Part shown: in pieces, positions 1 to 64,000 of the stretch
Layout of the letters: the number at the start of each line of letters is the position of its first letter
Position numbering within the stretch: position 1 is the first letter of the stretch
NCBI RefSeq assembly: GCF_002127325.2
Contig: NC_035449.2
Location: forward strand, 77,972,693 to 78,036,692
Length of the DNA stretch: 64,000 nucleotides
Direction of reading: 5' to 3'
DNA from: Helianthus annuus
Lineage: Eukaryota > Streptophyta > Magnoliopsida > Asterales > Asteraceae
Program-made: the position numbers and the translations under genes
Notes under the pieces: model-generated
Database searches by the model: none
Seen by the model: only the letters and a program-made list of their open reading frames with translations
What the model was told of the DNA's origin: nothing

Positions 1-1837
1 TTGTTGATCATTGTGTGTTGATTTTGAAAAGAAAATGATATGCTAAATAACATGGACACCTCCATTTTCAAAGGAAACTATGGCGAAATTTTCTAAAAAT
101 TCAAACACTTAGAAAATATTTTCTAAACAAGAGTTTACAAGTATGTTTTAAACTATGTTTTTCAATATAAACTTTGCCATAATTTTTGTAACAAAAATAC
201 AAGTATTGGAGGTTGGTTTTTGTAAATAAAAATGGATAAATATATATTTAGAATATATATTTTATATTAAGATATTTGTGTGAATATTTGTTTACCTTGT
301 GAAATAGTTATATTACTTTAGGGTAAAATAATATAACTTAACATAATACCAAGAATTTACAACACCAAAATAATACCAAAAATCTCACGGAATGAAATAT
401 AAGTTACACATTTAATATTGTGAAGCCGAACGATAAAACGTAACTTACGGAATATTCCGGGAAATACCGTTACAATATATTTTTGGTAAATAATATTTTG
501 GAAACGAAAGAAGTGAAAATATGATTTTTTGTACATATTTCCAAGTTATATCCTATTTTTGACAAAAAGAAAATATTTTATTTTTGGGAGATAAAAATGT
601 ATTTTTCCTAGTATATTTAGAAAATATATGATTTTTGGGAAAAATATATATATTCTTGGAATACATTATTTTTGACAAAAAGTTGTATATATATTTTCTA
701 AGTGCGACTTAAAAGTATATTATCCAAGACTACAAATATACATGTATGAAATACCCCCATCCTTGGGAAGGAAATACGAAGTTAAATACTTGAGAAGTAT
801 TGTGACAAAATATTGCTTAAAACAATTATTCCAAAACGAAATATAATTTAAAGTTAAAATAATTTATTTTAACAAATAATTATAACTTGGAATAACATAA
901 GAAACGCAGCTCAAAACGTTAAACTCTAAGCCAAGGCATGACCCGTTTGTCTAATAGACGTTAGTACACTGTAGGTAGTTGTGTTAGCTACGGAGGTTTG
1001 AGTTGCTAGTTCTGAAGACGCAATACTGTGAGTTCATGTCCCCCTTTTCTTTTAATTGTTTTCAGTTTTATACTTCGGGGGTGAAATACATGTTACGATT
1101 ATTACAAACGTTTTATACATGGTATTGTTAGCTTAAGGAGGGTTTTACTGCTAGATCATGTGAAAGGTGGGTATAACACTTAAGGCCATTAATCCTCATT
1201 ATAGGACCAAGGGACATGAGTGATAGATCTATTTGGGTGTAGCGAGCCCACACCCATGTGGTGACTATGTCTTCTTCCCGAAGACAAGTTTGCTAGGTTT
1301 GAGTCTTCCTGCACCATTTCACACATACCATTGGCTTTGCAACCCATTGGTGATCTCTTTTTCCTTATTGCTACATGCCAGGGATATACATACATACAAG
1401 GCATACTTTAAAGGTTTATTCATATACACACACATGAACTCGCTCAACTTTTGTTGATGTTTTTAAATTACATGTATTTCAGGGAACTAATGGATCTGGC
1501 AAATGTTGCATGTGTTTCGAGCTGCGTACTAAATAAAGGATGTCATCCATGGTCGTAGAGTTTAGGAGATGTATCCTATTCCTAGACGGGATACACGTTT
1601 CTAACTTGGTTTTAATTAACGTCTTTTGTTGAGTCTTTATGAACTCAGTTGAACATGTTATTATTTGTAACTTAATTTGGTCAATGATTTCAAGACAAGT
1701 ATGTTGTGGTATTTTCTAAAATCAATTAATGGATGAACATCTCATGTTTTTATCATATAGCGTTGTTATGATTGAATGCTATGGTATTAAGAAGTCACAC
1801 CAAATAACCACGCTTCCGCAAAAGTCAGAGTGTGACA
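1..1837 (+). mobile_element. 3' part of a long gypsy-type LTR (5' end outside window)
   Basis: The sequence is collinear with the solo LTR at 43583-47124: shared blocks include the stretch around 50-200 (compare 45950-46080), the block around 1028-1110 (compare 46345-46420) and the module around 1430-1490 (compare 46850-46890). It ends in TGTGACA at 1831-1837, the same terminal heptamer as the solo LTR. No primer site follows, so this is a 3' LTR or another solo LTR. No coding sequence is seen. The 5' TG end lies before base 1. Confidence 0.7.
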
Positions 1838-1878
1838 ATAGGCATACCCAGCAGTATCCGCGAAGTTGAACAGTCTAC

Positions 1879-2075
1879 AGGCGAAGGTCACCTATTCCAT
1901 GCGAAGTTACCTTCGTCTCACATCATTCACACGAAGGAAACACCTTCGTGGCTATTCCACACGAAGGACCACCTTCATGGACATTCCACAAGAAGGACCA
2001 CCTTCGTGAACACGAAGGACCACCTTCGTGAATACGAAGGTTCATGAAGGTCCTTCATGGGTCACCTTCGCGAAC
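1879..2075. repeat. Array of CGAAGG/CCTTCG inverted motifs
   Basis: Several 20-bp near-palindromes of the form CACGAAGGACCACCTTCGTG follow each other every roughly 25-35 bp, with degenerate copies at both edges. Each could fold as a short hairpin. The array starts about 40 bp after the LTR end at 1837. No gene is seen in it. Confidence 0.7.
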
Positions 2076-3346
2076 AGACTAACATAACCACAAAAATCAC
2101 TAACTTGTTGTCCAAGTCAAACAGGAGGAAGTTTGACTTGGTTAACTTACATCAAAAGTCAAACAAACAAAACAAAAGATCGTTTATACAGTACAATAAT
2201 TAACTACAAGCTACATACACAAAAAGTGGATCAATAATAATTATCCCAAAAAATGTCTTAGAATGTCCAAAGTTTAGCTAACTTAGAAAGAAATAGGGTT
2301 TCAAGTTTTCAATATGTTTAGATAAAAAGTTTATTATTTATTATTTTTTGAAGACAATCAAACAAACATAAACGAACGAACATGAACAAATGTAACTGAA
2401 CTTGTTATCGAACGTTCACGAACGCAGTCGAACGAACGAGACATGTGTTCGTGTTCGTTCGCTAAGCTGACCAAACAAATTTTTTGTTCGTGTTCGTTCG
2501 TTAAGATAATCGAACGAACATAAACGAACTTCTCCCCGAACGGTTCACGAACTGTTCACTGAACGTTCGGTTCGTTTACAACCCTGGGTGGGATGGTTGG
2601 GTTTTATTTGTTTTTTTAAATAAAAATATTTATTAAAGTTCTTTAAAATTGAATAAAAAGACTAATTTGCCCTTACATGGGTCCAATTGGTCAGACTTAA
2701 CCATAAAAACTAATTGAGTTAGGGGTAAAGAACATAATGTGCAAGGGTTTGCAAATCGAGTACGGTTTTTGTACTTATTAAAGACAAGAGACACAGTTTG
2801 CAATAAGTAGCATGTATAAAGGACGATTTTTGTAATTTACTCTAAAATAAATCACTAATAGACAAAGGTTAATGAAAAATAAAAATTAAAAAATTCGGGT
2901 ATATAGTTCAGGTAAATGGGTATATGGTTTCGAGTAATCAGGTCGGCTATCATCTAATCCCATACCCGACCCATACCCACGAAATTTTTTAAAACTAATC
3001 CCATACCCGGCCAAATACCCGTCGGGTATCGGGCATACCCGTCGTCCCATTTGTGTCGGGTATACCCGTCGAGCTCGGGTATTTTTGTCATCCCTACATT
3101 TTACCGTGTGGGTTGAACCCGACCCGAGTCCTTAGAGAGTTAACGACAGGAGTGTTGTAACACGAGTCCTCGGCAATGAAAAATAAGAGGGTTTTATGTT
3201 AATCATGTCACCAAACCAACCATGTGAACGCAAATTTCACTTTGCTTAAATAATAAACAAGAGGTATGGTGAGATAAGGCTCAGGGACCATTAGGTCATG
3301 AGAATGGTTTTTTTTTTTTTTCAGATTTTTTGAGTTTTCTCCTGTA
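2076..3346. other. Intergenic AT-rich spacer with two decayed repeat-derived blocks
   Basis: No gene is supported here. At about 2360-2588 there is a TTCG-rich block built of CGAACGAACA/TGTTCGTTCG words, ending in a GGTTCGTTTACAACCCT terminus. The same kind of block flanks element A at 31170-31664 and 39809-40422. At about 2890-3100 repeated CGGGTA/TACCCG words form a second block that looks like one end of a DNA transposon. The rest is featureless AT-rich sequence with a poly-T tract near 3310. Confidence 0.5.
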
Positions 3347-3349
3347 TTA

Positions 3350-3659
3350 GACTATGGGGCTTGGGTTGGGGCGTGGGTTGACTGAAAACGCCCAAGCCAC
3401 CACCCCGGGGGCTTGGGTTGGGGTGTGGCCTAAGGGGCGGGAGTTTGAAGCCGGGCGTGGGGCGGGCTAGCGATCCTATATGGCGGGCTCCTATTCGCTT
3501 TGTTGGTCATGTCCTATTCGCTTTTTTTTAATAAACTGCCAAGCCACGCCCCAACCCAAGCTCCGCCATACCCCACGGACACGTCACTCACCGGTGGGGG
3601 GCTCGAACTTCACGTGTCAACTCATGCATCGAACCCAAACCCCACCATACCCCACGACC
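3350..3659. mobile_element. PIF/Harbinger-type MITE
   Basis: A 310-bp non-coding element is flanked by the trinucleotide TTA on both sides (3347-3349 and 3660-3662), the target duplication typical of PIF/Harbinger elements. Its right end reads as GGTCGTGGGGTATGG on the minus strand and its interior has the same GGGCTTGGGTTGGGGCGTGG words as the larger element at 11581-12574, so it is probably a deletion derivative of that family. The left terminus is worn. It lies about 140 bp upstream of the start codon of the truncated TMEM97-like copy. Confidence 0.65.
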
Positions 3660-3798
3660 TTAGTGTATAACTATTTAGTATAATATAATGAAAATGGATA
3701 TGATTGGTGGTTCTACTCAAATAACAAACAGATCTTTCCAAGTTTACGCACAAAATCAAACCAAGAAGATCAAATCCAATCAACCCAAAGAAGCAACA

Positions 3799-5209
3799 AT
3801 GGGAGCATTGATGAAGCTAATCGACACAATCTTGATCATCTTCTTCCTCATAATCGCGATTGCAGCCCCACTTCTCGATGCTCAAACATGTCTCCCTTCC
3901 AACATATTCCCGGACATCCTCGTACACCTCAAAACCTGGTACACCCACGAATACGGAGATTATTTGGTCTCTGAAAAACCCCATTTTTTCGTCGGCCTGA
4001 TTTGGGTGGAGCTTCTCTTCGCTTGGCCCCTCTCGATTGCTTCTATATATGGTATTGCTGCTGGGAAATCTTGGGTGCGCACCACCTGTTTGATGTATGG
4101 TGTCTCCACTTTGACTTCTATGGTATTGTTTTCCCCCCTTTTCTTGTTTTTTTTTTTTTCACTTTTGGTTGGTTGAATCTGGACTTGACTCTGGTCTTTT
4201 TAGTGTGAATTTGGGGAAAAAGATAGTACATTATGAACACAACCATGGAACAATTAGGCTTTGGGTTGAAATATCTAAACGGTTTAATAATAGTGTAGAG
4301 ATTGATCGGTTTGAGCTGTTTAGTCAAAGAAGTCGTGTTTGAGTTGACCATTTTAATCTGCTTAATCAAACGGGTCGCGTTCGGGTTGACTTGTTTAGCT
4401 CACTTAATTAGTTGGGTTGACCAGCTTAACCCACTTAATTAATCGTGTCATGTTCCGTTGACCTGTATAACCCACTTAATACTGTGGCATGTTTAACCAT
4501 CAACCCGCCTACCCGTTTTATGACCCGGTTAGTTTTCAATGAGGGGATTCTAGTGTATTGTATATACCCTTGCAAATTGCAATTGTTGCTTCTCCTTAAC
4601 ATGAGTTATTACCATTTATTGTTTGAATTCACTATTAGGTTGTTATAATATTCGATTTAAGGTTGCGATGAAGCTGATCAAATCCATTGTGTGTTCCCCA
4701 TCACAATCAAAAGTTCACCGGTTTAAGTCATGGAGACCATTATAAAGCCGACCCGAGTCATCCTTTTAGGCATGTCATTAGTTAACCTTCTTCTTATTCT
4801 GTCTTTTTTTTATCAATCTTGCTAGAGGGAGGTGATTCTAATCCATTCGTAGGAAAACGGGTCAATTCAGGTCTATTTTTTTGTGAACGGGTTAAATGAA
4901 AATTGAAAAGAGATGCAGCTAACGGGTTGAAAGGCACTCGTGGGATAATCAAGTTTTCCAATCTCCTTAATATCTGTATCCAAAAGACTCAAATCAATAT
5001 CGTAATATAATACCTATTCTAATCATATTTAATATCATTAATTCTGAAATTTTGAAAAAAAAAAAAAAACAAAAGACAAGAAAGCCATAAAAAACATAAT
5101 TATTTCGCGTTTCTTGCATGTTGTTCTACAGGTTGCAATGCTATATAATATCACCATTTTGTTTGTATGCTGTATAATATTTGAATGTATTAATAAACTG
5201 ACAGTTTAA
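3799..5209 (+). pseudogene. TMEM97-like: Truncated TMEM97/sigma-2 receptor-like gene, copy 1
   Basis: Exon 1 is 3799-4122 (108 codons, starting MGALMKLIDTI) and ends ATG before a GT donor at 4123, exactly like copy 2. It carries the EXPERA-type features: a first membrane segment, the acidic LLDAQ and EYGDYL motifs, and a second segment with WVELLFAWP. The intron (4123-5131) is collinear with that of copy 2 up to the AG at 5130-5131. After about 13 bases of the expected second exon (from 5132) homology stops, and the frame ends at TAA 5207-5209. A spliced product would be 133 residues, lacking the last membrane segment and the KKRA tail. The first exon has no stop codons, so the loss looks recent. 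I chose the ATG at 3799 rather than the in-frame ATG at 3688 because copy 2 starts there. It may be transcribed, but a full protein is not possible. Confidence 0.8.
4270..4525. repeat. Degenerate GTTGACC/TTAACCC repeat units in intron of copy 1
   Basis: Several diverged units resembling the 42-bp minisatellite in the intron of copy 2 (5795-6190) occupy the same intron position. This shows that the tandem duplication copied the intron as well as the exons. Confidence 0.6.
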
Positions 5210-5368
5210 AGTATTAAGAATATAGAATTATGGAACATGTGCCTTACATCTTAGTGGCTGAAACATGTGTAAATAAAATAATGAAGAACAGATCTAAACA
5301 TAATTCAATATAAAATCCCATATTTCACAAACAAAACATCAATTTCGATCAATCCAAAGAAGTGCTAG

Positions 5369-6663
5369 ATGGGGGCATTGATGAAGCTAGTTGATGCAAT
5401 CTTGTTCGTCTTCTTCCTCATAATCGTGATTGCAGCTCCACTTCTCGATGGTCAATCCTGTCTTCCGTCCAACATCTTCCCGGACATCCTCGTGCGCCTC
5501 AACACCTGGTACGCCCACGAATACGGTGATTATTTGGTGTCTGAAAAACCCCATTTCTTTGTTGGCCTGGTTTGGCTCGAGCTTGTGTTCGCGTGGCCCC
5601 TCTCGGTCGCTTCTCTATATGGTATTGTGGCTGGGAAATCTTGGTTACCCACCACCTGTTTGATGTATGGTGTCTCCACTTTGACTGCTATGGTATTCTT
5701 TTCTACTCTTCTTCTTTTTCTCCATTTTGATTCGCTAAAAATGAAAAATTTGCACTTGAATCTGGTCTTATTTAGTATGAGTTTTGTGTTCAGGTTGATT
5801 TGTTTTACCCGCTTAAGTGAACGGGTCTTATTCAAGTTGACCTGTTTTACCCACTTAAGCAAACGGGTCTTGTTCAGGTTGACCTGTTTTACCATCTTAA
5901 GCCAACGGCTCGTGTTATAGTTGACATGTTTTACCCACTTAAGCAAATGGGTCGTTGTTCAAGTTGACCTATTTAACCGGCTTAAGCAAACGGGTCGTGT
6001 TCAAGTTGACCTGTTTAACGGGCTTAATCAAATGGGTCGTGTTCGGGTTGACTGGTTTAACCCGCTTAATCAAATGGGTCATGTTACGGTTGACATGTGT
6101 AACCTTCTTAATTAAACATGTCGTGTTCAGGCTGAACTATTTAACCGTCAACCCGTAAACCCATTCAATTAAATAGGCCGACCCGCCAACCCGTTTAACC
6201 AAATTTATTTTTTGATGAGGGGATCCCGGTAAGGGTGCATTCTATGCAAATTGCAATTTTTGTGTCTCATTAACATGGGTTATTACTATTTATTGTATAT
6301 GTTCGTTATAAGGTTGTTAAATAAATATTTGATTTAAGGCTGCAATGAATCACACTATCGTAATAATGCCGCCTATTCTAATCATATTTAATAATAACAT
6401 ATTATTAATTCTGAATGTTTATTAAAAAGGAGACAAGAAAGCCATAAAAATATAATCATTTCATTTTCTTGCATTTTGTTTTCCAGGTTGCAATTCTATC
6501 AGAAATGGTGGGATCTGGAAAAGCATCAGAAAAGCTATTGAAAATGTATTACCCCTTCTTGGGTTTTGCGGTTTTAGCTATCTTGCGGGGGCTCTTACCG
6601 CATTCTAGTAAGTCGAACGCGAGTGTCACACGACCTGCGGTGGCCAGGAAAAAACGAGCTTGA
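5369..6663 (+). CDS. TMEM97-like: TMEM97/sigma-2 receptor-like EXPERA-domain protein, copy 2 (two exons)
   Basis: Exons are 5369-5692 and 6487-6663, with a phase-0 GT-AG intron, giving 166 residues, about the family's usual size. The family (EXPERA domain; TMEM97, the sigma-2 receptor) comprises four-segment ER membrane proteins linked in animals to sterol handling. Hydrophobic segments fall at about residues 8-25, 63-87, 95-116 and 128-147. Asp27 (LLDGQ), Asp54 (EYGDYL) and Glu71 (WLELVFAWP) sit where the animal protein has its conserved acidic residues. The C terminus ends KKRA, which fits the KKxx ER-retrieval signal, so I infer an ER location. The start is set by the match to copy 1. The intron holds a 42-bp minisatellite that keeps the frame open, so intron retention would give a 183-residue variant. 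The plant function is not established by this sequence. Confidence 0.88.
5795..6190 (+). repeat. 42-bp minisatellite in intron of TMEM97-like copy 2
   Basis: About nine imperfect copies of a 42-bp unit built around GTTGACCTGTTTTACCC and AAACGGGTC run head to tail. Because 42 is a multiple of three, open frames appear across the array on both strands (14-residue periodic peptides). These are by-products of the repeat, not genes. Confidence 0.85.
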
Positions 6664-7076
6664 ATGGTTTACCAAGATTAGCATTAGCGGGCCACATGTC
6701 ACTAATCTTCATATCTTCTGCTGATGTATATGAAAATTCCATTTTGAGTTTTGCAGCCTTTGTATGATTGTATCACTAAATTTGTGTTATGAACTAATGC
6801 TAATCTATAACTTAATCACCATTGATTTTTTTTTTTTATAAACGCGGTGCATGCTATTATTGTAACCGATGATAGAATTCATCACGACGTTTTCCATGCG
6901 TTAGTCTTTTCACTTAGAGCGGGTGGTAAGGTTGCTGCTTTGTGACCTTGAGGTCATGAGTTCCAACAGTGGGAAACACCCTCATGCACAAAGTACAAAC
7001 ATGACTTATGAAAATTAGACTTCAACTCTGAAGCCAAGTAAAAACATTTAAGAATCATATCGTTAAAGACCATCCC
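6664..7076. other. 3' flank of copy 2 with possible tRNA-derived SINE head
   Basis: This is non-coding. At about 6914-6975 there is a stretch with a tRNA-like A-box region (GCGGGTGGTAAGG) followed about 35 bp later by a B-box-like GGTCATGAGTTCCAAC, as seen at the head of plant SINEs. The match is weak and no tail or target duplication was defined. Confidence 0.3.
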
Positions 7077-7085
7077 TATAAGTAA

Positions 7086-8361
7086 GGGTTATTGGATTTT
7101 ATCGCCCCCAACTATCGACCTTTGGCCGTTGCCACCCCCAACTAACACTTTGACGCCCGACACCTCCAACTTGACTTTTAGTTTGTGCTGGCACCACCTC
7201 GTTAACCAAACACTAACTTAGTTAATTTTTTATCCTACATGGCACTCCATTTCCAGTGTGGCAAGATGAGGTGGATCCCTTATTAAATATAATGAACACA
7301 TATTGGTTAAATCTTGGTACAAACCATTTCTTCATCTTTCAGATTTCTTTAAATCTTTTTCATCCCTCTTGCTGCCACCCTCCGTTACCACCACCGGCCA
7401 ACATTGTATCTCCAACACAACCACTGCGTTCAGACGAAAGTTATCGGTTCCAAAGCAGCCCCTTTACGGCTGTGATAGTGGTTTGAAGAAGGTCCAAAGT
7501 CGACGGCATCTGAGTTTAGATCGGCGACCCGATAAGTGGCGGCTAGCGTTTCACAGCCGATGACAACCACCTAGATGTCCATACACCTTGTTCGTTTCAC
7601 AGCAGACGATAACTCAATTTTCACGGTGTAACAGAACTTTGTCGTCTCATTAACAACATTAGAGGTGAAATTATCCTCTTGTTCAGTTTTAAAGTCATAA
7701 GAGTTTTTTACTCTTTGCCATTAGGTGAAACTGAAAGCATTTCATAAAACACTTAATTTACATATTATTCAACACTTGAACAATAAGCTAAAAGCATTTT
7801 GGATCTGATTACCTTATGGAGATGGAAAACCATGTCGTCAACATCCACAACGACGTCGCTTGGTAAACCGGTGCTACTAAACCTTCAAAGAATAAGCAAG
7901 TTTAGGTGAACAGATTTATACAAACAGAGAAAGAAACAACAGTTCCGGTTTGCCGGTTTTCGTATACCATGCTTGGCCTTTTGAGTTTGTTGCCATTGTT
8001 ACCGGAGAAACTCGTATGAGAAGGGGGGGGGGGGGGGATTACCAATTTACAGTAGATACATGTTTGACTATTGAACTGATTTTGACTTGTTGTGGCTGTT
8101 TTTGGATAATAAGTGAGGAAGTGAGAAGAGACAAATGGGGTTTAAACAAGATTTGGAACAGGGATGGAGGTGCTTGACACATAATCGCCATGTAATCATG
8201 TCCACGTAGGAAAGATGGTGACACGTAGGATCAAAAACTAACAGACAGAGTGGTGCCAGCATAAACTGAAAGTCAAGTTGGAGGTGCCGGGCGTTAAAGT
8301 GTTAGTTGGGGGTGGCAACGGCCAAAGGTCGATAGTTGGGGATGATAAAATCCAATAACCC
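7086..8361. mobile_element. Non-autonomous Mutator-like element
   Basis: The element is flanked by the perfect 9-bp duplication TATAAGTAA (7077-7085 and 8362-8370). Long terminal inverted repeats of about 115 bp begin GGGTTATTGGATTTTATC on both strands. No transposase is present. The interior (7260-8200) has short open frames with CAC/CCG-rich and poly-G (8026-8037) stretches but nothing I can assign; it could be captured promoter or UTR sequence. Confidence 0.85.
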
Positions 8362-8760
8362 TATAAGTAATAATCAAGACATCATCTGCATATAATAAGT
8401 AAGAAAGATATATATTAGAGTAAACTGCAATTTTACCCCTGGGGTTAGATGCGATTGGTAACCTTACCCTCTATTACGAAAATCTTGTTGTCTGACCCCT
8501 GACGTTTTCTGATTGCATCAATGTACCCCCCCTGAAACGTGAAAAGACTTTTTTTGCCCCTGATAATAATAAGAAAATAGAAGTAAATAACACATTTACA
8601 CCCTGTGTTTTACCTTCACAAACACGTTTACACCCTGTTTTATTATAGTGTCTTCTCCGGCGATGTTCCGACCACCGGAGCACTTAACTCCGTGCGATAG
8701 TAGTTCCGGATTGACACTTTTTATATACTACATACATACATACATAATAGGGAAACTCAC

Positions 8761-8833
8761 CAATCTGACCAAGGAGCTCTATTTTAATGCCATTGTGTTC
8801 AAGTTTCTTTCCTTGCACTGGTTCTACAGAAAT
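8761..8833 (-). pseudogene. VPS26: Captured exon of VPS26 (retromer subunit)
   Basis: On the minus strand an exon bounded by TTTTCAG at its 5' side and a GTGAG donor at its 3' side encodes about 24 residues, including the run GKKLEHNGIKIELLGQI. This matches the conserved N-terminal arrestin-like region of the retromer protein VPS26, where GKKVEHNGVKVELLGQIE is typical in plants. The exon ends one base into the next codon (phase 1). It is only one exon, out of its gene context, inside the Pack-MULE. It follows the kinase fragment in the same orientation, so a read-through transcript could join the two. Confidence 0.75.
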
Positions 8834-8909
8834 CTGAAAATAAGGAGCATATGGATGGTGAAGAAAAATGCAGGATGCAGTTGTCTGTTAAACATTAAGT
8901 TAGAAAGGA

Positions 8910-9530
<621 letters not shown>

Positions 9531-9882
9531 CTCCGATGGTCGGAATATCGCCGGAGTGTCGGAATACGCTTCTCCGGTGGTTGGAATATCGCCAGAGAAG
9601 ACACTTTAATAAAACAGGGTTTAAACGTGTCGGCTTAGGTAAAGCACAGGGGGTAATATTGAAGTTTACTATATAAATGTGGGTACGATTACGAAAATAC
9701 CATTTTGGTAAGGTTACTGTTTTACCCCTCAGGAGGGTACATTGATGCAATCAGAAAACGTCAGGGAGTCAGACAACAAGATTTTCGTAATAGGGGGTAA
9801 GGTTGCCAATCGCATCTAACCCCATAGGGTAAAATTGCAGTTTACTCTATATATTATCGTTCCCAATTTGAGCCCCTAAAAA

Positions 9883-11140
9883 GGGAAAATCACGAAACTA
9901 GCCTTGACCACGCCATTTTTTCAATTTTGGCCAACTGACCCGGCTCCACGAGCCGGCACCATCAACTGAACCGGCTCGAACCTTGTGTTGTGCCGGCTCA
10001 AGGAGTTCCTTCAACGATGACCAATCTGATGGAGACACGTGTCCGACAAACGGCCGGATCAGCTGAAACGGCTCCGAGCAGGTGAACCGGCTCAAACCTT
10101 GTGTTGTGCCAACTCGTAGCATACCTGAACCGGCTCGAACCTTGTGTTGTTCCGGCTCATAGCATACCTGTGCCGGCTCGTGGCACACCATCACTCCACC
10201 GCCACCATCACCTCCACCGCCACCATCACTCCACCGCCACCATCAAAACCAGTACTCTCTCTCTCTCTTTCTCAAAACCAGTACTCTCTCTCTCTCTCTC
10301 TTTCTCAAAACCAGTACTCTCTCTCTCTCTTTCTCAAAAACACTGATCTTTAACGGGAGGTGGTGCTTGGTGATGGTGGGTTTGTTGGCAGAGGAGGGAA
10401 GGAGGAAAAGGGGTGGCGTTTTGGTTCGGCGGTTGTAGTGTTATGGTGGTTTGGTGGAGGCGGGTATGGGTTAAGGAGGCGGAGCAGTGGTGGTGGAGGT
10501 GATGGTGGCGGTGGAGATGAATGTGTTTCTCTCTCACACACAAACACACACTGGCGGCAGATTTCAGTTGAAATAGATGTGAGAGAAATGGTTTTATGCT
10601 GGTACCAACTTTTATCCTCCTGCAACGTGCTGCAACGTGTGACAGAGATATAGAGACTAGGGGACAAATGGACACGTGGCAAAAAAGGGTTGGTTGCTTG
10701 AATGGATTTTTTGAGCCAGGTGGGGATTCGTGAAACGGCATTTTATGGGGTGTCAACAGGCTATTTTTGAAATTTTGACCAAGTGTTGGCTATTTTGGTG
10801 ATTCCTTCCCCCACCCCCCGGCGGTGGAGATGAATGTGTTTCTCTCTCACACACAAACACACACTGGCGGCAGATTTCAGTTGAAATAGATGTGAGAGAA
10901 ATGGTTTTATGCTGGTACCAACTTTTATCCTCCTGCAACGTGCTGCAACGTGTGACAGAGATATAGAGACTAGGGGACAAATGGACACGTGGCAAAAAAG
11001 GGTTGGTTGCTTGAATGGATTTTTTGAGCCAGGTGGGGATTCGTGAAACGACATTTTTTGGGGTGTCAACAGGCTATTTTTGAAATTTTGACCAAGTGTT
11101 GGCTATTTTTGTGATTCCTTCCCCCCCCCCCCCCCCCCTA
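9883..11140. mobile_element. Probable Mutator-like element with internal duplication
   Basis: The sequence CCCCTAAAAA occurs at 9873-9882 and again at 11141-11150, consistent with a 9-10 bp target duplication. The ends are weakly inverted (GGGAAAATCACGAAACTAGCC-like on the left, GGCTATTTTTGTGATTCC on the right, followed by a C tract). The interior holds CCGGCTC-rich repeats (9935-10190), CCACCATCA and (CT)n simple repeats (10195-10335), and a 313-bp direct duplication. Open frames here follow low-complexity sequence and are not genes. Confidence 0.5.
10507..11132 (+). repeat. Tandem direct duplication, period 313 bp
   Basis: The segment beginning GGCGGTGGAGATGAATG at 10507 is repeated almost unchanged from 10820. 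Only a few substitutions separate the units, so the duplication is recent. The join lies in a C-rich tract. Confidence 0.85.
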
Positions 11141-11150
11141 CCCCTAAAAA

Positions 11151-11577
11151 TATGCCTCCATCTACAGTGTCCTAAATAAGTAAATAGTCGCATGTAATGG
11201 CTAGAATAAATAAGAATCGAAAGAAAAACTTGAAATTGGGTATGGGTGTGAAAAATAAAATGAAAATTTAAAGAGTATTAGGCCAGTTGAAATGTTTTCA
11301 ATTTTCATAATGTTTTCAGGTTATGAATAAACAAGTAACAAGTGTATGATTTGAGAAAATTATTCACATAATTTAAGTCTCCCTAATATATTAATATATT
11401 ATGCATAACCATGAATAACAATACCGCCTGAACACAGAAAGTCTTGCAAAACTTGTAATATGTTTTCCTTTTTGCATTATAATATCGCATGGGACAACAA
11501 CCTGTTGAGTGAAAACAAAGTGCAAACAGAAAATTAAGCCACTAAATGAGTAAGAACATGCATGCTTGACTGATGAC
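11151..11577. other. Spacer without recognised feature
   Basis: AT-rich sequence between two transposons. I see no gene, repeat or regulatory site that I can support. Confidence 0.6.
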
Positions 11578-11580
11578 TAA

Positions 11581-12574
11581 GGCCGTGGGTATGGGGGCGG
11601 GAGTTTTGGCGTGGGTTGGGGTAAAACGTCCAAGTCACCATCCCGGGTGGGCTTGGGTTGTGGCGTGGCCCCTTGGGGCTTGGCTTTCAAGCCGGGCGTG
11701 GAGCGGTTTGGCCAAGCTAGCTGGCGGACTATCATTTGCTCCCGCCACGTCGGGTGTTTAAAATTTTGAAATTTAAAATTCAAACTGGTCCCCCCCCATC
11801 CCCCCATCTTCTATAACCGCCACCCGGGTCACCCAAAGGCCCTATATATTGCAACCCCAACCCCACCGGTCCCCCATCCCACGAACCAAACACCCCACCG
11901 GCTACACCCACTGTCTTGAACCCGCTACCCCGCTGGTCCCCCCCATCCCACGAACCCAAGAAGAAATGACATCCTGGACCCGTCAAGAAGAAATGGCACT
12001 CGTAACTAGCGTCGTCGACGCTATGAAGGGGCGGCCACCGGGCCAAACAAAATATTGGGCGGAAGCATTTGCGGCCTACCGACAAAACGTCGGTAACGAC
12101 CGCCACAACCTCAACGCGTGCCAACATAAATGGCGCGAGCTACGGCCCAAGCTCGAGCGTTTCAAGGCTTACTACGATGCGGTTTCCGGTGGCGAGTTAA
12201 GCCACGAGGACCGGGTGGCGGTGGCGAACATAGAGTTTCGAGGCAAGGAAAACAAGGCGTTCGACAAGATCGACCTTTTTGAAATTGTTTTAACGCTCTA
12301 GGTTTTTTTATTTTGTAATTTTTAGGATTATGTAATTTTTAAAATTTTAATGAAGTTGTAGGTTTTTTTATAAATGTTGTGTGATTTTTTATAAATTTTT
12401 TGTATTTTTTTAAGAAAAAAACCATTTATGCCACGCGGTTCACCCAACGCAAGCCCAACCCACGCCCCGCCATACCCCGCGGACACGTAACCTGGCAGTG
12501 GGCTGGCTCCGCGGACACGTGTCACCAAATGCCCAACCCAAGCCCCAACCCCCGCCCCACCATACCCCACGGCC
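11581..12574 (+). mobile_element. Non-autonomous PIF/Harbinger element
   Basis: The element is flanked by TAA (11578-11580 and 12575-12577) and ends in GGCCGTGGG termini, inverted at the right as CCCCACGGCC. TAA/TTA duplications and GGCC-starting termini are typical of PIF/Harbinger. It holds a single gene-like region related to the family's Myb/SANT-type ORF1, but no transposase. The GC-rich ends share words with the MITE at 3350-3659. Confidence 0.75.
11966..12301 (+). pseudogene. Harbinger ORF1-like Myb/SANT-domain protein, shortened
   Basis: The open frame runs from 11849, but the recognisable part starts at the ATG of 11966 (MTSWTRQEEMALVTSVV). It contains a Trp-spaced Myb/SANT-like helix pattern: SWTRQEEMAL, then YWAEAFAAY, then CQHKWRELRPKLERFKAYY. 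That order is typical of the accessory DNA-binding protein that works with PIF/Harbinger transposases. The domain is followed by a short acidic-to-basic segment and a stop at 12299-12301, so the C-terminal part of the usual protein is missing, probably through internal deletion. The coding region is more GC-rich than its surroundings. No intron is evident. Confidence 0.6.
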
Positions 12575-12577
12575 TAA

Positions 12578-13316
12578 GGCCAGGGGTGTGGCTTCGCGCC
12601 ACCCCACCAACTCATCAAAAGTAGCGCCCTCTGGTACCCCACCCTACCCCGAGCCCGCTATGACAGGGGCGCTATGGCTATGTCGCCAGCGTGCTAACGA
12701 GTAACGTCCATTTTAACGCGTGGAAAGATGTGTGGGTCAAAAATTGACCGTTGGTGAACGGTCATATATAAAAAAAGTTAAATCTAATATATATTCAAAC
12801 TCAAACACACACCAATCACAAACTCAAACACACACCAATCACAAAAAATACATAAATTCTCTCCAATCATTTTTAAAAATGTCATCTCACTCTTCATCCG
12901 ATTCGTCCTACCCTAATATTACAAGCGGCCATGTCTCAAGATTTATGGATTTGGCATGCGTACTTTGGCATGGCCGGTGCAAACAATGACATCGCAGTTT
13001 TACAATCTTCGAATCTTTTCGACGATGTCATAGATGGTGTTGCACCAGATACTTCATTCTATGCAAACGACGTGGAGTATAAGTCTGGGTACTGTCTTGT
13101 CGACTGTCTTGTCGACGATATTTATCCGGAGAGGGAGACATTTGTGAAATTTTTTTCAAAAAGAAGTTATCCGAGCGAGGATACGTGACCGAGCACCTAT
13201 GGGTTTATCGTTAACAAGAAGGAGACGACGAGTGATTTTTTTAATGACATTGTATTTTTTTATTTAAATTACGACATTGTGTTTTTTATTTAAATTATGC
13301 CATTATATTATTTTTA
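12578..13316 (+). pseudogene. Internally deleted PIF/Harbinger transposase gene
   Basis: After a TAA, sequence starting GGCCAGGGGTGTGGC resembles another Harbinger terminus. A TATATAAAA-type TATA box lies near 12765 and a Ser-rich start (MSSHSSSDSSYPNIT) at 12879. This runs almost directly into the C-terminal half of a Harbinger DDE nuclease in another frame (12931-13188: SQDLWIWHAYFGMAGANND...). The segment includes the conserved LWIWHA-FG-GANND and DIYPE blocks. A 12-bp duplication (TGTCTTGTCGAC twice near 13090-13115) adds four residues before the IYPE motif. The middle of the gene is missing and the frame ends at 13186-13188. The matching right terminus may be among the CCACACCCTCC ends near 15590-15655. 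Confidence 0.65.
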
Positions 13317-13325
13317 TTTAAATTA

Positions 13326-15455
13326 GAGTAAATTGCCACAATCGTCCCTGGGGTTTAGGTCTGTTTGCCAGTTTCATCCAAAATGACTTTTTTGTGTCAA
13401 ATAGTCCTTCACATTTGGCATTTTTTGTCATTTTCATCCAAACCACTAACTTAGTTTACTTTTTCTGTTAAGTTGAAGGATATTTGGATGAAACTGACAA
13501 ATATAAAACCTCAGAGACGATTTTGGCAATTTACTTAAATTCTTTTTAATTTCTTTTATTTAATTAATTTTGTCACATATATATAAAACATAATATACAT
13601 GCAGTTCTTATAAAAGTTACTAGTTTTGTCACATATTTTTTTTTTATAAATTTTCTTCTAACCACTAACTCAGTTATTTTTTTCTATTAAGGTGAGGTTA
13701 TTTTAAATTTTTTAAAGTAAGACAAAAATTAATTTCCAATCTTTTTTATATACATCAGTTTTATAAAAATAAAATCTACTTCAACCTCTAAATTTTATAA
13801 AACTAAAATGCTAATGACGTTATAAAAACGTCAAATAAACAAATCTTATCATATGTACCAAGTTTGTAATTTATCTTCTACTCTTTAAATTCGCTTCTAA
13901 CAAAAAACAGAAGCCACTGCCCCCCCATCAAACAACGTATCGTTACCAAACTTTAAAATTACCCATCAAATAGTAAGTATAGTGCCACGAACCAAAAGTT
14001 TCTTTACTTAAACCACTCGGAATAAATATTAGTTAGTTACCATCATAATCTTAATTAGATAAATATTTTATTTCTGCCAACATATTTCTTAGGTGCTTAA
14101 CACATTTAAAAATATGTAACGTTTTACAATTTTTTTTTCTATTTGCCAGTTTCATCAAAAATGACTTTTTTGTGCCAAATAGCCCTTCACCTTTGGCTTT
14201 TTTTTTGTCATTTTTATCCAAACCACTAACTTAGTTTACTTTTTCTGTTAAGTTGAAGGATATTTGGATGAAACTGACAAATATAAAACCTCAGGGACGA
14301 TTTTGGCAATTTACTTAAATTCTTTTTAATTTATTTAATTTAATTAATTTTGTCCCATATATATAAAACATAATATACATGCAGTTCTTATAAAAAGCTA
14401 ATAGTTTTGTTACATAATTTTTATATATTTTCATCTAACCTCTAACTCAGTTATTTTTTTTTCTATTAAGGTGAGGATCTTTTAAATTTTATAAAGTTAG
14501 ACAAAAATTAATTTCCAATTTTTTATATACATCAGTTTTATAAAAATAAAATCTATTCAACCTCTAAATTTTATAAAACTAAAATGCTAGTGACCTTATA
14601 AAAAATGTCAAATAAACAAATCTTATCATATGTACCAAGTTTATAATTTATCTTCTACTCTTTTAAATTCGTTTCTAACAAAAAACAGAAGCCACTCCCC
14701 CCCCTCCCCCAATCAAACAATGTATCGTTACCAACCCTTAAAATTACCCACCAAGTAGTAAGTATAATGCCATGAACCAAAAGTTTCTTTACTCAAACCA
14801 CTCGGAATAAATATTAGTTAGTTATCCTCATAATCTTAATTAAATAAATATTTTATTTCTGCCAACATATTTCTTATGTGCTCAACACATTTAAAAGTAT
14901 GTAACGTTTTACAATTTTTTTTTCTATCTCTACACTTGATTAAATACTAAAAGTTGTAATCGATTGTTATGTGCTACACACCATTGATATTTATTTTATA
15001 TATCGTTTTCTCTTTATAAAACTGATCTATATAAAAATTTGGATACTAATTTCTGTCTTAATTTATAAAATTTAAAACATCCTTTACCTTAACAGAAAAA
15101 ATAAATTGAGTTAGTGGTTTGTATGAAAATTTATAAAAATTATGTGACAAGACTATTATTTTTTTTATAAAAACTGCATGTATGTTCTGTTTTATATACG
15201 TGTGACAAAATTAATTAAATAAAAAAAATTAAAAAGAGTTTGAGTAAATTGCTAAAATCGTCCCTGACGTTTTATATTTGCGAGTTTTATCAAAATACCC
15301 TTCAACTTAACATAAAAAGTAAACTAAGTTAGTGGTTCAGATGAAAACGGCAAAAAATGCCAAAGGTGAAGGGCTGTTTGGCACAAAAAGAAAATCATTT
15401 TGGATGAAAATGGCAAACAGGCCTAAACCTCAGGGACGATTTTGACAATTTACTC
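13326..15455. mobile_element. Mutator-like element with internal tandem duplication
   Basis: A perfect 9-bp duplication TTTAAATTA (13317-13325 and 15456-15464) flanks an element whose inverted ends begin GAGTAAATTGCC and GAGTAAATTGTC and continue for about 200 bp. The interior holds two consecutive copies of a segment of about 780 bp (13363-14141 and 14142 to about 14927). No coding region is found. It sits between two fragments of Harbinger transposase, so it inserted into or beside that older element. Confidence 0.8.
13363..14927 (+). repeat. Tandem duplication, period about 779 bp
   Basis: The unit from 13363 recurs from 14142 with scattered substitutions and small indels, so it is older than the 313-bp duplication at 10507. 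Each copy carries one terminal-repeat segment of the host Mutator-like element. Confidence 0.8.
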
Positions 15456-15464
15456 TTTAAATTA

Positions 15465-15899
15465 TGAGTTTCAAATTAATATATCAAAATTAAATAATGT
15501 TTAAATTTAAATAAAAAATAATTAGGTAAAGATGATGGTGGCTTTAAACTATTGCATGCAAGTTAAAGGGAGGGGCTTTAAAGCCACACCCTCCAGACTA
15601 GGTGGATTTAACGTGACGTGATAAAGCCCTTAGGAACTTTATACCACACCCTCCAGACTAACTATTCTTCCTCTAGATCGACAAAAAATGGGTTCATAAC
15701 CCATTAACCCTTGTCTAAAGGCTATAAATAGATACTTCAATAAGAAGAGGCACATACTATCACATCATTCGATACGATGCCAGGGACCATAGGGAATTCA
15801 CCACTTTACAGAAATGCACGACGGCCATTCGCCAACTGGCATACGGAATGACACTCGACTATAATACTAGAAGCGATCATGGTCATCCAACAATAATAC
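15465..15899. other. Remnant Harbinger flank with repeated CCACACCCTCCAGACTA ends
   Basis: The word CCACACCCTCCAGACTA occurs twice (about 15588-15604 and 15643-15660), as two right-hand transposon termini would. A TATAAATA box lies near 15722, followed by sequence leading into the transposase fragment. No intact gene is seen. Confidence 0.45.
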
Positions 15900-16345
15900 T
15901 AAAGGTTGTTGCGTCACAAGATCTTTGGATTTGGCATGCTTTATTGGTGTTCCTGGTTCACTTATCGACCTTAACGTCATCTACCAATCAGAGATCTTTA
16001 ATAATGTCATAACAAGAACTAGTCCAGACACCAGTTTTACGGTTTCGGGGGGTGGAATACAGGCACGGTTACTACCTTGCGGATGGAATATACCCAACGT
16101 ACTCTACAATCGTTAAAACTATTCCGCACCCGATAGACAATAAAAGAAAGAAATTTGCCAAGTTTCAAGAGGCGGCGAGAAAAGACATTGAACAGTGTTT
16201 TGGGTTCTATAAAAAATGGCACATCCTTGAACATCCAACACGTGCTTTTACACCACAGAAGTTGCGATACTCTATGTATGCTTGTATGTTGCTGCATAAC
16301 ATGATCATCGAAGACGAAGGTAGAGCGATTTGTGAGTACGAATAA
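15900..16345 (+). pseudogene. Decayed PIF/Harbinger transposase, C-terminal half
   Basis: Translated segments in different frames match a Harbinger DDE nuclease: ASQDLWIWHA at about 15910, then RHGYYLADGIYPTYSTIVKTI from about 16060, then KFQEAARKDIEQCFGFYKKW and LRYSMYACMLLHNMIIEDE up to 16325. At least one frameshift separates the LWIWHA block from the ADGIYP block (near 15940-16050). The order and content match the fragment at 12931-13188, but this copy continues further toward the C terminus. It is a relic and cannot make a working enzyme. Confidence 0.75.
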
Positions 16346-16602
16346 AACGTGCCTAACAGGAATTCTATTCTGGTAAGTGTAGAACATAAAGATTTAAATG
16401 GATTCTCCCTACGTAACGAGTACACACATCAAACCTTTAAGCGGACTTGGTGGAATAAATTGAGAACGCACAAAGCGAACCCAATGACGACATGCTGGAT
16501 GAAGACTAGTAGTTTTTTGAATTATTTTTTTTTATAAATTTAGGTTGTTTTTAATGTAATGTAAGAATTAATATTTATTTTAGAGTTTAAATTAATTTTA
16601 GT

Positions 16603-16674
<72 letters not shown>
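16603..16674. repeat. (TA)n microsatellite
   Basis: About 70 bp of uninterrupted TA dinucleotides. It forms the left boundary of a run of inverted-repeat elements separated by shorter TA tracts. Confidence 0.95.
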
Positions 16675-16677
<3 letters not shown>

Positions 16678-18803
16678 CAAGGATAAATCGAAAACCCACT
16701 CCAGTTGACTAAACCCTGAAAACCCAAGATCTACCATTGATTAAAAAAGATGGATGGTTGTGATGTCTTTTAGTGTAATATATATTACTTTTTAATATTC
16801 TAATCAGTAATAGTACACATAAGGGGTAAAATGGGAATAATGTGTGACAATTTTCTTCTTGGAAGAATGGAACTTTTCTCAGTTGTCTGCATGATCATTA
16901 TTACATCCATTTTTTTAACAATCTCTCTCTCTCTCTCTTCATCCCATCATCCTCCATCTCTCAAAATTCTTTAAAAAATTTTTTTACAGAAAAAAAAGCA
17001 GTAGATTCTTGGTCACTTGGGTTATTATCACAAATTTAATATTGTTGAAACCCAAAAGTCGTTTATTCAATCTGTTATTTTTATTATATACATAATAAAA
17101 ACTTGAACAAATATATGTAAATAATTACAAACAATAAAGTCATTTTTATCCAATGTTTGCAAGAATCTTGATCCATATCTTCATAATCACCAACATTATT
17201 TTTCTCAAGATGTCATTTCCCAATGTAAGATAATATAAAAAAAGGTAAAAAGTACAAATTCATATTTCCTTTATACCAATTTTGTTTGGCTTACTGGTTA
17301 TTGCGCTTGTTTATTGTGCATGAGGGCTGGGTTCGATTCCTCTTTTTATGTTGTGATTATTTTTTATTAACTCAATCTTGCTAACTACAATCACCACATT
17401 TTCTTGTCATTAATAACCGTCATTTATTGTTATTATTTTGTTGGTATAAAGAAAATTTCCGAAAATGCTCGTCAAAATGGTGAATTCTTTTTCTATATAC
17501 TAATTTTCTTAATTAATATACAACGTTGTCATGAAAAAAAAAGATATTCAAGCAACCATCAACAAAAGCACATGATCAAACACACATAGAGCAAAAATGT
17601 ACAAAAATCTCAGTGAAAAAAAATGTAACACGGATACAGCAAAAATGTACAAAAATCTGAGGCAAAAATAAAATGTAACATGGTAAAAACAAAACCAAAA
17701 AATCCATAACATATAAAATTCTCAGATTCAACACATCAAAAGTCTACATAAATCTCAGGGAAAAAAATGTAACATGTTAAAAACAAAACCAAAAAATCCA
17801 TAACATAGAAAATTCTCATATTCAACCAAACATCAACAAATACATACTACCGAAAATGTCATTAACATACTAACAAGGATAATCCAACTAAGTACCACCT
17901 ATTTCTTAATCACAACAAACAATGCTAACAAGTAAGCTGCCAATCACTAACGCTAATATCAGTAACCATATAACCCTCTTCTTCTTCCGAATTTCTTGCT
18001 CACGGGTAAACAGTTCAACTTGCAGGTTGTTGATGTTCCTCAAAAGACCTGGTATGATCCTAGTTAACTCTGAAACTGATTATCATTTTGTAACATAAAA
18101 AAATGTAACAACACACTTATTTTTACAATAATCTAAAAAAGTGTAACAATGCACTTTATTTTATGTAAACGTACATTATTTATGTGAAATGGAAAAATGT
18201 AACATGCATTTTTTCTTGAACAAATTTAACACAAAAAAATTGATCAATCAAGAAATTAAAAACATTCATCTTCTTGAACAAAAAAAAAAAACAAAATATC
18301 CAGAAAAAAGTTGCATGTAACAACACACTTTATTTTTACAATAATCTGAAAAGGTGTAACAATTCACTTTATTTTATGTAAACGTACATTATTTATGTGA
18401 CACGGAAAAATATAACATGCATTTTTTCTTGAAAAAATTTTACACAAAAAATTGATAAATCAAGAAATTAAAAACATTCATCTTCTTGAACAAAAAAAAA
18501 CATATCCAGAAAAAAGTTGGAGCATCTGGATGATGATCTTTTGAACTGGATCATATTTTGGATTCAGATCACTTTTAGATCTGGATGAAGATCTTTAAGA
18601 ACTGGAAATGAAATAGAAGATAAAGATATAAAGAGAGAGAGAAAAGTCATAAATAACACATTTTTACACATTTCATACCTTAAATACCCGATTCAACTAA
18701 AAACACTTACAAAAAATGTGTCATTTTAGATAAAAAAAACATAAAGAGAATTTAAAAAAAGTAACAAGATTCATATCTGATTCATCGTCATCTTTGTATC
18801 TTA

Positions 18804-18842
<39 letters not shown>

Positions 18843-19061
18843 TTCATATTCATATTCATGTGCGATTTTCTTCAAGTTGCTGAATCTGGATCTTGTGAAG
18901 AGAGAGAGAGAGAGAAAGAGACATCGTGGATCTGGATTTTCAACTCTGATTCTTTGTTGCAGAATTTTTTTTTCAAAAAAAATGTGGAAGGTGTGTTGAA
19001 GAAGATAGATCTGGTTAATAGAGAAAGAAAGAATGGTGTATTGAAGAAGAAAGATATTCAA

Positions 19062-19092
<31 letters not shown>

Positions 19093-19290
19093 AGTGTTTG
19101 GGATGAGGTAGAGATGTGTGATGGTGATGAAGGGATGTCAGCAAAAAAAGCTTCTCCTTGTCTAGTGTAAAATTCCAAAATTGCCCTTTATCTCATATTT
19201 GACATAAATGGCGTGGATGTTTCTAGTCCACACAATTGGGTTTCTTGGGTTTAGTCAACTGGAGTGGGTTTTCTCCTTATAATTAGCCTC
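16675..19290. mobile_element. Inverted-repeat element 1 seated in (TA)n
   Basis: Subterminal sequence AAAACCCACTCCAGTTGACT occurs near both ends in opposite orientation (about 16692 and about 19257). The element lies between (TA)n tracts 16603-16674 and 19291-19310. The interior is AT-rich with (TCA)n at 18804-18842 and GA-rich tracts at 18899-19092. Near 17283-17345 a stretch with TGGCTTACTGGTTA and GGTTCGATTCC resembles tRNA A and B boxes and may be a SINE head. No gene is supported. Confidence 0.6.
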
Positions 19291-19310
19291 TATATATATA
19301 TATATATATA

Positions 19311-22300
19311 GGGTCGGGATTTCGAGAAAATGGTAGAAAGTGTGAGAACGGTGAGAACACTCATCGATCGTCCGATCAAAACAATCTATGGACTAGATTG
19401 GCGCGGTGGCGTTTTCGTAAATAATATCAATTTTATTACGTGGACGCGCTTCATTAAGGGTAAAAGGGTCTTTTGACTTCTCCACACAAAACGCCATCTC
19501 ATGAAATAAAACGCCAAAAACAAAAATCACAGACCATTCTAAGAAAAAACGCCATTAGATATAAAACGCCAAACTTAATTATAGTAAAATCCCGCCTAAA
19601 AAAACCGCCTAAAAAACGCCAAAAAAATCCTATATGTACAACATCTCAGACATTCAATTAAAAACACACACAAAAACCCAAACGCCATATTTGATATATC
19701 TCATTCGCCTTAGAAACGCCAAAAACCCAAACATCAAATATCTTCTAACCCAAAACGTTTTTTTGAAATTCAGTTTGGTTGTCTGTAATATTTCGCTCAA
19801 TGAAATGGACAAAATCCTTAAGTGAGAATGTTGTCCATTTCATTGAGTAAAAATCTTATTGACTAATCCTCAACTTCCATCCAATTTATAACGCCAAAAC
19901 ATACAAAAACATTATTGAGCTTTGTTGTCAATAAAGTTTAGCTGTATGGGGTGGACAACATTGTCAGTTATCTTTCTTAACCGAGGATTAACATTCTTGT
20001 TCATCTCATACAGCAAAACATTATTGATTTTAGCATGATCAAATTTTGAGGTTTAAGGTGCTCTTATTTCATGGCGTTCTTTTTATCGGTAAAACGCCAA
20101 AAAGGTTAAAAAAATCAAACATCGTTCATTGTGAAATTCAAGATTGCTGGCTGAAGGGTCTAAACTCAATAACATTTTGATGCATGAGATGGACAAATCT
20201 TCAAGAAAAAGATGCTGATGTCAGACTGTGTGCTTCCAAACAGCCACACATAAAACTACTTGAAAAACAAAAAACAAAATGAATCATACGAAAGTCGAAC
20301 CAGCCAGGTAACATGATTCAAAAAAGAAGAAAAAGACTGGTGACAGTGAAGATTTGGAAGATCAATTGTTTATGTATTCTTTTATTTTATTTTCCTTTTT
20401 AGTTGATTGTTATATAATAAAAACGTCACATATAATAAAAACGCCAAAACAGCCAAAATGCTTGTTTTAAACGATATTATCCTATCAAACGCCCCCAAAA
20501 ACTCCCAAACTATAATAAAATTACTTTGAAAAAGTATTATAACCCCCCCCCCAAAAAAAAAAATAAAAATAAAAAGCAAACTTGAAAATGTAACTAGAAA
20601 CAATAAATACAAATCAGTAATACTGAAGATAGGGAAAATTTATTATATTAGAATCTAAAACGTCAGACTTGAAAGATGGGACGTGTTAGAGACTTCAGAG
20701 ATGAAGCTTATCAAAAACAATAATTACAAACAATAACTGAAAAGACGAATACTTTATTACAATAATGCACCGCCTAACTTAGGCGCCAAAAAGACATCCT
20801 ATAAAATGATACGACTCAGCAACTTCCATTTGATCAAACAAAAAAAAACAAACGCCAATACTACTAAATACCACTCACTGTAAAACGCCAAAAAATAAAA
20901 AAAATCAAAGATGGCTAATATGCTTTCTTGGATATTCATAATTGTTCTTCGTGAAGTTTCACTGAATGAATTGTTATCAGAAGCAGTGCCGTTCCTACGT
21001 TTTCGGAGGCCCTAATCGAACTACGAAGTGGTGGCCTTTTTGCAAAATTATCATTTTCAACATATTTAGTAACAAAACATTACTCCTTTATCCGGGCTTG
21101 GGACCGGCAATTATAAACTAAAAAGTTTATAATTCGCATAGTTAAATTTTTTTTGAAAGTCATATGTTTTCTATAATTATAGTATATCTTTAAATAAAAT
21201 ATACTTTTCTAGCTTTAACTGAAGCAAATTGTTTGATGAAATTATCGTAATTAGTCCTAATTCAACAACTTAAAATCAACAAATTAGCCCTAATTCAACA
21301 ACTTAAAATCAACAAATTAGCCCTAATTCAACAACTTAAAATCAGCAAATAATGAAATAAGCATAATCCCTAAACAAGAGATTCAAATTGGAAAATACAC
21401 CCTAGTTCCCTATTCAACAAATGAGGATGTGAATGTCTAACCTGAGTGAGAGCCACAAGATTAAATCGCCAACCATAAAAACGCAAAACTGAGCAAAACT
21501 AAACAGCACTACAGAGAGGGTCTGTGATATATCGCCGCTTTGGCTTCTGCACCCACCGCTGCCCATGCTTTCAAACGTCTCTTAGTGCTATTGGGTTATT
21601 AGGCTTATGTAATGTTAACAGATGAGAGATTTGGGCCTGATCTATTAGAATTGGGTTATTAGGTTTATGTATGTTTACAAATGAGAGATTTGGGCCTCAT
21701 CTATTAGAAAATTGCTGGCCCTTCAAATTGGAAAATTGGTGGCCCTAGGCTTGGGCCTAGGTTCATATACTCATTGGGCCGGCTCTGATCAGAAGGGAGT
21801 AACTCAGAAAGATTTTGCTGTATGAGATGGACAAAAATTCAAGAAAAAGATACTGATGCCAGTCATATGGCATTTTGTATTTTTTGTTCTTGAAGAAAGT
21901 TTGGATGAGAAGAAGCGATCAATGATACTGAAGAGTGGGTTGATTATAAAGATGAAGATCAAGATAAAGAAAAAAGCGAAAAACCCACTCACACGTCATA
22001 GATCTATGTCCCCAAACATTCACAAAAAAAGCCAGTTCAACAGACGAGCAGGCAAAAAAATCAAACCAATGGGTTTGTTAAGTTTTACATAAAACGCCAT
22101 ATATTTGGTGACAGTTCTGGTACTATTAAAGAAGAGAGAGACTGATGACAGTGAATATTGTGAAGAGAGATCCGATTAGGATTTTTAATTTATTTTCTTC
22201 CCATGTATTTTTTTTTTCCTGTGGATGAAATATAATCTAACAATAGTAAAACGCCAAGAGAACACAAACGCCAAAATGTTTATAAAAAATAATAGAACAA

Positions 22301-22430
22301 TGGGCCATCTTGTTTAAAACGCCTTGGAAAACGCCATTCAAATAGATTTCCTGACCCCCTGGGATCCAATGGCATACGATTTGAATAAACGCCATAAACG
22401 GGACTGTATTTCACACACACACACACCCAC
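19311..22430. mobile_element. Inverted-repeat element 2 seated in (TA)n, opened by a hAT element
   Basis: It starts after (TA)n at 19291-19310 with GGGTCGGGATTTCGAG and continues with GTGAGAACGGTGAGAAC. Its content is an inverted copy of 22443-24103: for example 19485-19680 matches the reverse complement of 23755-23940. The right end (about 22340-22430) matches the other copy only partly, so that terminus may be lost. AAACGCC words recur throughout. The hAT-type insertion at 20984-21787 interrupts it. No gene is supported. Confidence 0.55.
20984..21787. mobile_element. hAT-type non-autonomous element
   Basis: It is flanked by the perfect 8-bp duplication ATCAGAAG (20976-20983 and 21788-21795). 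Termini are CAGTGCCGTTC on the left and CAGAGCCGGCC (minus strand) on the right, a short imperfect inverted repeat. Both the 8-bp duplication and CAG-type ends fit hAT elements. The interior has short local duplications (AATTAGCCCTAATTCAACAA repeated near 21270-21330) and no transposase. Confidence 0.75.
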
Positions 22431-22442
22431 TATATATATATA

Positions 22443-24103
22443 GAAACGAGATCAAGAGAAAACACTCAAAAGTGTGAGAACGGTGAGAACGCATCCTGGC
22501 CCAACACGTGGCACGTGGCATAGAGAAGGGCGGAGGGGCTTTTTTGTCCTTTCATCTTCTGCTTTTCTAGTTCTGCTTTTCCGAATATTGTTTGAATTTT
22601 TGGGGTTTAAGATTTTTGGCGTTAACCAAATTCAATAATTAATGGCGTTTAATGGTTTCACCGTATTAACATTTTGGCATTTATGGCGTTTATTCAAATC
22701 GTATGCCATTGTAACCCAGGGGTCAGGAAATCTTACTGAGTTACTCGCCCCCGCTAACAATTCATTCAGTGAAACTTGACGAATAACAATACTGAATATC
22801 CAAGAAAGCATATTAGCCATCTTTGATTTTTTTTTTGGCGTTTTACAGTGAGTGGTATTTAGTAGTATTGGAGTTTGTTTTTTTGGTTTGATCAAAATGG
22901 AAGTTGCTGAGACGTATCATTTTATAGGATCTCTTTTTGGCGCCTAAGTTAGGCCGTGCGTTATTATAATAAAGTATTCCTCTTTTCAGTTACTGTTTGT
23001 AATTATTGTTTTTGACAAGATTTATCTCTGAAGTCCGTAACACGTCCCATCTTTCAAGTTTGGCGTTTTAGATTCTAATATAATAAATTTTCCCTATCTT
23101 CAGTATTACTGATTTGTATTTATTGTTTCTAGTTACATTTTCAAGTTTGTTTTTTATTTAATTTATTTTTATTTTTATTTTTATTTTTTGTTTTTTTATA
23201 ATACTTGTCCAAATTAATTTTATGATGGTTTGATAAACGCCAAAGGTGTAAGACATTTTGGCGTTTTTATTAGATATGGCGTTGTTTATTAAATAACAAT
23301 CAACTGAAAAAGAAAATTAAACAAAATAAATATTGATCTTCCAAATCTTCACTGTCACCAGTCTCTTTCTTCTTTTGAAGCATCTTCACTTGCTGTTTCG
23401 ACTTTCGTATGAAATCAGCCTCTTTTTCTATAATTTTTGTCCATCTCATGCAGCAAAATGTTATTGAGTTTACATCCTTTTAGCCAAAATGTTATCTTTT
23501 TGGCGTTTTACTCAGAAAAAGAAAGCTACAAAATAAACCATCTTAAAACTGTAAACTTGATCATGCTAAAATCAATAAAGTGTTGCTGTATGGTGATGGA
23601 TAACATTGTTAATCCTCAGTTAAGAAAGATAACTGACAATGTTGTCCACACCATACAACTACACTTTATTGACAACAATATATTTGATGTTTGGGTTTTC
23701 TGGCGTTTATCAGACGAATGGTATATATTAAATATGGCGTTTGGGGGTTTTTGTGTGTGTTTTTTAATTGAAGGTATGAGTTGTTGTATATATGGGATTT
23801 TTTGGGTGGTTTTTTTAGGCGGGATTTTACTATAATTAAATTTGGCGTTTTATATCTAATGGCGTTTTTAGCTAGAATGGTGTGTGATTTTTGTTTTGGC
23901 GTTTTATTTTCATGAGATGGCGTTTTGTTTGGAGTAGTCAAAAGATGCTTTTACCCTTAATGAAGCGCGTCCACGTAATAAAATTGATGTTATTTACGAA
24001 AACGCCACCGCGCTAATCTAGTCCATAGATTGTTTTGATCGATCGATCCATAAGCATTCTCACCGTTCTCATACTTTCTACCGTTTTCTCTAAATCTCGA
24101 CCC
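22443..24103. mobile_element. Inverted-repeat element 3 seated in (TA)n
   Basis: Lying between TA tracts at 22431-22442 and 24104-24115, this 1.66-kb element has matching inverted ends: AGTGTGAGAACGGTGAGAAC on the left, and on the minus strand at the right AGTATGAGAACGGTGAGAAT. It shares long homology in opposite orientation with 19311-22430. TTTTGGCGTTTT-type words recur many times. Apparent open frames (for example 23437-23835) are AT-rich and have no recognisable domain. Confidence 0.65.
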
Positions 24104-24115
24104 TATATATATATA

Positions 24116-24645
24116 GTGGAGGGTTCAAATGAAAACAGTTTTTTTGTAAGAAGAAATTTCAACCAATAAGAATGCTCTATTTTACTTCATTTAATATTTG
24201 CATTTAATTTTAATAAAAGGGTATATTGGTAAACTTACATAAATCATTAATTTGTATTCTTCCCATTTAATAACTAACTAAATTAAATTGTAACTCCTTT
24301 TCAAAATATATATTTTTTTAAATTAAAAAACAACTTAATTTAAAGTGTAGAATAAATTACTAGTTGTGTTGGATAAATTACGAGTTGTGTAGGATATATT
24401 TCGAGGTGTGTAGGATAAATTTCGATTGTGTAGGATAAAATTCTATAATGTGTAGGGTATATGTAGGAAAATTTTGATATGTGTAGGTTTTGTAGATTAT
24501 ATGTAGGATAATTAATGATTAGTTGACTAATTAATTAAAGAGAGAAAAATTAATGTTATGAGTTATAAATGAAATAGTATTTTACTAATATGCCCATTGT
24601 TCTTTTTCTTCTCACATTAAACTTCTTCTCAAATGAACCTTCCCC
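24116..24645. mobile_element. Inverted-repeat element 4 seated in (TA)n
   Basis: It starts GGAGGGTTCAAATGAAAAC and ends with the inverted form (CTTCTCAAATGAACCTTCCCC). It is bounded by (TA)n at 24104-24115 and 24646-24659. It is non-coding and related in its ends to the element at 25225-25588. GTGTAGGATAAATTwCGA-type words repeat between 24360 and 24500. Confidence 0.65.
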
Positions 24646-24659
24646 TATATATATATATA

Positions 24660-25204
24660 GGGAGAAGATCATGCGAGAACCACCTCTTATTGTGAGAACC
24701 GCGAGAACCAATGTGAACACACCAAAAATGCCTAAAAATAGCTAAAAATCACACAAATTTTTTTATTTTTTTTAATATTTTTATATAAAAATCGCTACTT
24801 TTCGAAGCCAAATTTTTTTTTTAATTTAAAAAATTTTTTTTGGCCACTAAAAGTAGCGATTTGAGCATAAAAAATATTAAAAAAAAATTTAGATTTTTTT
24901 AGGTTTTTTGGGGGTTTAGTTTTTAGCATTTTAGCTTGGTGGGGGGGGGGGTTTAGGTTTTTGGGGGGTGGGGGAGGGGGGTTTAGGTTTTTTTTAGGTT
25001 TTTTTGGGGGTTTTAGTTTTTAGCATTTAGCTTTGGGGGGGGGGGTTAGGTTTTTTTTTTTTGGGGTGGGGGGTGGGGGGGGTGGTTTAGGTTTTTTGGG
25101 GAGGGAGGGGGATGGGGGTTAGGTTTTTTTAGCTATTTTAGGTTGTGTTCACATTGGTTCTCAAGGTTCTCACAATAAGGGTGATTCTCGCATGAGCCCC
25201 TCCC
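24660..25204. mobile_element. Inverted-repeat element 5 seated in (TA)n
   Basis: It starts GGGAGAAGATCATGCGAGAA and contains GAACCGCGAGAACCAATGTG. The right end carries the inverted counterparts (CACATTGGTTCTCAAGG, then CTCGCATGAGCCCCTCCC). TA tracts at 24646-24659 and 25205-25224 bound it. The interior has extreme G/T-rich runs (24930-25110). Non-coding. Confidence 0.7.
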
Positions 25205-25224
25205 TATATATATATATATATATA

Positions 25225-25588
25225 GGGGTAGGTTCAAATGAAAACCACTAGTTATTGTGAAACCTCGAAAACTAATTAAAAGGCCAAAAAAACATATCAA
25301 GTTTTTTTTTGCATACCAATTTTCGTAGCTTTATATATATAAAAAAAATTTCAAATTTTTTTTTGTAGTGAACATGTGTAATACTACACATGTGTATGTG
25401 TACTACAAATTTTTTTTTTTGAAAAAAAGTTTTTTTATATATATAAAACCTGCGATTTTTATAAATATATATAAAACCTGCGATTTTTATAAAAAAATCG
25501 AAAAAAAAAATTTTGGTGTGTTTTTTAGGCTTTTTTTAGTTAGTTTTCGAGTTTTCACCGTAAAAGTGTTTTTCATTTGAACCATCCC
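25225..25588. mobile_element. Inverted-repeat element 6 seated in (TA)n
   Basis: It starts GGGGTAGGTTCAAATGAAAA and ends with the inverted form (TTTTCATTTGAACCATCCC). TA tracts at 25205-25224 and about 25589-25602 bound it. Non-coding, with AT-rich interior. Its ends are close to those of the element at 24116-24645. Confidence 0.7.
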
Positions 25589-25602
25589 TATATATATATA
25601 TA

Positions 25603-26187
25603 CTAGGTTATAACCCCGTGTATTACACGGGTTGAATAAATGAATTTTATATATCAAATAATATAACATTATCTTTTTAAAAGCCTCCTTTATCGCACGG
25701 GTTGAAGAAATGTAATTTTATATATTAAATAATAAAATAAGTTATATCTATAAGAACCATATGTATTGTACGGGTTGAATAAATGTAATATTATATACCA
25801 AATAATAAAAAAAATTATATCTTTAAAACCATTGTATTACACGGGTTGAATAAATGTAACATTGTTTTTTTACCAAATAATAAAAAAAAGTTATATTTTT
25901 AAAAACCCCCGTGTATTACATGGGTTGAATAAATAAATGTAATATTATATACCAAATAATAAAAAAAATATATCTTTAAAACAACTGTATTAAACGGGTT
26001 GAATAAATGTAATATTGTTTACCAAATAATAAAAATATATATTACATGGGTTGAATAAATATGATTTTATATACCAAATAATAAAAAAAATATATTTAAA
26101 AAAAGAATTTGTATTAATTTAGATTTGATTAGATTTTAGATTAGATTAGATTTTAGATTTGATTAAATATTATTAATAATAAGAATT
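25603..26187 (+). repeat. Tandem array of ACACGGGTTGAATAAATG units
   Basis: About seven units of roughly 60-75 bp, each containing a form of ACACGGGTTGAATAAATG followed by ATATACCAAATAATAAAAAA, run from about 25612 to 26095. The array begins CTAGGTTATAACCCCGTG. A matching AT-rich terminus TTTATTATATAGTATAGATT lies at about 26570, so the array may be the body of a transposon spanning about 25603-26590. No gene is seen. Confidence 0.6.
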
Positions 26188-26466
26188 GAGTAAACTTTCG
26201 TTTTGCTCCCTGTGGTTTGATCACTTTAACGGTTTTGCTCCAAACCTTTAAAAATAGCCATTTTGCTCCCTGATGTTTCGGTTTTTTTGCCAGTTTGCTC
26301 CCCACCTCTAACTCCATCTAAATTGTTTGTGTTTCCATTTTGCTCCCCGCAGGGAGCAAACTGGCAATAAAACCAAAACATCAGGGAGTAAAATGACTAT
26401 TTTTAAATGATTGGGAGAAAACCGCTAAAGTGACCAAACCACAGGGAGCAAAACGGAAGTTTACTC
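26188..26466. mobile_element. Small Mutator-type foldback MITE
   Basis: A 279-bp element with ends GAGTAAACTTTCGTTTTGCT and the inverted form at the right. Nearly the whole element is one inverted repeat. The terminal GAGTAAAC is shared with the elements at 8418 and 13326. A clear 9-bp duplication was not found, so the insertion site has probably decayed. Confidence 0.6.
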
Positions 26467-26850
26467 GAGATTTGTATTAATTTAGATTAAATATTATTAT
26501 TTTTTAGTATTATTAATAATTTTAATCAATTAAATGAGAGAATGACAAGTGTAACAAAACAGGTTTATTTTATTATATAGTATAGATTACATATTTAATT
26601 TATTAAAATTATTTTTTTTAAAGAAATAGGGAAGGCCCATCCTTCATCCTCTTACTATCGGCATCCTTAGACGTTGACGTGACGATATGCACATAACTAT
26701 AAGCTTAATTACAATATTATTTTTAACCAGCAAGAAGTACCCGGGAAAGCTGCAATATCTATAAGTCAACTCTACCCATCACCCAACCACGATCCCTACT
26801 AAGTTTGAAACATCAAAACAAGATGCACAAAATACCCCAAAAGTAGACAA

Positions 26851-28492
26851 ATGAAGCTAATCGACACAATCTTGTTCATCTATTTCCTCATAATCTCATT
26901 TGCAATTCCACTTCTGGACGCTCAGGTCTGTCTTCCATCCAGTATCTTCCCGGACATCCTCGTACGCTTCAAAAACTGGTTCGCCAACATACTGGGAAAT
27001 TACTTGATATCTGAAAAACCCCATTTCTACGTTGGTATTGCCTGGCTCGAGCTTCTTTTCGCGTGGCCCATCTCGATAGCTTCGATTTATGGCATTGTGG
27101 ATGGAAAATCTTGGGTGCCCACCACCTGTTTGATGTATGGCGTCTATTTTTTTACTGCACTGGTATTCCTAATTTTCCCTCATTTTTTTATTTAAGAATT
27201 TTATGGGGTTTTGGTTTGAATATGTTGCCAATTGAGGCTTTAATGGTTCAAACCTTTTACTTTTACTGATTCAACAATTAATGGTTCAGACTGTTTGTTT
27301 CGCGAGCAGGTTCAGACATTTGCCTCTAAATGGTTAAGTATTACACTGAGTCTGAATGGTTAAGACCACTAATCTGAATTGGTCAGACATTTGCCTATGA
27401 ATGGTTAAGCATTATACTGACTCTTAATGGTTCTGACCTCTTACTGGTTAAACCCTTAACCATTAAGAAGTTGCCAAACAACCCCTTATACTATCTTGTT
27501 ATATGTTAAAATGTCCAGGTCATTTCTGTTACTCAACATGTTATATGGGCTGTGTCGTGTAACCCGTTTATTGAAAATTTACATGTGGGATCAAGTAAAC
27601 GACATGTTATATTACGGGTTGTGTTTGCGGTTGGTACCCGTGTTAATCGTGTTATATTCTAATCTGTTAAACACGTTTTGCCATCTCTATGTCTGACATG
27701 TTATATAAACATGGGGTTGGAGGTTTGAAGTGTGATTCTGTCACAATTTTGTGATTTTGAAAATGTGGATAAAGTTAAATACATGATTGATGCAGTAGCA
27801 AGTGAATTTGAACAGAAATCTAGACTAGTTTTCATGGAATTTTTATTGACAGCATGATGGATATATTGATCTTTGCAAAATTCGATCGGATCAAGATCTT
27901 AAAATCCCATGATCAAGTTTGGGATTTTATGTTGTAGAAAATTAAGATCTTAAAATCAAGATCCGGGATCTTAACAACCATGGTTTAACGGACGCTAGGT
28001 TGTCTAGCTAACGCTTGCTTGTTTATTATCTTGTTTTTTTACAAATTGTTAAAGTATCAGTTGTGATTACAAAAGTTGTTGTATCAAAGTAATAATCTAA
28101 GTTGTATCTAAAGCATATTTTAGAAGGTTACCTTGAGTAACTTACATATCATTTTTACTCAATCTTCTAAAGTTTGTGCATTTGACCCGCTAAAGAAGGT
28201 ATATAACCCAAATTGACTCATTTAAAAGTCAACGGGTCGCAGTTTCTACACGTTATGAATCACTAAAGGAGTAGCTAGCAATCCAATCTTCTCATATTCT
28301 TCTGTTGTTTAGCAGGTTGCAATTTTAGCAGAACTTATGGGATCTGGAAGAGCATCAAAAAGGCTACTGACTTTTTACTACATCTTCATGGGTTTTGCGG
28401 TTTTAGCCATCGCACGAGGTCTGCTACCAACTTCTCAAAGGTCAAATGCATTTGGCATACCATCCACACAAGTCATGAAAAAGAGAGCTTGA
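26851..28492 (+). CDS. TMEM97-like: TMEM97/sigma-2 receptor-like EXPERA-domain protein, copy 3 (two exons)
   Basis: Exons are 26851-27162 and 28316-28492, joined in phase 0 by a GT-AG intron of 1153 bp. The product has 162 residues. The layout is the same as copy 2: first membrane segment with Asp23 (LLDAQ), a loop with CLPS-IFPDILV, then a WLELLFAWP segment, a third segment across the exon junction, a fourth near residues 124-143, and a KKRA end that fits a KKxx ER-retrieval signal. The start corresponds to residue 5 of copy 2, since no upstream ATG matches the longer start. Asn50 (ILGNYL) replaces the Asp of EYGDYL in copies 1 and 2. The intron shares no minisatellite with the other copies. 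No stop or frameshift is present. It is about 20 kb from copies 1 and 2, separated only by transposons, so this was probably one tandem cluster. Confidence 0.88.
27205..27485. mobile_element. MITE in the intron of TMEM97-like copy 3
   Basis: Ends are GGGGTTTTGGTTTG on the left and GGGGTTGTTTGGCAAC (minus strand) on the right, flanked by TTAT on both sides. Internal words of the ATGGTTAAG type repeat several times. The ends resemble PIF/Harbinger-type MITEs of plants, which start GGGGTTGTTTGG. Non-coding. Confidence 0.5.
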
Positions 28493-29282
28493 GCGGTTTA
28501 CCAAAATGAGCAACAATGTGTCACGTCTTGCTAATTAGCCAAAGGTGCGTGCTCATGAGCGCATGCTAAAGTTTCAACTGGTTCCCTGACAATATCCATG
28601 CTAGGAAATTAAATGCTTTTTCATATGTTCTTACCTACGCTAGAGTTTCATTGCAAGCAAGGTCCACTGCTTTTAAATCACTGAATTTGTGATATGAACC
28701 AATGCCGTATAAAAGTAATTAGATGTGTAAATTTAATCTTTTAGTTATGAAGGATCCTTAAAATGGTTTTGTATCATTTGATCTATAGAGTGGGGCTAAA
28801 ATTAACGGTATGATTTAGTTAAACATATTGTAACAGATGTGGAATCTTTAATGTTAGTCTTATGTTATGGAGTTGTGCTTTATTTATACTTGATGTTCGG
28901 GATGAGCTCGGTTCCAACTGGTACCGGTACCACAACAACTTTACGTAGTATAATCACATCTATAATCAAGCTATTGATAGGGTTTGGGGAGGGTGGGATG
29001 TAGGCAAGCCTTACCTCTAACTAGGGGATAGAGAGGTTGCTTCCAGTGAGACCCTCGGCTCCAAAAACCATAACCAAGATATAAGATTCCAGAAAGTATA
29101 CGCAGGCACACAACTACTAAAAAAGTAAAAATAAAAAATATTGAAAGTACACATATAAATAAAAAGTATTTCTTTGTGAAACTACGACAATCAGGAAATG
29201 ATGAAACTGTCATATCAGTCCTAAAAGAAACTGAAAGTTAACCTTCTAAGACAAGAACCTAAAACAAAACTAGGCCAACCTT
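28493..29282. other. 3' flank of copy 3 and spacer
   Basis: No gene is recognised. From about 28975 to 29075 there is a block (GGTGGGATGTAGGCAAGCC and onward) of a type that often accompanies plant LINE-derived sequence. It leads into the LINE fragment. Confidence 0.45.
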
Positions 29283-29720
29283 CTAAAAGTCCTTAATCTT
29301 AATCCTATGTCTCCACAAAGTTCTATCCTTGACCATGTCCTCAGAAAGGTGCAAATCTAGCAAATCCTGTCTAATCCGCTCACCCCAAGTCATCTTCGGC
29401 CTACCTTTACTCCCCCTTCCCTCTACAGCGAGCATTTTGACCGTTCTAATCGTGGTTGTTGCTTGTCTCCTCTTGACATGCTCAAACCATCTCAATCTCC
29501 CCTCCCTTATCTTATCTGAAATATTATCAACCTCTAATCTTTTCCTAAAATACCTTATTTCTTATCTTGTCCAACATGCTCACACATCCATCATAACATT
29601 CTCCTCTGTCACTTCTAGCTTACGTGCGTGAATTTTCTTAATTACCTAAGAGTCTGTACCGTATAACATAGCAGGTCTAATTGCAACTCTAAAAGTTTCC
29701 CTTTTAGTTTAGCTGGGAAC
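29283..29720 (-). pseudogene. LINE reverse transcriptase, C-terminal fragment
   Basis: On the minus strand, translated blocks read RPAMLYGTDS (near 29660), then VIKKIHARKLEVTEENVMM, then the C-terminal block with RWFEHVKRR, GRGSKGRPKMTWGERI and RQDLLDLHLSEDM. This order matches the 3' end of non-LTR reverse transcriptase proteins in plants (RPAMLYG-ECW, then LRWFGHV-RRP, then GRPK-W). Stop codons interrupt the frame upstream of 29495, for example where Trp is expected after GTDS. Only the end of the protein is present, as is usual for 5'-truncated LINE copies. Confidence 0.75.
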
Positions 29721-31022
29721 CTCTTGCCGCACAATAACCATGTGGCTGCTCTTCACCTACACCATCCAACCTGAATACAGTGAGCTACGTTACTATCTAT
29801 CTCTCAATTACTCTTACTCTGAACAAACGATTCTAAATACTTGAATTTAGCTGCCCGCGGAACCACTTGGGCCTCAATTGTGATCTGAGTGTCATGATCA
29901 TCGTTTGCTCCACCAAAATCACAGTAAAGGCACTCAGTTGGTCCACATTGGCAAATGCTACGAGTTAGTCCACGTCATTGAGGATTAGGCTTTTTTATGT
30001 CGTTTAAGGATGTCGTATTTTCAATTTTTATGAATTTGTGTGTTTTTTTATTATGTACTTTTTCAGTTAATTAATGAATCAATAATTTTATTTTTATACT
30101 TTTAATAAAATTAATGTAGATAAAATGAAAAGAAAAAAATATGGAGAAGGGGGTGGGATGGGGAGGGGGAGGGAACCACACCCACAATCAGTGGCGGAGC
30201 TTGACCAAAAGTTTCGAGGGGGCGTAAAGTGATGGGACCCAATTTTTTTTTCCTATCGTTATGTTTCAGGTCGGGTCGGCTATCAATTCGGGTCAAGTCA
30301 AATAATAATAGTTCCAAATAAAACTAAAAAATTTGATTCATTCAAAGGACCCGTTCTTGGACATAAAAATTTGTGATTAAGTTTATTGTGTGGTTGGTAA
30401 CCTAGGGTTAAACAAATAAGAGTTAAAATATATTTACAAAACTACTTATCACTTATATACAAAGAGGTAACAAACTTTACTTTAATTTATATATTGTATA
30501 AATATTTAGGAAAAATAATTGGGAGGAGGCGATCCTATATAATTTTTAAAATTTCCGGACGAAAAAACCGGAACCTATACATTTCTAGCCGAAATATTGG
30601 GGTGGGCGGGTGCACCCCCGGACACCAACAAACCTTCGCCCCTGCCCACAATTTCCCTTTTAGTTTAGCTGGGAACCTCTTGCCGCACAATAACCCTGTG
30701 GCTGCTCTTCACCAACACCATCCAACCTGAATACAGTGAGCTACGTTACTATCTATCTCTCCATTACTCTTACTCTGAACAAACGATTCTAAATACTTGA
30801 ATTTAGATGCCCGCGGAACCACTTGGGCCTCAATTACAATTGAGTGTCATGATCATCGTCTGCTCCACCAAAATCACAGTAAAGGCACTCAGTTGGTCCA
30901 CATTGTCAAATGCTAAGAGTTAGTCCATGTCATTGAGGATTAGGTTCTTTATGTCGTTTAAGGATGTCGTATTTTCAATTTTTATGAATTTGTGTGTTTT
31001 TTATTATGTACTTTTTCAGTTA
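29690..31022. repeat. Direct duplication of a LINE-flanking segment of about 370 bp
   Basis: The segment 29690-30063 is repeated at about 30652-31022 with few changes; both copies contain AACCTCTTGCCGCACAATAA. Between the copies lie AT-rich sequence and the hAT-type element 30189-30644. Confidence 0.8.
30189..30644. mobile_element. hAT-type MITE
   Basis: Perfect 8-bp duplication CCCACAAT (30181-30188 and 30645-30652). Termini are CAGTGGCGGAGC and, on the minus strand, CAGGGGCGAAGG. The 456-bp interior has no transposase. Confidence 0.8.
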
Positions 31023-31664
31023 AGGGGGGAATGATAGTGAGGTGGAAGGGGGAGGTGTTCTGGTGCTAAAGTGAAAGCCACTCTTAGTTAAGATAACAAA
31101 AGGAACTCACACCAACCTTTGATGAGATGTGTTTGGATGGTCTAAATCAAAGCTGCAATTTAACATGTGTCATAGGCCTGTAAATGAACCGAACGAAGAC
31201 GAACGCATAATCAAACACATTTTTTTGTTCGTGTTCGTTCATTAAGAAATCAGGTATGTTTGTGTTCGTTCATGTTCGTTCATTTAAAGCCTAAACAAAT
31301 AGTTCACAAACATAAACAAACACAAACGAACATAAACAAAAAAAAAATTAACTGAACATATTTGATAAACATAAACAAACATAAATTAACATGATTGAAC
31401 AAATATAAACGAACACAAATGAATGTAATTGAACAAATATAAACAAACACAATGTAACATTAGTGAGCACAAACAAACATTGTCTAATATATTACAGTTC
31501 ATCTGAAAGCACATCTAAATTAGGATTCACAGATACAAGATTAAGTAGTTTTTTTATATGCATATTAAGTAAGTGATAGGTTACGATCTAAGAAAAAAAT
31601 TAAAATTTCATTTTTTATTACTAGAAACTCAATTACTAATTAGTTATTTTATATCAGTAGTTAG

Positions 31665-33358
31665 TGATGTGTGCGAGGTGTTATATATTTTTTATGTATA
31701 TTTTAAGCCCTTTTACACTTTTTAGCCAAGTTTTAAATTTATAAAACACGATATTTACTAACACTAGACACACATATGGGCAAGTGCACCCATCGTGGAC
31801 GTAGTATAGTGTTGGTAAGATACTGAGGTCGTCCAAGAACACAAGAGCTTTTAGTACCGGTTTATCCTCAACGTCTAATCAAATCAAAAAGTTAGAAAAA
31901 GGTTTTAAACTAGAAAAATAAAAACTAACTAAATGCTGAAAAATAAAAATAAAATAAAAACAGATAGACAAGATGAATCACTTGGATCCGACTCGTGTAT
32001 TAGTATAACCTTTGATTATTTTCGCACTTTTGCACTTGTTTAAGAGATTATCTTAGTTATTGTAGTAGGCCCCTCTTTTGAAGGCGACGTTACCCTCAAC
32101 CCAGTAGTTTGAGTCAGCAAGGATACAATCCTAAAGGGTTGGATTATTGGAAGATAATGAATTAAGTTATTAATGCAAATTATGGTAGGCCCCGCTTTTG
32201 GCGGTGACGTTACCCTCTGCTAAGTAGTTTGAGTCAGCAGGGATACAGTCCTAAATAGCCGGATTATAGTATTAATAGTAGTTAACTTATGAGGGGGTCA
32301 AAGAGTTTGGATCCCCGCCATCCAATACCTATGGGCATTGAAGGAGATCCTACTAAATTTGACCCAGGTCCCTTGCAGGACCTCTAAACGCTGAACAAGG
32401 GCAAGACCCTTACCAAACCGTTCCCTTAACCCCCGACCAGGTAGCCAACATACCTCCATATAGACCGTGGAGATATGAATGGTGAAAATCTTTTATTTTA
32501 TATAGACAGTAAAATAATGCCAAGACACCACGGACAAACGATAAGGAAAGATCACCTTCAACATAAGAAACTAGTTATTAAAGTCATTAATACAAAACCA
32601 AATAAAAAGTGAAAAAGATTAAAAATAAAAAGTATTATACTAAACACTTGTCTTCACCAAGTGATGTAAGAGACTTAGGCAAACATGGCCTTGATTGTCA
32701 AGAACTCTTACTATCAATCTTGGATCCCGAGACGACTCACACACTCTACGATGGACAATGGATGATGGTGGTGGATGATGGTGTTATGGTGGTGGTGGGT
32801 GGTGGATGAAGTGTGAGAGAGGTGGTGTGCCAAGGGATGAGTTGGAATGAAACCAAGCACTCCTATTTATAGGCTGAACAGAAGGCTGGGCACGGCCCCG
32901 TGTCCGCTGGACACGCCCCCGTGCCCGTCTGACACTCTCTCTCTTCATTAATTGTAATTCGCAATTACAATTAATGCGCCTGCTGTACTTTCGCCACGCC
33001 CCCGTGCTCACTGGACACGGCCCCGTGGTGGGCAATAGAAGCTTCTACAGGTTTGTCTTTTCTGCTGCTTCTTGGGCATGGCCCCGTGCTGGCTGAGCAC
33101 GGGGCGTGTTCAGTCTTCTGTTTTCTCTTCTTTACTTGGGAGGATGCCGTTGAGGGTTCGGGCAATCTACTTTTGTTCCTTTTCTTGTATTTATGCTAGA
33201 ATTAGCTGTCTTTTTGCTTCTTTTGTGTATTTGAGCTCATTTCATCCTGAAAATACAAAAGGAAGACAAAAACACTCTTTTTCCAACATTAGTACTTAAA
33301 AAGGGTTTGTTTTATGCCTCATTTGATGTAATTTATATGTTGCATTTTACACACATCA
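31665..33358 (-). repeat. Element A 3' LTR
   Basis: 1694 bp. It contains the TATA box of the family (read on minus near 32871), three pairs of CACGG-CCGTG palindromes (32891, 32995, 33077) and a hairpin of the ATTAATTGTAATT type at about 32946-32976. It is read 3'-to-5' on the plus strand. Confidence 0.9.
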
Positions 33359-35070
33359 AAAACCCCCACACTTGAACTTTTGCTTGTCCTCAAGCAAAAC
33401 TCTTTAAATGTGGCTTACACTCCCAAATGGAATGGGTAGAAGAGAAGGTTTTTGGCTTGTCATAGAGTGTCGGGAATCCAAGATCTTTTTGGGTTTTATT
33501 TTTATTTATTTACAATACTATTCGTTATGATTTATTTAGAACGTTTCATAAGATAAATTACTTATTTTGGCATAACATGCCTTTTTAAAATTTCATTTAT
33601 ATACAAGTTCACATACCTCACGGGAGAAATCACTCAACACTTGGCCGAAGGTGTATTTTTTTTTAGTGAATCACTCGAGAGCGGCATGGAACTTATTCCT
33701 ACCATAAGCTTGCCAAGCAATCAATCCTCCTCCTTTTTAACTTTATACCTTTGTAAATATCAAGAGGACTTTTTGGGCGAAGGGTTAGGCTTGGGCTAAA
33801 GGTGGGTGGTTGGGTTAGTGGTTAGTAAAAAGGGCGAAAAGCGTAAAAGCGTCGGTTTTCATAAAACACTTTGTTCTTAGTGATTTTTTTTAAAGGAAAG
33901 ATCACACAAAAGAACGAGCTTGCGAAAAACCGAGCTTGTTACTAAAATAAAGGGTGAAAAATAAAAAGGGTTTTTGGTGGGTGAAAAAGGTTTAGGGTAA
34001 AGAAACGAAAGGTTTAGGCTCAAAGGGGTTAACTAGGGGGATTTTGGGTAGGTGGTAAAAAAAATGAAAAATAATGGTGTGGAAAGAAAAATGGTTAGTC
34101 CTAATGCCTCCATCATTTACTTACTTAGTTTTAAGTTGGTAAGGACCGGGAATGAATCATCGTGGCAAGTTCTAGAGTTGTAAGAACCAAGCGGCTATTC
34201 ACACAAGAAACGAAAAATGAGCATTTAGTCTAAGGATGTAAATTTGTATGCTCAATTCAAAACTCACTTTTGTGGGAATGGGTTTTTAATGTGATCAAGT
34301 ATATATAATCAAATTTTTAACTAGACTTGTTATGCCATTTCATAATTTTCTTATGTTGGTTCTTGTTATCACGATGCTCTCGGTTGTAAAATTTGTAAAA
34401 ATATAACCTTATTAATATTAGGATTCCTAACTTAAACTTTAGACAAGTAAAAAAAAAAATGAAAAATTTTGAAAAAATTTGGGGTGTTTAGTGGTTCCAA
34501 TAGAGTTTTGTGTAAGGCTTGTTGTTCGGACTTGCAAAATTTCGAGGTGTTAGCTCCCCCCCACACTTAAATTACACATTGTCCTCAATGTGTCCCAAAA
34601 ATAAATTTTTAGGTTGATTGGATGTGTAATATGGTGTTAAAAAGCAAAGATTTATGTTACTGGCAGTCTGGACACGGCCCCGTGGGGACCGGACACGGCC
34701 CCGTGTTCAGGTGCCAGTAACAGAATTTAAAGAAATGAGACAGAAGCCTGGACACGGGGGCGTGTCTGGTGAACACGGCCCGTGTCCAGTTACCTGAACT
34801 GGGCGTTTTTCTGCAGGTGGTTCAGCACGGGGCCGTGTTGGTTGGGCACGGCCCGTGTTGAGCCTTCTGTAATGGAGATTTGTGTCGGGTTGCCTCGTTC
34901 TTGTGCATGGGGCCATTTTTCTCGTTCCCTTTTTCATCCATTACCACCACGAGTGTGTTTTATTCCTGCAAATTAAAATTAAAAGATTAAACTAAACTAA
35001 GGATAGTTCCGCGGAATGCCTCCGTGGTGCGCCACGTTTATAAGGGTCCTTGGCTAGACCCAATGTGAGG
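33359..35070 (-). other. Element A 3' non-coding region with purine tract
   Basis: Next to the LTR the minus strand reads AGTGTGGGGGTTTT, a fitting polypurine tract. The region holds a second set of three palindrome pairs (34673, 34753, 34826). No open frame of the pol type is found. The homologous region in element C (43100-47760) is opened by a solo LTR. Confidence 0.75.
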
Positions 35071-36166
35071 TTATATATTTTCTGAGTGGGATGCTTGGTG
35101 TCCCATGTTGCACCGTCGGAGAGCAGCATCCAAACTCGAATCAATAACCTTCATGTAGTTGACCGGGTCGTCGTCCTCTATTCTTTTCCCAACTCCGAAT
35201 TTTACTTCATCATCCCCATACCTCAAGGTGAGTGTTCCGTCATTCATATCTACCACCGCTTGTGCGGTGGCAAGAAATAGTTTCCCTAGTATGAGGGGGA
35301 CCTCGGTGTCTTCCTCCATATCGAGTATGACAAAGTCGGCTGGGTAGACGAATTTGCTTACCTTTACCAAGACATTTTCAATGACACCTTGCGGGAATTT
35401 GACGGATCGATCAGCAAGTTGTATGCTCATTTTTGTAGGACTCGTTGTTCCTAGGCCGAGTCTTTTAAACATTGATGAGGGCATGAGGTTAATGCTAGCC
35501 CCAAGGTCGGCTAGTGCATTACGAACGGGGGACTCCCCGATTGAGCAGGGAATCGTGAAGCTTCCGGGATCGATTTTCTTTTGGGGAAGTTTATTGAGTA
35601 CGAGGGCAGAGCATTCTTCGCCTAAGTTAACTAATTGCAAAGTTTCAATTTTCTTTTTATGAGTGAGGAAGTCCCTCATGAACTTAGAGTATTTGGGCAT
35701 TTGGGTTAGGACATCAATAAAAGGAATATTGACATGCAATTGTTTTAATAGACTTTCGAACTTTGCGAATTGCTCATTGGTCTTTTGACGTATTAACCTA
35801 CCGGGGTATGGGACTCGAGGAGCCTTGGTAGGCTCTGGTGACGGAGGGGAGTTCTTCTCCTGCAGAGGCGGGGGTACCGTTTCTTCTGTTGGTGGTGGCG
35901 CTTCTGCGGGCCCCACGGTGCGGTTTCGTAGCGTGATGAGATGAACTTGCGCTTTTGGGTTTGTTTCGGTATTGCTAGGTAATGCACCTTGTGGTCTCTC
36001 GGCAAAATTTTGAGCTATTTGATTCAATTGTTTTTCTATGTTTTGAATACTAGCTTGTTGATTTCTAAAATTTGATTCTAATTGTAGAAATCTTTCCGAG
36101 TTTTTCTTTTCAGTGTCGGAGATAAGGCGAGATATGGTATCTTCAAGCCTTTCTCGTCCACTTCAA
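35071..36166 (-). pseudogene. Element A protease region
   Basis: The open frame 35071-36027 gives about 319 residues. A Pro/Glu-rich linker (residues 38-75) is followed by YPGRLIRQKTNEQFAKF and by an aspartic protease-type domain with the active-site run ADLGASINLMP (Asp174 to Ser178), ADRSVK and the later LILGKLFL. This is the retropepsin-like part of a gypsy polyprotein. It should be fused to Gag, but a 1-base length difference in the duplicated linker puts the two in different frames. The reverse transcriptase that normally follows is missing: the frame stops at 35071-35073 and non-coding sequence begins. Confidence 0.8.
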
Positions 36167-37761
36167 TAAATGGAATATTAACATGCAATTGTTTTAGTAA
36201 ATTTTTGAATTTTGCGAATTGCTCATTGGTCTTTTGACGAATTAACCGACCGGGGTATGGGACCGGAGGAGTTTTAGTAGGCTCTTGAATTGGTGGAGAA
36301 GCCTTTTCTTGCTGAGCCGTGGATTGGCTTCTTTCAGTTGGCGTTGGTGGAGCCTCTTCGGAACCCACGGTACGGTTTCTCAATGCTATGAGATGTACTT
36401 GTGCCTTTGGATTGGTTTCAGTATTACTTGGTAACGCGCTTTGTGGTCTCTCGGAGAAATTTTGAGCTATTTGATTTAATTGTTTTTTCAGTGTTTTGTA
36501 TACTAGCTTGTTGATTTCTAAAATTTGATTCCAATTGTTGAAATCGATCCGAGTTTTTCTTTTCGGTGTCGGAGATGAGGCGAGATACAGTATCTTCAAG
36601 CCTTTCTCTTCCACCTTGTTGTTGAGAGAAATTTTGTGACTCGTTTCTTGGTTGTTGAAAGTTTGTTCGTTGGTTTAGATTTTGTTGGTTACTACTATTG
36701 TCGGGTTCTCTCCAACCAAGGTTAGGGTGGTTACGCCGTCCTTGGTTGTAGGTACCCGTTGGAGGACCCGACGGCCTAGGTCTATTATCAATGTATCTTA
36801 CCGATTCTTGTTGATCGTCCGTTTCTTTCATACAACTCCAATTTTCATGTGGCCCACCACACCCTTCACAAGCCATAACCGAGACTGTTTTTGTCATTTC
36901 TAATTTTTTTATTTTTGAAGAAAGGGCCTCGATTTGGGCTTGTAAAGAAGTGCTTTCATCAACCTTATGGGCGCCCGGGGCAATAGACTTATTGCCTCGG
37001 GGGGTGTGCCATTGAAAATTGGTTTGAGCAATTTCCTCAATTTGGTTATATATTTCATGCGGGCGGCGATTACCTAAAAGTCCCCCGGAGCTAGAATCAA
37101 GTGTCTGCCTTGTGTGTGGCAACAGTCCATTATAGAAAGTGGATACTTGTTGCCATATCGCAAGGCCATGATGTGGACACTTGCGTAATAGTTCCTTGAA
37201 CCTTTCCCAAGTTTCATATAAGGATTCCCCGTCCTCTTGTGAATATGTATTAATTTCAGTCATTAATTTAGCCGTTTTAGCGGGAGGGAAATACTTATAT
37301 AGAAATTTTTGGGCTAGTTCATCTCAGGTGTTTACCGATCCAGCTGGGAGGGCGTTAAGCCAAGCTTTCGCTCGGTCTTTTAGTGAGAAAGGAAACATTC
37401 GGAGGCGGATGGCGTCATTTGATGCTCCATTGATCCGAAAGGTATCACATATTTCTAAGAAATTAGTAATATGTAGATGGGGATTCTCGTCCGCAAGCCC
37501 ATGAAAGGTTGCGGAGTTTTGGAGCATTTGTATCAAATGCGGCCGAAGTTCGAAGTTATTAACTTCAACATTCGGAGCATTGATAGCGGCGCCTAGGTTA
37601 CCTACGGTGGGTCGTAGATAATCCATGAGGGTACGTTGGTCCGCCATTGGAGGTGGATCACCCGAAACTTTCTCTTGGTTTTTAGCTTTTAATCTTTTTC
37701 TGAGAAAGCGTTCGGGTTCTTCTAGAGGTTCTTTTATGTCGTTATTAGAACTGGAGCTCAT
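36167..37761 (-). pseudogene. Element A Gag, with nonsense mutation and internal duplication
   Basis: Gag starts at the ATG 37759-37761 (MSSSSNNDIKEP). The first part contains the capsid-like run PHLHITNFLEICDTF and DRAKAWLNALP. A TGA at 37324-37326 interrupts the frame where a Trp codon is expected. The frame then continues in the same phase to about 36424 with YETWERFKELLRKCPHHGL and a zinc knuckle-like CEGCGGPHENWSC (C-x2-C-x3-H-x4-C). The linker that follows is tandemly duplicated with a 453-bp period (about 35700-36160 and 36160-36610), with a frameshift between the copies. Gag coats the RNA in the virus-like particle. This copy could only work through readthrough or be supplied from elsewhere. 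Confidence 0.8.
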
Positions 37762-38137
37762 ACACTAGGTAGGATTGGCATCTGGTTCCAAGTCCTGCAA
37801 TAAAAATAGAAAAGAATGCTGGTCAGAAGGTTCACCACGGCCCCGTGTTTAGCGAACACGGCCCGTGGTCGGAGTTACAGTGATTGTTTTCCAGATCCCA
37901 GTTACTGGAAAGTTGGACACGACCCCGTGTTGCACCAACACGGCCCCGTGGTTAGCCTTCTGTAACTTGGAAAACTAAAAACTGCCAGTAACGATGCTGG
38001 GCACGGCCCGTGTCCGACCAGGCACGGCCCGTGCTGAGCTCTGCAGAAGCTGAAAAACTAAGAAAATCCTAAAAATTTAAAAGAAAAATAAAAATATGAT
38101 TAGGCCGTTGATTCCTAACTTTCTTAAAATCCTTGTG

Positions 38138-38155
38138 TCCCCGGCAGCAGCGCCA
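38138..38155 (-). other. Element A primer-binding site (tRNA-Asp type)
   Basis: The minus strand reads TGGCGCTGCTGCCGGGGA, six bases inside the LTR end. It differs at two positions from the exact complement of the plant tRNA-Asp 3' end, which is present unchanged in element B. Confidence 0.75.
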
Positions 38156-38161
38156 AAAACT

Positions 38162-39803
38162 TGATGTGTGCGAGGTGTTATATATTTTTGATGTATATTT
38201 TAAGCCCTTTTACACTTTTTAGCCAAGTTTTAAATTTATAAAACACGATATTTACTAACACTAGACACACATATGGGCAAGTGCACCCATCGTGGACGTA
38301 GTATAGTGTTGGTAAGATACCGAGGTCGTCCAAGGACACAAGAGCTTTTAGTATCGGTTTATCCTTAACGTCTAATCAAATCAAAAAGTTAGAAAAAGGT
38401 TTTAAACTAGAAAAATAAAAACTAACTAAATGCTGAAAAATAAAAATAAAATAAAAACAGATAGACAAGATGAATCACATGGATCCGACTCGTTTATTAG
38501 TATAACCTTTGATTATTTTCGCACTTTTGCACTTGTTTAAGAGATTATCTTAGTTATTGTAGTAGGCCCCTCTTTTGAAGGCGACGTTACCCTCAACCTA
38601 GTAGTTTGAGTCAGCAAGGATACAATCCTAAAGGGTTGGATTATTGGAAGATAATGAATTAAGTTATTAATGCAAATTATGGTAGGCCCCGCTTTTGGCG
38701 GTGACGTTACCCTCGGATAAGTAGTCTGAGTCAGCAGGGATACAGTCCTAAATAGCCGGATTATTGTATTAATAGTAGTTAACTTATGAGGGGGTCAAAG
38801 AGTTTGGATCCCCGCCATCCAATACCTATGGGCATTGAAGGAGATCCTACTAAATTTGACCCAGGTCCCTTGCAGGACCTCTAAACGCTGAACAAGGGCA
38901 AGACCCTTACCAAACCGTTCCCTTAACCCCCGACCAGGTAGCCAACATACCTCCATATAGACCGTGGAGATATGAATGGTGAAAATCTTTTATTTTATAT
39001 AGCAGTAAAATAATGCCAAGACACCACGGACAAACGATAAGGAAAGATCACCTTCAACATAAGAAACTAGTTATTAAAGTCATTAATACAAAACCAAATA
39101 AAAAGTGCAAAAGATTAAAAATAAAAAGTATTATACTAAACACTTGTCTTCACCAAGTGATGTAAGAGACTTAGGCGAACATGGCCTTGATTGTCAAGAA
39201 CTCTTACTATCAATCTTGGATCCCGAGACGACTCACACACTCTACGATGGACAATGGATGATGGTGGTGGATGATGGTGTTATGGTGGTGGATGAAGTGT
39301 GAGAGAGGTAGTGTGCCAAGGGATGAGTTGGAATGAAACCAAGCACTCCTATTTATAGGCTGAACAGAAGGCTGGGCACGGCCCCGTGTCTGCTGGACAC
39401 GCCCCCGTGCCCGTCTAACACTCTCTCTCTTCATTAATTGTAATCGCAATTACAATTAATGCGCCTGCTGTACTTTCGCCACGCCCCCGTGCTCACTGGA
39501 CACGGCCACGTGGTGGGCAATAGAAGCTTCTACAGGTTTGTCCTTTCTGCTGCTTCTTGGGCACGGCCCCGTGCTGGCTGAGCACGGGGCGTGTTCAGTC
39601 TTCTGTTTTCTCTTCTTTGCTTGGGAGGATGCCGTTGAGGGTTCGGGCAATCTACTTTTTGCTTCTTTTGTGTATTTGAGCTCATTTCATCCTGAAAATA
39701 CAAAAGGAAGACAAAAACACTCTTTTTCCAACATTAGTACTTAAAAAGGGTTTGTTTTATGACTCATTTGATGTAATTTATATGTTGCATTTTACACACA
39801 TCA
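38162..39803 (-). repeat. Element A 5' LTR
   Basis: 1642 bp, with the same ends and the same three palindrome pairs (39377, 39480, 39562) as the other LTR. It lacks a segment of about 50 bp that the other LTR has at about 33163-33215. Confidence 0.9.
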
Positions 39804-39969
39804 GTTAGAAAACCTAATATTTATACAAATATAAATATTCATGTATTTACCAAAATTTAAACAAACATTCACGAACATAAATGAACGAACATAAACGAAT
39901 GTTCACGAACATAAATGAACGAACACAAGATGTGTTCATGTTCGTTCACGAACAAAAATTTTTTGTTCA

Positions 39970-40324
39970 CAGGGCCGGCCCAAGGGTAAGCCAAATGTGG
40001 CTTGGGCCTTGGGCCACCAAAACTATTGGACCTCCCCAATTTGATGAAACCACACTCCATTTATAAAAGATTTAGAGTATGGGTTATCAACAGATTGATG
40101 GTTGGTAGTGTTGTAGTTTTGTGTATGTATGGATGTTGTTGAGACCCTGGTTCGAATCCCCTGGTTCACCATTTTTTTTTCTTGTTTTTAAATTTTAACA
40201 TAATCTTTCAAATAATTACACTTGGGCCCTTCAAGTTTAACTTTCAATCACATACATTTTTTTGGGAAAAAGGCCACAAGATTTTACTTCGCCTTTGGCC
40301 ACCAAAATGGTTGAGCCGGCCCTG
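39970..40324. mobile_element. hAT-type MITE inside the TTCG-rich element
   Basis: Perfect 8-bp duplication TTTGTTCA (39962-39969 and 40325-40332). Termini are CAGGGCCGGCCCAAG and, on the minus strand, CAGGGCCGGCTCAAC. Inside, around 40098-40160, TGGTTGGTAGTG and GGTTCGAATCCC resemble tRNA A and B boxes, but the segment does not fold as an intact tRNA by eye. Confidence 0.85.
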
Positions 40325-40424
40325 TTTGTTCATGTTCGTTTGTTTATTAAATAAACGAATATAAACGAACTTTCCGCCGAACAAGTTCACGAATAATTAA
40401 TGAACGTTCTATTCGTTTACAGAG

Positions 40425-41403
40425 TAGGTGATAATATACAAGTTCCCATTGTTTAATAGAAAAATGTACATGGTTGGTAATCTTGACATTTCGCAGGTCT
40501 TTTGTCTCTCTCCTCTACATGACAAATCAAATCAAATTAAAAAGGTAAAGAAAAACAAAACTCAAGAAACCTTACATATTTTCCCCTAGTCTATTATCCA
40601 GTAGGTTTTTTCTTAAACCCAGAAATTGTTCGAAACATATTTTATCATTATATTAATTCAAGTTGGATTATTTGAGGGTCCTAATAATTACATATGGTAA
40701 AATCTTATTCTAACACAGTGTATATAGTCGTATAAGGTTATACGGCCCGTATAAAATAAATAGAACTAACAAAGGCTGTGCCAGCAACCTTTGTCAGCTC
40801 AACAGCCTTTGTTAGTTCATTTTATTCTATACGGATCGTATAACCTTATACATTCCGTATATACCATGTTAGAATAAGATTTTAGTGTGGTCGTATAACT
40901 ATTATACGATGCTTTTATACGGGTCGTATAGACGTATACGGCCCGTATACGTTAAATTTCATTTATTTTATTGTTTTATTACTATTTGACGAGACGTATA
41001 ATCAACATATTAAAAGATCAATAATCAACAGATGTTGTACTCATATCATCACCGTTAAGAAAAAAACCCTTAGTTTCTGAACATATTCAAACATACCAGT
41101 TCATGGCAGAAATCTATCCGCAGGTAAGCGGATTTCAACTTTGATGACCATCGATGAAAACAACCCTGGAACCATATGATGAGATTATAATTAGAAATTA
41201 GGGTTTAATTAAAACTTTGTATAAAAATAAGAAGAAATCAACACAGATATATAAACATACAAATCAAACGTCAAATGGAAGAACCTTGCAGACGAAGAAG
41301 ATGAAAGAATCTTTCCAACTATAGCTCAGGATGATAGTTACAAAAGCCAGATATTACCTATTCATGGTATAAGCAGACATAAAAATTACAAATGCTGAAT
41401 GAT
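40425..41403. other. Spacer between elements A and C with a foldback element
   Basis: No gene is found. It holds the hairpin at 40699-40883 and further CGTATA/TATACG words to about 40960; the rest is AT-rich unique sequence up to the LTR of element C. Confidence 0.55.
40699..40883. mobile_element. Foldback (hairpin) MITE with TA target site
   Basis: The outer arms AAAATCTTATTCTAACA and TGTTAGAATAAGATTTT pair, followed inward by GTATAAGGTTATACGG-type and AACTAACAAAGGCTG-type arms around a loop of about 25 bases near 40790. TA on both sides suggests a Tc1/mariner-like target. A transcript would form a long hairpin. Confidence 0.6.
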
Positions 41404-43099
41404 TGATGCGTGTGTAGTGTAATATGTTTTAGGTATATATTTTAAGCTCTTTTTACACTTTCTTTAGCCAAGTTTTAAATTTATAAAACACGATATTTAC
41501 TAACACTAAACACACATATGGGCAAGTGCACCCATCGTGAACGTAGTATAGTGTTGGTAAGATACCGAGGTCGTCCAAGGACACAAGAGCTTTTAGTACC
41601 GGTTTATCCTCAACGTCTAATCAAATCAAAATGTTAGAAAAAGATTTTAAGCTAAGAAAATAAAACTAACTAAATGCTGAAAAATAAAAATAAAATAAAA
41701 ACAGATAGACAAGATGAATCACTTGGATCCGACTCGTGTGTTAGTCTAACCTTTGATTATTTTCGCACTTTTGCACTTGTTTAAGAGATTATCTTAGTTA
41801 TTGTAGTAGGCCCCTCTTTTGAAGGTGACGTTACCCTCAACCTAGTAGTTTGAGTCAGCAAGGATACAATCCTAAAGGGTCGGATTATTGAAAGATAATT
41901 AATTAAGTTATTAATGCAAATTATGGTAGGCCCCTCTTTTGGAGGTGAAGTTACCCTCGACTAAGTAGTCTGAGTCAGCAGGGATACAGTCCTAAATAGC
42001 CGGGTTATAGTAGTAATAGTAGTTTAACTTATGAGGGGATCAAAGAGTTTGGACCCCCGCCATCCAATACCTTTGGGTATTGAAGGAGGTCCTACTAAAT
42101 TTGACCCAGGTCCCTTGCAGGACCTCTAAACGCTGAACAAGGGCAAGACTCTTACCAAACCATTCCCTTAACCCCCGACCAGGTAGCCAACATACCTCCA
42201 TATAGACCGTGGAGATATGAATGGTGAAAATCTTTTATTTTATATAGACAGTAAAATAATGCCAAGACACCACGGACAAACGATAAGGAAGAATCACCTT
42301 CAACATAAGAAACTAGTTATTAAAGTCATTAATACAAAACCAATTAAGAAGTGCAAAAGATTAAAAATAAAAAGTATTATACTAAACACTTGTATTCACC
42401 AAGTGATGTAAGAGACTTAGGCAAACATGGCCTTGATTGTCAAGAACTCTTACGATCAATCTTGGATCCCGAGACGACTCACACACTCTATGATGGACAA
42501 TGGATGATGGTGGTGGATGATGGTGTTGTGATGGTGGTGGGTGGTGGATGAAGTGTGAGAGAGGTGGTGTGCCAAAGGATGATTTGCAATGGCTCCAAGC
42601 ACTCCTATTTATAGGCTGAACAGAAGCCTGGGCACGGCCCCGTGTCCGCTGGGCACGGCCCCGTGCCCGTCTGACACTCTCTCTCTTTATTAATTGTAAT
42701 TCGCAATTACAATAAATGCGCCTGCAGCACTCTGACCACGCCCCCGTGTCCGCTGGGCACGGCCCCGTGGTGGGCAATAGAAGCTTCTATTGGTTTGTCT
42801 TTTCTGCTGCTTCTTGGGCACGGCCCCGTGCTCGCTGAGCACGGGGCGTGTTCAGTCTTCTGTCTTCTCTGTTTTGCTTGGGAGGATGCTGTCGAGGGGT
42901 CGGGCAATCCACTTTTGTTCCTTTTCTTGTATTTATGTTAGATTTTGCTGTCTTTTTGCTTCTTTGTTAATTTGAGCTCATTTAATCCAGAAAATACAAA
43001 AGGAAGACAAAAGCACACTTTTTCTAACATTAGTACTAAAAAAGGGTTAGTTTTATGCCACAATTGATATAATTTATATGTTGCATTTTGCGCGTATCA
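41404..43099 (-). repeat. Element C 3' LTR
   Basis: 1696 bp. It carries three palindrome pairs (42633, 42737, 42819) and the family hairpin between the first two. The 5 bases before it are ATGAT, which should recur at the far end of element C. Confidence 0.85.
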
Positions 43100-43582
43100 A
43101 ATACCCCCACACTTGAATCTTTGCTTGTCCTCAAGCAAAACTCTTTACAATGTGGCTTTATTCACTCCCAAATGGAATAGGCAGAAGAGAAGGTTTTTGG
43201 GGCTTGTCATAGAGTGTCGGGATTTTCCAAGATCTTTTAGGTTTTATCTTTATTTATTTACAATCCTTTTCGTCATGATTTATTAAAAACTTTTCATAAG
43301 ATAAATTATTTATTAAGGCATAACACATCTTTTTAAAATTCCATATATATACAAGTTCACATATCTCACGGGGGAAATCACTCACACTCGGCCGAAGGTG
43401 TATTTTTAGTGAATCACTCGAGAGCGGCATGGAACTTATTCCTACCATAAGCTTGCCAAGCAATCAATCCTCCTCCTTTTTAACTTTATACCTTTGTAAA
43501 TATCAGGAGGACTTTTTGGGTGAAGGGTTAGGCTTGGGCTAAAGGTGGGTAGTTAGGTTAGTGGTTAGTAGAATAGGACGAA

Positions 43583-46500
43583 TGTGACAACTGGCACAAA
43601 ACCGGTAACCTCCGTACACCTTAATTACTATTTAATGATTGCAATTATGTGCTTAAATGTCAACATTGACTGATTTGATGCTAAACAAGTGAATTCATGC
43701 ACGTTGTATGATATAAAATATTGCTTTATGCATAATCGAGGGCGTTGCGTTAGAAACACTAGTAAACTCACCGGTAAGACACACTGTGTCAGCAAAACTG
43801 CAGAAAGTAGTCAGACGTTGGAACTAGGGCCTAGGTGTAGGTTCAACGACAAGAATACATTAAAACCCAAGAGTACATACAAGGGTTAACATGTAGACAT
43901 TCCGGAAGCTAATACGTACTAAAAAGCACCCGAAATGCACTTTAAGTGCGGAATTTTATTAAATTCAGCTATAATCAGCTTTTAAACAAATAAATATCAT
44001 GCAGGAATTATGTCATATCGTCCAGAATATTTCCCTAAGTGTTGGAAATTGAAAGGGTTACAAAAGGAAACATAAAGGACACTAAACAGTGCAATTTAGC
44101 GCCTTAACGAACCGGTATCTAACCGAACAACCGAACATAACCCGGAACATCAAAATATTGTTAAAAGCATTGTTTAATTATTTCTGAGGTAGTCATGGTC
44201 CCCGAACACCCTAACACACACTAAAATATCTAGTAACTAACTACACTAACTAGATACTTGGTATATGATTTCAAGGTAACTACATGGTTCAAAAATTACA
44301 CTAAACCCCCCCCCCCTTTGCTGATTTTCAGACCAAGCATGGCCCCACCATAAGATTTTTATAAATCTTCCCAAATCTCCTACATATCTTCTTGGATTCC
44401 ATATGATCTACCAAGATCTCCTAAAGATCATAATCTTAGATTTGGATTACAAGATGATTTTATAACCAAAAGTTACACTTAGACCACTCCCTACATCTTA
44501 ACTAAAATTGGTCCCAAATGGACCCACCCCAAGATTTACACCATACTCTCATATCTTGTCTAGATTATCTTCCAATTGTTTATTGGATTATTGCTTGATC
44601 ATGTACACATAATATATGAGCATATCTTATATAATCATGGCTCATAGATCACCCTACCATACTCACAATCTTATCTTAGATTTTATTCCAATTATTTAGT
44701 AGATTGTTGCTTGAAGATCTTGCCATAATATATGAATGATCTATATATGTATGGTTGCCTAGATATTCATCATTTCCCAAAATCACCCTCCCAACTTCAC
44801 TCTCTCTCCCACTTTCGGCTCTCCCCAAACCGCCACCATCACCACCACATAACCACCATATTCATCCATCTTTGAACATCTTTCAAGTGTAGAAGAAGGG
44901 TTGTAGGAGCTTGCAACTTGTGGAGCTTCAAGAGGGCCTTTTTCTTGCTTGTTCTTCATCTTTTTCTCATCATCTTCATCATTAGATTCTACCCTAGCCT
45001 TGTGCCAGTAGTAAGTTACTTGTACACCCTTGATCATCTTGTTTTTGTAGTTACAAGTTGTAGTATGATGATTTTGTCTAAATCACAAGAACAAGAACAC
45101 TAAGATGGTGAATATGAAACTTTACTTGAAATTTGAACATAAAAGATTATATGAAGATGAAACCTTGTTAGATGAGGGTTGGGTTAAATCATACATGATA
45201 TTTGATCGTTGGTTTCTTGATAAACCCGTTGTTCGGACATTAGTTGATACGATTTAGTAGCGTCTAAACTATGAATAAACATGCTGAATTGCATTTTCAG
45301 CCAACTTCGAAGGGCTGTAACCGGGCCCTAACTAAGCGAAAAATGTATTTTCTGAAGTCTAAATTTATGTATTATGAAATACGGTTCTAATGGCACTGGA
45401 ACCGTAATTTTTGGACTTCGTTTACTATTTTTAAAGTGTCGTTTTGTAACAGCAGCTAGAGCTGCATTTTTACTGCTGAAAATAAGCGTTCTGTTTTCCG
45501 TCATAACTTGAAACCTGAGTAGAACCAGCCCCTAAAATTTATATCGTAGATGATCACTGATGTCAGAATGACCCTCCAACTGGAATTTCGTAAAACGGAC
45601 TTACGATGAATTTTAAATGAATTATTCCGTAGGCTGCGGTCAGAAAATAACAAATCTGATCGCAGTTTGGTAAATGATTTTCTATAAAATATTGATGATG
45701 AACTGGACCCCGATATTTTTACAAATAATATTTGGTTCGGGTAAGACATTCTGTAAAAATTTAGGAATTATTGGAATAAGATAGCCATTTTATTAAAATG
45801 TCTGAAAACATTCCAGTTTTATATATTAAAACTGAAACGACAAAAGTAGTATCTTGCATGTCAGAAATGTCGGGTTGATTAATTGAGAACGATCTAAAGT
45901 GTTATATGCTAAAGAAAATGATGTGCTACTTAGCATAGACACCTCCATTCACAAAGGAGACTATGGCGACATTTTCTAAAAACCCTCATACTTAGTAAAT
46001 ATTTTCTAGAAAAAATGTTGCTAGTGTGTTCTAAACTATGCTTTTCGAATATAAACCTCGCCATAATTTTTGTAACAAAAACACATATACAACATACAAG
46101 ATACCTAACTCGGGTGCAAAGTGCAAAATACAAGAAACTTATATTTATTTTCTAGAAAGTAATATAAGTAAGACACTTAGTTAAAAATACGAATTATTTT
46201 TTAACACAAGAAAACATATACATAAAAGACAGTGACTTGTACTTGTACGATACAAGTCTAGTAACTAACGTTAAGAAAACACGTATAGGTCACGACGTTA
46301 ATTAAGCAAATCCGGTGAAGTTTACGACGCAAGGAACGCAAAGTTGTGAGTTCATGCTTCCCCTTTTCTTTAAACTGTTTTTGTTTTACACTTCGGGGGT
46401 GAAATACATGTTACAAATTTTACAATGTTTACATGTGTTATGATGGGTACGAAAACATTCAAGTGAAACATTCTAGACCATGTCTCGAATAGGGTACCAT

Positions 46501-47124
46501 AAGCACCATTAATCAACGTATACATTCAGACCGCGGAACAAAAGGTTAGATCTAATGGGTTTCAAGCAACCCCACTCTTGGCCTACTTCTACCAAAGAGT
46601 GCTTCTGTGTCTCAGTCAAGTCGACAAAAATGCCTAGGTTTGGTGGCTTCCTATGTCGTGACATATGTTAGTGGCCTTGCAAACCACTAGTAATCTCACA
46701 CATTCAAACAGTCATAGTACCCAGTTACATATACGTTTACGAGTTACATTCAAACATTCATTCATTCTACAAGTTTTATACTATGTTTTCATTCAAGGAT
46801 ATTAAACATTCAAAAACAATCACAGCATGAATTCACACCAACATTATGTTGATGTTTTTCCAAAACTCACATGTATTTCAGGTAACTAAAGGTGGATGTG
46901 CGCGCGGTCCTACGCATGCTTATGGATGTCGTCTATGTTTTGTTTTAAATAAAGTTGTAACCTTTAAGACAATATGCTATCTTGTGTTGTAAACACTTGA
47001 CTTATGTTTTTGGCAATGTAATGTTTGAAGTTATTTTCGAGCATATAGTATGTTTACCTTTCGTATGCAATGAGAACCTTTCATGATCACACCTCGTGCT
47101 TCCACCGCAGAAAGGGGTGTGACA
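43583..47124 (+). mobile_element. Solo LTR of a gypsy-type element, 3.54 kb
   Basis: It starts TGTGACAACTGGC and ends GGGGTGTGACA. The flanks ACGAA (43578-43582) and GCGAA (47125-47129) fit a 5-bp duplication with one change, and the sequence across the site is continuous in element A near 33825. No primer site or internal region follows, so it is a solo LTR left by recombination. Inside, a CT-rich leader-like region (44790-44900) is followed by non-coding sequence. The 3' half resembles bases 1-1837. Orientation is judged from that similarity and from the LTR at 53287-55976. Confidence 0.8.
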
Positions 47125-47760
47125 GCGAAAGGCGTAAAAAGCGTCTTTTTTCGTAAAACATTTTGTTTTTGTGACTTTTTATTTTCAATGAAGTATTTAT
47201 TCAAACAAGCTTTTTTTAGGAGCTTTGTTTGTTTATTTCCAACTTCATCATAAAATTGTATATATATATTTTTTTTCTTTTTTTTTTCATAGTCACACAA
47301 AAACCGAGCTTTGTTACTAAAATAAAGGGTAAAAAAATGAAAAGGGGTTTTGGTGGGTAAAAGGGTTTTGGGTTAAGAAATGAAAATGTTTAGGCTCAAA
47401 GGGGTTAACTAGGGGGAATTTTTGGGTAGGTGAAAAGAAAAATAAAAATAATGGTGTTGAAAGAAAAAAGGGTTAGTCCTAATGCCTCCATCATTTACTT
47501 ACTTGGGTTTAAGTTGGTAAGGACCGGGAATGAATTGTCGTGGCAAGTTCTAGAGTCGTAAGAACCAAGCGGCTATTCACACAAGAAACGAAAAATGAGC
47601 ATTTAGCGTAAAGATGTATATTTGTATGCTCAATAAAGGCTCAAAACTCACTTTTGTGGGAATGGGTTTTTATGTGATCAAGTATATATAATCAAATTTT
47701 AACTAAGCTTGTCATGCCGCTTTATAATTTTCTTATGTTGGTTCTTTTTATCACGACGCT

Positions 47761-48211
47761 TGTTGGACCGTTCTATGACCCTGAAATGTCAGTCAAGGTA
47801 GTTCATCTTCAAATACAAAGGCGGAATCAATGCACATGAAGTTACACAGCTTTTCCTATTCAATTCCTTCTCTATATATGCTTTCTGATTCAAATTTGAC
47901 AGAGTTTGATTACACAAAGCATGACAAGGTTCCGCTCCAACGTACACGACTTCATAATGTGGTTTCGCTCAAAGTGACTATATATAGTGCCTGTAGTTTC
48001 GCTCTTATGACATGCCAAATAAGCGAAACTACCTCAATACCATATGAGCGAAACCTTTAACTGACAAATAAGCGAAACCTCTAACCTATTTGTACATATA
48101 AGCGAAACCTATAATATAAAACACTAATTTTGACTTTCAAGCTCCTATCTTGACATATCTTGACCTAAGACTTAATGTAGACGTAGTCAACAGACATTCC
48201 ATGCCCCAACA
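47761..48211 (-). repeat. Copia element 3' LTR
   Basis: 451 bp with inverted ends TGTTGG and CCAACA. On the minus strand it is preceded by the purine tract CCAAGGGGGAGTC (48212-48224), the form seen in Sirevirus-type copia elements. It inserted into element C after ACGCT (47756-47760). Confidence 0.85.
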
Positions 48212-49822
48212 GACTCCCCCTTGGATGTTGACGCAGTCTTCAGCTCTGAGTCTTCAGTCTTGGTCTTTTCTCCAACTCTCTGTCTTCACATCATAAGCAT
48301 TCTATCTTCACAGGTTCACAATCTTGTCCTGGCTTCATCTTCAGACTTCCCTTTAACCGTTGATCCAGACTCCCCTTTCACAGACTCCCCCTCTCAGTAT
48401 ACTAGAATCTGAGGTCTTGATCTGGTTCAAGCTTTGACAATTAGCTTCCGTTGGAAATAATGAAGTCCAATACCTGTGACTCAACCAATAACATTACAAT
48501 TCCATCTTTTCAACAATAAATCACAAACTCAATCAGCTTTAGAAATCCACTCAAGTATTCAGGTCCAAGTTAATGACCCTGATTACTCGATTAATCTACC
48601 AAGTTCAACTTAATGACCCTGGTTGATCATTTGACGAATTAGACTGATTTAAAACAACATTTTTCACATTTTTCTGAAAATAACAAGTATCAAGTTAATG
48701 AACTTGCTTTGACTTTTAACACACAAATTTTATCTAGTATAAGCTCTTCTCATTCTTCAGTCTAGAATCTCCTGCATCTGCTTCAACTTGCAAGAATCCG
48801 ACAATTAACTTTCCACTCTGGTTTGTCTAAAATAAAGCAGAAATGAAAAATCTTTTTGGATTTTATAATGTGTTCTAAACTAAGAAATGAAATACAGAAA
48901 CTTAAACTGCAGAAAGTAAACAAAGTAAACTATTTACAAACTTATTTTTGGCGAGCGTGTCAGGGAATCATATCAGTTATCAGACAAGTTATCAGTACCG
49001 TTAAGCTTTAATTCATACTCAGACTTAAACAATTCACATCAATTGTCGATATACTGATCCATCTTAAATTCTCACACAAAGTTTAATCTATTCAGGATAC
49101 GATTTAGATGTCTTATGAACTTAACTCATTCATGTGTCCCACCTCTTGAATATACTCCCGTATCCAGAATCTCAGAATTCAATCTTACAAGTGATTATAC
49201 TACAATGATATCTGTACATAAATTAGGTAATGCGAGGACTGAGGGATCTCAGGTCGATACTTCCGTATGCGCAGAGAGATATCAGTTTCGACTTTTCAGT
49301 ATGTCCCCTTTAGAGGATCTTTTAGCTACAACAACAATGATTATCAATTTTATTGTCTAATCAGCTGAGGGCTAATGTTATGTTTCAAGCATTTGAAGCA
49401 AAGTATTATCCAAGGACTAGGTCAGAACTTCCATTCAGCAGAAGTCCCGGAATAATACCCCAGACGTCATCGAGTATAAAAACCTAGCATATCAGAATAA
49501 GAGACCTTTCAAACGAGATTTCAGGGGTTACCTATATATCCAAGTAGTGTTCCCCACAAATTTCGCAAGTTTGAAATTTTAGGTTTATATCCCGAATAAA
49601 TCTACTAAATGTGCGAAAACCTATCGACACATCATCAGTGAGACTGTTTAATTCTTTATACTTTACAAATCTTTAGCGTACTGTAACTGTCAAACCGATG
49701 TACTATCATTTTCCCTATATACACAAGCTCTTTTTCAGATTTTATATTGTTTTTGAATTTTTTCGATTTTTTTACTGTTTTTGTATTTTCTAAAACATAA
49801 CTATGTGCAATATCTACTCCCC
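48212..49822 (-). other. Copia element region between RNase H and the 3' LTR
   Basis: 1.6 kb of AT-rich sequence with short, unrelated open frames only. Sireviruses have a long region here that sometimes encodes an envelope-like protein; no such frame can be supported in this copy. Confidence 0.6.
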
Positions 49823-50278
49823 CTAAATACCAAAACAGGTAAAAAATCGACAAACCATTGCAGAATGTTTTTCGTCCTCATCCACAACAGTACTCTCATC
49901 AACGCCCACAATTCCATCCAACACCGAAAGCAATTTCATACCATTCAGTTTTAACAAATACTGAAACCGATTTTTATCAAACGCTTTGGTATGTAAATCA
50001 GCTTTTTGTTCGTCAGTGTGGATTTTGTCAATTCGTATCAACTTTTTCTCGAAACAATCGCGAATAAAGTGATGTCGAATTTCTATGTGTTTAGTTTTAG
50101 CGTGATGTACTGGATTCTTTGTTATATTAATAGCGGCCTCATTATCAACAAAAAGAGGTGTGTTAAGAAACTGCAAACCGTAGTCGCGCATCTGTTGCTG
50201 TATCCACAGGATCTGAGAGCAGCAACTGCTAGCAGAAACATACTCCGCTTCACATGTAGACAACGCCACAGACGTTTA
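49823..50278 (-). pseudogene. Copia pol: RNase H part
   Basis: The frame contains VALSTCEAEYVSASSCCSQ, LFVDNEAAINI and HHFIRDCFEKKLI, the order found at the end of copia polyproteins, and ends at 49823. It is separated from the reverse transcriptase by a TAA at 50276-50278 that stands where a Gln codon is expected (after WQCKK), in the same frame. Confidence 0.88.
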
Positions 50279-51067
50279 TTTCTTACACTGCCAGGTAACC
50301 AATCTAGGTCCAAAGAACTGGCATCCTGCAGTTGTTGATTTTGAATTGACTTTGCAGCATCCGAAATCCGAATCGGAATACCCTTCGAGCGTAAAATCGC
50401 CTTTCCTAGGATACCACAACCCCAATGACGGAGTTCCTTTCAGGTAGCGCAATATCCTCTTCACAATAATCATATGCGAAGCTCTCGGGTTAGATTGATA
50501 TCTTGCTGCGAGGCACGTTGGGTACATGATATCAGGACGTGAAGCAGTTAAGTACATCAAAGAACCTATCATGGAACGATAGAACGTCTCATCAGCCCTG
50601 TCTCCGGTGAGATCTGGGTGAATCCCATGATTTGTTGCAAGTGGGGTAGCAACTGGAGTAGAACTTGACATCCCAAATTTCTCTAGAATATCACGAACGT
50701 ACTTCGTTTGATGAATGAAAATTCCCTCAGGTAGTTGTTCAACTTGAAGACCCAAAAAGAATTTCATCTCCCCCATTGATGACATTTCGAACTTTTGCTT
50801 CATCACTGATTCAAAGTCTTTGCACAGACTTTCATTTGTTGACCCAAAAATTATATCATCCACATAAATCTGTACTATTAGAAGATGACCGTCGACTACT
50901 TTGGTGAAGAGAGTGGCATCCACTTTTCCACGAATGAACTTGTTGGCTAGTAGGTGTTGAGACAACGTCTCGTACCAAGCTCTCGGGGCCTGGTGTAAAC
51001 CATACAACGCTTTGTCCAATAAGTAGACCTTGTTTTTGTGGATCGGATCGGTGAAGCCCGGCGGCTA
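50279..51067 (-). pseudogene. Copia pol: reverse transcriptase, C-terminal half
   Basis: It includes LDKALYGLHQAPRAWYE, the catalytic YVDDIIFGS at about 50840-50866, SSMGEMKFFLGLQV, YRSMIGSLMYLTASRPDI and RILRYLKGT. These are standard copia reverse transcriptase landmarks in the right order. A TAG at 51065-51067 cuts it from the N-terminal half where the family has Gln (before PPGF); the frame is otherwise continuous. Confidence 0.9.
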
Positions 51068-52102
51068 TCCGACATAAACCTCCTCTTTGACCTTCCCATA
51101 GAGAAACGCCGATTTTACATCTAGCTGATATACTTTGAAGTTCTTCCAAGATGCAAATGCCAGGAAAATTCTGATAGCTTCTAGACGTGCCACAGGAGCG
51201 TACACTTCAGTAAAATCAATCCCCTCTTGTTGACTAAAGCCCTGAACAACGAGTCGAGCCTTGTTTCGTACAACAACTCCTCTGTCGTCTCTCTTACACT
51301 TAAATACCCATTTTGTATTGATTTTCATGTGACCATCCGGTAAATCCACTAGCTTCCACACTCCCAACTTTTCAAACTGACTTAACTCTTCTTGCATCGC
51401 AATGACCCAAGAGTCTTCACTAAGCGCCTCTTTGTAAGTTCGCGGTTCGATCTGCGAAATAAAACAACTTAATGAAAATTCAGTTTGTAAAGGTGCTACT
51501 GTAGAATAAAAACATGTAAGGCCCTGGTCTATTTGACGTCTCGTGCGAACGCCTGTTTGCAATTCTCCTATGATCAGCTCCTCTGGATGATATGAAAGAG
51601 TTCGCGGCATAACTTTGCTTGAAACATCTACATTGCCCTCCAGATTAGTAACATTCTGTTCTGCATCTTGTTCACCAACTTGGTTTGTTTGACTTGAAAT
51701 CTGGATCTGCTCCCCCTCAGAATCTGAATCACCATGATCAAATACTGGCATGTTATTAGCTTCTTGATCATCATTTACTGCCGACTGATTACCAGGAGCA
51801 ACTTCATCATCTTTTTCACCAGCATTGCTAGGACCTGCTTCATCATCATTTGAAGTTTCCCGAGGTCTTCTAGAATAATCGGCTGGGAACCTTTGCTGCG
51901 ACTCATATTCTCGCAAAATATCCAGCTCATCAAAGAAATCTTCATCTTCCTCTGATTCTTCTCTCATGTCAAACGAATCCCAAAGTTTGTCATAATGATA
52001 ACGCCATGAATCACCAGGATTCTGCGGCGGCATAGTATAACCTTGACATTCAACATTTGCAGCTTCAATAATCCGCTTCTCACTTGGAACGAAGACACGT
52101 CA
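51068..52102 (-). pseudogene. Copia pol: integrase C-terminal linker and reverse transcriptase N-terminal half
   Basis: An acidic, low-complexity linker (52033 to about 51640) leads into [29 protein letters not shown] and [12 protein letters not shown], the start of the copia reverse transcriptase. A TGA at 52100-52102 separates it from the integrase, where an Arg codon is expected. The frame is the same on both sides. Confidence 0.88.
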
Positions 52103-53286
52103 CATTGGATTTGCATAACCAACAAATATTCCCTCAATGCACTTCGGACCAAACTTTCCGTGAGGCTCTATAACTGTACAGGGTGACCCGAACGGTTCTA
52201 GATACTTCAAATTCGGTTTGCGATTATTAATTAGCTCAAAGCACGTTTTGTTGAACTTCTTGACAGTGAGAACCCTGTTGAGCGTATAGCATGCGGCGGA
52301 AACAGCTTCAGCCCAAAAATTAATTGGTAACTTTGAATCTGCGAGCATAGTTCTAGCCGTCTCGATTAGTGTCCGATTTTTATGTTCTGCAACTCCATTC
52401 TGCTGCGGAGTGTACGGAGCACTAAACTCATGAAATATACCTCTTTCATCACAAAATTCTTCCATCTTACTGTTCTTGAATTCAGTACCATTATCACTTC
52501 GAATCCTTTTAATACGCCTTTGGTACAGATTCTCAATTCTCTTGAACAACGCCATCAAACTGTCAAATGTGTCGTCTTTCGTCTTCAAGAAAGATACCCA
52601 CGAAAATCTGGAATAATCATCAGTTACAACCAAACAGTAGTAATCTCCTGTAATACTTTTGACATTCACAGGACCAAACAAATCCATGTGAAGTCTTTCC
52701 AGAGGTCTCGAAACTGAATTGACTTGCTTTGTAGGGTGCGACTTTTTCTTCTGCTTGCCTTTAACACAGCTAATGCACTCCCCTTCCAGATGAAAACCTT
52801 TGACATGAACTCCTGTAACCAAATCGTTGTGCACCAAGTGATTCATCTTCCTTAGGTGAATATGCCCCATCTTTCGGTGCCACAATCTCGATTCTTTCTC
52901 AGTTGCTCTGGACACAAAACAATGAGCCTGACCCGTGGTTGTAGTAGCTACACTCATGTCCAACACGTACAGATCATTAACCCTCGGTGCCCTCATGATA
53001 ATCCATTCCTCAGGGATTACAAATCCTGGTTTCAATATCAAACATTCTTTGTCAGTGAAGTGAGTAGTATACATCCTGTCACAGATCTGGGAGATACTCA
53101 GCAGATTATTCTCCAGCTCAGCAATGTAGTTAACTCTCTCAAACGTCACAATCCCGTTGGATAACGTTCCTTCACCTACAATCCTTCCTCCTTGATTACC
53201 CGCAAAACCTACGTAACCACTATTGATATTTCTTACATCATACAGCAACCCAGTCTTCCCTGTCATATGTCGTGAAGCGCCACTAT
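52103..53286 (-). pseudogene. Copia pol: end of protease and integrase
   Basis: It starts at the insertion point with the SGASRHMTG remnant of the protease active site, then continues with HRKMGHIHLRKMNHLV and CISCVKGK (zinc-binding HHCC), LHMDLFGPV, the second Asp in RSDNGTEF and the Glu in PQQNGVAEHKNRT (D-D-E core), then GIFVGYANP. Family and purine tract point to a Sirevirus-like copia. The upstream Gag and 5' LTR were displaced to the right by the gypsy LTR at 53287 and are outside the window. Confidence 0.9.
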
Positions 53287-55976
53287 TGTGACAACCCGAG
53301 TTTTCCAGGTCTCTCCTCACAACTAGTTTTCTAAATTCGTTGTGTTCTTTTGTGTGCACTGGTTATCTATCTTTAAATTATTAAGCAATGTTAATTGGTT
53401 GAATGTTAGTTATTGTAACCGGCCCAATTCCCTTGTTCTTGTTGCAAGCTACATCTCGGCCCACTCATCAAACTGTTCGGCCCAAACCCCCCTTATGTAT
53501 ACATAATCATGTGTGGGTGATATAACTTGTTCATAAACATTGCAAACCCTAGAAACTTATTTGGTGAACGACAACAAGGAGAGCATCTCGCTGACCCCCT
53601 TTCTTGCATGATTAATTCTCTAGATCGCTTTAATTCGTTGTCGGGTTAGTACTTATTCAACTATCTTATATGTATGCATGTACCAGCGTATTGTTGTTGT
53701 GAGAATACGATTGAATAGATGGCCGATAGGGTGATGTTCGTAGTAACTCTATTCAGTCGATTCTGTCCATGTGGATGATATTGATTTCATATTGATGCTA
53801 GGACTCGAAATTACATGATTTTGTTATGATTGTAACGTGCAATTAAATGATGTTTTGATATGTTATTTTTGGGATCATTAATCAGTATGTTAACAGGATG
53901 TATGGCTATATTATGAACATGATCTTGCCTATGATACAATCGATGAGTCATGATTATGGTGCATGGGTGATGTTTTCAAATTGTAGTCAAATAGATAAGG
54001 ACAATTTCTTAAATGGGCGGCTACTGTGTTTGGAAATTTGCATGTGATTTAGATTAGATATAATATGCAAGAAGATGGTCCAATGATAGTGAAACTTGCA
54101 ACCAATATATAAATTGGTCAAATAGCAATATGAAAAGGATCTGCACTTGTCTGCCATTGGTGTTGAAATTGACAAAAGTAATGATGATGAGCATATGATT
54201 TTGAACTGGTTTGTATAATAGGGAATCCGTTTAATCTGGTGTATGATCGGTTGTATTTTTTTTATGTTTGATGTTCCGAACTTTTAATAAATGGCACAAG
54301 CTCCGAATTTTGTTAAGATATATATATGGGGTCCAACTTTATATTGTAGTGTTGACCGAATATTATATGATGAAATGGATCCGAGTTTTTAATTAATATT
54401 ACATGAGGTCCGAATTATATATATGTTGCACAAGGAGTCCGAGTTTTTTTTGGCACATGATGATGTCCGACTTTTAATTAAATACATTGTCCGAATTTCT
54501 TTGCAGGTGTACTTAGGGTCCGAGTTTTGTAACAAGCTTAGGGTCCGAGTTTTGTAACAAGCATGTAGGGCCCGAGTTTCTTAAAGGAGTGCACCTGTCC
54601 GAGTTTGTTACTGTGATATGTCTGAACCTTGTAAGACACAAAAGGTCCGAATTTTATGAATATAAAAAGGTCTGAACTTTATATGATGTTTCAAGGTCCG
54701 AATTTGCTTATCATGCCTAGTCCGACCTTTTTACTTGTGATATAGTGTCCGAACTTTCATGCCTTAATGCCTTGTCTGAGTGTTATGCTTTGATGGTGGT
54801 CAGAATTACATATGTTATGTATAATCAGAACCTTACAAAGTAATGTATGAAACGAGTTACTTGTAAACACCAGTGTACAGAGCCTACTGTATGTTCTGTA
54901 CATTACAACATGCTACTGTATGTTACTGTATATGACTGTGTGATACTGTAGGTATGAACAATCTGTGTCACATTATTCTGTACACGAATATCACACGAAT
55001 CACAACTGTTTAGACATCAAGGACTTGTAAACCCTAATTGAATGTAAACACTTATATTAAGTTTATGTGCAATGTACCTTAGGTCGTGTGTAACGGGCCT
55101 AACTATTTGTCAATACTAGAAGCAATAACATACCGAGCAAACCAAGGTGAGTTCACACTCTTACTAAGGCATGGGATTCCCGGGGATAGGGAATGGGTTG
55201 AATGATGGAATTGAACAATTACTCGTACATACACGATTACTAGACTATCTACCATGGTCCTCAGGTTAAGCAGGACACTTACGTAAAACCTACGTAAACA
55301 AGTACATATTACTGTCTTCCGGAGTTAGGAAGGACACTTACGTAAAACCTACGTAAACTCACACATGCTACTGTCTTCCGGAGTCAGGAAGGACACTTAC
55401 GTAAAACCTACGTAAACCCCACGCGTACCACTGTCCTCGGGTAAAGAAGGACACTTACGTAAAACCTACGTAAAGCTTGTACGTACTACTGTTTTCGGTT
55501 GTGAAGAACACTTATGGTTACGAATAGTCTAGTGTATATGCAACATGGGAAGCCCCCACCAATAGAACATACTATCGGCCCAGTAGAGCCACACGTTACA
55601 AACGAACTTACTAGTATGCACTTACTTTCTATGAACTCGCTCAACTAGTTGTTGACTCTCTGTTACATGCCTTGCAGGTCGTTAGGTATTCATGGAGCTT
55701 GCATGGGGAGGCGCGGTCGTTGTGGACAAGGATCGTGATTGCTTGATTAAACATTATGACTTTACATACTTTATTTACATTGGGCTTTTACTCAATTGCT
55801 TCCGCTAAACTTAGTTATTATACATATGTTTTGGAACACCTTTCATATGGATTGGTTTGGTTTAATTACAATTACTTTTACAATTTACATTGTTCTATAT
55901 GATTGGTGGCTTGATCCTGGTCATGTCACGCCTCCCAAGCGGTGATACTCCGCGTGTGGATTTTGGGGGTGTGACA
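53287..55976 (+). repeat. 5' LTR of a gypsy element with tRNA-Met primer site
   Basis: It starts TGTGACAACCCGAG and ends GGGGGTGTGACA, 2690 bp. It inserted into the copia protease. It is distantly related to the LTRs at 1-1837 and 43583-47124 (same ends; shared module around GAACTCGCTCAACT). It contains about 20 dispersed TCCGA(A/G)TTT motifs (54260-54790) and a 59-bp tandem repeat (55273 to about 55510). Confidence 0.85.
55273..55510 (+). repeat. 59-bp tandem repeat with TTACGTAA palindromes
   Basis: Four units begin at 55273, 55332, 55391 and 55449. Each holds CACTTACGTAAAACCTACG, with two ACGT cores 12 bp apart, followed by a variable part ending CTGTCTTCCGGAG or similar. ACGT is the core bound by plant bZIP factors; a regulatory role is an inference. 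Confidence 0.85.
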
Positions 55977-56262
55977 GATTGGTATCAGAGCCATTGGTTA
56001 TAGAGAACTTGGTTTAATATGGGGAAAACGTTTTTATTAAAACCATACTATAACCAGTAGAGTGCTAAACGATCCACAACGACGCCTCGCTCCACGTGCA
56101 AGACTCAACATCCTAGGTAATAAGGTTTATGTTTATTGCCTACATGCTAGAATTACATAGAACTTTGCTCGTGGTATTCTTAGATTACATTGCTTACTAT
56201 TTGTTATTGCTTGAGAACACTTGTGTGTTTACTCTCTTCTGTCATCGCACTATTCGCGAACC
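55977..56262 (+). other. Primer-binding site and leader of the tRNA-Met gypsy element
   Basis: TGGTATCAGAGCC at 55980-55992, three bases after the LTR, is complementary to the 3' end of plant initiator tRNA-Met. The leader that follows is interrupted at 56263 by element B after GAACC. Coding parts lie beyond the window. Confidence 0.85.
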
Positions 56263-56644
56263 TGATGTGTGTAAAATGAAACATATAAATTACATCAAAT
56301 GAGGCATAAAACAAACCCTTTTTAAGTACTAATGTTGGAAAAAGAGTGTTTTTATCTTCCTTTTGTATTTTCAGGATGAAATGAGCTCAAATACACAAAA
56401 GAAGCAAAAAGACAGCTAATTCTAGCATAAATACAAAAAAAGGAACAAAAGTAGATTGCCCGAACCCTCAACGGCATCCTCCCAAGTAAAGAAGAGAAAA
56501 CAGAAGACTGAACACGCCCCGTGCTCAGCCAGCACGGGGCCGTGCCCAAGAAGCAGCAGAAAAGACAAACCTGTAGAAGCTTCTATTGCCCACCACGGGG
56601 CCGTGTCCAGTGAGCACGGGGGCGTGGCGAAAGTACAGCAGGCG

Positions 56645-56675
56645 CATTAATTGTAATTGCGAATTACAATTAATG
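56645..56675. promoter_or_regulatory. Perfect U3 hairpin of the A/B/C family
   Basis: ATTAATTGTAATT and its reverse complement flank a short centre. The same inverted repeat occurs in all four LTRs of the family, between two palindrome pairs. It lies about 75-105 bp upstream of the TATA box. Confidence 0.7.
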
Positions 56676-56749
56676 AAGAGAGAGAGTGTCAGACGGGCAC
56701 GGGGGCGTGTCCAGCGGACACGGGGCCGTGCCCAGCCTTCTGTTCAGCC

Positions 56750-56757
56750 TATAAATA
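56750..56757 (+). promoter_or_regulatory. TATA box of element B LTR
   Basis: TATAAATA preceded by AGCC. The same box is present at the matching place in the LTRs of elements A and C. Transcription would start about 30 bp downstream, which places the three palindrome pairs in U3, about 50, 155 and 235 bp upstream of the box. Confidence 0.7.
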
Positions 56758-57904
56758 GGAGTGCTTGGTTTCGTTCCAACTCATCCCTTGGCACACCACC
56801 TCTCTCACACTTCATCCACCACCCACCACCACCATAACACCATCATCCATTGTCCATCGTAGAGTGTGTGAGTCGTCTCGGGATTCAAGATTGATAGTAA
56901 GAGTTCTTGACAATCAAGGCCATGTTTGCCTAAGTCTCTTACATCACTTGGTGAAGACAAGTGTTTAGTATAATACTTTTTATTTTTAATCTTTTGCACT
57001 TTTTATTTGGTTTTGTATTAATGACTTTAATAACTAGTTTCTTATGTTGAAGGTGATCTTTCCTTATCGTTTGTCCGTGGTGTCTTGGCATTATTTTACT
57101 GTCTATATAAAATAAAAGATTTTCACCATTCATATCTCCACGGTCTATATGGAGGTATGTTGGCTACCCGGTCGGGGGTTAAGGGAACGGTTTGGTAAGG
57201 GTCTTGCCCTTGTTCAGCGTTTAGAGGTCCTGCAAGGGACCTGGGTCAAATTTAGTAGGATCTCCTTCAATGCCCATAGGTATTGGATGGCGGGGATCCA
57301 AACTCTTTGACCCCCCCATAAGTTAACTACTATTAATACTATAATCCGGCTATTTTGGACTGTATCCCTGCTGACTCAGACTACTTAGCCGAGGGTAACG
57401 TCACCGCTAAAAGCGGGGCCTACCATAATTTGCATTAATAACTTAATTCATTATCTTCCAATAATCCAACCCTTTAGGATTGTATCCTTGCTGACTCAAA
57501 CTACTGGGTTGAGGGTAACGTCGCCTTCAAAAGAGGGGCCTACTACAATAACTAAGATAATCTCTTAAACAAGTGCAAAAGTGCGAAAATAATCAAAGGT
57601 TATACTAATACACGAGTCGGATCCAAGTGATTCATCTTGTCTATCTGTTTTTATTTTATTTTTATTTTTCAGCATTTAGTTAGTTTTTATTTTTCTAGTT
57701 TAAAACCTTTTTCTAAATTTTTGATTTGATTAGACGTCGGTATCTTACCAACACTATACTACGTCCACGATGGGTGCACTTGCCCATATGTGTGTCTAGT
57801 GTTAGTAAATATCGTGTTTTATAAATTTAAAACTTGGCTAAAAAGTGTAAAAGGGCTTAAAATATACATCAAAAATATATAACACCTCGCACACATCAAG
57901 TTTT

Positions 57905-57922
57905 TGGCGCCGTTGCCGGGGA
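57905..57922 (+). other. Element B primer-binding site (tRNA-Asp)
   Basis: TGGCGCCGTTGCCGGGGA matches the complement of the 3' end of plant tRNA-Asp exactly, six bases after the LTR end. Confidence 0.9.
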
Positions 57923-58038
57923 CACAAGGATTTTAAGAAAGCTTAAAATCAACGGCCTAATCAGTTTTTCAAAACCTTTTCAAAACGCGCGCATATTTTT
58001 CTGCATTTTAGATTAGTTTGCATTCACAGTAGCCTGAA

Positions 58039-58227
58039 CACGGGGCCGTGCTCACTGAACACGCCCCCGTGCTGCATATTTTTAGTTAGATACCCAGATA
58101 CAGAGTCTGAACACGGGGTCGTGCTCACTGAACACGCCCCCGTGTCCAACGTGACCAATAACTTTAATTAAAACGCCCAGATACAAACCCTGAACACGGG
58201 GCCGTGTTCACCCAACACGGGGCCGTG
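58039..58227. repeat. Leader cluster of three paired palindromes, element B
   Basis: Pairs of CACGG(N2)CCGTG-type 12-mers start at 58039/58060, 58112/58133 and 58195/58216. Each pair is spaced by exactly 21 bp and the pairs recur every 73-83 bp. The cluster lies between the primer site and the first start codon. Confidence 0.9.
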
Positions 58228-58300
58228 TCCAGCTTCTGTTTCCGTCTTTGTTTTTGTTTTCTGGTCCCGAGACTCAGTTGTGGTCTGCTGAGTGATTCTT

Positions 58301-59749
58301 ATGGATCAATACTCAGGAGGTTACAACTACACCTATGATGAGGATGATTATAGGGGTAATTATTGCACTAATTGTCGTAACACACGCTCGGTTCAATATA
58401 GTAACTCATATCAACCATCCAATTCATACAACCATTATGAGGAGCCCAGGTACGAGCCATCAACTTCATACACATCCTATGAAGACGAAAGGTATGAACC
58501 TCCTCCCTCATACTCATATTTTGATGAACCAAGGTATGAGCCTTCATACTCATACTTTGAAGACTCAAGATATGAGCCACCACCTTCATACTCTTATTAT
58601 GAGGAACCATGGCGTGAACAACCCACCTCATATGAGTACTATGAAGAACAAAGTTTCGACCCTTATCCATCATATACTCACAATGAAGAACAGTGGTGTG
58701 AACCATCTACTTCATATGAGTACTATGAGGAACCAAGGATCGAACAACCAGATTCAAGCTTTGAGGATCCAAATTCTTTTTCTCTCACCGAAGTAACCAA
58801 TAGGATATTAGAACACATTAAAACTATCGAACGTTACATGAAAGAATCTCGCGCAAGGGAAGAGGAGTCCCGCGCAAGAGAAGAATTAAATTGTAATAAT
58901 AACGTAGAGATAGTTGAAAATGTAAAAATGGAAGAACAAGAAAGTGAAAAACTGACACATGAGTTAAACAACGAAAAAGGTGAGTCCGATAATGTTAAAT
59001 TACAAGAAGAGTCTAATTTTGAAGAAATTAATCTCTTGTCACCTACTTTCGAAAATCATTGTTTAGTAACCCCTCATGCCAAGTTTTTAAAAGAGTTAAA
59101 CACTAGTGCTAAAATCAAAGAAATAGTAAGTGTTAAGTTAACTAATGATCAAACCTCGCTAATAAAAGAAGATCCTTTTGAAATTAACATTACACCGGTT
59201 CCATGTTTCTTTCAAAATTCATTTATTAGTAATATCACCATTGATAAAGATCTTTGTGTTAACATAATGCCTAACTACATTTTTGAAAAATTAAGTATTA
59301 GTGACTTTACTCCACTTCAAATACCCATTTTTCTATCCGATCGAAAAGTGATAAAATCAATCGGTGTAGTTGAAGATGTTTTGGTTCAAACAAATCAAAT
59401 GGTAATCCCAACCGACTTTGTCATCCTCGATGACGCTCCTTTAGTCTTGGGAAAACCTTTTGCACAAACTCATAAAGCTTTGAAAAACCGGAAATTCAAC
59501 AATCTACCTCTTCAGTTAGGGGCATTCAAAAGGAGCATAGATCTTGAGCGTTCAATGAAATATCCTTTTGGTAATAATGACCCCCTAATTGAAGATGAAG
59601 CTGAACCACCCGATACAACTAAAGAAGAAGACCACTTTGTTGAAGAAGAAATCGCCATAGAACAAACCTTTAATGTTCTTGATCTAGATGAGCCACAAAA
59701 TAAGGTGTCCTCTAAAGACCCACCCATTGAGCTCAAAAGAACTTCCTAA
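58301..59749 (+). CDS. Tyr/Glu/Pro-rich repeat protein with protease-like region (element B)
   Basis: The first ATG in frame is 58301, giving 482 residues. Residues about 33-147 are imperfect repeats of the type SYSYYEEPRYEPPP, rich in Tyr, Glu and Pro and probably disordered. Residues about 160-245 are charged and helical, with RAREEESRAREE, likely a coiled coil. Residues about 295-390 align with the protease of element A (for example VNIMPNYIFEKL, LSDRKV, VIPTDFVILD, LVLGKPF), but the active-site D-L-G-A run is replaced by D-K-D-L, so catalysis is doubtful. No capsid motif or CCHC knuckle is seen; only C22 and C25 form a C-x2-C pair. It takes the place of Gag. A one-base difference near 59737 ends the frame shortly before the reverse transcriptase frame resumes. 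Confidence 0.75.
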   Translation: MDQYSGGYNYTYDEDDYRGNYCTNCRNTRSVQYSNSYQPSNSYNHYEEPRYEPSTSYTSYEDERYEPPPSYSYFDEPRYEPSYSYFEDSRYEPPPSYSYYEEPWREQPTSYEYYEEQSFDPYPSYTHNEEQWCEPSTSYEYYEEPRIEQPDSSFEDPNSFSLTEVTNRILEHIKTIERYMKESRAREEESRAREELNCNNNVEIVENVKMEEQESEKLTHELNNEKGESDNVKLQEESNFEEINLLSPTFENHCLVTPHAKFLKELNTSAKIKEIVSVKLTNDQTSLIKEDPFEINITPVPCFFQNSFISNITIDKDLCVNIMPNYIFEKLSISDFTPLQIPIFLSDRKVIKSIGVVEDVLVQTNQMVIPTDFVILDDAPLVLGKPFAQTHKALKNRKFNNLPLQLGAFKRSIDLERSMKYPFGNNDPLIEDEAEPPDTTKEEDHFVEEEIAIEQTFNVLDLDEPQNKVSSKDPPIELKRTS

Positions 59750-62551
59750 AGGTTTGGAATATGCTTTTCTAGACAAAGATGGTAGTTTACCTGTAATTAT
59801 TTCTTCTAAATTAAGTAACATAGAATAAGAGAAATTAGTTAATCTTCTTAAAAAACACAAAAACGCGATCGCTTGGAAGCTTGTGGATATTAAAGGAATA
59901 AGTCCTTCCATGTGCACGCACAAAATTTTAATGAATGATGACTACAAAACAGTAATTCAACCACAACGAAGAGTGAATCCCAATGTACAAGAAGTGGTTA
60001 AAAATGAAGTCATCAAGCTACTTGACGCCGGACTAATCTACCCTATCTCCGATAGTCCGTGGGTAAGTCCCGTCCAAGTAGTCCCAAAGAAAGGAGGTAT
60101 GACGGTAATAACTAATGAGAAAAATGAATTAATACCAACAAGAACCGTCACAGGATGGAGAGTTTGTATAGACTATAGACGATTAAATGAAGCAACGAGG
60201 AAAGACCACTTTCCTTTACCCTTCATTGATCAAATGTTAGAACGACTATCCGGTCATAAATTTTATTGTTTCTTAGATGGTTTTTCAGGTTACTTTCAAA
60301 TACCGATAGCACCAGAAGACCAAGAGAAAACAACTTTCACGCGCCCCTACGGAACTTTCGCATATCGACGCATGCCATTCGGTCTATGTAATGCACCTGC
60401 AACATTCCAACGTTGTATGGTAGCCATTTTCCATGATATGATCGAAAAGACAATGGAAGTCTTCATGGACGACTTTTCTATCTTTGGAGACTCATATGAC
60501 CAATGTCTCGATAATCTTGAACGAATGCTATCCCGATGTGAGGAAACTAACCTCGCCCTTAACTGGGAAAAATGCCATTTCATGGTAACAGAGGGAATAG
60601 TACTCGGTCACAAAATCTCAAGCGAAGGAATGGAAGTCGATCGAGCAAAAATAGAAACTATTTCTCGATTACCACCACCATCCTCCGTAAGAGCAATCAG
60701 AAGTTTCTTAGGGCATGCCGGATTTTATAGAAGATTTATCAAGGACTTTTCAAAAATTTCAAGACCTCTAACAAAATTACTTGAAAAAGATGCACCTTTC
60801 ATCTTTGACAAGGAATGCAATCAAGCATTTCTAACCCTCAAGGAAATGCTAGTCAATGCACCTATCATGATAGCGCCCGATTGGAAATTTCCTTTCGAAA
60901 TCATGTGCGATGCAAGTGACTTTGCCGTTGGAGCAGTCTTGGGACAAAGAAAAGAAAAGCACTTCCACCCAATTTATTATGCTAGTAAAACGCTTAATGA
61001 TGCACAAGAAAATTATACAACTACAGAAAAAGAATTACTAGCATTGGTGTTTGCTTTTGATAAATTCCGTCCTTATCTTGTTCTTTCTAAAACTGTAGTC
61101 TATACAGACCATGCAGCTATCAGGTACCTCTTCAAGAAACAAGACGCAAAACCCCGTTTGATCAGATGGATTCTACTCCTCCAAGAATTCGACATCGAAA
61201 TCAAGGACAAAAGAGGAGCAGAAAACACTGCTGCAGATCATCTCTCACGCCTAGAAGACCCAGCTTTGGAAGCGACCAGGGACGAGCAAATCAACGAAAA
61301 ATTTCCCACAGAGTCCTTGGAGATGATGGAGAGTAGACAAGAACCATGGTATGCCGACTACGCTAATTATCTAGCTAGCGGTATAGTCACCAAAGGATGG
61401 CCGCATCACCAAAGAAAGAAATTCTTTGCTGATGTAAAGCATTACTTCTGGGAAGACCCTTATCTTTTCAAAATGTGTGCCGACCAGCTCATCCGAAGGT
61501 GTGTCCATGGTAATGAAGCACGAAGAATTCTCCGTCACTGTCATGAAGGTCCATACGGAGGACATCATGGTGCCGCGAGTACCGCACGAAAGGTATTTGA
61601 TTCAGGATTTTATTGGCCAACCATTTACAAGGATGCACAAAACCTTGTAAAGACATGTGATGCTTGCCAAAGATCAGGTAATATTTCTTCCAAAAACGAA
61701 ATGCCTCAAAATGGCATTCTCGTTTATGAAATCTTTGATGTGTGGGGACTCGATTTCATGGGACCTTTCCCACCATCAAAAGGAAACAAATATATACTTG
61801 TGGCAGTCGATTATTTGTCTAAATGGGCGGAGGCCGAAGCTCTTCCAACAAATGATGGAAGAGTAGTGGTAAAATTTCTAAAAAAATTATTTTCTCGTTT
61901 CGGAACACCAAAAGCTTTGATAAGTGATAGAGGTACTCATTTTTGCAATCATCAACTAGAAAAAATATTAACAAGGTATGGGGTCTATCACCGGGTCTCA
62001 ACAGCGTATCACCCTCAAACAAATGGGCAAGCCGAAGTGACTAATCGAGGTTTAAAACGAATACTTGAAAAAACCGTAGGACTAAATAAAAAGGATTGGG
62101 CTGACAAATTAGACGATGCCTTATGGGCCTTTCGAACTGCTTATAAAACCACTATAGGCACAACCCCATATAAGCTCGTCTATGGAAAAAGTTGCCACTT
62201 GCCGGTAGAAATAGCTCACAGAGCCTACTGGGCAATAAAAAATGTAAACTTAGACTTAGAAACTGCAGGTAAAAATCGATTTTGTCAAATGAATGAATTA
62301 GACGAATTATGGAACTATGCATATTCTAACTCCGAAATTTATAAAGAAAGAATGAAAAATTTGCATGATAAATATATTAAGTCTAATGAATTTCGGGTAG
62401 GATATCAAGTTCTATTGTTTAATTCACGACTTCGATTATTTCCTGGAAAACTAAAATCTAGGTGGTCAGGTCCTTTTTCCGTCAGCCATGTTTTTCCTCA
62501 CGGTACAATAGAAATTAAAGCTCGAAATGGGATACCATTTAAAGTCAATGG
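59750..62551 (+). pseudogene. Element B pol: reverse transcriptase, RNase H, integrase
   Basis: After the frameshift near 59737 the polyprotein continues with one TAA at 59827-59829; the long open part starts at 59883. Numbering from there: FLDGFSGY (130-137) and FMDD (194-197) in the reverse transcriptase; DAS at 343, ELLAL, YTDH (407-410) and ADHLSRL for RNase H; HCHE...HHGA and CDAC (552-595) as the zinc-binding part of integrase; Asp624, Asp682 and Glu718 as the D-D-35-E core. All catalytic residues are present. The frame loses its proper C terminus because a new LTR starts at 62552; the last 14 codons read to 62594 belong to that LTR. With one frameshift, one stop and the insertion, this copy cannot make a full polyprotein. 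Confidence 0.92.
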
Positions 62552-64000
62552 TGTAACACCCCGAAAAATAAAATTTTATATGAGATTTATATAAAGTATA
62601 AATAAATGAGTATTTACCAATTAGAAATTTTAACCTAGTTGGTTAATAGTTTAGAAATAACCTATAGTAGGGTTAAAAGCCACTAAATTAAATGTTGACC
62701 AAAATGAAGGGACCTTGGTTGTCAAAATTTGAAACTTGTGTTACTAAGTTAGTAAAACAAAACCAAACACCCCATTTTGAGGTGTTGGTCGACCAGGAGC
62801 AAGGAAAGGGGGCGATCCCCACTCTCAAACCCTAAATTCTGCTTAAAACTCTCAACTGAAGGAGCAAATCTGGTCCAAACGAAAATCCGAGCCTAGAATC
62901 GTGATCCTCATCGCAAGAGGATTATAAGGTATGTAAAATTTAGTGAAAACTCTTATCTTGGAATTTTCATGAATTGGGAAAAATCTGAAATTCTAGTTGC
63001 ATGTTTGTCTTATGATGATTTAGGAATAACTATGGTGTTTAGATACAAACCCTAGACAAATAGAAGTTTAAATCATAAGAAAATTTGGTGAATTCATGAA
63101 TAGCATTGTAGGTGGTTAATGGGTTATGTGTAGATTGATGAACACTAGGAAATAGATTGTGAATCTAGTGTAATTTGACCATTTGGAAGCGATTCCAGAA
63201 AGACTTAAGGTTATCAATCATGTAAAAGGGTTGAATGATGTAAATTTAGGGCTAAATAACAATCTAGAGAATTGATGTTTAATCATGTAAAAATCTGCCC
63301 ATGAAGTGCTTGTTGAAATGCCTCTATGAGGGCTTAAAACTGAAATTCCAAGTTTAAACGCATAATCACGATGTTTAGTGTATTATGCGAATTATGATTT
63401 GAAAAGAGAGTTCTAAACATATGATAAATGAACTCAATAGGAACGGGCGCAGGAGCGTCAAGCGGACAAGCGGGTGGCGAACCACGTCAAAAAGGGCTAC
63501 TTTGAAGGTATGTAACTTGACTCGTTACATTAAGTAGTTTGGATGATTATTAAATGCATAATTGGATTTTTAGAATAAGTGTCGTTTTGTATTTAAGCGG
63601 TGATGTCGCTATATTGAATAATGGATCAAATTGGTTGGAACTCGTTGGTAGTCGTCACAATGGTGGGTTCCTTAGACGAGCCAAACGGGTCGAATAATCA
63701 AGTACGGCATGGATAATGCTTCGGGTTGAGATGGATTGAATCTTTGATGATGGATAATATATAACATATTAAAATTGTGAGATTTAACTAAATGGCATCC
63801 TAGAAAACTGAAATCCGAGAGTTGGGTTTAGTGTAATGACCAAACCAAACAAAAACATAAATTTCCAGGTACTACCGTAAGTTACGGTGGTACCGTAACT
63901 TACGGTAGAGGCCAGGGGTTTACGGTGGTTCACTACTGTTTTACGGTGGACCAAAAGACTTCCAGGACTCACCGTAACTTACGGTGACACCGTAAGTTAC
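62552..64000 (+). mobile_element. LTR of a further element inserted into element B (runs off window)
   Basis: It starts TGTAACACCCCGAAAAAT, a common start of gypsy LTRs, directly inside the coding sequence of element B after AATGG. No open frame is supported in 1.45 kb. The last 130 bp carry ACCGTAAGTTACGGT-type palindromes. Neither the LTR end nor a primer site is reached. Confidence 0.65.

Follow-up and report, generated by a model that had tools for sequence, protein, structure and literature searches.

Introduction

The U3 region of the HTLV-1 LTR carries three 21-bp repeats, the Tax/CREB response elements, each of which is bound by a dimer; these units are CRE-like, and the CRE core is TGACGTCA. 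The sunflower elements described here resemble HTLV-1 in having repeated 21-bp units in the LTR U3 upstream of a TATA box. They differ in that the sunflower units are abutting pairs of palindromes, which also occupy leader, intergenic and 3' regions, and the CRE core TGACGTCA is absent from the sunflower site consensus. Similar CACGG...CGTG-rich repeats may also occur in retrotransposon DNA of other plant families.

A second comparison is offered by the VANDAL elements of Arabidopsis, in which the VANC motifs are reported to have expanded by tandem duplication (PMC5735166). As in VANDAL, short sequence-specific motifs form arrays outside the coding parts of a single transposon family; in contrast, VANDAL elements are DNA transposons and the VANC21 motif, YAGTATTAY, is not palindromic.

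The elements themselves are closest to Athila, with which they share the gypsy order of pol domains, an ATHILA ORF (PF03078) after pol and a primer binding site of the tRNA-Asp type. We know of no described Athila array of palindrome pairs with a 9-bp gap, and a literature search by sequence and for sunflower, Athila and plant palindromes gave no such array among the matches listed, those for the sequence itself dealing with animal or viral subjects. Families with members of unequal coding content have been described: Cereba and Quinta of wheat have LTR and PBS in common, pol being present in one and gag alone in the other (PMC11302176), and sunflower itself is known to have TR-GAG elements (PMC9784723). 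The sunflower family differs from Cereba/Quinta in that its pol-bearing element B has no recognisable gag, and the passages describing these families make no mention of palindrome arrays.

Results

Palindrome pairs in the elements of the window

The window, which is the whole 64-kb stretch of sunflower DNA that was analysed, contains 19 exact copies of the site CACGGNNCCGTG. An earlier note on this DNA had listed 21 pairs of this palindrome or its close variants, and all 21 were present where it had placed them. Because the LTR copies of elements A, B and C are 93-98% identical, the 21 pairs are not independent and represent 12 distinct positions. The features of element B are as follows; palindromes and pairs are given without strand.

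56263..57898, + strand: element B LTR (TGATGTGTG...CACACATCA, 1,636 bp), from terminal inverted 9-mers and 97-98% identity to the A LTRs
56513..56544: U3 pair 1, an 11-bp site, 9 bp and a 12-bp site (starts 56513/56533, ends 56523/56544)
56594..56626: U3 pair 2 (site search)
56645..56675: AT-rich 31-bp palindrome between U3 pairs 2 and 3 (14-bp arms, 3-bp loop)
56698..56730: U3 pair 3, its end 19 bp upstream of the TATA box
56750..56757, + strand: TATAAATA box (TATA box)
57905..57922, + strand: primer binding site TGGCGCCGTTGCCGGGGA, downstream of the LTR
58039..58071: leader pair 1 (site search)
58112..58144: leader pair 2 (site search)
58195..58227: leader pair 3 (site search)
58301..59749, + strand: ORF1, Tyr-rich repeats and then a part 30-33% identical to the A protease ORF
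59883..62594, + strand: pol, with RT, RNase H and integrase in Ty3/gypsy order

The primer binding site of element B, TGGCGCCGTTGCCGGGGA, is presumably of the tRNA-Asp type, and the three leader pairs lie between it and ORF1. ORF1 gave no Pfam match at E 0.01, and no gag was recognisable in it. Arm length in the AT-rich palindrome of the U3 was 13-14 bp in 12 of 16 LTR copies. Elements A and C contribute the remaining pairs.

31665..33358, - strand: element A 3' LTR (LTR comparison, termini)
32891..32923: A 3' LTR pair adjoining the TATA box (site search)
32995..33027: A 3' LTR pair (site search)
33077..33108: A 3' LTR pair, one site 11 bp (site search)
34673..34705: A 3' region pair (site search)
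34753..34784: A 3' region pair, one site 11 bp (site search)
34826..34857: A 3' region pair, one site 11 bp (site search)
35071..36027, - strand: element A aspartic protease ORF (PF13650)
36424..37263, - strand: element A gag ORF (PF03732)
37836..37867: A leader pair, one site 11 bp (site search)
37918..37950: A leader pair (site search)
38002..38033: A leader pair, both sites 11 bp, gap 10 (site search)
38162..39803, - strand: element A 5' LTR (LTR comparison, termini)
39377..39409: A 5' LTR pair adjoining the TATA box (site search)
39480..39512: A 5' LTR pair (site search)
39562..39593: A 5' LTR pair, one site 11 bp (site search)
42633..42665: element C LTR pair adjoining the TATA box (site search)
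42737..42769: element C LTR pair (site search)
42819..42850: element C LTR pair, one site 11 bp (site search)

Element A has two LTRs, gag and protease and no match to the pol pieces of element B, which is the composition of a TR-GAG element. Judged by their sequence, the pair-bearing elements are Athila-type LTR retrotransposons of sunflower.

The gap within a pair is nearly invariant

The exact site CACGGNNCCGTG is present in 143,332 copies in the 3.01-Gb sunflower genome, compared with 137 for the reversed pattern. A sharp genome-wide peak in spacing had been predicted by the earlier note, and the test, which was set beforehand, bore this out: one gap length of 31 (0-30 bp), the 9-bp gap, accounted for 28,842 of the 29,229 exact pairs, or 98.7%, a figure that covers exact sites only. 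The remaining 30 gap lengths together held 387 exact pairs, by difference, and the reversed control yielded 0 pairs both at gap 9 and over all gaps. With the four core bases left free, 77,167 pairs with gap 9 were counted, against 5 in the control. Such genome counts are not independent events because copies share descent, and the 33 flank classes into which the sampled pairs fall are the better sample size.

Pairs with an 11-bp first site were used to separate the gap from the distance between starts. Gap 9, which places the starts 20 bp apart, was found in 34,172 copies (16,929 + 17,243), and gap 10, with the starts 21 bp apart, in 2,844 (1,437 + 1,407). By flank class the same comparison stands at 7 with gap 9 and 3 with gap 10, one class occurring in both, and the ratio of copies therefore partly reflects descent. 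The rigid quantity is mainly the inner gap, CGTG-N9-CACG, rather than 21 bp as such. In the window, the proposal that matching edges lie 21 bp apart is accurate for at least one edge in every pair, the other edge being at 20 bp where one site is 11 bp; likewise, a spacing unaffected by an 11-bp site was seen as an inner gap of 9 bp in 20 of the 21 pairs, the exception being the pair at 38002, which has a gap of 10 and two 11-bp sites.

In the window and 20 targeted loci combined, the gap was 9 bp in 143 of 149 pairs and 10 bp in the other 6; 29 of the 33 flank classes had only gap 9, two had both and two had only gap 10. The targeted loci were chosen for holding pairs and come without exception from the first 9 Mb of chromosome 1, a sample that is uninformative on frequency. 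Almost every exact site in this set (151 of 155) belonged to a called pair. Neighbouring pairs were separated by 36-71 bp (SD 11, n=83), and the spacers of different flank classes had a mean identity of 48% (29 representatives). With the distance from pair to pair variable and the spacers this divergent, the spacing within the pair has been kept while its sequence has not. Helical phasing between pairs was also considered and was not adopted; clustering near a 10.5-bp period was weak (P ~0.009), over 17 distinct values that are not independent.

Most sampled arrays consist of exactly two units. One locus, L030, carries a five-unit 21-bp array (chromosome 1:1537400-1537495), and a peptide read through this array matched one sunflower protein and two short contigs. 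Outside plants, 257 Gb of prokaryote genomes contained 4 stretches with the exact pair and the viral contigs contained 1, matches that we take as chance.

Each unit presents four equivalent half-sites

The consensus for each site, derived from the window and the 20 targeted loci, is TGRA-CACG-(3-4 mostly G/C)-CGTG-YYCA. The core between CACG and CGTG has 3 or 4 bases, of which G or C occupied 1,124 of 1,150 positions, and in an exact pair the core orientation of the two sites is usually identical. With its flanks each site is a 20-bp palindrome, and the unit consists of two such palindromes with 1 bp between them, which gives the 21-bp repeat.

A sequence logo was made from 146 units in 33 flank classes, the classes being weighted equally; three overlapping units of the five-unit array were omitted from it and from the covariation tests described below, which reduced 149 units to 146. 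The conservation of CACG/CGTG in this logo is partly circular, because those bases served to find the sites, while that of TGRA is not. The outward TGRA, as the most frequent base at each position, was common to all four half-sites, with frequencies of 0.48-0.85. Correlations between the half-site flanks were 0.82-0.96, compared with -0.08 to 0.76 for bases further out. Around the whole unit the outer flanks form a weaker CAG...CTG dyad (left/right correlations 0.59 and 0.76).

Among plant transcription factors, a CAMTA (CG-1) consensus of (A/C)CGTGT is reported (PMC10417383). This consensus would fit a half-site CCGTG followed by T; CCGTG is mostly conserved in the sunflower sites, and the T was present in 0.48, 0.57, 0.63 and 0.77 of the four half-sites. 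We know of no CAMTA requirement for a paired palindrome with a 9-bp gap.

The promoter-proximal pair is at a constant distance from the TATA box

In each of the 16 copies of its class that were sampled, the third U3 pair ended 19 bp upstream of TATAAATA, and CCGTG-N19-TATAAATA was found in 22,578 copies genome-wide, compared with 81 for the control. In L028, a targeted locus, a differently placed pair has a TATA word 17 bp away.

Sampled pairs lie outside recognised coding sequence and are kept whatever the element encodes

The units of the sampled sequences were positioned in the U3 and the 5' leader, in the interval ahead of the ATHILA ORF and in the 3' region. None of the 149 pairs of the window and targeted loci overlapped recognised coding sequence, defined as matches to five A/B protein pieces and one ORF, a test that rests on 10 sequences, 11 of the 21 having no recognised coding. 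After masking of the pairs, 19 of the 20 targeted loci were homologous to the LTR, leader or 3' pieces, L036 being the exception.

The coding content of these loci was variable. L035 encodes gag and protease without pol, the same coding layout as element A, and L026 matched only ORF1 and, weakly, the protease. L028 gave no match to the five A/B protein pieces; its LTRs were identical over the 1,050 bp compared, and it retains clusters of pairs in its LTR, its leader and its 3' region. The pairs are thus kept in gag-only, in pol-bearing and in non-coding members of the family, which argues that the arrays are cis-acting parts independent of coding content.

The ATHILA ORF is known from L045, a B-type copy, since the window ends before the corresponding part of element B. 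In L045 the ORF after pol contains the PF03078 ATHILA domain (E 2e-5, above the curated cut-off). One pair is situated 70 bp upstream of the ATG that opens this ORF, another lies between pol and the ORF, and three are located downstream. The longest open frame, from a TTG, runs through the pair at 70 bp; the ATG was taken as the start because the best sunflower homologues have that length. A grouping into clusters of three pairs, proposed from the window, is common but is not a rule, as demonstrated by the single pairs between pol and the ATHILA ORF in L045 and by the five-unit array of L030.

For comparison, 20 random 10-kb regions (200 kb) were assessed and contained 0 exact sites and one unpaired site with one mismatch. 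The sample is small, with only about 1.5 family LTR promoters expected in it; at ~22,600 promoters per 3 Gb, the lack of any in these regions is no surprise. Other Ty3/gypsy pol sequences (25-40% identity) were present in 8 of the 20 regions, and homology to the LTR, leader or 3' pieces in none of the 20. The random sample shows only that other gypsy elements can lack the sites. Taken together, the motif is dense in the non-coding parts of the family and rare elsewhere, as in a VANC-type array, both samples being small. By extrapolation, the remaining tens of thousands of genome-wide pairs would lie in the same Athila-type family.

Discussion

The pairs are a repeated cis-element of the family and, from their anatomy, probably DNA operators of one putative protein, of the host or of the element, which would serve mainly in activation or anti-silencing of the LTR promoter. 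Four equivalent half-sites would correspond to four copies of one DNA-binding domain, and together with the fixed geometry they suggest two contacting dimers (or a tetramer) of a single sequence-specific protein placed side by side on the unit. A centre spacing of 20-21 bp would put both dimers on one face of the helix, where they could touch across the gap. The position beside the TATA box suggests that binding there would activate transcription; the presence of units across the remaining non-coding parts is suggestive of chromatin opening or anti-silencing, and binding at these sites may counter silencing in the manner of VANC arrays. A binding array had been one of the two explanations offered in the earlier note, and it is partly supported by the 9-bp gap in 98.7% of exact pairs, by TGRA-CACG on four sides and by the constant 19 bp to the TATA box. 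The outer CAG...CTG dyad is superfluous to a model of two dimers; an operator of greater size, or a hairpin of greater length, would accommodate it.

The alternative offered with it was an RNA element, in which hairpins or pairing between RNAs would serve genomic RNA dimerisation or packaging, as in retrovirus and Ty leaders; we give this a modest chance of being correct. Three pairs do lie between the primer binding site and ORF1, the non-coding element keeps its pairs as expected of cis signals, and the outer dyad surrounds the unit. The leader and U3 fold more stably than shuffled sequences (z -5.9 and -7.0), though any palindrome folds, and the minimum free energy (MFE) folds are mixed: leader unit 2 and U3 unit 3 pair with themselves, while leader units 1 and 3 cross-pair, as do U3 units 1 and 2. 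Covariation was assessed by comparing real with swapped partners for the outer flanks, spacer ends, site flanks and whole sites. In nine such tests over the 33 classes every P exceeded 0.05, the lowest being 0.056 (outermost 3+3 bases) and the others 0.17-0.66; the compensatory pairing changes expected of a retroviral dimer or packaging hairpin were not detected in these tests, which are of limited power because R/Y alternatives mostly still pair. A hairpin of the whole unit, which the unit resembles on inspection and for which some outer flanks are complementary, such as TTACTGGCA...TGCCAGTA in the 3' region class, was also tried and was rejected as the main reading, swapped partners among the 33 classes being nearly as complementary. 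Pairs with cores in GG:CC order, which would pair perfectly as RNA, numbered only 17 against 28,842 exact pairs of all cores, and an RNA role offers no obvious reason for the fixed spacing between U3 pair and TATA box. It would appear that the identity of CACG/CGTG and the gap are constrained, rather than base pairing, and we favour a DNA-bound array of paired dimers over RNA hairpins.

The pairs could also be neutral tandem repeats, a duplication-prone 21-bp unit that hitch-hikes in a successful family and has no binding partner. The five-unit array at chromosome 1:1537400-1537495, the usual identity of core orientation in the two sites, as after direct duplication, and the multiplication of copies by descent all agree with such an origin, and the 33 flank classes may themselves derive from old duplications of one 21-bp unit. 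We nevertheless consider a purely neutral repeat quite unlikely: most sampled arrays have exactly two units, 29 of 33 classes have only gap 9 with spacers 48% identical, the same outward bases are kept at four half-sites, and units persist in the LTR, the leader and the 3' region of the non-coding L028. Were the pairs instead a target of host silencing, a repressor or chromatin factor would recognise them and they would be common because the family is common. The abundant site contains CG and CCG, and plant hosts are reported to target non-coding parts of transposons by RdDM (PMC10398659). A purely harmful site should, however, decay in successful lineages, whereas units are kept in L028, with its identical LTRs, and are placed at the promoter, and a silencing target is in our view very unlikely.

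If the pairs are operators, NAC, LBD and other plant factors with CACG- or CGG-type sites are conceivable binders, and these were considered. The ATHILA ORF protein is a candidate only because the family encodes it; an AlphaFold model of the ORF (24 sequences, query from one residue before the ATG) had a mean pLDDT of 39.8 and was unusable. There is a small chance that a pol-bearing member encodes a binder of the four-half-site operators in every non-coding interval which keeps LTRs unmethylated, acting in trans for gag-only and non-coding partners. By analogy, such a trans-acting binder, the ATHILA ORF being the first candidate, would make these elements a community with shared operators, a retroelement counterpart of VANC/VANDAL; this we offer as speculation, with the odds clearly against it. 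A sunflower Athila 'cluster 2' is reported to show a drop in LTR methylation in all contexts and the highest GC content (PMC12844716); this cluster may correspond to the pair-bearing family.

The cis-element is ordinary in kind, since promoter-linked repeats are a feature of retrotransposons, and unusual in its geometry, rigidity, copy number and spread. More than 100,000 copies of the motif are present in a crop genome (77,167 with 12-bp sites and 34,172 with an 11-bp first site), a density of one in about 27 kb. Should a host factor bind the pairs, the family would be a huge sink and a route of dispersal for the sites of that factor. If the element encodes the binder, the arrays would constitute a self-operator system of an LTR retrotransposon, of which we know no earlier example. 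Nanopore data are reported to show an unexplained loss of LTR methylation in a sunflower Athila clade (PMC12844716), and in view of this loss the motif allows a concrete comparison of pair-bearing LTRs with the methylation dips in the available maps.

Geometry of the palindrome pairs

Five consecutive palindromes in 21-bp steps were found on sunflower chromosome 1 at G000:C1:1537400-1537495 (positions 401-496 of the sampled locus L030), and the paired CACG...CGTG unit is therefore able to expand in register. In L045, a copy related to L030, two palindromes occupy the position of this run. Enclosing the unit as a whole, the outer flanks form a weaker CAG...CTG dyad, with correlations of 0.59 and 0.76 across 33 pair classes from the window and loci L026-L045.

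An AT-rich palindrome of 31 bp (window 56645-56675) is flanked by U3 pairs 2 and 3, two of the LTR pairs upstream of the TATA. Among 16 LTR copies, 12 have arms of 13-14 bp, three have 9-bp arms and one has 5-bp arms. Between 42850 and 56513 the window contains no palindrome pair. Other features of the window were as follows:

3688-4173, ORF with an EXPERA (EBP superfamily) domain, related to the next
5369-5917, ORF with an EXPERA (EBP superfamily) domain, neighbour of the preceding
50276-53359, Copia-type pol pieces with integrase and gag_pre-integrs domains, the domain evidence covering 52103-53359 only

Window self-comparison also revealed repeats, both direct and inverted, that are several hundred bp long and 84-93% identical, at 13325-15456 and 19299-24115.

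Arrangement of the elements

Four LTR promoters at G000:C1:19691420-19709774 share one orientation and are spaced 6,105-6,112 bp apart, which suggests a head-to-tail multi-LTR array. Some other neighbouring LTR promoters were spaced by about 5.3-5.7 kb or 10.2 kb.

Of the two Athila-type elements, A (window 31665-39803, minus strand) contains gag and protease and lacks pol; B (window 56263-62594, plus strand) contains pol and has no recognisable gag. B ORF1 (window 58301-59746) opens with Tyr-rich, YEEPRYEP-like repeats, generated no Pfam domain match at E 0.01, and is an unusual replacement where gag would sit. The LTRs of A and B are 97-98% identical, and the two are possibly complementary partners; this layout, with gag and protease in one element, pol in the other and near-identical LTRs, is similar to the Cereba/Quinta gag-donor arrangement.
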